Source: Selaginella tamariscina (taxonomy: Eukaryota; Streptophyta; Lycopodiopsida; Selaginellales; Selaginellaceae). Taken from it: a DNA stretch of 64,000 nt. The position numbers and the translations under genes were made by a program. This document shows positions 1 through 64,000 of this stretch, piece by piece. The notes beneath the pieces were generated by a model. The model was given only the letters and a program-made list of their open reading frames with translations. It made no database searches and was not told the origin of the DNA. The stretch lies in the NCBI GenBank assembly GCA_003024785.1, contig PUQB01000187.1:178501-242500 (forward strand). Reading direction: 5' to 3'. How positions within the stretch are numbered: the first letter of the stretch is position 1; each line of letters opens with the position of its first letter.

Positions 1-48
1 CACTCCGAACGCTACCTATTGAATCCCGAACACGTAGATTGTAGCAGA

Positions 49-168
49 TTACAGGCCAGAATGCATGGAAGAGCTCTGCAAAGCGGCTAGAATGCTTCCA
101 TTTCTAACAGGCGCGCCCGCAATTGCTTCGTCCGCCGTTCGCTCGAGTTCCACACAAAAAACCCTAAC
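49..168 (-). other. Possible terminal exon of an unidentified gene
   Basis: A short open stretch of about 38 codons on the minus strand ends at TAA (49-51). It has a possible splice acceptor (CTTAG) just upstream, near 169. Its composition is less AT-rich than the surroundings and resembles coding DNA, but I recognise no family. It lies about 460 bases downstream of the IF-3 stop on the same strand, so it could be a 3' exon of another gene or a chance frame. Confidence 0.2.
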
Positions 169-465
169 CTAAGATCTTCCAACGGCTAGTTGGGAATTGA
201 GTATATTCAAAATATATTTAACACGTATATATTGTGTTTTAAAAACAATTTCAATATATGCGTGCGTGCGCGCGTGTGACGCAGACGCATGCCTATACAC
301 TACACAGATCAGGATATATATACTAAAACCTATAAGCATAATATACATAGAAACACGCGCGCACACACGTATATGTGTGTGAGAGAGAGACAAGCACGCA
401 TATACACTATATACAACTCAAAATCGTATAATATAAGCATAATACATGTACGTGCGCATGAAACA

Positions 466-486
466 CACACACACACACACACATAC
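466..486. repeat. (CA)n microsatellite
   Basis: An alternating CA run downstream of the IF-3 gene. Further (TG)n and (TA)n runs lie in the IF-3 introns at about 1397-1421, 1936-1952 and 2082-2104. Confidence 0.9.
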
Positions 487-627
487 ACAAGCAAGCAAGC
501 AATTCGTGAGATATGTTCGTGCGAACTGACTAGTGTGTAGGCTATGAAAGATAACGTGGTTTAATTAAAACTTCCATATGCTAACCACGCAGACCGTACA
601 TACCAAGGCAAATTTGTATAGGAATCG

Positions 628-2835
628 CTACGAAGGCACAGTAGTAGGTGCAGCTTCTTCAGGAGCTTCTTCACTAGAATATTCCTCGTCTTCTTCCGGA
701 ATACTCTCTTCGTTTTCACTCTCTGTTGTTCCTCTCCTTGGCCTTAGTAGACTCCTTGGATTTCTTCAGTGCTTTGGCTATCTGTACCTTGTTTGGAGCA
801 AATGTCATGTACATTGTTCTTCCTTCGTCCGATAGTTTATTCTCTACCGTCCCAAACTGATCATAGAACCAATATGTATTATGCCTACAGACGTGTGTGT
901 GGTGTGGGTGTGTGGGAGAGAGAGAGAGAGAGACTCACATGGAAGACATTGGATATATATATTGCAAGATTGTGTACATAATGATGCATATTGCCTGTGT
1001 GTGTGTGTTCAGAGGGTACATTGTATACATATATGCATATCCATACGCATCGTGTCTGTATATGTATTTATATGAAAATATAAGAGAATTTAAACGTACC
1101 TCACCAACATCCTCCTCGAACTTCTTCAGCAGCTTAACACCAAGGTCCTTAAACTGGGCCTCACGACCTCTAAACGGCATAAACAACTTCACCTGTGATA
1201 ACAATCTCTTAGTAAATAAACTATTAAATTCTTGTGCGCGTCTATATATTCGTATATACACATATCAATAAAGGTAAGAATATTCCAAGCATATATAGAA
1301 AAACATATGAAATATATAAAAATGTATTGATAATATATTTTGTATATATTATCAAAAGTTACGTATCAAAACACTCGTATATGTATGTGTTGACAACATG
1401 TGTGTGTGTGTGTGTGTGTGTAAAGTACCTTGTCACCGTCTTTTAAGAAGTTCTTTGCTTGCTTCAAACGCACCTCATAATCGTGTGTATCAATGTTATA
1501 CCTGGAACACACGTGCTACTTAAGTTCTATACTGTCACCATTTAAAGTGCATACCTCATTTTTAATTCCTTTAGCTCGACTTTAGTGGCTGCCAGAACAC
1601 CATACTAATGTAAGCTTTACATCGCGCACGCGAGCAGACACACACAAACACACGTGGATATATATACATAAGATCTATACATAATGTGTATGTATTCATA
1701 GATACTACCAGCTGCCTTCTTCTGTTGGTCTCGCTTCTTCTTCTGCTGCTCACTTGTACTGCCATCAAATGAATTCACTGTAAATATACTCGACCTGTTA
1801 CTAATCTCGTCATTAAAGCAAATAAAAACATTACCTGTAATCCATTATCTTAGCCACCGGGGGATCAGCATCCGGTGCAATAAGCACCTACACCACACAG
1901 AAATCCGTATGTGTATGTATTTAAAAGAAGATATATGTGTGTGTGTGTGTGTGAGTTTGAATGTTTACCAGATCCAGTTCAGCACTTTCTGCTCTCTGAA
2001 ACGCATCTCTCTAGGCACAACTCCAATCTGATATTCAACATAATGAGTGAACTTATATACAAGTATATAAGCATAACTGCATATATATATATATATATAT
2101 ATTCATAAACGACTGAACTTATATACATGTATATGAGTATAAATGCCCACTATACTGTGTGACACTGGAAAGAACCAGTAGAGTGTATTGATATAAAGCA
2201 TATATCTGGAGACTTACATACATGTGTCTGAATGTGTGGTGTGGATATATGTATTACAGAAAAGATAAACACATGCATATGTATATATGTATATACACCT
2301 GTTGTCCATTTTCACCAATAAGCCGCAAAATAGGAGATCGTAAGCAGGAAATTTTCAAACAGTAAAATATTGAACTCATAACTTACACTTAATACACGTT
2401 TGTAGTGAGTATTGTTAACTCGTGGAAAAACATATTATAATTCTATTATAAACATTTAGACACTTTACTTCAATTATAAACACCAATAACACTTCTTTAA
2501 CATATTTATTTATATAATTTTGAATTATATAGGTATGTTTATAAAAATTTCTATAATTATTTTTTGTTAAATTGATTTATGCATATGAATACATATGTAT
2601 TGGCGATTAGATATATATATATAGTGTAATGTGCTTCTTTATAATGATTACCTGATGGGCCATCTTCAGCAACAAGCTCAAGATTTCTGTTGCCTCTAGA
2701 GAACCTACCGGTGTTGCTTCTTCTGCAAACGCTGGCCGGCCATTGAATGCGCTCCTCCACGCACCATGTGTGTATTGAGTCGTCCCGCATACAGGAAGGC
2801 AAGCAGGCTGCGTTTGTGCCTGCCACCATCGCCAT
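628..2835 (-). CDS. Translation initiation factor IF-3, organelle type (nine exons)
   Basis: IF-3 binds the small ribosomal subunit and proofreads initiation; a nuclear copy would serve plastids or mitochondria. Proposed exons: 2652-2835, 2299-about 2360, 1969-2027, 1835-1887, 1709-1758, 1555-1588, 1429-1501, 1100-1192, and 856 down to 716 or 628. The phases of exons 4-9 join exactly. N-domain signatures are RLIGENGQQ and [15 protein letters not shown] lysine-rich linker ([15 protein letters not shown]) follows, then C-domain motifs [26 protein letters not shown] and MYMTFAPNK. The first exon gives about 60 residues that could be a transit peptide. Three problems remain: no clear AG acceptor for exon 2; a one-base phase conflict inside exon 3; and an in-frame TGA at 716-718, whereas a shifted frame continues into a Glu-rich tail ending at TAG (628-630). 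Introns carry microsatellites. The family call is firm; intactness is not. Confidence 0.88.
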
Positions 2836-4666
2836 TCTCTCTGTGGATAAAATGCGAACCCCAGGACTTGAACCCTAAACCTTCCTTTTGATTACTCGTT
2901 CGATTACTAGATAAACAAGTGCACACGTGTCTATGTGCCTGTTAACGCTGTTTATAAAATAATTTTTGAAAACCCGTCAAAATTTACAACAGTTTAATAA
3001 GAAATGCTATTTTAAGGTTGATGAATTACTCATTTTTTGTTCAATTTTCTTGATCTGGTATTAGATCTGTTTTACATACTTGAAATAAACTATGTGTGAT
3101 GTTATTTCACTTTCTAAATATATTTTGTGTATATTGTCTTGATGTAATATAGTACATTCTAAGTATATGCACTTTATTTACTATCTTTAGAATTTAAATA
3201 TTATTTTACTAGCAATATATTTTAAATATATTTAAAATATACTAGTAATATTTCATTTTTTTTTTATTAAAATGGATTTTTTAAGTTTGATTGGAAAGTA
3301 TATATGTTATGTTTCATAATATTTAAGAAATGTTAATCAGTAAAAAATTAGATTATTCCATCAGGGATATAATATAGTATATTTTAACTATATGCTTTAC
3401 TTTGGATTCTTAAACTTTGGAAATAGTATCTTTAGAATTTAAATATGATTCCAGCATGTGTGTTATGTGAGAGCTCACCCATTAAATTTTTAACATGAAT
3501 ATGCATGCGTGTAATATGTTAAACATTAGTGTATGTGTAATAAAGTTATAGTCTATCATTCAACGCTTTAATATAAATATACATATATATGTTTAAAATA
3601 TTTGATATGTGCATTATTTTTGTTTAATAAACAATAACCAAAATATATAATAATTTCTTACAGAGCTTTCAATGTATTGTTTATTACATTAACATATAAA
3701 CAAAAGCTTCAAATCGTAAAATATAACCTTAATTCCATTTTAACATATGTTTTATGTTTAAAATTTTATAGTATACACATACATATTAAAAAAATTACAC
3801 ATATTATTCATATTAAGAATTAAAATGGGCTCTGCATGGGTAAACACTGACGTATCATTTAAATAAATATACACACACTTGTGTTGAATAAAACTTAAGT
3901 AGTTAAATGCACCTTTACCTTCAATAATATTAATATATTTTAAAATTTATATCATTAAAATTTTAAATGAAATGTTTTATCATTAATATTATTAAGTAAG
4001 GTCCACACTATACTTAGTTATAAAGTATTTATTTGTGACCTTAATGTATATTAACTTAGTAGTTATTTTTTTACAACCTTAATGTGAAATTGGGTTGAAA
4101 AGTAGGTTTTTTTTGTACAAATTCATACCAGTGGGTGTAAAACAAATTCTAGGGTATGCGTATGCACATAGAGGGTCTCTCATTACACAAAGTACGGGGT
4201 AAGGGTAGCAAATCACTGCAGGAATATAATGTATATCAAACATTTGAAAGGAAAATGGTTGGGTTTGTGAGCATTAGGTATGGTTATTCATTTCTAGGTA
4301 TCAAAGGCAAAATTGAATAGGATGATATACATGCTCGTGGGAAAGGATTGGAGTTTCTTAGGTCCAATGTAGCTTTATTATATTCGAAAACAAGAGCTCC
4401 ACTCTTGTGATAAGGTTGTGGTAAGGCTAACATAGATAGCATCGAAGATAGAAACACTCGACGATCTTTAATGCATGTGGAGATGACTTTGCATAAAATG
4501 CAACTTGCTCATCTGATAGTTTGGAGGGATGCAATATGGTTTGATGCAATGAAGCATAATGGTACATGGAGAAGAGAGATAGAATGAAGATCATAAAGTG
4601 AACCATTATCAAAGACTAGGTGACTTATTAATGTTGATTGGATCTATATTGGAAGGATCAGGTGCA
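2836..4666. other. AT-rich intergenic DNA
   Basis: After the putative 5' leader of the IF-3 gene (to about 2930) the sequence is AT-rich and stop-dense in all frames. I see no gene. A slightly less AT-rich block at about 4085-4640 looks like eroded older sequence without a recognisable product. Confidence 0.6.
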
Positions 4667-4774
4667 AGTTATCAATGGCCAAGAGTCTGGTTGGAATGTT
4701 TATAGTGTGTGTTAAACAAAAGTTATCAATGGCCAAGAGTCTGGTTGGAATGCTTATAGTGTGTGTTAAACAAC
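4667..4774. repeat. Two-copy 54-bp tandem repeat
   Basis: The segment beginning AGTTATCAATGGCCAAGAG occurs twice head to tail with a period of 54 bases and almost no divergence, which suggests a recent local duplication. Confidence 0.9.
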
Positions 4775-5704
4775 CCACAAATATATGAGTACAAAAATAT
4801 AAAGTGTCAGTGTGTTTTAAACAGCTCATGAATATTATGTATGTGCAATATAACAATATGTTGTACATGAAAATATAAACTACATTATTAATATTGATGG
4901 CATGATCTTATATATTAGAGCATTTCCAACATCTACAACCTTAAAAGACTTGTAGCTTATAGGTATTTTTTTAAATTATATTTAGTATTATATGTTTTTT
5001 TGTTAAATATTATAACATATTTATTCAGGTCTCTCAACAACAACAGTTTCCAATGCATTGAAACCACCGTAATATATATTATGGGTTATATACAATTCCA
5101 CGACATGCATACGAAGATTTCATATTCAATTATAATGTGATCACACCCATAAATAAAAACATTTTATTTCTTTATATATATTTCATCTATATAAAGTATA
5201 TTTTTATACAATAGATTTTTATATTGATAGTTCAATATCTAAGCTCAGGACAATTTAAAAGAAAAAGAGTAAATGAGAAAATGAGTAAGCACTTATAAGT
5301 AATCAGATTGTTTTTATCCATATAATTATTAATATATAAGGATTGGAGTATTCATTTCAGAGGAAAAACTGTAAGGGACATGATAGCTTATGAACATGTA
5401 GGTGGTTTCTCAACCTTGTGAATTGGGTGGGTTTAAAGGCTTATATAAAGTAAACCTATAAGATACATGTAGGTTGGCAATGTTTGTTCTTAGTGTAATT
5501 TAAAAATTTGGGATACTTGGGACAAAACACAAGTCTTTAGCAATATATATATTGTGTGTGTATGAGTATGTATATAATAGGATATGAATAAGGAAATATT
5601 AGTATATAGCAACATGTGTAAAAGATAGGAACAAAAACAAGTTTGTGTGATAACTATTGTTTTGTCTGTCTAGTTTAATAAATAAAATATGTGATGTGTA
5701 TCTA

Positions 5705-5741
<37 letters not shown>

Positions 5742-6702
5742 CAAAAAACATTATACACAAAGACATACACACCCACACGGTTGTGTTCTTCCTAAAATGT
5801 ATGGCATATGTAACATGTTCTACATAAAAGACAACATTATACATAGAAAATATATACACTTACTTGTGTTTTTTCCTTTCGATACTTATTCATTTATATA
5901 ACTCACATTTAAATAATGCTCAAATTGTGATTATATAGTTTTTCAACAATTTCCAAAAGTTATTAGCCATTATTCAAGTGTCCTAAAATAATTATAATTA
6001 AACTGAATTAAATTAGATTAAAAAAATAAATTTAAAATAGTTAAGCTATATATATATATATATAGGCAATAATTCAGTGTATATGAACTTACAAATCTCA
6101 ACTCTAAGAAGAATTAACAAGTAAATCCTATTCATTTATATTTATATGTTATAATATTGTAAAATTATATAAATAAGTTACTGTTTCAATGATATAACAA
6201 TGGTCAAGTCAATGTGTATATAAATATATATTTATATTATTATGTAGATGTATATTAATGTAAAAGTTTAATATGTATTTAAAAAGTAATAAAGAATTCA
6301 AAATTTAAGAAGAAGATAAAACTCAATTAAGTTTTTAAAGTTTGCGTATAAACATGTACATATGTAAATCTAAATATACATAATTATAACTTATAAGAAT
6401 ATTATGAATATGTGTGTGTTTGTGTTATAAGCATGTGTAACACATTAATACTTTATTTGTACATTTAAACACAATTACCATTCATTATTTTATGACATTA
6501 ATCTTTTTTGAAAACATAAATATAAATTCCAATTTTGTTCTTGAACTTAAAATATACAATACCTTATATAATATTAGTATTATTTTTAATTTGCATAATT
6601 GTTGTTCATTACATGTACGACTATGTAAAATATTATGGTTTAACAACATAAATTCATTGTGTGTGTGTGCGTGAAAGAGTATATATAAAAAAGATACAAA
6701 TG
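4775..6702. other. AT-rich intergenic DNA
   Basis: No gene seen. It contains a (TA)n run at about 5711-5736 and another near 6049-6064. Confidence 0.6.
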
Positions 6703-7340
6703 AGTCAAAAGAGTGAAATACCCATTGTCATTAAAAACTTTATGAGTCTTATCTTTTTTATTATTATTTATACAATACATTTAAAATTAAAATAAGCACA
6801 CATATACAATACAATATGTAATATACATTATGTAATGATAATTACATAATTGAAATTGCATATTTAATTTTTAATCACTTTTAAATGGCTCTAAGAACAT
6901 TTAGGTTCAATTAATTTTTATTTAAATAAAACCACCTTAAGTACCTTCATATAACTTTTCATATTAGGTAGTTCAATTAAAAATCGTGTTAGAAAATAAA
7001 TACATTAAGAAGAAAAAGATAAAATAAAATTGTGATTGCCATATATTAAAACTAAAAAAAAACAAACAATGGAGTCAAAAAAGTGAAATACCCATTGCCA
7101 TTAAAAACTTTATAAGTCTTATCTTTTTCATTGTTATTTATATAATATGTAGATATCATTACATAATGTATATCACATATTGTATTGTATGTGTGCTTAT
7201 TTTAATTTTAAATGTTCTTAAGTATCTTCATATAATTTTTCACATTAGGTAGTTCAATTAAAAATCGTGTTAAAAGATAAATACATTAAGAAGAAAAAGA
7301 TGAAATAAAATTGTGATTGCTATATATTAAAATTTAAAAA
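6703..7340. repeat. Duplicated block with an internally inverted segment
   Basis: The stretch starting GAGTCAAAAGAGTGAAATACC at about 6703 recurs at about 7072, and the stretch around 6951-7045 recurs at about 7222-7335, both in direct orientation. The segment between (about 6777-6838) recurs at about 7150-7215 as its reverse complement. The block is therefore a tandem duplication whose second copy has a flipped centre. Confidence 0.75.
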
Positions 7341-9817
7341 AGCAAACATTCTAAAGAATTTTTAAGTATAAATCTATATTTGTTAATTCATAACATATTA
7401 AATTGTGTTATTATAAATATATATATATGTTATAAAAATACTTATTGGAATTAAAGGTAAGTTACCATAAAAATAATGAATGAAAAGTGAATCTTAATAT
7501 ATGTATGTTTTAAAACCATCACCGTAAATCCCTTCCCACTGATAAAACTTTTATAATTAAATTCATTAGTCCTGTTTGGAACGTTTTCTTAAGGATTTTT
7601 ACAATAATTCCTTGTGACTCTACCTATTTCTCACCCAAGTCGTTTAAGTTATACGTACCAAGTTATATAATAACTTTTTAAGTACATATTCAATTTCTTA
7701 TTGGAACACTTTGAAAAATAACTTGTCAAGAAGTTGTTTATCATGTATCTCTTGTCTAAATTGAATATAAGTCATTATTTTTATTTATTAAGTTAAAATA
7801 TTAAACATGTTACGCTATAATAAAAACATGCTCTTTACATTTTTTGTATTATTATTATTTAATCAATATATTAAGTAAGTATACATGTGAAATATAAATA
7901 TTTTTATATCATATTGTCATTACATATGTAGGTATAAAGACAACATTAATTATTTTGAGTTAAAAAAGCTTGTTTACACTTTTATACAATATATTATTAA
8001 TATTTTAATTTTTTTTATAGGAGTTGAATCATTATTTTAATTTTGAAGATTGAAGATGAGAATAACAATAATATTATGAAAAATACTAAAAAAGAATCTC
8101 ATATATATATATATATATATGATGAGGATGCTCTTTATAGAAAACACAACAAAGTGTGGAACTATAAGAAGTTTTATATTCAACTCAAAAAATTGTGTAT
8201 AGGGTGAGAAATTTTTATTTATATACAAAAAAAATTTAAAATGTCACCTCAATATGTACTAATATATATATATATAAGATATATTCTATATAATCTTTAT
8301 ATTATTATATATCATGATGTACATTTTGATCATTTAAATTATATAACATGTAAAGTTAAGAATTCAATTATTGTATAATGAAAGCACTAAGAATTCTCAT
8401 TTAAATACTAATTTTACATTTGCATATTTATTAAACATAATTTTAAAAATGGAATCCAATATTTATAAGAACATGCACTATTATGATTATATTAGGTATA
8501 AAATAATGAAACTTTAATAAATTGATAGATAGTAAAAACTTAATTAATTTTAAGAAATAATGAGTAATAAATTATATATAATTAGAAATGGGGAGATTTT
8601 AATAGATTGATGGATAATAAAATTATAATGAAATTAAAGAAGAAGTAAGTATTAATATTAATAGAAGTTTAATGCTGATAAATAATATGTGTTTCCAAAG
8701 TATAATTAAGGTACTTTATTAAATTATTAATTTCTAAATAATAAAGTGTCACAAATGATTATTTAATTTAACTTTTGATTCAAAAATACGCTTTAGATAA
8801 TTATATTATAATACCACATGATAGAATAAAAAATTATTTACATCAAGTTATATTGCCATTAGGAAGAGTACGAACCTACATATAACATATTAAATAACGA
8901 AAACAATTGTCAAAAATTTACATGAATTTATAACATATTAAATAAATAAGCAAAACAATAACATATGTTTTCAAAAATAAATCGATAAATTTATATGCAA
9001 CCAATTTTTAAAAACGATGGGTTCAAAAAAATTATAAAAATTATAAAATGAGTGGAATGAAGATTCTAAAATGTTTGTATATTTATATAAAACTTTGTAA
9101 ATTTGGAATGACTAAAACAAAGGTTAACATGTATAATTGTCTTAAATAATTACAATGGCCAAAATAAGAAACCTTAAAGTTTGTATAATAAATTTAATAG
9201 GTTATAAAAAAGGATGTTATAATGTCATAAGATATTAATATTAATATTAATGTAGTGTTATTACACTAAAATCTATATTTATACTTAGAATTAATCTTTC
9301 TAAAGAAATTATAATTTTATTCTCAAATCAAGAAATCGTGAAACTTTACAAAACTTCATGTACTTATGATAAAGATATAACTTTTTTGGGGAGATTTAAA
9401 AATTAATTTATATTGAATTTTTGACTTATGGATATTATTTTACTTGTACTCGTTCTGTTTAGGATTTAAATGAAGATAATTATATTTATATACTACATAT
9501 GCACATTGTACCTAAGGCGTATAAACACATTAGTCAAGCACATACACATATTATATACAAACATATTTATATATATATATCCACAATTCGGTTGAAGAAA
9601 GACATAAATAATATATTAATAATAAAAACGTACTTTGGTTTCAACTTTTTTAGTAATTGCATATGTATATAGTTTATAATCTTTATAAAAAAGATTAAAC
9701 AACGTAATACTAAGATGCATAAGTCTTAAATTAACTTATTTAGGATAACTATTTTAATTTATCAATGATTTAATGATAAAATAAAATCTAATCTATCCAT
9801 ATCCTTAAAAGATACTA
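7341..9817. other. AT-rich intergenic DNA
   Basis: Very AT-rich with frequent stops in all frames. I see only simple repeats such as (TA)n at about 8100-8121. No gene is supported. Confidence 0.6.
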
Positions 9818-9975
9818 CAATTGGTGTTGAATCTAAATACCTAGACTTTACCTTAACTTTTTATGAATACTCTCATGTTCTCTTCTAAATAAAATTGGAA
9901 TATTTTCTAACATTTAATATTCTAGAATCTTCTAGGATAAGATTGAAATATACTAGTGATATGTTAGTTTTGATT
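9818..9975 (-). repeat. Putative 3' LTR remnant
   Basis: Shares scattered blocks with 14670-14835 in the same orientation (TACCTAGACT, TTCTAGGATAAGATT). The position outside the chromodomain end fits a 3' LTR of a minus-strand element. Boundaries are approximate. Confidence 0.5.
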
Positions 9976-10003
9976 AATTTTGGTTAATTTTTTCTAACAT
10001 TAT

Positions 10004-10225
10004 TTAGTTTTGGAGTTGGACGTCAACGAGGACGTTGACCAAGGAGGCACATAAGCACAAAACACTAAACACAGAAGTATAAAACAAGATCCACAACCGA
10101 AAATAAGGGACTGCTTCTTGAGTATGAACAAGGTTTTCCACAGGCTCCCAAGTACCATCATTAGGAGAGTAACCAACCCAATCCACTAGATAATAGAGCT
10201 TACCCCAAATCTGCTTAGAATCCAA
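10004..10225 (-). pseudogene. Chromodomain at the end of gypsy integrase
   Basis: The minus-strand frame contains YLVDWVGYSPNDGTWEPVEN, the core of a chromodomain with the expected aromatic residues and the TWEP motif. Such domains end chromovirus integrases and are thought to guide integration to particular chromatin. It follows the integrase fragment in the expected order. Confidence 0.8.
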
Positions 10226-10413
10226 GATAGCAACTACATCTTACCATCAAGTTTCACAGGTGGTGGTGGTGCCATGCGATGAGGAATGGTATTGGGGACA
10301 TAAGATTCTAAAACAGACACATGGAAAATGGGGTGGATCTTTATGGAGCTTGAAAGTTAAAGTTGGAAGATGACATCATTAATCTTATTGATAATAGTAA
10401 AAGGATTAAGATG

Positions 10414-11300
10414 CTAATAATCAAGTTTGTGACAAAGTCGAGTGGTTTGTAAGTTGCATCTGAGAAGCCATACCCGATCTCCAACTTGAAAAGTACGATG
10501 ATGATATGCTACTACCTTGTGTGCATCTCGAGCACAATGGAGATAATGAACTAGCTCCTCATGAATATGTTGAAGACGAGCAAAGTGACCCTCCACAGCA
10601 AAATTGATTAGAGTCTTCACACAAGTGTGCAAGGACCAACGAGGATGTCTTGTAATGGTGAAGAATGATGTCTTACATGTAAAAACGTGTATTGAGTTGT
10701 TGTACACAAACTCCAGAGGCAAGAGCTCAACCCAATTGTCATGTTGATAATTAATGAAACACCGAAGGTACTATTCTAAGGTTTGAATGGTACACTCTAT
10801 ATGTCCATTGGTTTGTGGATGATACCTAAATGACAATTTGCAGCCGCTGTTCAAAAGCTCAAGCAACAGTCTCCAAAACTTAGCAGCAAATTGAGGTCCT
10901 TAATCACTCATGATATCATTTGGAAGACCATGAAGTTGAAAAACCTCTTGAAACACCACTTCTGCTGTCTCCTCACTTGTGATAGACTTGGTGCATGGAA
11001 GAAAATGTGCAATCTTTAAAACCTGTCCACTACAACCAATGCAGCATCAAAACCTTTTAATTGTGTAAGATCAGTGATGAAGTCTATGGAAATCAACCTC
11101 CAAGGACCATTGGGAATTGACAAGGGCTAAAGCAAGCCATGAGGACGATGACAAGGAATCTTGGACTTGCATACATCACAATTACGAACAAAATCCGCAA
11201 CATTGTTTTGAACTTTTGGCCACCAATAATCTTATGTAACTAATTCAAGTGTTTTACAAGCACCAAAATGACCTGCTGCAGGAGCATCATGGCAGAATTA
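10414..11300 (-). pseudogene. Gypsy integrase fragments
   Basis: Broken minus-strand frames show the zinc-binding end of an integrase (CDVCKSKI near 11170-11190, preceded by YWWPKVQ), an ISIDFITDL block near 11075-11095 that should hold the first catalytic Asp, and a PLEFVYNNSIH block near 10690-10720 from the core's end. Several stops and frame changes make it non-functional. Confidence 0.75.
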
Positions 11301-12360
11301 CAAAACTTGAAAATGACCATTCAGAACATAAACAAGGCCATTATAATGCAACAAGCTATCTTGAAACTTTAACCGCTCGTAATCTGTATGGCAATACTTG
11401 GACTCAGAACTGAACGCACGACCTGAAATAATGTGATTCAAGACATCCTGGCCAAAGGGATCCACAAGTAAAGCTATGCAAATTGCTGTAGGAAGATTGG
11501 AGTCCTTTGGAGCTGTTGATACTTATGCAACCATGATCTTCAATTGGTCTAAGCCCAAAAGAACCTACAATTGCTGATCAAATGCTGGATCACCAAGTTG
11601 AGGAGCCAAGTATGAATGTCGAGAGAGGGCATTTGCCTTACCCTATTGTGAACCTAGATGATACATGATGACAAAATTGAACTGTGTTAGGAATTGAGCC
11701 CACCTAAACTATTGATGAGACAAAACACAAGCACTCTAGAAGTACACAAGATTCTTATGATCATTGTATATTATCACCTGATGTGGTAATCCCTCCAAGA
11801 AATGTCTCCATTTCTCAAATGAATCCATGATAGCCAGCAACTCTTTATTGTGTACCTCATAGTTAATCTCTAGTGGTAGAAACTTATGGAAATGAAAAAC
11901 AACTGAATAAAGTTAATCATCAGAACCAACCTAAGAAAGTATACTACCCAATGCAAAATTTGATGCATCAACTTCAATAATGAAGGGCTTCTGCATGTCT
12001 GGATGTGCCAGGATTGGAGCAAATGTGAAAGCCTACTTCAAAGCTTGAAATGTTATCTCTACTTCCAGACTCCACTCAAAGGACTTATCCTTTTGGGTCA
12101 ACCTAGTAAGTGACAATACAATTTTGGAGTAGTCCTTAATAAATTTGCGATAAAAGTTGGTAAACACAAGAAAACATTGCACATTGTGGACCAATCGTGG
12201 TGCTTATCAATCCAACATTGTTTTGACCTTAGTAGGGTCCACAACCACTTCTTCAAACAATACCATGTAGACTAAAAACTCCACATGATCCTATTTAAAA
12301 CTACACTTCTCGAGTTTTGCATAAAGGCCATTGTCCTGCAACTTCTACAAAACCCGATAT
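11300..12360 (-). pseudogene. Gypsy RNase H and RT-connection fragments
   Basis: Minus-strand pieces include VFTNFYRKFIKDYSK (about 12120-12170), typical of the segment after the RT active site, and NGLYAKLEKC near 12320-12345. RNase H-like sequence follows to the left. Stops interrupt all frames. Confidence 0.65.
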
Positions 12361-12373
12361 GGGCACTTTAAGT

Positions 12374-12530
12374 ATATAGTGATGCCGCACTAGCCATTTT
12401 TCAGCACATAGCTAAAGACATCTTTCGTGAATTTTTGGACATGTTTGTCATCATTTATCTTGATGATATTTTAATCTACTCAAAGACTTTCGAGGAGCAT
12501 GAAAGTCATGTTCAACATGTATGAAATGCA
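12374..12530 (+). pseudogene. RT active-site segment in inverted orientation
   Basis: The plus strand reads [18 protein letters not shown] followed by [18 protein letters not shown], the RT palm with the YLDD catalytic motif. Flanking RT parts on both sides are on the minus strand, so this piece was inverted in place or inserted from another copy. Confidence 0.8.
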
Positions 12531-12579
12531 GTCTTCCACTCAGAGTCCTGACTAGTTGTACACACCTCACAAGTTAATC

Positions 12580-12830
12580 TTGGTGAAGTACTTAACTTTA
12601 GCGAGTCACTTTAATAAACTAGATATTTCCATCTTTCTTTTTAACAAAGAAGATTGGTGTACTAGCTAGAGACTAAGAATATCGAATAAACCTAGTGAAA
12701 AGGTTCTCTTCAATGTACTTTTGAAGGGCTTCAAGCTCTACTAGGGAAAGACCATAAATGAGTTCCCAAGGAGGTTGAGCTCCTTGATAAGATTAATGGG
12801 ACAATCATATGGTCGATGCTCTAAAAAACT
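12580..12830 (-). pseudogene. N-terminal RT fragment of the gypsy element
   Basis: Minus-strand frames include HRPYDCPINLIKELN (about 12770-12812) and YIEENLFTRFIR (about 12686-12722), the conserved segment before the RT palm. A stop lies within it. Confidence 0.65.
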
Positions 12831-12968
12831 TACTAACTTAAATATTGTCAAAAACATTAGCAAAATTATTATACTTGACAAGGAATAAGGTGACATCCTT
12901 CTCAAAGTTGAACTTGGGAGCTGGGTTGATCACAACTACAAAAACTGACAATGCTTGTTTAAACTCAT

Positions 12969-13427
12969 CTAAAGAAATTGTGCATATCCGCAATAGGTGA
13001 GAGTTTGACATTGAAAACTCAGGCTCTTACACCTTTTGTGGTAAGCTGAAACATCACTTGTGCCAATTGATACATGGGTTGTGTAATGGTTGCCAAGAAT
13101 AACTGGGTACTCAAGACTACAGATCATGTTGAAGAAGATTGTGCATAAGGTTTCTCTTAGTGTGACATGTACTAGCTCGAATTCCTTGACAACTTCACCA
13201 TATGCTATAGGTCTAGAATCCATGACTGAGACTAGAACTCGATATGGTAGCTTCTTCAACTTGATAGAAAATCGATGAGCAAAATTATGATTCATAAAAC
13301 AAATATTGGCTCCAAAATCCAACAAAGTCGGGGCAATCGCCTTGTGGCCTGTTGCAGTGGAAAGTTGGACTTGTGTTGCAAAGGACTTACTAACTCGAGA
13401 TAATGAGATAAAGCCAACTATGTGCAA
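12969..13427 (-). pseudogene. Retroviral-type aspartic protease domain
   Basis: A 152-codon minus-strand frame contains LLDFGANICFM, matching the D-[ST]-G-A active site of retropepsins except that the serine/threonine is Phe, which would abolish or damage catalysis. It lies between gag and RT as expected. Confidence 0.7.
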
Positions 13428-13579
13428 GGATTCTCAGTGTCTAGGATTGTTCAACCAAACACCTCTGACTTTGACTAGACTTACTCATTTACTTGCTCGT
13501 CCAGCTTACTAAGGACTTTAAAACTGTTACTCCAACTCAAGGGCTTGGGACTTTGGGGAAGAACATGGTTGATCATATG

Positions 13580-14250
13580 CATGGGTTTACTTGGGTTTGT
13601 TGGGGTAGCTTATTGCAATATGACATGGACCACCACAGTAAAGACACAAACCATTGGTCCTACAATGATGCTTCTTTGTTTTGACCCGTCTTGCTTGAGT
13701 TGCTTTACATTCCATGGGAGCTGGACCATCATAGAAACAAGAATAGAAATCGGCAGTGTATTGAGTGTCACTAGGGGTGATGTTGCTGCTACTATATATG
13801 TATACTCCCTGGAATGGGGTGCTTGAAGATATTCATAATGTCACTCAAATAATCGGTTATCACACTGTATAACATAATTAATGGCCTCAAATAGGGTTTT
13901 TAGATCATCATGGAAAGTTAGAAGGAGTCCTTGACATCATTGCAAAACCCATGACGGAATTGATTTATCAAGGCCTCTTCATCCCAAGGAACTTCACATG
14001 CCAAAAGACGAAACTCAAAGGCATACGCAGATGTTAAATGATTTCTTTGATTAAATCAATGAATCCTATTGATTGCCATATGATTATTATTTATGTTACC
14101 AAAACAATTCTTGAACTTCTTCACAAACTCTTTAAAATTGTCAAGTAATGACGAATTCATGACAAACCACTTGTGCAGTTCTTAAGAGAAGTAATCCGAC
14201 CAATCCTATATTCAAACGATCATCTGAATAATGACTATAATTTAAATGAA
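13580..14250 (-). pseudogene. Gag remnant with zinc knuckle
   Basis: Minus-strand sequence near 13596-13650 reads CLYCGGPCHIAIS, a CCHC zinc knuckle lacking its last Cys. Near 13940-14040 it reads AFEFRLLACEVPWDEEALI, a capsid motif common in plant gypsy gag. Frames are interrupted. Confidence 0.65.
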
Positions 14251-14669
14251 TCACTAAATAAACTTGATTTATGAATCCACGAAATTGAAACGTTGCTTCA
14301 TTGCATTTCTTCGGTAAGTTCATCTTTGGTTTCTTTTCACCACATGAGCATCTAACCTTGGTGACTAATTTTGTAATTGCCAATTCACCTCGTGAGTTTA
14401 TTCACATGTTTCACCACTCCTTCATAAGCTTTTGCTTCTCCTATATCCATTGTCTTCTCTTGTTTCAAATTAGCACCCTAACACAAAGAACATCCAATTT
14501 ATAATCACTTAATCATATTCTTTATGTTAGCCATCGTGATGCAATTAAAACATGATTGAATGTTAAAGAGAAATTTCAATTCAAATTGTTAAATAAAACA
14601 GAATTAATTCAAAAATTTAGCAATTCTTTAAATTAAAAAGAAAAAGAAGAAAAAGAATAATGAGAATTG

Positions 14670-14835
14670 CCACAACTTGTGTTGATTCGGAATACCTAGA
14701 CTCTATCTCAAGCTTTTTTTAATACTCTTTCTTATTTAGAATATTCTATGACATCTAATGTTTTAGAATCTTCTAGGATAAGATTAAAATATTCTATTGT
14801 AAAATCTTTTAGATAAAAAAAATATCTTGGTATAT
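14670..14835 (-). repeat. Putative 5' LTR remnant
   Basis: Counterpart of 9818-9975, lying beyond the gag end. Approximate boundaries. Confidence 0.5.
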
Positions 14836-16088
14836 TTTGGTGACTTAGACATTATGTAGCTTGTTGATTAATCATTTTGAGATGGCTTGTGTACTCCAAA
14901 ATAATAAAAAAAAGTGTGTTTGGACATTGTGGAGACATGTATCTTTGACATTAAGTAGGACATGAGTTTATTCAACATACAAGGAAAGAATTCTAAAAGT
15001 TGTTCATGTCACATTATATACATGTTAAAGATTGTATTTTGCTCATTTTTTTAGGTAAATGGGATCGTTTGGACATAAATATTATAGATAGTTCCACAAA
15101 ACTATTGTTTATTATATACAATGTTAACAATGTTAAAACATTTTTATAGTCCACTGAGTTTAGTATACCTAACGCTATTATGTTAAGCATGATTCTTATG
15201 TGGTTTATAATTTTTAGGTTCATCACAAAAGTATACTACATTTGTCTTTTCATTTTCTAAACAATCTCTAAAGATTACTGTGTTTGTTTTTAAATTTGTT
15301 GTGAACCTTTTTTATAGCTAATCGTGAACTTCATTGGCTTAATATTTTTTAATATTTTTAACAACCGTCTAAAGTTTCAACAATTAGTTTTCTAACCTAA
15401 GTTGACCTAAGTTGACTCATGTTGGGTTTATAAGTTAATTCAACTCTAAACTCAAAAGGCTACTTGCTTCTCGTCGTAAATAAAATTTACTTATAATATT
15501 AATTGAAATTATCACAGTTTAACAACAATTAACCATTGTTAATGATTATCCTATAGATTAATGTGGGTTAAGATAAACTCACCAATTAAAAAATTGGGTT
15601 AAAAGTTACAGTATTATGTTTATGTTTATAAATACTCTACCAACCTTATCTAGTATTTATATTTAAGTTTGATTTATGAGAGAAGGTTGTTATAATGTTT
15701 AACATGCTTGACCTTTTACTTTGAAAATTTTAAATCCTTAACCTAGAGTACATGGGTGCGATGAGCTCCAGTGTCATCTCTCGACCTCCATAAGACACCC
15801 GAACGTATAATACTTTATTAAACCCATATACATATACAAACACATAGGGTATATATATACCACAGAATATTTCAAGTATATTCGAGAGTTAGAGGTGCTA
15901 TTATACTTCCGTACGGGTTAAGAAAAAATACGCTTATTATCTGGCATCCGTTGCATTTCGAATTTCTGTTAATCATTGGGATCGATGTCGCTGTCTTTAG
16001 ATAGGGCGCCACGTTATGCCTAGCTTTATAACAAATTAATCATGGTTAAACATGCTAACTGTAATGTGCAGTTGCTGTCCTAACACGT
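14836..16088. other. Intergenic DNA
   Basis: AT-rich up to about 15720, then more balanced. No gene seen. The last 300 bases may hold the promoter of the gene starting near 16.2 kb, but I see no decisive motif. Confidence 0.5.
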
Positions 16089-16176
16089 GACGTATAATAG
16101 AATATTCTTCGTATATGGATGATGTGGCACTGGACGTATAATAGAATATTCTCCGTATATGGATGATGTGGCACTG
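16089..16176. repeat. Two-copy 44-bp tandem repeat
   Basis: GACGTATAATAGAATATTC begins each of two units (16089 and 16133) differing at one or two bases, just upstream of the modular gene. Confidence 0.9.
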
Positions 16177-16210
16177 GAATATTCTATAATGATAATTTGA
16201 AATGTTATGG

Positions 16211-19200
16211 GAGGGTAGTGAAGAGCTCGCCGCTCTCCTATAGATCCGTTCTCGGTGCAAGCAGTCCGATTCTCTTCTTGTTCCACTAAAGAAATCGCGA
16301 TTCCTTCTCCAAATATCGAAAAAGCGCAGCTTTCTGTCGTGGAGGAGCTCAATCTTGTCAACATGCAGAACATCGGAAATCACAGGTATTCAATCTTGTT
16401 TTTTCAATTTTCATCCTTGTGAATGATGTCTATGCAGCAGCTCCAGTTCTTCCCTTCAGAACGTCGAAAAATTGCAGATTTTCGCCTCGGAGATGCTCAA
16501 TCTGCAGCCAAATTTCGAAAGTGGCAGGTAAAATTGAATCTTTCTTGCTCAATTTCCATCCTTGTGAACGATGTTGTGACAGCAACAGGCAGGTCCTGAA
16601 AATAACGCAGATCTCTGCTGTGGAGACGATTGAAAGCAGCACAGCATTAGACAGGTATTTGAATCTTTTCTCTTCGTCCTTCGTTTCTTGTCTTGATGTT
16701 GTTGTCTTGGAGCCGTAGCAGCGTGAATGCTATCAAAGACTCGCAGATGTCGACGACCGGAATCATACAACAGCAGCAAAATCCCGAAAAGCAGAGGTAC
16801 TCTTGAATCCTTGATCAATTTTCATCCGATCTTCATGTCTCGAACAGGCTGTTTGAAGATGGTTCGCAAGTACTCGAAATGAAAGACGGAATTCTTCCGG
16901 TCGAGGATGCACTCTTTCTTGATGAATCAGCTGTAGATCCCTATTGCTCCGATATGCTGCCGGGAAATCACAGGTAATTTGAATCATTTCTTTTCATCCT
17001 TTGTTTCTTGTGTTGATGTTGTTGTCTTGGAGCCATAGCAGAGTGAATGCTATCAAAGACTCGCATATGTCCACTTTGGAGACGATCGGAATCATGCAAC
17101 AGCCTAAAAATCCCGAAAAGCAGAGGTACACTTGAATCCTTGATCGATTTTCATTCGAAGTTCATGTCCCGAACAGGCCGTTTGAAGATGGTTCGCAAGT
17201 ACTCGAAATGAAAGATGGATTTCTTCCGGTCGAGGATGCATTCTTTCTTGATGAATCAGCTGTAGATCCCTATTGCTCCGATATTCTGCCGGGAAATCAC
17301 AGGTAATTTGAATCTTTTTTTTCATCCTTTGTTTCTTGTCTTGATGTTGTTGTCTTGGAGCCGTAGCAGAGTGCATGCTATCAAAGACTCGCATATGTCC
17401 AATTTGGAGACGATCGGAATCATGCGACAGCCTAAAAATCCCGAAAAGCAGAGGTACACTTGAATCCTTGATCGATTTTCACTCGAAGTTCATGTCCCGA
17501 ACAGGCCGTTTGAAGATGGTTCGCAAGTACTCGAAATGAAAGAAGGATTTCTTCCGGTCGAGGATGCATTCTTTCTTGATGAATCAGCTGGAGATCCCTA
17601 TTGCTCCGATATTCTGCCGGGAAATCACAGGTAATTTGAATCATTTCTTTTCATCCTTTGTTTCTTGTGTTGATGTTGTTGTCTTGGAGCCGTAGCAGAG
17701 TCATGCTATCAAAGACTCGAAGATGTCCACTTTGGAGACGAACGGAATCATGCAACAGCATAAAAATCCGGAAAAGCAGAGGTACACTTGAATCCTTGAT
17801 CGATTTTCATTCAGTTCATGTCCCGAACAGGCCGTTTGAAGATGGTTCGCAAGTACTCGAAATAAAGAAGGATTCTTCCGGTCGAGGATGCATTCTTTCT
17901 TGATGGATCAGCTGGAGATCCCTATTGCTCCGATATGCTGCCGGAAACCTCGAAGATGCGAGCATGGAGGATGCGACTGCCGCTGAAGAATTCTGGGTGA
18001 GCCTGGTTTCTCCGAAAGAAGAAGGCTGCGGCAGAGAAATCTCTCTTGTTACAAACAACAAGAAGGACAGCAACTGCTCGAAGAAAATCCAAATGATGCA
18101 GATGGCTATGAAAGAAACAGCTGCTCGTAAAGATGCTGCGTTCCAGCTCCTGGAGGCCAAATCTGCTCAACTCACTCAACAGCCGGAGATTTTCACTCGT
18201 CATTCCAGGTCAAAATCTGTTTGTTTATGTGTGTAAATATATAATTGCATATATATATAGATAACACACACATTGTAGATGTTATTTTTATGTTGTTTTT
18301 TTTTAACTTTTAGTTAACCGTTCCTGTCTTATATGAATGTGACTTAACATTAGCCTGTGTATGAACATGACATGTCTTTGTGTACATGTATACATAACGT
18401 ATCTATTACTGATAATCCTATGTGTTAGAATAGTTAACATCTTACATGCGCATGTTGGTATGCATGTATGTATAGTATAGGTGTTTCGGTATCAACAAGC
18501 ACAATGTTCAATAAGGCATTATATCGAAGTATAACACCGATGCTATTTAAGGGCACGAGAATTCGAAGCGGGCTACAACTGCGCTCTTAAGAACAATTTG
18601 CTCATCGACCTCGACTCTTTAGAAGATTCTGGCGAGGTGAGCATCCTTACTGCATAAACTAACTATGTATTCTTTACGATATATGCATAAAGTATAATAA
18701 CATTTTTCTCAAGCAACAGGAAGAACAGCGACCGCTCCACCAGAAAACCCAAATGATGCATATGGCTAGGAAAGAAAAAGCTGCTCGTAATGATGCTACG
18801 TTCCAGCTCCTGGAGGCCAAATCTGCTGAACTCACTCAACAGCGGCAGATTTTCACTCGTCATTCCAGGTGTGCCTGTGTTTGTTGGTGTGTGTAGATAT
18901 ATAATCTACGTATATATACAGATAACACACACACATGGTAGACAATCTTGATATTATCTTATGTTTTTTTTTTAACTTTTAGATGAAAACAACGTGTTTC
19001 TTTCTGATATCAATATGACTTGCCTGTGTATACGAGTGTTTACGTGTTTTGCATGTTATGAAAATGATGTCTGTGTGTACATGTATACATAACGTATCTA
19101 TTACTGACAATCCTATAGTGTTTAACTAGTTACTTACATGCACGTATTGGTATGCATGTATGTATAATATAGGTGTTTCGGTATCAACAAGGACAATTGT

Positions 19201-20762
19201 AGTTTACACCTGCTCTTTTATATTTTTAATTAGTATTAAGCATTGTTAAAATTCAATAAAACATTAGATCAAAGTATAACATCGATGCTATTTAAGGGCA
19301 CGAGAATTCGAAGCGGATTACTGCACTCTTAGGAACGACTTGGTCATCGACCTCGACTCTCTAGAAGATTCTGACAAGGTGAACATCCTTACCACATAAA
19401 CTAACTCATACTTTCATATTTGTTTTTTTCTTATGGTTTCATGGTTTCTTCTGTAGAAAAGCCGTTCAAGAAACATGCTGAACTCCTCGGGTACGTCACT
19501 CACTCTTTCTCGCAATGTTAAATATAATATTTTTTTTTTTCCAGAGTCATACAGCCATAGCACTGGTAAAGAATGACCGTTTTGCGATCGTAGCTGGGGA
19601 GGGAATGGAAACATTACCCATATCACAAAAAACAGCAAAAGGACTTAAGTCGGGTAATCAACCAGGGAATTCCATTTACGAGTCACAACAAAATCAATAT
19701 TATAAATTGTCAATGTAACTGTGTCAAGGTCTTCAAATGTAACAATATATTATTTGCATTCGCAGGTACGTGGTAATATATATTTATATAATCATTATTA
19801 AGTTGTATAAAAATAATCTTAGCTAGGTTTAATAATTTTTAAGGTATATTATTGTACATATATACATATTATGTAGTTGATATTAATATTACACAAAACT
19901 ATTTTATTAATCCAATTTATTATAATTTTATTTATAACTTATTTCAGGACACTTGAACAATGGCGAAACACTTCTCAAAAAGCTGGAAAACCGTTTAAAA
20001 ACAAATCGAGGCTTATTCTAAGTCACGTGAACTATATAAACGGGAACTGCAAAAATTATACGTGCAGACTACGGAAGCCAGAAGTTGAAAGGCAAGGAGA
20101 AAACCCAGAAGTAAGTCTCTCGCATTGGTTGCATGTAAACTAGCTATATATATATATATATATATGTGGTTTATTATGAAATCACTCACTTTACTCGCGA
20201 GTAGGTTATAGGTAATTACGTGTCTCTTTGTGTGGATGTTTTAAGTATAATGATTTTTTTTCTATTTGCAGTCCCTTTCACATGCTAGAAGTTTTGGTGG
20301 TGGGATTTGAAGAAGAAACCGCGAAGTACTGTGCATATTTACTTGATTCCGGAGGTTCCCCTAGGTTTCTTTCTATTTTACATATTTCTTTACGCTACAC
20401 TAACATTTCTTGATCCTTAGCCTAATAGACTATAGCATTGCTGCTATCGGAACGGGAGGTGGTGCTGCGTTTCAGATGCTCGAAGAAGGGTAAGTATATA
20501 TTCTTTATATTTCTAATGTAGTATTAGTGTTAACCGATATATATGTAAAATATAATTTTTTCATTAAGTATACTTTACTTAGGTACAAAATAATATTGGT
20601 TATCATGAGGCAAAGATCTTGTATTGGTGCTATAGAATATGCTATTCAAGATCCCCAAAATTTATGTGGCGGTCAGATTACTATGCATACTTTAGAAAAG
20701 GGGGATGGAGAGAAGAAACAAAAGAACAATAAGTTCACAAAGAAAACAAAAAAAGATATTAG
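16211..20762 (+). CDS. Unrecognised multi-exon gene with tandemly duplicated exon modules
   Basis: Proposed exons: about 16211-16385, 16438-16527, 16583-16654, 16719-16796, 16848-16973, 17039-17125, 17177-17302, 17367-17453, 17505-17630, 17696-17781, 17831-18208, 18552-18636, 18720-18868, 19297-19378, 19457-19490, 19545-19653, 19948-20110, about 20272-20355, about 20427-20489, 20583-20762. Each has AG before and GT after. The early internal exons end in phase 2 and are multiples of 3 (90, 72, 78, 126, 87, 126...), so the frame runs open from about 16.2 to 17.63 kb. Two exon types alternate: one with NAIKDS...NPEKQ, the other with FEDGSQVLEMK...LPVEDA. Later exons are Gln/Lys/Glu-rich and probably coiled coil (AFQLLEAKSAQLTQQ). 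The start codon is not found. From 17.7 kb on, single-base losses break the frame in several exons. I cannot name a family. Confidence 0.6.
16680..17945 (+). repeat. Four-copy tandem array of an exon pair
   Basis: Units of about 326-329 bp each hold exon A, an intron, exon B and an intron. B exons start at 16848, 17177, 17505 and 17831. Introns are as similar as exons, so the duplication is recent. Copy 4 has lost single bases relative to the others (CAGAGTCATGC for CAGAGTGAATGC; AAATAAAG for AAATGAAAG; GGATTC for GGATTTC; CCGGAAA for CCGGGAAA). Confidence 0.9.
18200..19378 (+). repeat. Second-level duplication of about 745 bp in the same gene
   Basis: The exon starting GCACGAGAATTCGAAGCG at 18552 recurs at 19297 with its upstream intron. 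The exon at 18720-18868 matches the 3' half of the 17831-18208 exon (QMM.MA.KE.AAR.DA and the RHS end). The gene has therefore grown by at least two independent tandem duplications. Confidence 0.85.
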
Positions 20763-20763
20763 G

Positions 20764-20809
<46 letters not shown>

Positions 20810-23800
20810 CATTTTTTTTAGGTGACTCTTTGAAAGAAGACAATAAAGCGTGGAAATATTAGCATTTCAGTTAATTTTACATTGTGTTAAGTATATATAT
20901 GTATGTATGTATATAGAATTTTACACTGTTATTCTTATATATATGTGTGTGTGTGTGGAAATACATATACCCTAAACATGCGAACTAAAAGGAAGATTGC
21001 CCGGCAAACCTTTTTAAGTCTATCACCTTTGGATGCGTAAAAAATAAGCCTAAACACACCAAATTGAAATTTTCAAACATGATTTCAAATATGTTCTAAG
21101 CCATCAAATAAACACTCAGAGGAATACAATGTGGCGAATCCCTACAGTCAAATATGAATCCCTCTAACTTGAAGGAGAAAAGAGGAGGGTTTGAAAGGCA
21201 TAAAAAACATAGATAGGCTGGCCGGCAAACCTCAATTGGTACTGCATTTTCAAAGAAAAAAACTTATTAAATTACTCAAAGACATTCTAGTATATGGTTT
21301 TTATTCTTCTGTTTTTATGTGTTGGGTAGGGCTGATTCAATATGAGGAGCAAGGAGTGAACAAAGGTACTCGAATTGTTTAATATATATGTAAATTATCT
21401 AATTTTTATTTTTATTTGCAGCTTTTGTTTAAATATATTGTAGTTTTTATTTGTTAATTTATTACACATACATATATTCTCATTTATTTTTTATTATTTC
21501 ACAGCTCTTCTTTCAAATTACTCAAGTATAAGCTTTTAGATATGAGATGAGTGATGAACAAAATACTTTAGAGAATATTCGGTTTTTATTCATGTTTATT
21601 CGTGTTCATTTCTGTGTTTGAGGTTCATGTCCAAAAATTAAATGCTATGTTTGTGTTCGTGTTAGAAGCTATGAATAATTATTATATGTAATAATTAAGG
21701 CTACATATTAGGACCATCTATGAGTTGATCTTCATAGTTTGCTTGAAGATAAACCAATAAGTATATTATTAATTTTTTTATTTTAATATTTAAACTGATT
21801 TGATATTCTCAAGTAGTATTCCAAGTTGGAACATTATTGGACGATGTCCAATAAATAACATATCTAGGAAGCTCAATGATATAAGATATTAAAGATACTT
21901 AGCCATATATTAATAAAGTGGCAAAATATAGATTATTTTTTAAATAAATTAAAAATTAAAATGTAACATAAATATTGAGGATATCCATAAAATATTCTCA
22001 ATATACTTTATTAATTAAACAAAGTTATAATGAATTAACTATGAAATAACTATGAAATGTATTTCATATATATGAAAGATTCATCTTACTTAAAATAATA
22101 ATCATTACAAGCCATTCTCTTCGTGCATTTATTGGGATAAGTAACTAGTTTGTTTGTGTTTTTCCCAAAGGGAGCAAAATAATAGTTTTAAAACTTAGAC
22201 ATTAAAACTTTCCTTCTTATTGTATGTATTTTTTCTTCATGGAAGAAGAATAATGTTATTTAAAAAGTTAGTCATTGAAGCTCTTTTGATTTGTGTATGA
22301 ATTGCCTTTCGTACAACTTAAAAGGAATGAATCATCTTGCTTCTGGTGTTCTTTTACCTGTAGTCTTAATGTGAAAGCTTGTTTGACAAGGTTGTTGATT
22401 CACATAGTCTTTGACGATGTTCACCCATGTATAATGTTGGCTATGTTTATCGTTTGTTAGGCATTTGACATATGAACATCTAACAATACATTTTCCTATT
22501 TGATTGGTTTTGATCGATAATCATTTGGTTGGCATCATACCATCTTATGTGTCCTTTTCCTATTGATGGAATGACCTATGACATCTCTAGTGTAAAACTC
22601 TTGCAAAGGTTCACTAATGTCATATATGAACACAACTTTCTTTATGTACCATTGCACAAGTCTTTCACTTAAAAGTTGGAGTGTCGAATCATGTGGATGT
22701 CAACAAAACAACAATCTTAGACCATTTAAGAGTTCTATTTTTGATTCAGTCATTCGGATGTGCAGTTATTATAATCCCATTTGCAATTGACGCACCATTC
22801 TCGCCAAGTAGCACCACCTCCATGCTTACCAATATAATTCTTTTGTGAATCATAATGGGGAATTAGAGGCTATGCCAAGTGAGTTTGCACATTGTTCCTA
22901 ACTTTAAGGAAACCTAAGCACCCTCAACCCAAAAAAAGGCTAAGCAAAAAGATATTTGTGGTGTAGTTCAAAGTCGATTGTGTTTGCAACGGGAAAGATT
23001 TGCAAAACCTCTTTGTAGGCTTTGTCATATGTCAAAGATACCAAATGGCATTTTATAGATAATATAAAGATATAATGTTGTCATTCATTACCACTCCAAC
23101 ATGATGAGTCAGCTTCATAAAGTCAATTCCGAAAATGTTATTATTTCTAGAATTGGTAAATTGAGATTGTGTTAGGATTAGTTTGATATAAATTTTGTGA
23201 CAAATCATTTATAAGATTATTCTCATTGAGAAATCAAATAGGTTAACGAGACTATTTTCGTTACACTTTATTTAGGTTAATAATGTCTTTAAAATGGAAC
23301 AAGACTTAACTTTGAAAGGATATATTCATATGTTGAATGACACTAATTTCATCAAATCAAAAAAATGTGTAACAAGATTGTTTCCGTAAGGCATGTATGG
23401 ATGATTATAATTAAGAAAATATATAACAAGAATGTTCTTGTTAATAAGCCAATCAGAGTTATACAATTTTGAGTTTAAGAGTGTTTTCTTAAATGCTTAA
23501 TGAGACTATTCTCGTCTTGGATGCATGCATATATTTATAAAATAATATCCTTTTCTTAAATAAAATATTTTAAGGGAATATTTTTTATGCAATTGAATCA
23601 CAAGATGAGTCTCATAAACATTAACAATATTTTATAATGTATTTAATAAAATATTTGAAGGGAATGTTTATTAAGGGAAGTGAAGTCTCACTTTAAATAA
23701 TAGCATATTGAATGTAAAAGAATGAATTTTTAATCTTACCAAATATAAGTTATGTGCTGTTTTCAATGACGATAGTTTACTTTTATGTAAGATGTTGTTG

Positions 23801-24824
23801 AAGAACAAGGGACTGAACAAAAAACCTAGTTGCAATGTTCATCGTTCCTTATATACAGAATTTTTCTGTGCTTGTTGATATCCATGTTTATTTGAAATTC
23901 AAATCAATCATTCGTTCACCAACACTCTAGATTGTGCAAACATGTCAATATTGTAGCTCAATAAATTAGATTTTGACAATTCATTAATCTGCTAGCTATA
24001 TACCGTTCATATCAATTTTTTCATGTCAGGATTATTCCTATACGATTAAAGTTTACTCTACTCTATTATACTCTAATTTATTCCGCAATTCAATGATATA
24101 TCCTTCATCATTATTGTTCAAGTTATAGTGCTTTCAATTATTATGCAACTTATCGATCTTGGTGTTATTAGTTAGCACATTGATTTGCTAGTAATTTACT
24201 TTTCACGTTAAGGCCTTTGATGTTTGGATTATTCTCAAATCATTTTGATAATTTAATTTGGACACAGATTGTACGTGCATCTGGACATGTCTGCACACAT
24301 GTAGCCTCAAAATTTGTGACTAGGGTTTGTGACACTGTTTCATTATGGTTTGCTACCATTGTGGTTTCCTTAGATTGGGGTTTTCATGTAGCATTGGGTT
24401 TTCAATAGATTTTTTTTGCATATTTTGTACATTCCCTTTGATTCACAAAATTGATTTATTGATTGGGGTTTCTTTATATCTTTATACATTGGAATGTCTG
24501 CCATTTGGTTTCTTAATTTCACCATTGGGTTGTCATAAACTTATTTAGTCAATTTAGTATATAGTTTTTTTATATAACTTATCTTTCCTTAGTTAATTTA
24601 CATAACTTTATTTAAGTATTTATGTTTTTATTTTTAAATTTACATACATATCATATCAATAAAAAATCATAAAACAAGAATTATAATATTTTATATCAAT
24701 TTATACAAGTGTACATGTAATCTTTAATAACTTTATATTTTCTAATTTTTAATTTAAATAAAGAAATGTTGAAAATTATTAATGTTGGAATATGAATATA
24801 AGAATAATAAAATAACTATATTAA
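20763..24824. other. AT-rich intergenic DNA
   Basis: Starts with (TA)n at about 20775-20803. I see no gene. A less AT-rich stretch at about 22280-23060 may be an old element remnant, but no domain is recognisable. Confidence 0.5.
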
Positions 24825-25014
24825 TTTTTAAATGCATATGTATATAACAGCTAATAAAAGTCTAGACTCTATTTTAATCAAGTAAACTACAAGTGTACCA
24901 ACTTTAATAAGTAGGCTTTAATAAGCATGTCACTTGTATAGCTATACCTGTAATTTTCTCGGCAGTACAGAGTCTAGACTATTACTAATTTTTATATACA
25001 TTTGCATTTTAAAA
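24825..25014. mobile_element. MITE with about 46-bp terminal inverted repeats
   Basis: The left arm (24825-24870, ending AAAAGTCTAGACTCT) is the near reverse complement of the right arm (24969-25014, beginning AGAGTCTAGACTATT). The total is 190 bp with no coding capacity, as expected for a small non-autonomous DNA transposon. Confidence 0.8.
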
Positions 25015-25089
25015 TAAAATAACTTGTGTCACAATCGAAGCCAATAACAAAATATGAGTGGAATTGTTTTAGCAAATAAGAAAAGAAGA

Positions 25090-25614
25090 AGAAAAAAATA
25101 TTAATTACTTAGTCTGGGTGTTGAGCCAAAATGCTAAAACCCTAACCCTAGCCTCTTCATATATTAAGATCTCCACCAATATAAATTTGAATATGGACAT
25201 TTGGTTCTAGATCTGAATCTGGACCTCTGTTCTAGATTTGAATCTGTTGGACCATTAGTTCCTTATCCTAAAATATTCTAGAGAGTATTCCATTTTGGCA
25301 TATACCAGCATTAGCATCAACTTGGTATATTATGGTCATGACACCATCCCTCTCTTTTGGCAACAAGTTCCACGAATCGGACTAGAGTGGAATCCAAGCT
25401 TGTTGGTACTAAGCATGGAATGTGGCAATGGTTTGTAAAACATTACCCAAAATTCTCCATAGGCTCCCAAGTGTAGTCACTAGGAAGTAACCAACCTAAT
25501 CAACAAGGTAATAAAGCTTACCACAAAGGAGATTGGAGTCCAAAATAGCATAAACTTCATATTTGGAATCACCGTCGTTCAACAAGTGGTGGCGGTGGCA
25601 AAGTACGTCTAAGA
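25090..25614 (-). pseudogene. Truncated minus-strand gypsy end (LTR-like plus chromodomain end)
   Basis: 25440-25560 is homologous on the minus strand to the chromodomain region at 10130-10240 (shared GKLYYLVD). To its left, 25090-25340 looks like an LTR (TTCTAGAGAGTATTCC). It stops abruptly at about 25615 against a plus-strand RT. Confidence 0.55.
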
Positions 25615-27790
25615 ATGGCGTCATGAAGAAAGATGGCACATAAGGATGTGCATGGAGTATAGAGCTCTCAACAAGCAAATAGTGAAGGAGAAGATGTCCA
25701 TGCCACGTGTAAATACTATCATGGATCGTTTCAATGGAACCAGAGTATTCACCAAGATAGATTGTGTAGTGGGTATCATTAGATTGTTGTGAAGGAAGTA
25801 GATATCTAAAAAAGCTTTCAACACTAGCTTTGGGCATTTCGAGTTCATTGTTATGCCATTTGGCTTAACAAATGCCCCAACCACATTCACTCGATTGATG
25901 ACTAAGGTGTTTGATAGCTACTTACATGACTTTGTGATCTTCCTCAATGATATTCTTATTTATAATAAGAATATGAGGGAGCATGTGAAGCATTTGCGAA
26001 GAGTTCTTCAGTTGTTGTGGAAAACAAGCTCTATGCAAAGAAGAGCAAATGTGTATTTGCTCGGTGCAAAGTGGAGTATTTGGGTCACATTGTGAACCAA
26101 GTGAAGTTAAGATTGATCCACAAAAGGTGGTAGTGGTGGAGCAATGGCCAGTTTCTTCAATGTACAAGAGTTACAGAGTTTCTTAGGCATGGTTGGTTAT
26201 TATTGACGATTTGTCAAAGACTATCCAAGAAAACTTCTTTGTTAACTAGGTTGCGAGGACAGACGTTCCCTTTGCATGGAGTGCTTTAGAGGAGAGTAGT
26301 TTCAAGTTTTGAAACAAGCCTTGGTATGTGCACAAGATTTATGTATTGCAGATCCTTCTAAGCCTTATGAGGTATCGTGTGATGTGAGTGGAGTGGCCAT
26401 TGGAGCTGTACTTATGCAAGAGGGGAGGCCTATTGCTTATGAGAGTCGTATTTTGAATCTTGCAAAGCAATGATACTCGACGTGTGAGCAAGAGTTACTA
26501 GCTATTGTTAATGCATTATGAGTTTGGAGTCATTATCTTTATGTGCAAGTTTCAAAGTGTTTACATATCACAAGCCTTTGGTATATTATTCACACAGAAA
26601 GTGTTAAACTCTTGGCAAGCTTGTTGAATGGTTAGGCTCATGGAGTTTGGGGAATTTCTTGATGAGCATTGTGCAGGGAAGGCTAACGTGGTGGCAAATG
26701 CTTTGTCACACGTTAGGAGAGCCACAGGTTGGAAATTTTCAAACACGCTTATGTAATGCATTAATAAAGATGGTTAGTGAGTTTAGCTAGGTAGTTCAAC
26801 ATGTTCAAGCACAAGACGCCGAGGTGCAGGAGCTCAGAGGACAACTAGAGCCACCATTCTCATTTTAGATAGAGTTTTGTACTATAATGGTTGAGTGTAT
26901 CTTCCTTGTATAGACTATTTGATCAACTAGTACTATATTTCCATCATGATTGCCCGAGGTTGGTCATTTTTGGGGAAGGAAAATGTATGAGTTGATTAAG
27001 AGAGGTTCTATTGAAGAAATATGAAAGTGATATCATAAAATATTATAGGACTTGTGATAAGTGTCAGCAAGTAAAGATGCCCAGAGAGAAACCAAGTGGG
27101 CTATTAGTACCATTGCCTATTCCAGACATGCCGATGGGCAGTATCTCTATGGACTTTGTCACTCATTTGCCAAGGACAAGAGGCAAATGAACATGTGTGG
27201 GTCATTGTGGATAAGTTGAAAGTTTGTCAAGGTTTGTCAAGTTAGTTCCCTTAGAGAAGAATGTGAATGCATCAAAGCTGGCTACAATGTATTTACAACA
27301 TGTATTTCCTATCCACAGATTTCCAATGATATTGTAAGTGATCAAGACTTAAAGTTCACTTCTAGCTTTTGGAGAGGCTTTTCTAAGTGCATGGAAGTGA
27401 AGTTTAAGCTATGTAGTGGAAATCATCCCAAAACAAATGGGCAAACAGAGAGGGTGAACTAAATTCTGGAAGATATACTGAGGTGCACTATTAACCAGAA
27501 GGAATGCCAATGGGATAAGTATATTCCATTACTTGAGTTTGCCTATAATAACAACGGATTGGGATAAGTCTGTACTATGCTATATTTGAACGGCATCCGA
27601 GCTTTTGAGTTGGGGTTAGCAAGTAAGAAGGCCCAGGGCAACATGGATGAGGAAGCTAAAGATCTAAGTATTGAGCTTGAGAACATTCGCAAGAAGAACT
27701 TACAAGCAGCTTAGAGCGAGCTATTAAGTTTGCTAATGAGCATAGAAGCTTCCACGAGTTCCAGGTGGGAGATTATGTATATCTTTGAGT
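25615..27790 (+). pseudogene. Gypsy RT, RNase H and integrase, plus strand, decayed
   Basis: Domains run in order. RT: KDGT near 25629, then FGHFEFIVMPFGLTNAPTTF and FLNDILIY at about 25830-25965. RNase H: VSCDVSGVAIGAVLMQEGR at about 26370-26430. Integrase: CDKCQQVKMPREKPSG and SISMDFVTHLP at about 27055-27170, then FAYNNN. The RT catalytic motif reads FLND instead of YLDD, so one catalytic Asp is lost. Stops occur throughout. Gag and protease are absent. Confidence 0.8.
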
Positions 27791-27824
27791 GGTATTTGCC
27801 ACACATGTAAGCAGAACATTATTG

Positions 27825-29539
27825 TGTCATAGTTTCTACTATGACTTCTCTTTTACTTTGGACGTTGACTGTTGTTACTATTGTACTATGTTGATAAGTC
27901 CTAGGTGTATCTATCAATCAAAATAATCCAACACATATGTACATGTATCTGTTACGTGTATAGACATACGCTTGCGAGCCCGCTTAGTGCACTTGGATAT
28001 CTAGTGATGGTCCGGCCAGGTGTCATTAGTATTTGCAAGAAACTCTGGGCGAAGCTAGCACTTCATTAGAAAACTCTTACTTTGATTTTTCATATCCGGT
28101 TGGGTTAATGGCTAGTTCCGGTGAGTTTGGCATGTCGGATATGTTTAGAAATACCCCTATTTGACATGTTAGGGTTTAGGGGTCGATGAATAACTCACAA
28201 AGTATATTCTCTTTGGGAATAAGATTCCGTGCCACCCACTTATGTAAACAGGAAAACAAGGGGGGGGGGGGGCTCTGTCACATAAATAAGTAGTATGTAG
28301 GAGTGAGGGTTCCTAGGTTCATGAGCTCGTTACTCTTCTCCGGTGCAAGCTCTAGCTTGTGTCATCAAAGCATAACCCTCTGTTGTGCCACCCTAACTTT
28401 CAAATGATAGGGGTACGTCCCACCTTTGGGTAGCTCACCCTTAACGTTGGCGAATCATGCCTAGAAGGTCTTGTCGGAATGCACATTCCAAGAGGCAGAG
28501 GTTGAAGCTTATCTCCAACCTCCTCCTCCACGTCAAGCTAGGTGTAGCACTCGTGGCCAAGCAAGGCACATTCGTGTCCTTGTCCAACCGTGGGTGTGGG
28601 ATCTTGTTTGACGGGTTCACATTACCAATTTGAGGGTTCACTAAGGGGTTCTAGAGTTGACATTTAGGAGCCATTTGTGGCACTTGGTGCAACTCTTGAA
28701 TCTAAGGGCTATGGCATGATAGCCCACATCGAGGAAGGCGTGTCACATGGAGATGTGACACTGGGCTAAACGTCACACAATACAACGCCTGAGGCACGCC
28801 TTTTGATGGGTTTGTTGCCAATGGATTGGATACTATAGTAAACATACATGTTTGTGTTTGCACTAGGGTGTTAAACCTTAAGCATCCGCTCAAGGGAGAT
28901 TAAGTCTCGTAACTAGGTGTGCTTTGGCACACATGGCTAGGAGGTGTTCTCCTTAGGATTAAGGGTTGAACAACTTAAGCTCATTAGTAGAAGCCCTATC
29001 ATGAGACACTGCAAGGTCATGTACTTAGGGTTATTCAAACCTAGTCTTAGGAAGTTTGCTTAGTAGAACATTCGTGTTCGCCTACAACGCACACTCATGT
29101 CCTCACTAAGTACTAGTCCTAGGTCTAGGGTATGACTTGCCACTCAAATCCTTAGGGGTTAGTCGTGGTTCAAGGTACCCCTTGTTGGCCTAAAGGGGTT
29201 ATTCTCCTGGATGAGGGTGATTCCTCAAAGGGGTAAGTGACGATGCCTTAACTCTATCACGAGGGCATGTGGGAGACACATCTCTTTTATGGGTTAGGGC
29301 ATGAGCCTATCTAGGTTTATTGTGACAGGATCCTAAAGTCTACTCGGGATATTCTCTAGGGTTCGGTGGATGGTCATTCTAGAGGGCTTAGGGTATTACT
29401 TTAAGTCTTTTATTTAGCTAGGCATCTGAGTCAGACTCTCACAGTCATCTTGGAAAACTTAGCGTTGCTCACACAGGGAATTGACGCCAGAAGGCCACTT
29501 GGCGGCCACGTGTTAGCCCTCCGAGTTAAAACTTCGACA
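27825..29539. mobile_element. 1.7-kb LTR-like element (TG...CA), copy 1
   Basis: Begins TGTCATAG, ends AACTTCGACA, and interrupts the gypsy integrase, whose C-terminal part resumes at about 29555. Relatives occur at 48359-50016 (inverted) and as partial copies at 47007-47598 and 50397-51094. It has no clear coding capacity and carries a run of 13 G at 28261-28273. A solo LTR or a small LTR-derived element is the best reading. Flanks (TATTG and TTGTG) are not a clean target duplication. Confidence 0.65.
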
Positions 29540-29769
29540 TTGTGGCCTTATAGAAGGGACTCAATAATAAGTTGTTTCCCAAGTACTTAGGTCCTTATGA
29601 GATTCTGGAGTGTATTAGTAAGGTGGCATATCAATTATGGCTGCCAGAAGGAGTGAGGGTGCACCCAGTGTTTCATGTTAGCCAAATAAAGAGAGTACTC
29701 ATAAGGAATGAGTCCCATGTAGATTCTTTGTGGATGTATGAGGTTAATAATACAGGACCAATTGAGTAA
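29540..29769 (+). pseudogene. C-terminal integrase segment displaced by the insertion
   Basis: The frame reads NKLFPKYLGPYEILE, then VRVHPVFHVSQIKRVL, the conserved end of gypsy integrase. It is the continuation of the 25615-27790 polyprotein and ends at TAA (29767-29769). Confidence 0.8.
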
Positions 29770-29805
29770 GTTATATTGTCCTTGAGGACAAGGACTTGCT
29801 AATGA

Positions 29806-30440
29806 GGGGAGGATTATTATGACCCATATAACAAATCAAAGAATATTCCTCAAAAAGAATATTCCTTAAAGCTATAAGGACACATGTACATAGATCTAGA
29901 AGAATCCAAAAAGGGAAAAAGGGAAAAGGGAGAAATAAGGGTATAAAAGGGAAATAGGAGAATAATGGAAGACACCCTAATATTGAAAGCCTTTTTGGAG
30001 AGCAATGTGTGGAGATTAGAGATAGCTTAGGGAGGTCGGGTGGTCTTGTGAGGGTCTCTAGTTTGTGTATATTGGTACCTAACAGTTAGGAACTTCAGAA
30101 TGAAGAAGGACTTGTGGGCTTCTTGGGTTTTGGGTTTGGTGCTAGTGGGTATGGGTTAGGCATTTTCCTGTACTTTCTTCTTGTGATGGTGTGAGTTGGT
30201 CTCATCATCCTTGTGGTGTTTTCTACATGTTTCACCTTCTTCTAAGCATCTCTAGAGTTTATTATTGGGAATATTCTAATGAAATATGTTACATTATGTA
30301 GTGTGTTTCTACAATATATATAGAGTCTCCATGAGGTTCAGTTTGGCTGATGTTGGATATGTAAAGGGCTAGGCTCTTTTGGATTATTTCATTTGGGTTT
30401 TGTTTTGTATGTGGATTGGCTTGGACTGGCATGTGACAGT
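29806..30440 (+). repeat. Probable 3' LTR of the plus-strand gypsy element
   Basis: A purine tract (GAGGGGAGGA at about 29806) precedes it, as a polypurine tract would. Part of it (about 29980-30090) recurs inverted at about 50285-50410 next to gag-like sequence. The right boundary is uncertain. Confidence 0.5.
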
Positions 30441-30847
30441 ATCTTAGTAAAAGACCAATAAAGGTCTAAAGCATGACAAATCGAGTATTTGTGGGCTTGA
30501 GTTTCATCTCTAAGACTTCCAAGATATGTGGAAAACAAAATACAAGAATATTCTCTACACTAACTATATGATGCCTCCATGATACCTTGGAATATTCAAT
30601 TACCTAAACCCCTAAAATATAGGAACCCTAACCCTTTAAAGTCTAAATCTATTCAAGAAAAACTCAATATAAGTGACCTTGATAATGGTTAATATAATTA
30701 ACCTCTTGTGAAAAATTGAGAGCAGCTTGGCAAGGATAACAACATCTTCATTGGTTCTTTGCGAATTGAGTGCATGTGTTGTAGATATAACAATTCTAGT
30801 AGTGATTTGATGAGTATAAAGAGTGTATGTTATTATGATTTGGATGG
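30441..30847. other. Spacer between the gypsy LTR and giant element 1
   Basis: AT-rich with no gene seen. It forms the left flank of giant element 1. Confidence 0.5.
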
Positions 30848-30877
30848 TATATGCAAGTTGTAACTAAAATGGGCATG
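30848..30877 (+). repeat. Left terminal inverted repeat of giant element 1
   Basis: Contains ATGCAAGTTGTAACTAAA. The reverse complement of 46278-46307 differs at three positions. The same end starts copy 2 at about 51095. Confidence 0.75.
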
Positions 30878-31382
30878 GCTATAGTCCCATTTCCTAATAA
30901 TTAGCAATTTTAGCTATTTAATTAACATTTTCTAATATTAAAGGAATATTCTTTAGAATATATGTTTGAAAAAAGAATATTCTTTAGAATATTCTATTTT
31001 GTATTCTCCCTTTAATAAATTATAGCATTCATTGAACAAAAATTAATAACATTATAAAAGTAGAAGGTATTAAATTATATAATATATTGCCTAATATAAC
31101 AATTAAGGAAGAGCATAAGAGGTACATTATATAAATATTGATGTTGTTATTAAAATATTAATATTTAAATATAACATTATTAATTAAAAATTTGTAGTAG
31201 TAATAATATATATATAAAATCCTATAATAATATAGTCAATCTTCCATATCATTTTTTAAATTTATATAGTTAAGTATACAATTTGGTACTATTATTAAAG
31301 GTTTATAATATGAATATTAAATATATGATATTTTTATAATTTTGTAATTGCTTTAAGCTCAGAAAACATACATTCCCTTGCA

Positions 31383-34300
31383 GTTTTTAATCGTGACTTT
31401 ATCAACGCTTTTGACATCCACCCATATCGAATGGATTTACATTTATAAAACATGCTGGGTCTTTTTGATTGGGAGACATGTTTTCTCTAGGCATCCATTA
31501 TATCTTTCGCTCTCCTTCTCGTGTCGCCTTTTTTGGGTTGAACCATGCAACCTTAACAATACTATTTTTTGATTACTTCAGGTGTGTCGATAATTTGACC
31601 CATCCAAATAGGCTGATTATGATGACTCATCTGGAGTAATGAGAACCATCATTAGTTTTTGAAGATCCTTGCAGCAATCAAAGTATGCTTTAGGTTTTTG
31701 GTTCCTTTGTCCAACAAAGTGTGGGGTTTGCACTTCCACATCACTACTGCTTCTATGTCGTCTATGCTCAGTGATGTCATTTCAATCTCCTCTCGCCACC
31801 TTGTTTTAGGCCAGAAAGGGTGTTGCAATTCTGTACTTGTGACAGTAGGCCCTTCCAACTCTCGAACAACAGTCTCCCAATAGTTGACCACATGCTTATA
31901 TAGTTCTGAGTAACCAGTTGCCTTATCAGAATTCTTTGGCATCGATTTTTGAACCCATGCCACATATTTTTTGATGCCATCAATAATAACCTCTTGTTCC
32001 TTGAGCTGGGCACTCAATGGAATAGGGTCTGGTTGTCCTTCTGGGAGAAGTGGCTTTCCATCCTCTCCACTTTTGAAGAGCATTAAGCCCTCTTTCGGTA
32101 ACCACTCCTGCTCTGATGGCCGTAACTTGTACTGCATAATAGGTATACCATCTCGTATGGAGAAAAAGAATTGTAGCGGCACAAGGTGACCAACTAAAGA
32201 ATCACTCCCTTCTTTTATATACTCCTTGAGAAATTTTTTGAAGTCTGGCACCTCAGTCACAAGCAAAGCACAACTTTTTTTGGAGATGCAATTTTCAAAA
32301 AGATTCATCATATGCGGTAAGTAAGTGCACTTGTCCTTTTTGTAGAGTTGGAGACCTTGCTGAAGAACGCATCAATATCTTCATGAGTGTGACCAACCAT
32401 AAGGAAACTGAGCGTGATTGTTTCAAACACACCTTTGGCAACAAGCATTGACAAGTATGCTAGCACATATCTAGAAAATAAAAGTAAGTATGAGCTTGAG
32501 AAACCCTTAAGTAAAATGATTTACCTATTTTTGTTCTCGCCTGCACAATTATCCATCTGTAAAAGCAAATGACGAGGAAGCTTATTTGATGTTGAGGACA
32601 CATGTACACTATTTGAGCTAGATCCCTCCACTGAACCTGAACTCTCAACAGGGCCATCTGTTTTTGTGCAGGTGTGACAATGCCTCTCATATTCCCAAGT
32701 AGCCTCAAGTGCAGACGTGTTCATGAGAGCATTATGTAAAGGTTGAAGGTGTTGTTTCTTCACTTTGAGATCACTGATAGGACTTGTCTGTGAGTGGGCT
32801 TCAAGGTTTCTGAAACACATGGCTAACGACCCAATAGTGAAATTGGAGTCGCTAGACCAATGTGGAAGTGAAAAGTGTCCATATGACTCACAACCGTGTC
32901 CATGTGTTAGCACACCTGTCAATGAAATCGGAAGTTTCATGACATTTCCAAGGCACTTTGGTGTTGCAAAGAGCTTTGGAATGCTGGTCTTTGAATGATC
33001 CATCTTGTCATGGATCAAGCACAGGTACTCTGATGGGCGTGACACAGAAAGCATGCGGTGTGCATAGTACTGAGACCGGCAAGTTTGTTGTGCAATCATG
33101 TGGGCCTCCATCTTCCTTTGAATGGTAGTGATCTCCACCAAGGTTTTTGCACAAGCCTCTGCAGCCTTCAATGATGTACAAGTGTCACACTTAGAAAAGC
33201 TAGAGTGTTTTGCAATCTCCACATCCTTAAAATGAGTATTCCATATGTTGTTGAAGGTACCAGTGCAGATTGCTTGGAGCCCCATCAAACTGAGGCACTT
33301 GTTCACATGTTCACACAGTTTCAATTGAGTGTAGATTGAAGGTAAAACCTTGAGATTTTCCCTGACCCCTGCATTTGTGGTTCGGCATTTGTGAGGCATC
33401 CTGTCTGCATTTGCTTCCACAAAAGCCTTGAGTATCTCTATGGCTGCCATGATGTGAGAGCGGGTTTTGACCAAGCGAGTGTTCCCATGAACTGAGGTTC
33501 GCGCTCCATCTAGCCACTCATCCCTCCTACCAAGCTTTGAAGCAGATGGCCACCTTATTAAATACCATGGATGTACTCTGATAACCTGTGTCCGAGGCCA
33601 TTCCATCAATACACCCAGTTAGTGCAGCATATACAAACTCATGCCTTTGCTTTTGGGTGAGCATACGAAAGACATGTCTACATTGGGTAATTTCATTCCG
33701 GTCTGCCATCTGACAACACTTCTTCTTGCAACAGTCAATCGTGGAAATGCTCGTAACACTTTCGGAAGATGTAGGATCCATCTTTACCCTCTTGCTGAAA
33801 CTTGCAGGGGAAGATCTACAACCCATGAATCGCCTTTTTCTTACAATAGGACCAATGCAAGGAACCTCTTCAAATATGAGTTGTTCTTCCGGGTTGTTAT
33901 TATTGAAATCCAACCCAGAATATGTTGAACCATCTTGCCGTCTTAATTCAGATGTTCGCCACCTCACGAGGGATCCAGGATACAATGTGCCATTAGGTGA
34001 AACCTCTGTCACAACTACACCCACGAAGTCGGACCCTAGTTTCTCTTCTGACACTGCTTCCATTGGATTTATAGCTGTGATGATGCCTCTTCCGACTTCA
34101 ATCTCACGAAGAAAGAGAATCACCTCATCCATCACAGCAGGCAAGCCATCATCTGGTAAACTCGTGCTACTATTTGTTTGTGACTCTGCATATTCTGTGT
34201 CAGCCTTGACTTCATCCAAATTCCACAATACAGGAGAACCCTCCTCAAATTCCATTCCCAGAACCTCAACATGCTTGTAAATGGTGTTCACCCATACGTA

Positions 34301-34426
34301 CACACAAGATCCTTGGGCAATATTGTGACATGATGCATTATTATCTCGAACTTCCACAGTTCCAGTGCCAACTATCTCGTTGTTCCGAAGAAGACATACT
34401 TTATCTCCAGTATTAAACATATTGTC
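31383..34426 (-). pseudogene. DDE-transposase-like gene of giant element 1 (DUF7869-like), damaged
   Basis: Probably the transposase. The first coding exon starts after an acceptor at 34427, with ATG at 34418-34420. The N-terminal part (34420-33700) has two small beta-rich blocks (GDKVCLLRNNEIVGTGTVE; VGRGIITAIN). The middle has Cys pairs (SFSKCDTCTSLKAA). The core reads LLQMDNCAGENKNR, a splice (donor near 32526, acceptor near 32469), then YVLAYLSMLVAKGVFE and FLMVGHTHEDID. The DN...EN and GHTHEDID motifs match what I know of plant and animal proteins labelled DUF7869, which look like DDE nucleases. A C-terminal part follows at 32311-31652, with another exon-like piece (VKVAWFKP) at about 31383-31610. 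An internal deletion of about 40 bases near 33527 breaks this copy; copy 2 keeps that stretch. A frame change after GHTHEDID occurs in both copies. Confidence 0.7.
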
Positions 34427-35644
34427 CTGCACATAAATAATTGTATTATTTATGATATCTGTTTATGCAATATTTTAAGAAATCTGAATTACGGTTACTT
34501 AATAATATGCATATGCAATAATACATAATTATGTTTAGAGATAATATCTCATGTTTGATTAATACAACTGATGGGCGGGATTAATCCCGCCCACGAATCC
34601 CTCCGACGAGGAACGGTCGGCGGGATTAATCCCGCCGACTCAACCCCTTCGGAGAGAGTCGGCGGGATTAATCCCGCCTTGGACTCCCTCCGACAAGGAA
34701 GAGCCGGCGGGATTAATCCCGCCGCCTCTTCCTCCTCGGGGGAGTCCGGCGGGATTAATCCCGCCGACTCTCTCCGACGAGGAAGGGAGTCCGGCGGGAT
34801 TAATCCCGCCGCCGACTCAACCCCTTCGGAGAGAGTCGGCGGGATTAATCCCGCCTTGGACTCCCTCCGACAAGGAAGAGCCGGCGGGATTAATCCCGCC
34901 GCCTCTTCCTCCTCGGGGGGAGTCCGGCGGGATTAATCCCGCCGACTCTCTCCGACGAGGAGAGTCGGCGGGATTAATCCCGCCGACACCTCCTCGTCGG
35001 AGAGAGTCGGCGGGATTAATCCCGCCGGACTCCCCGAGGAGGAAGAGGCGGCGGGATTAATCCCGCCGGCTCTTCCTTGTCGGAGGGAGTCCAAGGCGGG
35101 ATTAATCCCGCCCACAATTCTTACGACGGGGAATGGGTGGCGGGATTAAACCCGCACATAACTCTCTCCAAAACTATGATTTCAAAGAGATCTCGGGATA
35201 AATCCTGTCCCCAAATCCTTAAAACAGGGATGTGGTGGCGAGATTAATCCCGCCACCCCTTCCCTGCCTCCTAAAATGGTTGGCGGGATTAATCCCGCCG
35301 ACAACTCTTTCTAATAAATTCTGGTAACTCTTCATCAGTTGAGAAGGTTATCGGCGGGATTAATCCCGCCACTCTTTTTCAGTGGCGGAGAAGCATTGCC
35401 CGAGAGATGGTGGCGGGATTAATCCCGCCACCTCTTCGAAGAGGCGAAAAAGAAATGGCCGGATTAATCCCGCCGCCCCGGTTAACCTAGAATATTAAGT
35501 TAAAAGGATATTTAAACGGGATAAATCCCTAACGGAATATATTATAATCCTAATGCATTCCTAAACCCCTAAATTGTAATTTTAAGAGAGAATGTAAGAG
35601 AGTGAATCTTTATAAGTATTTTTAAATTTGTTTATAATACTTAC
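34427..35644 (-). other. Probable first intron of the transposase gene, holding palindrome array 1
   Basis: A donor (TTTACAA|GTAAGT on minus) at 35645/35644 and an acceptor (ATGTGCAG|G) at 34427/34426 are both present, and both are conserved in copy 2 (55745 and 54695). The whole palindrome array would lie inside this intron. Confidence 0.5.
34573..35480. repeat. Palindrome array 1 of giant element 1
   Basis: About 16 perfect or near-perfect copies of the 18-bp palindrome GGCGGGATTAATCCCGCC plus a few degenerate ones, counted by eye, separated by roughly 20-30 bases. Spacers contain their own inverted repeats (for example GACTCTCTCCGACGAGGAG). Around 34853-35105 the array is also a larger inverted repeat with arms of about 110 bp. 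Apparent open frames reading repeated GGINPA or AGLIPP are by-products of the palindrome and not proteins. Confidence 0.95.
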
Positions 35645-35900
35645 TTGTAAACAGCACTGAAGGCGCCGTGCTTTCCTATAAAGAATAGCACCCAATTTAA
35701 TCTCGCTCCTGAGATGATCACTATGAAGAAAAAAGAAGATCTAAAGAGTGAAAAATACAGAAATGAAGAAACCCTTGCCGGAGAAAGAACCAGATCTGAA
35801 TTTGAGTGGGAAATTAAATGCATTTTCAAATTTACATGTCAGACCGACAATACATATGTCAGAAATTCAAATTTTTTAAAAAGAACAGAAAATAAAATTT
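35645..35900 (-). promoter_or_regulatory. Probable non-coding first exon of the transposase gene
   Basis: This block is well conserved between copies 1 and 2 while its surroundings drift. It ends in a good donor on the minus strand and has no ATG downstream of the conserved part, which suits a 5' untranslated exon. The promoter would lie to its right, in the central region. Confidence 0.4.
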
Positions 35901-36184
35901 AAGATGAGTTGACACAAATATCCGACACTCTGACATATATACTCTCCAGTTCCAATGAGTATTTTAAAATTGCATTTAATGTTATTCAAGTGATTCAAGC
36001 TGTTTAATATTACGAAATTTTAGACTATATTCTACATTCTTAGTATTCAAGTATATTTATATTATATATATATATAAATATATACTTATACAATAAATAA
36101 ATTGATATATTATTATGTATCATTTAAAATATATTCATAGTCTGTTTATTATTATTATTTTCTTAATTACTCGAGTATTTAGTT

Positions 36185-36720
36185 TTCATTTCCTAGTATC
36201 AATGGGATATTCTTTATATTTTATTAATATTTGAAGAATATTCTAATATTAAACCTGATTATCATAATTAAATTAGTCTTGTTCTTAATTATTGCAGTAA
36301 TTATTCTACATTTGTATATATTAATGGGATTTTCTCAATTAATTTGTTATTATTTCAAGAATATTCATGTGTTAAACCTTATTATCAATATTAAATTAAT
36401 ATATATATTAAATATATATATATATATTAATAATCATTATTATTAATGTATATTAAAATATGTTATATTGTATATTAATATCATTTCCTTAATTACTTGA
36501 GTAATTAATCTTCTTTATATTAATGGGATATTCTTTATTATTTTCTTATTATTCCAAGAATATTCCAATATTAAACATGATTATGATAATTAATTTAGTT
36601 AATTATTTGAGTACTTAATTTACATTTGTATATATTAATGGGATTTTCTCAATTAATTTCTTATTATTTCAAGAATATTTCAATGTTAAACCTTTTTATC
36701 AATATTAAATTAATATATAT
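36185..36720. repeat. Alternating tandem repeats in the central AT-rich region
   Basis: Four units starting AATGGGATATTCTTTAT or AATGGGATTTTCTCAAT (about 36200, 36327, 36523, 36637) alternate as A-B-A-B with a dimer of about 310-320 bp. The same arrangement is present in copy 2 at about 56323-56830. Confidence 0.8.
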
Positions 36721-37061
36721 TATTAAAACTATATATGGCTATATATTAGATAAAATCATATATTATTATGTATAATTTAAAATATGTTCATAGTGTGTTT
36801 ATTAATATTATTTTCTTAATTATTCGATGTTTGTTTTGCACACATATATAAACACAATCATAAATTTACACACGCATTACAAGAACTTACAAAAACACAT
36901 ATGCACACACATGCACAACCCTAAACCAAACTGAAGAAATATGTTGCTTCTTTATTGAAAACATCATGTTCAACGCATGTATGATATATGTACTCAATCT
37001 GTGTGTATGTAACACATTGAATTTACATGTGTAATATTTATATTAAGCTTGTTGGGAGCAA

Positions 37062-37176
37062 ACCCTAAACCCTAAACCCTAAACCCTGTGTATACATGTG
37101 TGTACAAAAATAATTTTTCAACACTCTCTCTTCACACCATGCATGATCCATCCTAAACCCTAAACCCTAAACCCTA
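37062..37176. repeat. Interstitial telomere-type CCCTAAA repeats
   Basis: Runs of three to four CCCTAAA units occur at about 37064-37087 and 37152-37175, and again at about 37598-37629. This is the plant telomere heptamer. In promoters a single unit is known as a telo-box, so a regulatory role is possible. Confidence 0.9.
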
Positions 37177-37249
37177 ATATGTAACACAATGAATTTACTC
37201 ATGTAATATGTATGTATGTCTGTGTGTATACACGTGTGTATGTATATAT

Positions 37250-37625
37250 GTGTACTCTGTATGTATATATGTGTACTTTCTGTCTTCTCTCATACATACA
37301 CACCATGCATGATCCATGTTAATATGTACTGTGTCTCTTCTCTCAAACATACACACCATGCATGATCTATAATATGTACTCGGTCTCTAATATTATGTAC
37401 TAATATGTATGTATGTCTGTGTGTATAATACACACCATGCATGATCCATAATATGTACTGTCTCTCTTCTCTCATATACTATGTATGTATATCTGTGTAT
37501 AATATGTGTGTGTACTAATATATGCAATGTGTACAAAAATAATTTTTCAACACTCTCTCTTCTCTCATACATACACACCATGCATGATCCATCCTAAATC
37601 CAAAACCCTAAACCCTAAACCCTAA
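37250..37625. repeat. Tandem repeats around ACACCATGCATGATCCAT
   Basis: Five or so units of roughly 60-130 bases, each with ACACCATGCATGATC, CTCTTCTCTC and TAATATGTACT, lie between the telomere-type runs. The same motif recurs in copy 2 at about 57590-57965. Confidence 0.8.
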
Positions 37626-37944
37626 ACCCATGTAATATGTATGTATGTCTGTGTGTATACACGTGTGTATGTATATATTATGTGTATTAATATATGCAAT
37701 GTGTATGTATGTATTGATACACATGAAACTTTAACACTCTCATGGACACACACATGTTAAATCCCTGCATGATTTATATTTTTGGGGTGTATGTGATACA
37801 CCCACGCACACGCACGCGCTAATAATATAATGAAAGAATATTCGTTTAGGGCGAATCTATATTTTATTCTTTTTAGGGTTTAAGTATATTCTCAGAAGGA
37901 ATATTCTATTAGGGTTAATATATATATTTAATTCCTTTAGGGTT

Positions 37945-38008
37945 TAGGTATATTCTTAGGGTTTCAAGAGGCGGCGGCTGTGAAATCGGCGGGCGGCTGT
38001 GCACACAG
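37945..38008 (+). promoter_or_regulatory. Probable 5' untranslated exon of the ParB-methyltransferase gene
   Basis: A GC-rich patch after TTAGGGTTTCAAG ends in a donor (CACACAG|GTGAG) at 38008. Copy 2 has the equivalent at about 58287-58350. The matching acceptor (TTTTGCAG) lies at 41440, giving an intron of about 3.4 kb that contains palindrome array 2. Confidence 0.4.
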
Positions 38009-38016
38009 GTGAGATC

Positions 38017-38051
<35 letters not shown>

Positions 38052-38228
38052 ATATGTATAGGAGTGTGCGTATAATTTTTTATTAGTTTTATCTCTCGCA
38101 CACACACGCACACTCCTGTGTATGTATATGTGTGTGTGGGTGTGTGTTTGTTTATCTGTATGATTTTATTTGTTTCGCTCACACACGCATACACACGATA
38201 TACATATAACATATATATATATATACAT

Positions 38229-38502
38229 AGATTAACAAAATTGATTTAGATTGTGACCTAGACCACTAAAAAAACCATGATGGCTTAGATCAAAAAAAAT
38301 TTAACTCAATATATATAATGATTTTTGATGATCTTCAATTATATAAAATACATAAATTAAATCTTATATTCTTTAATATTATGAATATATAGTATTAATT
38401 TATTAATTATATATATTAATAATATATATATTTAACCCTAAATTTTGGTTTTACTATTCATGAATAGTGAAACCATGGTTTAAAATCAATTTGACAATTG
38501 TG
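38229..38502. mobile_element. MITE-like insertion of about 275 bp
   Basis: Nearly the same sequence is present at 57251-57532 in opposite orientation and at a different place in giant element 2. It has AACAAAATTGATTT at one end and a related ATCAATTTGACAATT at the other, and no coding capacity. Confidence 0.75.
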
Positions 38503-38617
38503 GTATATATACCTATATACATATATACATACATATATTATGTGTACTAGTATCTATAAAATTTTTTTTATTGATCTATCTCTCCCACACACATGCACAC
38601 TGCTTTACACACACACA

Positions 38618-38658
<41 letters not shown>

Positions 38659-38739
38659 ATCAATGCATATTAAGAAATAGTATACAACACTAGTTTATAT
38701 ATATGCTTATATATTCATATGGGTTATATATATATACAC

Positions 38740-39013
38740 ATATATATATGTGTGTGTTTATCTGTATAATTTTATTTATTTATTAGTTTTATCTCTCGCA
38801 CACACACGCACACTCCTGTGTATATATATGTGTGTGTGTGTGTTTGTTTATCTATATGATTTTATTTGTTTCGCTCACACACACATACACACAATATACA
38901 TATACACATATATATATACCTATATACATATATACATACATATATTATGTGTACCAGTATCTATATAATTTTTTTTATTGATCTATCTCTCCCACACACC
39001 ACGCACACTGCTT

Positions 39014-39049
<36 letters not shown>

Positions 39050-39480
39050 CAATGCATATTAACAAATAGTATAACAACACTAGTTTTATATATATGCTTA
39101 TATATTCACAGACTCTCTATATCTATATATACACATATATATGTGTGTGTTTATCTGTATAATTTTATTTATTTATTAGTTTTATCTTTCGCACACACAT
39201 CACACTCCTGTGTATATATATGTGTGTGTGTGTGTTTGTTTATCTGTATGATTTTATTTGTTTCGCTCACACGCATACACACGATATACATATACACACA
39301 TATATATACCTATTGTACACATATATTATGTGTACCAGTACTGTATAATTTTATTTATTTATCTATCTCTTGCACACACACGTACACTCCTATACAAACA
39401 TACATACATACATACATATAATATATATATATATACACACACACATATATAATATGTGTGTGTTTTTATCTGTATAATTT
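38740..39480. repeat. Tandem repeats rich in CA, TA and TG runs
   Basis: Blocks beginning TGTGTGTTTATCTGTATAAT and containing TTTATCTCTCGCACACAC recur at about 38010-38180, 38745-38990 and 39140-39370, mixed with (CA)n and (TA)n runs (about 38610-38660, 39017-39048). Confidence 0.85.
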
Positions 39481-39527
39481 TTTTATTTATTAATTTTATC
39501 TCTTGCACACATGCTAAACCCCTCGAG

Positions 39528-41135
39528 CGGCGGGATTAATCCCGCCGCTATAGGTTTATGGCCTCGGCGGCGGGATTAATCCCGCCACTATATGGTTGGG
39601 CCATGGCGGCGGGATTAATCCCGCCGCCGAGGCCCTTCACGCAGGCCATGGGCGGCGGGATTAATCCTGCCGCTCTAGGACAAAACCGAAGAGCGGCGGA
39701 TTAATCCCGCCGCCCATGGCCTGCGTGAGGGGCCTCAGCGGCGGGATTAATCTCGCCGCTCACCCATGCCCTGTGCGGAATGCGACGGGATTTATCTCGC
39801 CGGCAATGGCTTGTGTGAAGGCCCTAATGGCCGGGATTAATCCCGGCGGATTCCGCGCAGGGCATTTACAGGGGATGGGCGGCGGGATTAATCCTGCCGC
39901 TCATGAGGCTAACCGAAGAGCTTGCATGAAAGATCCTGCACGGAAGGCTAACCGAAGAGCCTGCATGACATGTCATGCGCGTAAGGCGGCGGGATTAATC
40001 CCGCCGCCCAGGGAATTCACGCAGGACATGAACGGCGGGATTAATCCGCCCCACGCTCATGCCCTTCGCGGAGGGCGGCGGGATTAATCCCGCCGCTCAG
40101 GCACTTCCGCAGGATATAAGCGGCGGGATTAATCCCGCCCCCACCCATCCCTGTTCAAAATGCCGCAGCCAATATATATGTGTGAGCGCATGATTTACGA
40201 GAGGGCGGCGGGATTAGTCCTCCGAACCTTCATTACCGGTGGCGGGATTAATCCCGCCACCCTTCTTTTTTCCTCCATTGGTATGTTGAATCAATCCCGA
40301 CTAACTCTGTCTGAGACGGAGAAGGTTTACAAAATACCAATGGAGGGAACTGAGAAGGGTGGTGGGATTAATTTCACCATCCCTTACATGGTGGGCGGGA
40401 TTAATCCCGCCGCGTACGCATGCCCTGCGCGGAATCGGGCGGGATTTATCCCGCCGCCATTGGCCTGCCTGAAGGGCCTAGGCGGCGGGATTAATCCCGC
40501 AAGATTTCGCACAGGGCATTGGCGTTCGGCGGGATTAATCCCGCCGACTAAGGCCCGAGTGAAGGGCCTGGGAGGCGGGATTAATCCCGCGACGCCAATT
40601 CCCTGCGCGGAATCGGGCGGGATTTATCCCGCCGCCATTGGCCTGCCTGAAGTGCCTAGGCGGCGGGATTAATCCCGCCCGATTCCGCGCAGGGAATTGG
40701 CGTCCGGCGGGATTAATCCCGCCGCATAGGGACCGAGTGAAGGCCCTGGGCGGCGGGATTAATCCCGCCGAGTCTTCAATGCCTGTTGGAGGAATGAATC
40801 CCGCCACCCTTCCTTTTTTCTCCATTGGTGAGTCGGACCAATCCCAAACGTTTCTGTCTGAGACGTAGAAGGTTTTCAACATACCAATGGAGAGAATTGG
40901 GAAGGGTGGGGAAATTCATTTAACCATCCTTACATGGTGGGCGAGATTAATCCCGCCCCTTTCTGGAGTCACTGAAGGGGTGTGAGAAATAAATCCTGCC
41001 CAGTTCTCTCTGAGACCGAGAAGGGTGGCAAGATTAATTCCGCACTCCCGTTCAAGGCCTCCAGAAAGGTGGCGAGATTAATCCCGCCCACTCTTTCAGG
41101 AGGCATTGAAGGGGTGGCGAGATTAATCCCGCCGC
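39528..41135. repeat. Palindrome array 2 of giant element 1
   Basis: Around 30 copies of GGCGGGATTAATCCCGCC and variants, counted by eye, more degenerate than in array 1. Spacers such as CCTTCACGCAGGCCATGG reappear as their reverse complement around the next palindrome (39625-39740), giving nested stems. The array lies between the putative 5' exon and the coding exons of the ParB-methyltransferase gene. Confidence 0.93.
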
Positions 41136-41251
41136 ACCTTCCATGTGAATATATATGTGTATTAGTATATATAAGTTGCATATCTCATTTTATTTACTTT
41201 TATCATCTTATCATAATATTTCGAGTAAAAGTAGGCTAGGAATCTATGTAA

Positions 41252-41338
41252 AACTGTCCAGAGCTCACATTTGTGGTGGTTCTAAAACGAAATGTTATCT
41301 TTCTTTTGCACTAACACAAATGTGAGCTTCGGACAGTT
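41252..41338. other. Near-perfect hairpin with 24-nt arms
   Basis: The left arm (41252-41275) and right arm (41315-41338) pair at 22 of 24 positions around a 39-nt loop, with GCTCACATTTGTG opposite CACAAATGTGAGC. It is absent from the equivalent place in copy 2, where homology ends. It could be a small RNA precursor or the ends of a tiny inverted-repeat insertion. Confidence 0.5.
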
Positions 41339-41479
41339 AATTACGTCTACTTCTCTCTGTGTATTATTTTTGTATATTCGGGTTTATACAAGTGTGTGTG
41401 CGTTTTTATATATTTGTATTCATAGTGTATTATTTTGCAGAAGGACGATTTGATCAAACAAGGAGATCGAGTCATTAGT

Positions 41480-44400
41480 ATGGAGTCGTCGTCAAATTCT
41501 GGGTAAGAATTAAAATAAAATCTGTTATACTCGGATACTTGAACTAATCATTTTTGTATTCAGATGTGGAATTGAGGTGACATTAAAGACAAGAGCAGGA
41601 GAAGAGATGGGCAGGGGGATTCTGGAATCAACTTGGCCATATTTTAAGATAAATGGGAAGCGCATTGGAGCAACCATGGCTGCTGTCAAATTAACCTCTG
41701 TCACATCTCATGGACAAGCAAAACAATGGAAAGTAGATTCGCTAGTCAAGCACCCGAAAGCAGGCTGCGAACCCAGATTGATGATCGACACATATGCCTT
41801 GTTCCATCCAATGTCACGTTCTCGGATCCAGAGGTCGTCAGTTACAACATTAATTTCGGGTGGTTTTGTCGACTTGTGGATAATGACGTTCACGTGTTCA
41901 CTAATGATGTTGACCTTGGAGTTCTTCTTCAACTCAACGAAAGCCCATCTATGGAGGGGATCCATCTGGATGTCTACTTCGAAAATCTTCAGACTCATCG
42001 AGTAGGTGTATTGTCAGGAGATATTGCTTCACAATACAGAAAATCAGCAAGTGAAGCAATCTTCCCTCTTCACATTGAAGAAGAACACAGCGACATCATA
42101 ATGGAGATTGAGAGGGTGGCTCGGTCTCAGGTTCTCTACAGATCACGTTCAATTTGCTTAGGAGCTTTGGGAGCTGGAAGAGTGTACCGAGAACACTAGA
42201 ACAGCTGCAGTCGGGGATCACACATGTTGATTCGGATCGCAAAAGAAAATCATCAATCGTTTTGTCAGCTGCACCTGTGGCATCTCATGCTGCAATAAGT
42301 CACAAGGAAATGATGTTGGATGATAAGATTTATCCTTGTAGGGTTAAATATTGCAGCGTCAACCCAAACTTCAATTACAGGCCACTCAACCAGGAACGTG
42401 TAGCTGAGCTCATGGAGAAGATGAAGGACGACAATTCTTATACCGTTCCACATAATGCTGTTTTGTGTCCATACTATGAAAGAAGGAAGGGCGCTGACAA
42501 AGTCTGGATCACAACACCAGAACAACTCATGAAGATTCAGACGGAGAATAAAAAATCTATCAAGTACTACATCATTAGTGGCCAGCACACAATAACGGCA
42601 GCCCAACGACTTCTCGATGAACACAACAAAGGAACGATGGCAACAAAACTTTCCGAGCATACCCGTGAGAAGCTGACAAAAAGATCGGCGTTTTTAGCTA
42701 AGCCGAATCTCACAATCGAGCAGTACCATAAGTTATCGGCGGAATGGGACGCTGCCGACACCAACCACTACAACAGCAAAATATGGGAGAAGTTTAAACA
42801 CACGCGAGCCGTGTGGGAATCTCTTCAGCGACCACAAAGAGCTACCGCAGGGAATACACAATCTGCGGAATACCGGGTAAGCAAATTGTTTGGGCGGGAT
42901 TTATCTCGCCGGTATATTAATCTGTCTTTTTCCTCAGAGAGTTGAAGAAATTGCAGCAGTTGATTTTGCCCAGGTGGGCGGGAAGGAAACATCCTTTCTG
43001 ATGATGTTGATTTCTTGCCCCGAAGATAGGATCTTTGCCAAATGGTTGGGGATTATGGAATCCTTTTCAAAAGGAACACTGAAGAAGAAGCAGACAAGTG
43101 AAGGGGAGCCCTCAGAAAAGTCTGCAAAGAAACCCAGTAAGACGCCGAAGGCTAAGTCTGTTCAATCTACAAAGGATGTAGACAACGATTTCAAGCTCAC
43201 ATGGTTGAAGCCTTTAAATGGAACAACGATGGAGGAGATGGAAGTCTTGGCTGATTTGGTGATCGATGGCAAACTACAAATTAATAACAGCAGCCCAACC
43301 TCTCCTTTTCATCTCAAGGCAATGGAGTTGAAGACGGTCAGGCATTTCAAGGAGTGGTTGGGAATACACTGCCACAAACTGGGTTGGACCTCGACTTCAA
43401 CATATGAAGAGGTCAGCAAATATTTGCATGTGACGAACGATGATATGCTTGTCGAATGGGTGAACCAATCGGAAGATCTAGGCAAGAATCTATTGCACGC
43501 CAACGCCAAAAAGGAGAACATTGGGATGACGCCTTCTCTTATGGCAGTCCTTCAGCAGCGGAGAACCGAATTGAACCTTATAAAGGAGGATGCTACGAAT
43601 CACGACAAGCCCTACAGATGTTTGTTGTTAGATTCGGAGACTTTATGGGGTAACATCACTGCTTGTAGGAAACCGTTTCAATTGTTCGTGATGGATCGGC
43701 GGGTGTCAAAAAATCTTTCGACAGATAGGGCACTAGAGGATCTGGTGGAGAAACTTAGCCGTGCAAGCATATACATAGAAGGTATTTATTATTGAATTCA
43801 TGCTTGCGCTCTTCACTGATACCTACTTTTTCAGGTATTTATTTCTTGATTCTTGCTCATGTCACCGATACTTTTGCCTTCGCCTTCGCCAAGAAGAATA
43901 GACATCGTTGGACAGGATTTTATATGAACGATGCTAATCCCAAGTGCATTGATACCGTTGTTCACTTGGTTGTTAGGAATGCGCCAAACAATTTCAAGCT
44001 TCCAAATGACTGGCCAGGCATCTGTTTGCACTCCAACGGCCCTGAACCTCCATCCGATACACCGATAGGTATGAGTGACGTATTCGGCAATGTACGTTAT
44101 CCAAACATTACAAGTCAAGCGGCACGGAGCATCGTCAACTTGATCAGGGGTCCTCAGTGATGCGTGGGTTTTTGACTACTGCACTAGGGGGTCCGTCTTG
44201 AAGGAGTGTTACCTTCGGCATACATGTGTGTTTGCCGTTGAAAAGGATAAGACCATGGTTGAGGACCTGAACAAGTGGATAGATTGGGTCTCAACTGAGT
44301 ACCCCAACGATCCATAAAGGCGTATTTGAGAAAGTTCCCTCCAGATAAGTGCGATAGCTCTGAAGGTGAATCTGGTTCAATCTCGGAGTCTGAGAACGAA

Positions 44401-44577
44401 CTTCAATCAGATATTAGACCGGAAGTTATCTCGAGGAGTACAGAACATTCGCACACTCCAGGACCCATGGAAACATCAATAGAAGATGCAGAAGATCTTG
44501 AACCATCTCACAAGCGGCTTAGACCTTCTTCGCCTCACTCAGAAGGTAATAGCGAAGAAGAATTGATAATGAATTGA
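41480..44577 (+). CDS. ParB-like domain plus methyltransferase-like protein of giant element 1
   Basis: ATG at 41480 opens MESSSNSG, then an intron (41503 to about 41562). An unrecognised N-terminal domain follows (about 41563-42150), with one or two frame changes (near 41800 and 42160). A ParB/sulfiredoxin-like domain spans about 42230-42870, with RPLNQERVAELMEKM and YYIISGQHTITAAQRL in place of ParB's GHHR-type motif. A 61-bp intron (42877-42937) follows, then a Lys/Ser-rich linker and a long domain to 43780, a short intron, and an exon from about 43836. The C-terminal part has AWVFDYCTRGSVLKEC followed by VFAVEKDK, resembling the AdoMet-binding DPFxGSG...E motif of beta-class amino-methyltransferases, which comes after the catalytic motif as here. 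No DPPY is seen; FQLFVMDRRV sits roughly where it would be expected. An acidic Ser-rich tail ends at TAG. Frame changes near 44150 and 44320 make this copy doubtful as a working gene. Confidence 0.65.
42893..42910. repeat. Lone palindrome copy inside a 61-bp intron
   Basis: GGCGGGATTTATCTCGCC differs from the array palindrome at two positions and fills nearly a third of the intron 42877-42937. Copy 3 lacks the whole segment (about 63250-63270 on minus). Confidence 0.8.
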
Positions 44578-44849
44578 TAGAGTGATGAATAGTTGTAAAT
44601 GAGTGTAACATAAGGCATTTTTGTATATTTCTTTTATATTTGTACAGAAAATAAATTCTCAAGGATTAATGAAGCTTTTAGTTCAAACATGGGTCACACA
44701 TTAACAAGGTAAATAATATACCTTGATAATTTTAAGGTCAGCTAATTATCATTTTGCAGATGTAATGAAATAATTGAGAACATGGATTTTCAGCATTGCC
44801 ATGAGGTAAGAGAGGGGTTTGGCGACAATTTCTTGTGCCACATGTCAGA

Positions 44850-46016
44850 ATGACAGAGTTCATGCAGGAAATGGATAATAATGCAGCTCAAAACATCGTT
44901 ACCATGGGGGCCACTTCATCATCATTTTTATTGGCTTCAGTTCCGAAATCAATTTCTTCAGCGCATGCAATATCTGAATCTTGTAAGGATGATGTACAAT
45001 TAAATGATGAAGGGATAGGCAACGAGATAGTGGCAACGGATAAATGTGAAAGGGAGCAAACAAGTGATTTGCAAAGTATTCAAGAGGCAACGCTATCTCA
45101 TGTTACTCATGGCCATATTGTGTTGTTGGATGTCAATGGTGTTCTGCTTCATCGACAAAGGCCCCAGGATAGAAAAACAGAAATCAAACAAGGAGATTTC
45201 ATTCCTTGTCATGGTAAATTTCGATATGATATTATTTTTCGTCCAGGGTTGGATCGTCTCTTTCAAAAGCTTAAGGAGATGGGTGCGCTTGTGGGGATTT
45301 GGTCATGCATGCAGATTCATAACTTAACACCGCTGTTGAATTTACTTAAGAAACATTGTAGTGTTGCAGAAGAGGTGATTCGTAAAGATTGGATTTTTGA
45401 CCAGCGAATGTGTCATAAACCTCTCGAATTTCACAATATAAGAAAGGAAAGCAAGCCATACTTCTTCAAGAATGAAAGAATAATTGGGACTCATGGGGAG
45501 ATCAGTCGCTTAAGGATAACGAAGAATGCACATATCTTAGTAGTAGACGACTCTCCTCAGAAGGCTATGCTCAACCAAAACATTGCTTGTATTCATCCAA
45601 TCACTTTCGATCCATATTCTGATACCGATATCATGGATGAGCTAGTGAACTACTTGGATACGTGCCTCAGAAAGAAGAATCTCGAAAATTTTTGTGAGCA
45701 GTATCCACCGTATCATACATTTCCTGAAGCTTTTCTTTCTCGTGATATTGAATTTTATAAAATGAAGGATAGCAACCGGGCGCTTTATAATATTATTCTT
45801 AAGGAACGTCAGTTTTTAGATGAGCCTTTATGCAGACCTTCTCTTATCACATCTTATGTATTAACAAGGATGGCAACTCCCAATTGCATTCGTGAGAGTG
45901 TTAAGTGGTGGCAACAACATCAAGATATTGACCAAAATGATTTGATTAATCCGGAGAGTGATGATTTAGACAAAATGAAAAGATTTCTTTGTATGATAGA
46001 AAGAAAGTATTTATAA
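44850..46016 (+). CDS. FCP1/NIF-like HAD phosphatase gene of giant element 1
   Basis: An uninterrupted frame of 388 codons from ATG 44850 to TAA 46016. The HAD fold motifs are in order: motif I HIVLLDVNGVLL (about residues 90-101), FRPGLDRLFQKLKEMG and VGIWSC as motif II, a basic region, and HILVVDDSPQKAM as motif IV. FCP1-type enzymes use DxDGT in motif I; here the second Asp is Asn (DVNGV), so catalysis may be weak or lost. Possible upstream exons lie at about 44648-44700 and 44760-44804. It follows the ParB-methyltransferase gene by about 270 bp on the same strand and is carried in copy 3 too, so it belongs to the element. Confidence 0.8.
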   Translation: MTEFMQEMDNNAAQNIVTMGATSSSFLLASVPKSISSAHAISESCKDDVQLNDEGIGNEIVATDKCEREQTSDLQSIQEATLSHVTHGHIVLLDVNGVLLHRQRPQDRKTEIKQGDFIPCHGKFRYDIIFRPGLDRLFQKLKEMGALVGIWSCMQIHNLTPLLNLLKKHCSVAEEVIRKDWIFDQRMCHKPLEFHNIRKESKPYFFKNERIIGTHGEISRLRITKNAHILVVDDSPQKAMLNQNIACIHPITFDPYSDTDIMDELVNYLDTCLRKKNLENFCEQYPPYHTFPEAFLSRDIEFYKMKDSNRALYNIILKERQFLDEPLCRPSLITSYVLTRMATPNCIRESVKWWQQHQDIDQNDLINPESDDLDKMKRFLCMIERKYL

Positions 46017-46277
46017 AAAATTAACATGTTGATAAGAAAATGATTTCATTTGTAATTATGTTTGATAGTATTTCTTCATTATTGTAAACTATTTTTAGAA
46101 TAATATGAATATTCTAAGATATTTTAGGAATATTCCTTACTAAGTAAGGTTATTGAAGGATTAATTAATTAATTAATTAATATTTAAGGCTTAATTACAT
46201 ATTAATTAAATGATTAATTAATAATTAAAACTTAAGTATTAATTAGTAATTTATTTTATATTCCCATTTTCACGTAT

Positions 46278-46307
46278 CATGCCCACTTTAGTTACAACGT
46301 GCATGTA
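46278..46307 (-). repeat. Right terminal inverted repeat of giant element 1
   Basis: The reverse complement holds ATGCACGTTGTAACTAAA, matching the left end. The same end is found in copy 3 at about 59951-59980. Confidence 0.75.
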
Positions 46308-46406
46308 TGGGATCATTCCAATGCTAGCCTTGACAAACATAATAGCAAACAAGGGAGTAGCCCGCAAGGGATGTAACTAGAGCGGTGTTGTGGCAGCAAG
46401 GGTTTC

Positions 46407-46970
46407 ATGGGTAGCAAGGGAGAAGCACCAACAAGATCACATGAGTATGGATTTGCTCTAGAAATAGTGAATGCTGCAAAAGTGAAGAAATGGGACTTTG
46501 GGGAATTGTTGAGGTATTTGGAGGGTGTATATCCTCCCTCGAGGTCTCTATGCAAAGCTATTGAAGATAATGAAATCATGGGCATCTCATTCTTAACTCC
46601 CTCGTTCGATCAACTAGTGCATGCAAGAGTTCTAATTTGCATTACATCATTATTCACGGAGGTAGCTGCTAGCATTCTCAAGGAACAATAAGGGGAAGTT
46701 TTTGAACACCCTCAAGTCCTGCTAAAAATGTCACAGATAGATGAAGCATCAAACGACATAGCATATGTAAAGACGTGTGGGAGGATATGCTCGGATGTTG
46801 ATCCTGACCTTAATGATATATTTTTATTGTGGGTAATAGTAGAATTGTAGCCTTGATAGAGTGTGTATATGAGTCCAAAGCTACAATTTTAGCCGAGGAC
46901 ATCCAAGTGATTCATGATGTTGTGAACAAGAGGTTTCTTGTGTACTCAAACACAAATTTTACTTGAGTTG
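46407..46970 (+). CDS. Hypothetical protein fragment
   Basis: A 95-codon frame (46407-46691) contains EIVNAAKVKKWDFGELLRYL. After a stop or shift, coding-like sequence continues (SRIVALIECVYESK, AEDIQVIHDVVNKRFLVY) to about 46965. I recognise no family. It lies just outside the right end of giant element 1 and may be a disrupted host gene or an older element. Confidence 0.35.
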
Positions 46971-47006
46971 TTGGAATTAGTAAGTTCACAAACACACAAA
47001 CGACTG

Positions 47007-47598
47007 TGTCGTTTTTACTATGACTCTACTTTTTACTTTGGAGTTTGATTGTTGTTACCTACCGAGTTGTGTTGACAAACCCTAGGTGTTGTAAAAACAA
47101 CCCTCCTTAATGCACTTGGATATTTAGGGATAATCCAGCTAGGTTTGCAAGAAACTCTAACGAAGGTAGGATTCCATATAAAGAACTCTTTCTCGATTTT
47201 TGACATCCATTTAGGTTTCCTAATAGTTGTGGTGAGTTCGGCGTGTCAAGTAAGGTTAAGAACACCCCTTGGGTGACCTAACCCTAGGTTGCTCTAACCC
47301 CACTCCCTAATCTCCTCCCCACCCCCCTCGAGGTAGGTTTAGGATTATGTTAAGTTAAGTATACTCACTAATGTGCTAGCCCACTTACACAATTAGGTGG
47401 GGGGGGGGGTTTGCTCCATCACATAAATAAGGTAGTGTATATGTAATGAAAGTTCATGAGTTTAAAAGAGAGCTTGTTTATTCTCCTATCAATGTAAACT
47501 AAGCTTGTGTTGTTAAAGCACAACTCTCCGTTGTGCTGCCACAACTTCCAAACAATAGGGGTATGTCCCACCTTTAGGCTAGCCTACCCTTAATGTTA
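47007..47598 (+). mobile_element. LTR-like element, partial copy (left part)
   Basis: Begins TGTCGTTTTTACTATGAC and parallels the first 600 bases of the element at 27825, including the G run (47399-47411). It ends where minus-strand gypsy sequence begins. Confidence 0.6.
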
Positions 47599-48358
47599 CG
47601 CCCTTGTGACTGAGTAGCAATACTGGTGCACCAAATGAAGACTTGCTCGGTTGTATGAAGCCATATTTCAATAGCTCCATCACTTGTTTTCTTAATCTCT
47701 TGCTCTGCAACATGGCTCAGTCAGAATGGCCTACGATAAATAGCTTTCATATTTGTTCCAACACAATCTCATGCTCCACACCTCTTGCAAGTGGTAAGCC
47801 ATGAGGTAATTCGGGAGGGAAGACCTTAGCAAACTCCTCAAGGAAATTTTGCACAACAACTTCACTTGAGATGACAGTATAAGAACTTGTTTGAAGCTCA
47901 AGCTTTGTTCCAAATCAAGTGTCTTTCACTTCACCATATTCAAGCTTTTACTCGACTGGATCTTAAGATCCACATGCTCCAGCCAACTCATCCTAAGGAT
48001 GAGATCCACACGTGCTAGCTTTGCAAGAAAGAAAGTCTCCACCAGTTAAGTTTTGCCAACCTCCAGCTGTAACTCCTCCACACAAGCATTCCAGCTTTGT
48101 GTGATAGTAGTTGAGCCCTCAATTTCATATTAAGGCCCAGTCTTTGTGGGCAAGCTGCACTTTTAAACTAACTTTGATGACACAAAGTTATTACCACTCC
48201 TACGATCCATGAGGATTTGCACTGGACGCTCACCAAGTCATCCCTCCACCACAATAGCATGTTCATGTAGCTCCTCCCATGCCATGTAGTCTACCTATCA
48301 AGCAAGAACAAACAGAAATTTACCTTGTGGTTTAGAGATGTCTTCCTTTGCTCCTCTT
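47599..48358 (-). pseudogene. Gypsy protease/RT boundary fragment
   Basis: Minus-strand sequence resembles the stretch between protease and RT (LARVDLILRMSWLEHVDLK near 47960-48020). Broken by stops. Together with 50017-50396 it may be one minus-strand element split by the 48359-50016 insertion. Confidence 0.5.
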
Positions 48359-50016
48359 TGTCAAAGTTTTAACTTGAAGGGCCAACATGTAGCAACTGTG
48401 ACTACCTAATGGCCATCCAATGTCATCACCATGTGTCAGCAACGCTAAGTTTTCCAAGATAACCCCAAGAGTTTAACTCATATGTTTAGTTAAACAGAAG
48501 ACTTAGAGTCTTACCCTAAGTCCCCTAGAATGACCATCCTTCGAACCCTAGAGAATATCTTGAGTAAATTTTAGGATCCTATCCCAGTAGACCTAGACAG
48601 GCTCATGTCTTAACCCCAAAAGGAGATGTTTTTCCACACATACCCCCGTGATAGAGCTAAGGCATTGTCACTTACCCCTTGAGGAATCACCCTCATCTGG
48701 GAGTACAACCCTTTAGGGCGACAATGGGTACCCTGAACCACAACTAACCCCAAAGGTTTGAGTGGCCAAGTCATATCCTAGACCTAGGGCTAGTACTTAG
48801 TGAGGACACGAGTGTGCCCCGTAGGTGGACACGAGTATTCTTATTTGGATAACCCTAAGTACATGACCTTGCGAATGCTTCATGAAAGGGCTCTTGCTAA
48901 CAAGTTTAGGTTGTTTAACCCTTAAATTCTAAGGAGAACAAGTTTGCCAAAGCACACCTAGTTACAAGACCTAACCTCCCTTGAGCAGCTGCCCAAGGCT
49001 TAGCACCCTAATGCAAGCACAAGCATGCTTGTTTGCTAGAGTATCCAACCCCTTGGCAACAAGCCCATAACACAACCCCGAAGGCGTGCCTTGGGCGTGT
49101 ATCGTGTGACACCTTAGCCTAGTGTCACATCTCCATGTGACATTACCTTCCACAATGTGGCTATCATGTCATAGCCTTTAGATTCAAGAGTTGCACCAAG
49201 TGCCACAAACATAGCTCTTAAATGCCAACTCTAGAACCCCTTAGTGAACCCTTAAGAAGAACCTATCAAACAAGATTTCATGCTCACAGTTGGACAAGGA
49301 CACGGATGTGACTTACTTGGCCGTGAGTGCACACCTAGCTTAATGTGGAGGAGGAGGCTGGAGACAAGCCTCTACCTCTGCCTCTTGGAACGTGTAGTTT
49401 AACAGAACCTCCCAGGCATGAATTTGCCAATGTTAAGGGTTAGGCTACCCCGAAGGTGGGACGTACCTCTATTGTATGGAAGTTAAGGCAGCACAACAAA
49501 GGGTTGTACTTTAATGACACAAGCTAAAACTTGCATCGACATAAGAGCAATGAACTCAGTCAGAACCCAGGAGCTCTCATACATATACTATTTTAATATA
49601 TGTGACAGAGCCCCCCCCCCCATTTTTCCTATTTACATAAGTGGGTTGGCACAAAATCTTATTTCTCAGAGGGAATATACTTGGTGAGTTAATTAATGAC
49701 CCATTTACCCCTAAAACCCTAACCTATCAAACCCAGGGGTATTCCTAAACATATTCGACATGCCAAACTCATCGGAACTAACCATTAACCCAACTGGGAC
49801 ATGGAAAAACCAGGTAAGATTTTCTAAAAGGTAAGTTCTAGCTTCGCCTAGAGTTTCTGCAAATACCTAATGACACCCAGCCAAACCATCACCAGATACC
49901 CAAGTGCACTAAGCGGGCCTGTTTCCTACTACATTTAGAGCTTGTCAACATAGTTTTAGTAGGTAACAATAGTCAAACGTCCAAAGTAAAGAGGAGTCGT
50001 AGTAAAAACTATGACA
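48359..50016 (-). mobile_element. 1.7-kb LTR-like element, inverted full copy
   Basis: On the minus strand it starts TGTCATAG (50016) and ends AACTTTGACA (48359), as in copy 1. Flanks GAGAG and AAGAG match at four of five bases, consistent with a 5-bp target duplication. A run of about 10 C lies near 49612-49621. Confidence 0.7.
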
Positions 50017-50396
50017 CTCTCCATGCTCGATCTCTTGAAGCTTTTTAGGTGTCTTTTTGTCCTTGCTGCCATTAAAACTTTTGCCCTTAGGCTTGCTCCT
50101 CCTAGGTGGCAACGTTCATTATCAAACTCCTTAACAATCTTCTTAGGCGCCGATTGTCAGTGCAATAAGAAACTAGAGGCTATTAGCTTGGACTTTGGCC
50201 TAGCAAGATTGCCTAGTTTGTCCACTCTCAGAGGTATTATTCTCCTTCCCACTGATTACCCATTTCGAACTTGCCTTCAAAACCCAATTTTTTAGGCACC
50301 AATATGCATAAACTAGAGACCCTCACAAGACCACCTGACCTCCTTCGAGCTGTCTCTGGTCTCCACATGTTGCTATCCAAAAAGGCTTTCAATGTG
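50017..50396 (-). pseudogene. Gag-like and LTR fragment of a gypsy element
   Basis: 50285-50396 is the inverted counterpart of about 29980-30090 (shared AGAGACCCTCACAAGACCAC), so it is LTR. 50017-50270 has basic gag-like minus-strand sequence without a clear zinc knuckle. Confidence 0.45.
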
Positions 50397-51094
50397 CCAC
50401 CCTATCCTCCAGACAGTAGGGTATGTCCCACCTTCGGGGTAGCCTACCCTTAATGTTGGTGATCCATGCCTGAGAGGTCTTGTCAAAATGCACTTTCCAA
50501 GAGTCAGAGGTTAAGGCTTGTCTCTAGCCTCCTCCTCCACGTCAAGCTAAGAGCAACACTTAAAACTAAGCAAGGCACATTCGTGTCCTTGTCCAATTGT
50601 GGTTGTGGATTTTTTGTTGACAGGGTTTCCTTATCGAGTTCTTGAGGGATAATGAGGGGTTCTAGAGTTGGCATTGAGAGCCACATTCGTGGCACTTGGT
50701 GCAACTCTTGAATACAAGGGGTTATGGCATGATAGCCCATATCTAAAAAAGTGTCACATCTTCATGTGACACTAGGCTAAATGGCACATAGTATAATGCC
50801 TAAGACACACCTTTTGAGGTTGTCTCTTGGGATTAATGCTAAGGGGTTGGATACTCTAGTAAGCAAGCATACTTGTGCTCACATCAAGGTGCTAAACCTT
50901 GGGCATCAACTCAATAGAGGCTAGGTCTCGTAACTAGGTGTGCTAATGGCACACTTGGCTAGGGGGTGTTCTCTTGGGATCCAAGGGTGAACAACCTAAG
51001 CTCATTAGTGGGAGCCCTTTCATGACGCACTTGTGAAGTTGTATACTTAGGGTTGTCCAAACCTAGTCTGAGGAGTTTACTTAGCAAAATACTC
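50397..51094 (+). mobile_element. LTR-like element, partial copy (right part)
   Basis: Parallels about 28386-29070 of copy 1 and is cut off by the left end of giant element 2, so it probably continues beyond that element, outside the window. Confidence 0.6.
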
Positions 51095-51639
51095 ATATGC
51101 AAGTTGTAACTAAAATGGGCATGGCTATAGTCCCATTTCTTAATAATTAACAATTTTAGCTATTTAATTAGCATTTTCTAATATTAAAGGAATATTCTTT
51201 AGAATATATATTTAAAAACAAAATATTCTTTAGAATATTCTATTTGTATTCAACCCTTTAATAATTATAGCATTCATTGAACAAAAATTAATAACATTAT
51301 AAAAGTAGAAAGTATTAAATTATATATATTGCCTAATATAAACAATTAAGGAAGAGCATAAGAGGTACATTATATAAATAATGATGTTGTTATTAAAATA
51401 TTAATATTTAAATGTAACATTATTAATTAAAAATTTGTAGTATAATAATATATATATAATATACAAATCCTATAATAATATATTCAATCTTCCATATCGT
51501 TTTTAAATTTATATAGTTAAGTAAACAATTTGGTACTATTATTAAAGAGTTTATAATAATTATGAATATTAAATATATGATATTTTATAATTTTGTAATT
51601 GCTTTAAGCTTCAGAAAACATACATTCCCTTGCTGTTTT

Positions 51640-54600
51640 GTTAATTGTGACTTTATCAACGCTCTTGACATCCACCCATATCGAATGGATTAACATTTAT
51701 AAAACATGCTGGGTCTTTTTGATTGGGAGACCATGTTTTCTCTAGGCATCCATTATATCTTTCACTCTCCTTTTCGTGTCGCCTTTTTTGTGGTTTGAAC
51801 CATGCAACCTTAACAATACTATTTTTTGTGATTACTTCAGGTGTGTCGATAATTTGACCCATCCAAAATAGGCTGATTACTATGAGCATATGGAATAATG
51901 AGAACCATCATTAGTTTTTGAAGATCCTGGCAGCAATCAAAGTATGCTTTAGGTTTTTTGGTTCCTTTGTCCAACAAAGTGTGGGGTTTGCACTTCCACA
52001 TCACTACTGGCTTCTATGTCGTCTGTGCTCAGTGATGTCATTCAATCTCCTCTCGCCACCTTGTTTTAGGCCAAAAAGGGTGTTGCAAGTTTGTACTTGT
52101 GATAGTAGGCCCTTCCAACTCTCGAACAACAGTCTCCCAATAGTCAACCACATGCTTATATAGTTCTGAGTAACCAATTGCCTTATCAGAATTCTTTGGC
52201 ATCGATTTTTGAAACCCATGCAACATATTTTTTTATGCCATCAATAATAACCTCTTGTTCCGAGCTGGGCACTCAATGGAATAGGGTCTGGTTGTCCTTC
52301 TGGGAGAAGTGGCTTTCCATTCTCTCCACTTTTGAAGAGCATTAACCCCTCTTTTGGTAACCACTCATGCTTTGATGGCCATAATGTACTACATATAGGT
52401 ATACCATCTCGTGTAGAGAAAAGAATTGTAGCGGCACAAGGTGACCAACTAAAGAATCACTCCCCTCTTTTATATACTCCTTGAGAATTTTTTTGAAGTC
52501 TGGCACCTCAGTCACAAGCAAAGCACAACTTTTTTGGAGATGCAGTTTTCAAAAAGATTCATTTCATATGTGATAAGGTAAGTGCACTTGTCCTTTTTGT
52601 AGAGTTGGAGACCTTGTTGAAGAACGCATCAATATCTTCATGAGTGTGACCAACCATAAGAAAACTAAGCGTGATTGTTTTTAAACACACCTTTTGGCAA
52701 CAAGCATTGACAAGTATACTAACACATACCTAGAAAATAAAAGTAAGTATGAGCTGAGAAACCCTTAAGTAAAATGATTTACCTATTTTTGTTCTCGCCT
52801 GCACAATTATCCATCTGTAAAAGCAAATGACGAGGAAGCTTATTTGATGTTGAGGACACATGTACACTAAGAACTCTCAACAGGGCCATCTGTTTTTTGT
52901 GCAGGTTGCTGACAATGCCTCTCATATTCCCAAGTAGCCTCAAGTGCAGACGTGTTCATGAGAGCATTATGTAAAGGTTGAAGGTGTTGTTTCTTCACTT
53001 TGAGATCACTGATAGGACTTGTCTGTGAGTGGGCTTCAAGGTTTCTGAAACACATGGCCAACGACCCAATAGTGAAATTGGAGTCGCTAGACCAATGTGG
53101 AAGTGAAAAGTGTCCATATGACTCACAACCGTGTCCATGTGTTAGCACACCTGTCAATGAAATCGGAAGTTTCATGACATTTCCAAGGCACTTTGGTGTT
53201 GCAACGAGCTTTGGAATGCTGGTCTTTGAATGATCCATCTTGTCATGGATCAAGCACAGGTACTCTGATGGGCGTGACACAGAAAGCATGCGGTGTGCAT
53301 AGTACTGAGACCGGCAAGTTTGTTGTGCAATCATGTGGGCCTCCATCTTCTTTTGAATGGCAGTGATCTCCACCAAGGTTTTTGCACAAGCCTCTGCAGC
53401 CTTCAATGATGTACAAGTGTCACACTTGGAAAAGCTAGAGTGTTTTGCAATCTCCACATCCTTAAAATGAGTATTCCATATGTTGTTGAAGGTACCAGTG
53501 CAGATTGCTTGCAGCCCCATCAAACTGAGGCACTTGTTCACATGTTCACACAGCTTCAATTGAGTGTAGATTGAAGGCAAAACCTTGAGATTTTCCCTGA
53601 CCCCTGCATTTGTGGTTCGGCATTTGTGAGGCATCCTGTCTGCATTTGCTTCCACAAAAGCCTTGAGTATCTCTATGGCTGCCATAATGTGAGAGCGGGT
53701 TTTGACCAAGCCAGTGTTCCCATGTACTGAGGTTCGCGCTCCATCTAGCCACTCATCCCTCCGACGGTAGAACGTGGTCTTTGGGATCCCGTATATACTG
53801 TACCAAGCTTTGAAGCAGATGGCCACCTTATTAAATACCATGGATGTACTCTGATAACCTGTGTCCGAGGCCATTCCATCAATACACCCAGTTAGTGCAG
53901 CATATACAAACTCATGCCTTTGCTTTTGGGTGAGCGTACGAAAGACATGTCTACATTGGGTAATTTCATTCCGGTCTGCCATCTGACAACACTTCTTTTA
54001 GCAGTCAATCGTGGAAATGCTCGTAACACTTTCGGAAGATGTAGGATCCATCTTCACCCTCTTGCTGAAACTTGCAGGGGAAGATCTGCAACCCATGAAT
54101 CGCCTTTTTCTTACAATAGGACCAATGCAAGGAACCTCTTCAAATATGAGTTGTTCTTCCGGGTTGTTATTATTGAAATCCAACCCAGAATATGTTGAAC
54201 CATCTTGCCGTCTTAATTCAGATGTTCGCCACCTCACGAGGGATCCAGGATGCAAAGTGCCATTAGGTGAAACCTCTGTCACAACTACACCCACGAAGTC
54301 GGACCCTAGTTTCTCTTCTGACACTGCTTCCATTGGATTTATAGCTGTGATGATGCCTCTCCCAACCTCAATCTCATGAAGAAAGAGAATCACCTCATCC
54401 ATCACAGCAGGCAAGCCATCATCTGGAAAACTCGTGCTACTGTTTGTTTGTGACTCTGCATATTCTGTGTCAGCCTTGACTTCATCCAAATTCCACAATA
54501 CAGGAGAACCCTCCTCAAATTCCATTCCGGAACCTCAACATGCTTGAAAATGGTGTTCACCCATACGTACACACAAGATCCTTGGGCAATATTGTGACAT

Positions 54601-54695
54601 GATGCATTATCATCTCGAACTTCCACAGTTCCAGTGCCAACTATCTCGTTGTTCCGAAGAAGACATACTTTATCTCCAGTATTATACATATTGTC
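51640..54695 (-). pseudogene. Transposase-like gene of copy 2
   Basis: Homologue of 31383-34426. It keeps the stretch deleted in copy 1 (FKAWYSIYGIPKTTFYRRR, near 53790) and an open frame of 371 codons at 52867-53982. It carries other lesions: a one-base loss near 54527, a short deletion near 53998, and a deletion near 52870 before the DN...EN motif. Because the lesions differ, both copies descend from an intact gene and were damaged separately. Confidence 0.7.
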
Positions 54696-54839
54696 CTGCA
54701 CATAAATAATTGTGTTATTTATGATATCTGTTTATGCAATATTTTAAGAAATCATAACTACGGTTGCTTAATAATATGCATGTGCAATAATACATAATTA
54801 TGTAAAAGATAATATCTCATGCTTTATTAATACAACTGA

Positions 54840-55577
54840 TGGGCGGGATTAATCCCGCCACGACTCCCTCCGACGAGGAACGTGGCGGGATTAATCCCGC
54901 CGCGACTCCTCGGAGAGAGTCGGCGGGATTAATCCCGCCGACTCCCGTGGAGAGGCGGCGGGATTAATCCCGCCGACTCCCTCGGAGGAGTCGGCGGGAT
55001 TAATCCCGCCGCACTCTCCCTCGGGAGGCGGCGGGATTAATCCCGCCGGACTCTCCCTCGAGAGAGTCGGCGGGATTAATCCCGCCGATCCCTCTGCGAG
55101 GAGATCGGCGGGATTAATCCCGCCGCATCTTCCGTCGGAAAGAGGCGGGATTAATCCCGCCCCAATCCTCGACGGGAAGAGGGCGGGATTAATCCCGCCC
55201 ACAACTCTGACGACGGGGAATAAGCGGCGGGATTAATCCCGCCCACAACTCTCTCCGAAACTATGATTTCAAAGAGATTCGGGATGAATCTGCCCACAAA
55301 TATTTAAAACAGGAAGTGGTGGCGAGATTAATCCCGCCACCCCTTCTCTGCCTCCTAAAATGGTTGGCGAGATTAATCCCGGACAACTCTTTCTAATAAA
55401 TTCAAGTAACTCATTATCAGTTGAGAGAGTTATCGGCGGGATTAATCCGCCGCTCTTTTTAAGAGGCGGAGAAGCATTGCCCGAACTAATTCTCATACTA
55501 TGAAGAGATGGTGGCGGGATTAATCCCGCCACCTCTTCAAAGAGGCAAAAAAAATGGCCGGATTAATCCCGCCGCCC
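54840..55577. repeat. Palindrome array 1 of copy 2
   Basis: Eleven regularly spaced GGCGGGATTAATCCCGCC units (about 37-41 base period) at 54841-55240, then five degenerate ones. The 18-bp unit is unchanged from copy 1, but the spacers differ. Most spacers are themselves short hairpins, such as GATCCCTCTGCGAGGAGATC. Confidence 0.95.
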
Positions 55578-55744
55578 CGGCTAACCGAGAATATTAAGTT
55601 AAAAGTATATTTAAACGGGATAAATCCCTAACAGAATATATTGTAATCCTAATGCATTCCTAAATCCCTAAATTCTAAAATTTAAGAGAGAATGTAAGAG
55701 AGTGAATCTTTATAAATATATTTAAATTTGTTTATAATACTTAC

Positions 55745-56000
55745 TTGTAAACAGCACTGAAGGCGCCGTGCTTTCCTATAAACAATAGCGCACCCAATTT
55801 AATGTCGCTCCTGAGCTGATCACTAAGAAGAAAAAAGAAAATCTGAAGAGTAAAAATAAAGAAATGAAGAAACCCTTGCCGGAGAAAGAACCAGATCTGA
55901 ATTTGAGTGGGAAATTAAATGCATTTTCAAATTTACATGTCAGACGATAATACTTATGTCAGAAATTCAAATTTTTGAAATAACAGAAAAGAAAATTTAA
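55745..56000 (-). promoter_or_regulatory. Probable 5' untranslated exon of the copy 2 transposase gene
   Basis: Counterpart of 35645-35900 with the same donor. Confidence 0.4.
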
Positions 56001-56155
56001 GATGAGTTGAAACAAATAACCGACAGTCTGACATATATACTCTCCAATTCCAATGAGTTTTTAAAATTGCATTTAATGTCATTCAAGTGCTTCAAGCTGT
56101 TTAATATTACGAAATTTTTTAATTATTCTACATTCTTAATATTCAAGTATATATT

Positions 56156-56157
56156 AA

Positions 56158-56203
<46 letters not shown>
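56156..56203. repeat. (TA)n microsatellite
   Basis: About 23 TA units, much longer than at the equivalent place in copy 1 (about 36060-36080). Confidence 0.95.
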
Positions 56204-56207
<4 letters not shown>

Positions 56208-57250
56208 TAATACAATAAATAAATTGATATATTATTATGTATCATTTAAAATATATTCATAGTCTGTTTATTATTATTATTTTCTTAATTACTCGAGTAA
56301 TTAATTTACATTTCCTACTATTAATGGGATATTCTTTATTATTTTCTTAATATTCAAAGAATATTCCAATATTAAACCTGATTATCATAATTAAATTAGT
56401 CTTATTCTTAATTATTCATAATTATTCTACATTTGTATATATTAATGGGATTTTCTCAATTAATTTGTTATTATTTCAAGAATATTCTATTAAACCTTAT
56501 TATCAATATTAAATTAATATATATTATTAAAACTATATATGACTATATATTAGATAAAATGATGTATTATTATGTATAATTTAAAATATGTTCATAGTGT
56601 GTATATTAATATCATTTTCTTAATACTTGAGTAATTAATCTTCTTTATATTAATGGGATATTCTTTATTATTTTCTTATTATTCCAAGAATATTCAATAT
56701 TAAACATGATTATCATAATTAATTTAGTTAATTATTTCAGTACTTGATCTACATTTGTATATATTAATGGGATTTTCTCAATTAATTCTTATTATTTCAA
56801 GAATATTCATGTTAAACCTTATTATCAATATTAAATTAATATATATTATTAAAACTATATATGGCTATATATTAGATAAAATCATATATTATTATAATAA
56901 ATATGTTCATAGTGTGTTTATTAATATTATTTTCTTAATTATTCGATGTTTGTTTTGCACACATATATAAACACAATCATAAATTTATATATACACGTGC
57001 ACACGCATTAGAAGCACTTACAGAGACACATATGCACACACATGCACATTGCCCTTAAACCAAACTTGAGAAATTATATGTTGCTTCTTTATTGAAAAAC
57101 ATATGTTCAACGCATGTATGATCTATATGTACTCAGTCTGTGTGTATGTAACACATTGAATTTACATATGTAATATATATGTATCTGTGTGTATACACGT
57201 GTGTATGTATATATGTGTACTAATATATGCAATGTGTACGATTTTATTTG

Positions 57251-57532
57251 TTAACCACCCAATTGTCAAAATTGATTTTAAACCATGGTTTCACTATTCA
57301 TGAATAGTAAAACACAAATTTAGGGTTAAATATATATATTATTAATATATATAATTAATAATTAATACTATATATTCATAATATTAAAGAATATAAGATT
57401 TAATTTATGTATTTTATATAATTGAAGATCATCAAAAATCATTATATATATTGAGTTAAATTTTTTTGATCTAAGCCATCATGGTTTTTTTTAGTGGTCT
57501 AGGTCACAGTCTAAATCAATTTTTGTTAATCT
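57251..57532. mobile_element. MITE-like insertion, inverted relative to 38229-38502
   Basis: Reverse-complement match over about 275 bp to the insertion in copy 1, at a different position relative to the host element. Confidence 0.75.
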
Positions 57533-57699
57533 ATGTTTGTTAACACTCTATCTCTCTTCTCATACATACACAGTGTCACCATGCATAATCCCACCATGCA
57601 TGATCCATAATATGTACTGATGTTTACAATTTATGTAATATGTAAATGTATATCTGTGTATAACACTCACTCATTTCATATATATAACACCATGCATGA

Positions 57700-57721
57700 T
57701 CCATCCTAACCCTAAACCCTA
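57700..57721. repeat. Short telomere-type repeat
   Basis: About two CCCTAAA units (AACCCTAAACCCT), fewer than in copy 1. Confidence 0.8.
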
Positions 57722-58286
57722 TGTAACACATTGAATTTACACATGTAATATGTATGTCTGTGTGTAACACGTGTATATGTATATGTGTGTACTAATATAT
57801 GCAATGTGTATGAATTTAATTTGTTAACACTCTTTCTCTTTTTTCATACATACACACCATGCATGATCTATATTAATATGTACTGTCTCTCTTCTCTCAA
57901 ACATACACACCATGCATAATCCATAATATGTATTGTCACTCTTCTCTATACATACACATCATGCCATGATCATGTACTCTGTCTCTCTAATATTAATATT
58001 GTACTAATATGTATGTATGTCTATGTGTATAATACTATGTGTGTATATATGTATCGCTGCACGTGAAACTTTAACACTCTCATGGACACACACATGTTAA
58101 AACCCTGCATGATTTTATTCTTGGGGTGTATGTGATACACCCACGCACACGCACACGCTGATAATATAATCAAAGAATATTCGTTTAGGCGAATCTATAT
58201 TATTCTTTTTAGGGTTTAAGTATATTCTTAGAAAGAATAGGTTAATATATAATTCTATTCCTTTTAGGGTTTAAGTATATTCCTAG

Positions 58287-58350
58287 GGTTTCAAGAAGTA
58301 AGGCGGCAGAGGCGGCGGATGTGAAATCTGCTTCTCTCTCTCACACACAA
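58287..58350 (+). promoter_or_regulatory. Probable 5' untranslated exon of the copy 2 ParB-methyltransferase gene
   Basis: Counterpart of 37945-38008 with donor CACACAA|GTAAGA. Its coding exons are not in the window. Confidence 0.35.
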
Positions 58351-58781
58351 GTAAGATCTCTTCTCTGTGCACTCCTGAGTTATTATTTATTTTTTATTCA
58401 CATATATATTTATATGTGTGTGTATCTTAATAATATAATTTAGATCTCTATCTCTTGCACACACACGCACACTCGTATACATATACCACACAGATATATA
58501 TATATATATCTATGTGTGTTTGTGTTTGTGTATCTATATAATTTTATTAATTTATTAATTTTATCTCTTGCACACGCACGCACACTCCTGTTCATCTGTA
58601 TGATTTTATTTGTTTCGCTCACACACACATACTCACGATATACATATTATACACACACACACACATATATATATATACCTATATACATATAAATACATAC
58701 ATATATTATGTGTACCAGTATCTGTATAATTCTATTTATTTACCTATTTCTCGCACACACACGCACACTCCTATATATATA

Positions 58782-58785
<4 letters not shown>

Positions 58786-58836
<51 letters not shown>
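58786..58836. repeat. (CA)n microsatellite
   Basis: About 23 CA units within the tandem-repeat region of copy 2. Confidence 0.95.
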
Positions 58837-58847
<11 letters not shown>

Positions 58848-59050
58848 GTGTGTGTGTGTATCTATATAATTTTATTGATTTGTTAATTGTATCTCTCGCA
58901 CACACACGCACACTCCTGTATAACATATACATATACATAAATATACATATACATATATATGTGTGTGTGTGTATCTGTATAATTTAATTTTATTTAGCAC
59001 ACACATACGATATACATATACATATACATATGTGTGTGTGTGTGTGTGTA

Positions 59051-59770
59051 GCAGCGGGATTAATCCCGCCGCTATATGGTGAGACGTGGTAGCGGTGGGA
59101 TTAATCCGCCGCTATAATGGTTAGCCCCTCGGCGGTGGGATTAATCCCGCTGCCAAAGACCTTCCTCTCGGGCCTAGGCGGCGAGATTAATCCCGCCTGA
59201 TTCTGCGTAGGGCATTGGCGTCCGGCGGGATTAATCCCGCCGCCTATGGCCCAAGAGAAGGGCCTAGGCGACGGAATCCCGCTGCCCTAGCGGAATCGGG
59301 CGGGATTAATCCCGCCCGATTCTGCGCAGAGCATTGGCGTTCGGCGGGATTAATCCGCCCGATTCTGCGCAGGGCATTGGCTTCGGCGGGATTAATCCCG
59401 CCGAGCCTTCAATGCCTGTTGGAGGAATGAATCCCGCCACCCTCCCTCTTTTTCTCCATTGGTGAGTCGGACCAATCCAAACGTTTCTGTCTAAGACGTA
59501 GAAGGTTTACAACATACCAATGGAGGGGACTGGGAAGGGTGGCGAGATTCATTTCACCATCCCTTACATGGTGGGCGAGATTAATCCCGCCGCCTTTCTG
59601 GAGTTACTGAAGGGGTGTGCCAAATAAATCCTGCCAATTCTCTCTGAGACCGAGAAGGGTGGTAGGATTAATTCCGCACTCTCGTTCAAGGCCTCCAAAA
59701 AGGTGGCGAGATTAATCCCGCCCACTCTTTTAGGAGGCATTGAAGGGGTGGCGAGATTAATCCCGCCGCA
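59051..59770. repeat. Palindrome array 2 of copy 2
   Basis: About ten GGCGGGATTAATCCCGCC units and variants, fewer than the roughly 30 of copy 1, so array length varies between element copies. Confidence 0.92.
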
Positions 59771-60239
59771 CCTTTCATGTGAATATATATGTGTATTAGT
59801 ATATATAAGTTGCATATCTCATTTTATTTTACTTTTATCATCTTATCATAATATTTCGAGTAAAAGCTAGGAATCTATGTAAAATTGGATCGATGGTGGC
59901 ATGATATGTAAAAATGTGTAAGGCTAGCATTGGAATGATCCCATACATGCACATTGTAACTAAAGTGGGCATGATATGTAAAAATGTGAATATAAAATAA
60001 ATTACTAATTAATACTTAAGTTTTAATTATTAATTAATTATTTAATTAATATAATTAAGCCTTAAATATTAATTAATTAATAAATTAATCCTTCAATAAC
60101 CTTACTTAGTAAGGAATATTCCTAAAATATCTTTAGAATATTCATATTATTCTTCGTTCTAAAAATATTTACAATAATTAAAAAATACTATCAAACATAA
60201 TTACAAATGAAATCATTTCTTATCAACATGTTAATTTAT

Positions 60240-61394
60240 TTATAAATACTTTCTTCCTATCATACAGAGAAATCTCCTCATTTTGTTAAATCATCACTCT
60301 CGGATTAATGAATCATTTTGGTCAATATCTGGATGTTGTTGCCACCTAACACTCTCACGAATGCAATTGGGAGTTGCCATCCTTGTTAATACATAAGATG
60401 TGATAAGAGAAGGTCTGCATAAAGGCTCATCTAAAAATGACGTTCCTTAAGAATAATATTGTAAAGGCCCGGTTGCTATCCTTATTTTATAAAACTCAAA
60501 ATCACGAGAAAGAAAAGCTCAGGAAATGTTTGATACGGTGGATACTACTCACAAAAGTTTTCGAGATTCTTTTTTTGAGGCACGTATCCAAGTAGTTCAC
60601 TAGCTCATCCATGGTATCGGTATCAGAATATGGAGTCGAAAGTGATTGGATGAATACAAGCAATGTTTTGGTTGAGCATAGCCTTCTGAGGAGAGTCGTC
60701 TACACTAACATATGTGTGTTCTTCATTATCCTTAAGCGACTGATCTCCCCATAAAGCCCAATAAATCTTTCATTCTTGAAGAAGTATGGCTTGCTTTCCT
60801 TTTTAGATTGTAAAATTCGAGAGGTTTATAACATATTGTTGGTCAAAAATCCAATCTTTACGAATCACCTCTTCTGCAACACTACAATGTTTCTTAAGCA
60901 AATTCAAAGCGGTGTCAAGTTGTGAATCTACATGCATGACCAAATCCCCACAAGCGCACCCATCTCTTAAGCTTTTGAAAGAGACGTCAACCCTGGACGA
61001 AAAATAATATCATATCGAAATTTACCATGACAAGGAATGAAATCTCCTTGTTTGATTTCTTTTTTCCTATCCTCGGGCCTTTGTCGATGAAGCAGAACAC
61101 CATTGACATCCAACAACACAATATGGCCATGAGTAACATGGGATAGCATTGCTTCTTGAATACTTTGCAACTCACTTGTTGTTCCTTTCACATTTATCTG
61201 TTAACACTATTCGTTGCCTATCCCTTTATCATTTAATTGTACATCATCCTTACAAGATTCAGATATTATTAGGCGCTGAAGAAATTGATTTCGGAACTGA
61301 AGCCAATAGAAATGGTGATAAAAAACTGAAGTGGTCCCATGGTAACGATGTTTTGAGCTGCATTATTATCCATTTCCTGCATGAACTCTGTCAT
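60240..61394 (-). pseudogene. HAD phosphatase gene of copy 3
   Basis: Homologue of 44850-46016 with several single-base losses (for example near 60995) and altered motifs. Motif I still reads DVNGVLL, the same Asn change as copy 1, so that change predates the copies. Confidence 0.75.
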
Positions 61395-61679
61395 TCTGAC
61401 ATGTGGCACAAGAAATTTTTGCCAAACCCCTCTCTTACCTCATGGCAATGCTGAAAATCCATGTTCTCAACTGTTTTCATTACATCTGCAAAATGATAGT
61501 TAGCTGACCTTAAAATTATCAAGGTATATTATACCTTGTTAATGTGTGACCCATGTTTGAACTAAAAGCTTCATTAATCCTTGAGAATTTATTTTCTGTA
61601 CAAATATAAATGAAATATACAAAAATGCCTTATGTTACACTCATTTACAACTATTCGTCACTCTAAGAACTTATTAACA

Positions 61680-64000
61680 ATTCTTCTTCGCTATTACCTT
61701 CTGAGTGAGCGAAGAAGGTCTAGTCGCTTGTGAGATGGTTCATGATCTTCGTATCTTCTGTTGATGTTTCCATGGGTAATGGAGTGTTGTGAATGTTCTA
61801 ACTCCTCGAGATTGAAGTTTGTCCTCAGACTCCGACATTGAACCAGATTCGTCTTCAGAGCTATCGCACTTCTCGGGAGGGAACTTTCTCAAATACTCCT
61901 GTATGGGTTTTGTGGGGTAGTCAGTTGAGAACCTCTCTATCCACTTGTTCAGGTCCTCAACCATGGTCTTATCCTTTTCAATGGCAAAACACATGTATCC
62001 CGAAGGTAACACTCCTTCAAGACGGACCCCCTAGTGCAGTAGTCAAAAACCCACGCATCACTGTGAGGACCCTGATCAAGTTGACGATGCTCCGTGCCGC
62101 TTGACTTGTAATGTTTGGATAACATACATTGCCGAATACGTCCTCTCAGCTATCGGTGTATCGGATGGAGGTTCAGGCCCGTTGGAGTGCAAACAGATGC
62201 CTGGCCAGTCATTTGAAAGTTTGAAATTGTTTGGCGCATTCCTAACAACCAAGTGAACAACCATATCAATGCACTTCGGATCAGCATCATTCATATAAAA
62301 TCCTGTCCAACGATGTTTATTCTTCTTGGCAAAGGCGAAGGCAAAAGTATGGTGACATGAGCAAGAATCAAGAAATAAATACCTAAAACGTAGATATCAG
62401 TCAAGAGTGCAAGCATGAATTCAATAATAAATACCTTCTTGTACATGCTTGCACGGCTAAGTTTCTCCACCAAATCCTCTAATGTCCTTCTGTCGAAGGA
62501 TTTTTTGACACCCGCCGATCCATCACGAACAATTGAAACGGTTTCCTACAAGCAGTGATGTTACCCATAAAGTCTCCGAATCCAATAACAAACATCTGTA
62601 GGGCTTGTCGTGATTCGTAGCATCCTCCTTTATAAGGTTCAACTCGGTTCTCCGCTGCTAAAGGACTGCCATAAGAGAAGGCGTCATCGCAATGTTCTCC
62701 TTTTTGGCGTTGGCGTGCAATAGATTCTTGCCCAGATCTTCCGATTGATTCACCCATTCGACAAGCATATCATCGTTTGTCACATGCAAATATTTGCTGA
62801 CCTCTTCGTATGTTGAGCCGAGGTCCAACCCAGTTTGTGGCAGTGTATTCCCAACCACTCCTTGAAGTGCCTGACCATCTTCAACTCCATTGCCTTGAGA
62901 TGAAAAGGAGAGGTGGGGCTGCTTTTGTTAATCTGCAGTTTGCCATCAATCAAATCAGCCAAGACTTCCATCTCCTCCATCGTTGTTCCATTTAAAGGCT
63001 TCAACCATGTGAGCTTGAAATCGTTGTCTACATCCTTTATAGATTGAACAGACTTAGCCTTCGGCGTCTTACTGGGTTTCTTTGCAGTCTTCTCTGAGGC
63101 TCCCATTCACTTGTCTGCTTCTTCTTCAGTGTTCCTTTTGAAAAGGATTCCATAATCCCCAACCATTTGGCAAAGATCCTATCCTCGGGACAAGAAATCA
63201 ACATCATCAAAAATGTTTTTCCTTCCCGCCCACCTGGGCAAAATCAACTGCTACAATGTACATTGCACATGTAGTATTCCCTGCAATAGCTCTTCGTGGT
63301 TGCTAAGAGATTCCACACGGCTCGCGTGTGTTTGAACTTCTCCATATTTTACTGTTGTAGTGGTTGGTGTCTGCAGAGTCCCATTCCGCCGATAACTTAT
63401 GGTACTGCTCGATTGTGAGATTCGCCTTCGCTAAAAACACCGATCTTTTTGTCAGCTTCTCACGGGTATGCTCAAAAAGTTTTGTTGCCATCGTTTTTGT
63501 TGTGTTCATGAGAAGTCGTTGGGCTGCCGTTATTGTGTGCTGGCCACTAATGATGTAGTACTTGATTGATTTTCTATTTTCCATTTGAATCTTCTTCATT
63601 TGTTCTGGTGTTATGATCCACACTTTGTCAGCCTTTGTTTCTCTCGTAGTATGGGCACAAAACAGCATTATGTGGAACGGTGTAAGAATTGTCGTCCTTC
63701 ATCTTCTCCATGAGCTCAGCTACACGTTCCTGGTTGAGTGGCCTGTAATTAAAGTTTGGGTTGACGCCGCAATACTTAACCCTACACTCGTAAATCCTAT
63801 CATCCAACATCATTTCCTTGTGGCTTATTGCAGCATGGGATGCCACAGGTGCAGCTGACAAAATGACTGATGATTTTCTCTATGATCCGAATCAACATGT
63901 GTGATCCCAATTGATGCTGTTCTAATGTTCTCGGCACACTCTTCCAGCTCCCGAAGTTTCTAAACAAATTGAACGTGATCTGTAAAGAACCTGAGATCGA
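61680..64000 (-). pseudogene. ParB-methyltransferase gene of copy 3 (5' part beyond window)
   Basis: Homologue of about 42120-44577 on minus. The ParB-like motif YYIISGQHTITAAQRL is kept (near 63520-63570), as are DRRV (near 62515) and the AdoMet-motif region (near 62010-62060). Several indels break the frame. The 61-bp intron with the lone palindrome is missing. Confidence 0.7.

What the first reader, a model, noticed from the sequence alone, without database searches (positions are those of the whole stretch)
30848..46307. Candidate undescribed giant DNA transposon carrying a ParB-methyltransferase gene, an HAD phosphatase gene and palindrome arrays
Seen: a 15.5-kb unit with 30-bp imperfect inverted ends (27/30), present as one full and two partial copies, always with the same cargo. 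Known: DDE-type transposases act on terminal inverted repeats, and proteins with a GHTHEDID-like motif (DUF7869) look like such nucleases. Inference: the element moves through the minus-strand protein and carries accessory genes that could mark or partition its own DNA. I know of no named plant superfamily with this content.
Basis: partly seen in the sequence, partly recalled or inferred. Interest (0 to 1): 0.9.

Follow-up and report, generated by a model that had tools for sequence, protein, structure and literature searches.

The report
Giant jumping gene with cargo
A 15.5-kb cut-and-paste jumping element, whose ends and cargo genes occur more than a thousand times in one genome, carries two extra genes and arrays of an 18-letter palindrome; it is real and strikingly successful, and closely resembles giant elements recently described in algae.

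Summary
The element is window 30851-46304 (15,454 bp), with 27-bp inverted ends (25/27 identical) and a 4-bp target duplication (GTAT). The 300.7-Mb assembly holds 1,384 left-end, 1,567 right-end, 1,615 ParB-like and 1,838 phosphatase-like tags at <=1 mismatch. 17 of 29 end pairs carry a 4-bp duplication (1-nt slip allowed) against 36 of 812 mispaired controls. One nested copy shows its empty site. The minus-strand gene is a DUF7869 transposase (E 9e-47); a homologue models with an RNase-H-like DDE/DDD core. So it is a mobile DNA transposon with shared cargo. "Undescribed superfamily" is not supported: 4-bp duplication, size, bryophyte relatives and opposite-strand ParB-methyltransferase-type gene match Sola-1, and such a 21.5-kb Sola1 is published for Ectocarpus (PMC12477816, passages). 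Homology to Sola could not be tested. What looks new: palindrome arrays, a NIF/HAD-like gene with a changed catalytic motif (open in 1 of 9 young copies read), and a methyltransferase part lacking motif IV and seemingly relaxed (dN/dS 0.79 against 0.13-0.24). Verdict: new variant of a known kind.

The parts
30847..30850 (.). left target-site duplication GTAT
30851..30877 (+). left terminal inverted repeat (27 bp)
30851..46304 (.). element copy A, full length, 15,454 bp
31334..34420 (-). DUF7869 transposase gene; 54-nt intron at 32471-32524; about 1,020 aa when intact in other copies, frame-shifted here (including 38 nt missing near 33,517); low end approximate
34574..35474 (.). palindrome array I (18-mer GGCGGGATTAATCCCGCC, 16 exact sites), directly upstream of the transposase gene
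35475..39528 (.). AT-rich central spacer with internal repeats
39529..41133 (.). palindrome array II (12 exact sites), directly upstream of the ParB-like gene
41480..44577 (+). cargo gene 1: ParB-like N-terminal/middle part and degenerate amino-methyltransferase-like C-terminal part, about 916 aa or more, introns inferred by eye; frame-shifted in this copy
44850..46016 (+). cargo gene 2: NIF/HAD phosphatase-like protein, open in this copy, motif I DVNG
46278..46304 (-). right terminal inverted repeat (27 bp)
46305..46308 (.). right target-site duplication GTAT
51097..59887 (.). partial copy B: left end to the point matching A 41256, older (mean 2.4% from the other copies in the left 3.5 kb)
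59947..64000 (.). partial copy C: right end, inverted, older and decayed, runs off the window

Best explanation
It is a giant cut-and-paste DNA transposon, most probably of the Sola (Sola-1-like) superfamily. Shown by sequence: the DUF7869 transposase gene, the TIRs, insertion with a 4-bp duplication, precise insertion into a known empty site, and cargo that travels with the ends. Inferred: the transposase binds the 27-bp TIRs and cuts and joins through a DDD triad in an RNase-H fold, with 4-bp staggered joining. Inferred more weakly: the ParB-like protein binds the 18-bp palindromes in the two arrays, which sit at the 5' sides of the two divergent transcription units, and so keeps the promoters of the transposase and of its own unit open or regulated. 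Its methyltransferase part looks eroded, so the protein probably acts by binding more than by marking DNA. The NIF/HAD-like protein is an accessory factor that may bind more than dephosphorylate, and may be dispensable in many copies.
Against: No Sola sequence was at hand, so homology to Sola is untested. 12 of 29 end pairs show no TSD. VIA-align Z stays under 8, a level the tool warns can mean only a common arrangement; its two top rows have rmsd above 20 A, and Argonaute (PIWI, also RNase-H-like) rows appear too; Foldseek gave no match at E <= 0.001. ParB and methyltransferase identities have no profile support, and the ParB fragment did not fold with confidence (pLDDT 43). Neither cargo protein found a homologue (these searches need shared 5-residue words). 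No single copy was read in which the whole ParB-like gene is open. The HAD frame is open over 403 aa only in copy A of 9 young copies read in full. About half of ParB tags (45 of 91) have no listed right end at 3.0-4.5 kb. Palindrome binding is pure inference. The transposase tag was never counted genome-wide (tool busy).
Confidence: 0.72

Rival explanations
1. A founding member of a separate DUF7869 superfamily of DNA transposons, not Sola, that shares 4-bp TSDs by convergence.
For: The only Pfam match of the spliced transposase at E <= 1 is DUF7869; of 129 relatives (120 listed), those with a species name are from mosses, a liverwort and bivalves.
Against: Sola is described with the same TSD length, a DDD transposase, sizes above 15 kb and a moss host (PMC10741241 passages), and a Sola1 with the same opposite-strand cargo type is published (PMC12477816 passages).
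Confidence: 0.2
2. Segmental duplication or satellite-like amplification of a host locus rather than transposition.
For: High copy number and near identity of the copies read; copies A and C share 27 bp of right flank.
Against: Different flanks at the other ends read, 4-bp TSDs above the mispaired control, an empty site, ends in both orientations over many contigs.
Confidence: 0.02
3. The cargo protein is an active ParB-methyltransferase that methylates the element's own DNA (as proposed for algal relatives).
For: By-eye resemblance of the C-terminal part to the motif I region of permuted amino-methyltransferases (recalled pattern); published interpretation for Ectocarpus (passages).
Against: No [DNS]PP[YFWH] motif in the 916-residue reading; dN/dS of the C-terminal exon 0.79 against 0.24 and 0.13 for the ParB and middle parts (Fisher P 0.002 for ParB plus middle against this exon, 0.018 for the transposase against it, one pairwise comparison each); no profile hit.
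Confidence: 0.12

Closest known systems
Sola1-1_Ec32, Ectocarpus (PMC12477816, passages read)
   Same: Giant (21.5 kb) DNA transposon; ParB-like plus DNA methyltransferase protein (1,104 aa) on the strand opposite the transposase.
   Different: Host and size differ; our cargo protein lacks methyltransferase motif IV and has no profile hit. The passages read mention neither palindrome arrays nor a NIF/HAD-like gene for Sola1-1. Its Sola-1 table row reads 1 / 1989 / 2 / 0.17% (column heads not seen, so copy numbers are not compared). Sequence homology not tested.
Sola superfamily in plants (Physcomitrella Sola1; PMC10741241 and PMC9033089, passages read)
   Same: 4-bp TSD, DDD transposase, TIR within the reported 11-1124 bp, some over 15 kb, moss host.
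   Different: Most are said to be 2-9 kb.
DUF7869 proteins of Physcomitrium, Ceratodon, Riccia and bivalves
   Same: Same transposase family; bryophyte rows 32-38% identical over 53-95% of the region searched.
   Different: Their elements and cargo could not be inspected.
KDZ and EnSpm giant elements (PMC12477816, PMC12730594, passages read)
   Same: Giant size, accessory genes, sometimes epigenetic enzymes.
   Different: TSD 8 bp (Zisupton) or 3 bp (EnSpm); no Pfam match to their transposases here.

Membership tests
Sola superfamily | 4-bp target-site duplication | tested here: met
   17 of 29 pairs with 1-nt slip, 10 of 29 exact; 36 and 13 of 812 mispaired; 5-, 6- and 8-bp repeats at the exact borders 0 of 29; empty site
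Sola superfamily | DDD transposase | tested here: inconclusive
   D169, D327, D369 conserved at RNase-H positions, but D172, E366 or D367 are also near-invariant; roles not assayed
Sola superfamily | terminal inverted repeats of 11 bp or more | tested here: met
   27 bp, 25/27
Sola superfamily | sequence homology to Sola transposases | not testable with these tools
   no Sola sequence found at hand; the paper I recall as founding (msp013) is not held
KDZ (Zisupton) | 8-bp TSD | tested here: not met
   8-bp repeats 0 of 29 at the exact borders
EnSpm/CACTA | 3-bp TSD and CAC...GTG ends | tested here: not met
   ends are ATGCA...TGCAT; TSD 4 bp
ParB-methyltransferase accessory proteins | ParB-like domain by profile | tested here: inconclusive
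   no ParB hit in Pfam, NCBIfam, PHROGs or PDB sequences; only a motif-like stretch; single-sequence model unusable
ParB-methyltransferase accessory proteins | amino-methyltransferase motif IV [DNS]PP[YFW] | tested here: not met
   absent in the 916-aa reading; that this motif is defining is recalled
ParB-methyltransferase accessory proteins | gene opposite in strand to the transposase | tested here: met
   transposase minus, cargo plus
NIF/FCP-SCP-type HAD phosphatases | NIF domain | tested here: met
   PF03031, E 3.2e-12, residues 105-290; NCBIfam dullard-like only 0.0062, below its cut-off
NIF/FCP-SCP-type HAD phosphatases | catalytic motif I DxDx(T/V) | tested here: not met
   reads DVNGVL in window copy A and in L011; that DxDx is canonical is recalled

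The most novel reading that the evidence does not exclude
The element carries its own palindrome array and a ParB-like protein that loads on it, a transposon-encoded 'parS-ParB' system in a plant nucleus that coats the element and protects it from silencing or regulates transposition, with the methyltransferase part reduced to a non-catalytic scaffold. This would explain the unusual copy number.
Probability: 0.15. Interest if true: 0.85.

Novelty: new variant of a known kind. Interest (0 to 1): 0.5.

Why it matters
It adds a probably plant-like host to the few giant DNA transposons reported to carry ParB-methyltransferase-type accessory proteins, with many recent copies. This makes it a workable system for asking what such cargo does, and whether binding or DNA marking is what is selected. 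It also links the Pfam family DUF7869, which has no named function, to a mobile element with defined ends and target duplication.

Tried and rejected
Segmental duplication was rejected. A viral origin was considered: a scan of viral contigs with the transposase alignment found 196 pattern matches, none a relative by tblastn, and the window has no Rfam hit at gathering score. PDB sequence search with the transposase profile gave nothing. Foldseek alone gave no match at E <= 0.001; the MazF-, Tudor- and chromo-barrel-like rows concern the C-terminal domain (residues about 598-694) and were not followed. A single-sequence AlphaFold model of the ParB stretch was too poor to use. Homologue searches for both cargo proteins returned nothing. 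Host identity was left open: the one test planned (a streptophyte marker family) did not complete. The transposase-tag count did not complete either.
Full report
Borders and copies. Self-comparison shows a second left part (51097-59887) and an inverted right part (59947 to the window end). In the host assembly (300.7 Mb, 1,391 contigs) a 29-mer of the left end occurs 1,384 times and a 25-mer of the right end 1,567 times at <=1 mismatch, with 0 in the reversed-pattern controls. Tags in the ParB-like gene and in the phosphatase-like gene occur 1,615 and 1,838 times, controls 0. If 1,384 copies had the typical length of about 14.7 kb they would fill some 20 Mb, about 7% of the assembly; this is an upper-type estimate by inference, because many copies are partial.

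Completeness of copies. The tool lists only the first places, and those listed had zero mismatches. On contigs 1-128, 26 of 63 listed left ends have a listed right end in the same orientation at 2-20 kb, 23 of them at 12.5-16.5 kb; 21 of these 23 contain the exact ParB tag, and 21 of the 22 given to a second script contain the HAD tag. Forty of 63 left ends have a listed ParB tag at 8-14 kb, and 46 of 91 ParB tags have a listed right end at 3.0-4.5 kb, so many copies are not shown to be complete. These are lower bounds, as ends with a mismatch are not in the lists.

Mobility. Flanks differ between the copies read. Of 29 end pairs, 10 have an exact 4-bp repeat at the border and 17 do so with a 1-nt slip; 812 mispaired combinations give 13 and 36. 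Twelve pairs show none; they may be mispaired, rearranged or mutated. The 29 are copy A, L011, 20 pairs, and 7 of the 14 right-end windows. Dropped: L013 and L014 (no readable left end), L021, L022 and L023 (no readable right end), L028 (damaged right end) and L015 (right end with an insertion, not read by the pattern). One copy (L026/L049) sits inside the transposase gene of another copy; joining its flanks and dropping one ATAT gives the uninterrupted sequence with 1 substitution in 116 bases. Twenty-seven bases of the right flank of A recur at the outer edge of copy C, which I cannot explain.

Age. The left 3.5 kb of 20 copies (19 of the 20 fetched loci, plus A) differ by 0-12 substitutions from their majority sequence; in 18 of 20 the deletion events equal or outnumber the substitutions. 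The loci were chosen from the 40 best hits, so they are biased to youth. Copy B is on average 2.4% away. Frame-shifts in single copies may be decay or assembly error; I could not tell which.

Cargo. The first cargo gene reads as a protein of about 916 residues when three copies are combined; no single copy was read open over the whole gene. A ParB-like stretch and a methyltransferase-like C-terminal stretch are visible by eye, but no library supports either, no homologue was found, and motif IV is missing. Between young copies and the old copies B and C, dN/dS is 0.21 and 0.28 for the two transposase exons, 0.24 and 0.13 for the ParB and following parts, 0.79 for the C-terminal methyltransferase-like exon, and 0.40 for the HAD gene. 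This is one pairwise comparison per stretch against a decayed copy, with gapped codons and stop codons left out (0-2 stops each). Fisher tests: ParB plus middle against the C-terminal exon P 0.002, transposase against that exon P 0.018, transposase against HAD P 0.17 (counts for HAD rounded). The second cargo gene matches Pfam NIF (3.2e-12), with motif I reading DVNG; it has no homologue in the database search. Its 403-aa frame is open only in A among nine young copies covering the whole gene (A, which is also L032; L011; L029-L031; L033-L036), and copy C is decayed.

Palindromes. The perfect 18-bp palindrome GGCGGGATTAATCCCGCC occurs 28 times exactly in copy A, in two arrays of 16 and 12 sites placed just upstream of the two divergent genes, and 15 times in copy B; none lies outside the element copies in the window. 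The rest of the genome was not searched for it.

Comparison with the literature. PMC10741241 (passages) gives Sola as DDD transposase, 4-bp TSD, some over 15 kb, in Physcomitrella. PMC9033089 (passages) lists Physcomitrella Sola1. PMC12477816 (passages and two parts of the reference list) describes a 21.5-kb Sola1 in Ectocarpus with a ParB-methyltransferase on the opposite strand and cites green- and red-algal cases (its refs Iyer 2011, not looked up, and Petroll 2025, not held). PMC12730594 (passages) supplied the TSD lengths of Zisupton and EnSpm. PMC12704722 (passages) surveys ParB-fold fusions, including N6/N4 methyltransferases in phages. A full-text search for DUF7869 found no paper. Searches for ParB with moss transposons, for giant transposons in plants and for ParB, methyltransferase and Sola showed no land-plant case in their listings, of which I saw titles and starts of abstracts; this covers only the held open-access library.

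Conclusion. A real, recently active giant transposon that is most likely Sola-1-like, with shared cargo of a kind already seen in algae and with palindrome arrays, a NIF/HAD-like gene and an apparently eroding methyltransferase that I have not seen described. The host was not identified; the nearest named relatives of the transposase are bryophytes. The most useful open question, directly testable, is whether the ParB-like protein binds the element's own palindromes.

Noticed in passing
46305-46331 and 59920-59946: Copies A and C share 27 bp of right flank, including the GTAT duplication, although C is several percent diverged; C also has a repeated stretch just outside its end.
   Followed up: partly
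L011 1318-8457: Internal-deletion derivative: sequence jumps from A 34799 to 43207, keeping both ends and an intact transposase reading.
   Followed up: partly
L026/L049: One copy inserted into the transposase gene of another copy.
   Followed up: yes
[not shown]
   Followed up: no
42893-42910: A near-copy of the 18-bp palindrome (<=3 mismatches) lies inside an intron of the ParB-like gene.
   Followed up: no
16651-17947 and 18052-19406: Tandem duplications of about 330 bp and 660 bp units left of the element.
   Followed up: no
12969-13433: Minus-strand aspartyl-protease-like fragment, probably of a retrotransposon (weak Pfam Asp_protease_2 and gag-asp_proteas, below cut-off).
   Followed up: no
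27978-29539, 48359-51084: Another repeat family (about 69-79% identical pieces, inverted and direct) lies on both sides of the element.
   Followed up: no
G000 C80:563732 and 563981; C191:284251 and 284534: Pairs of same-orientation ends about 250-280 bp apart, suggesting tandem end duplications.
   Followed up: no
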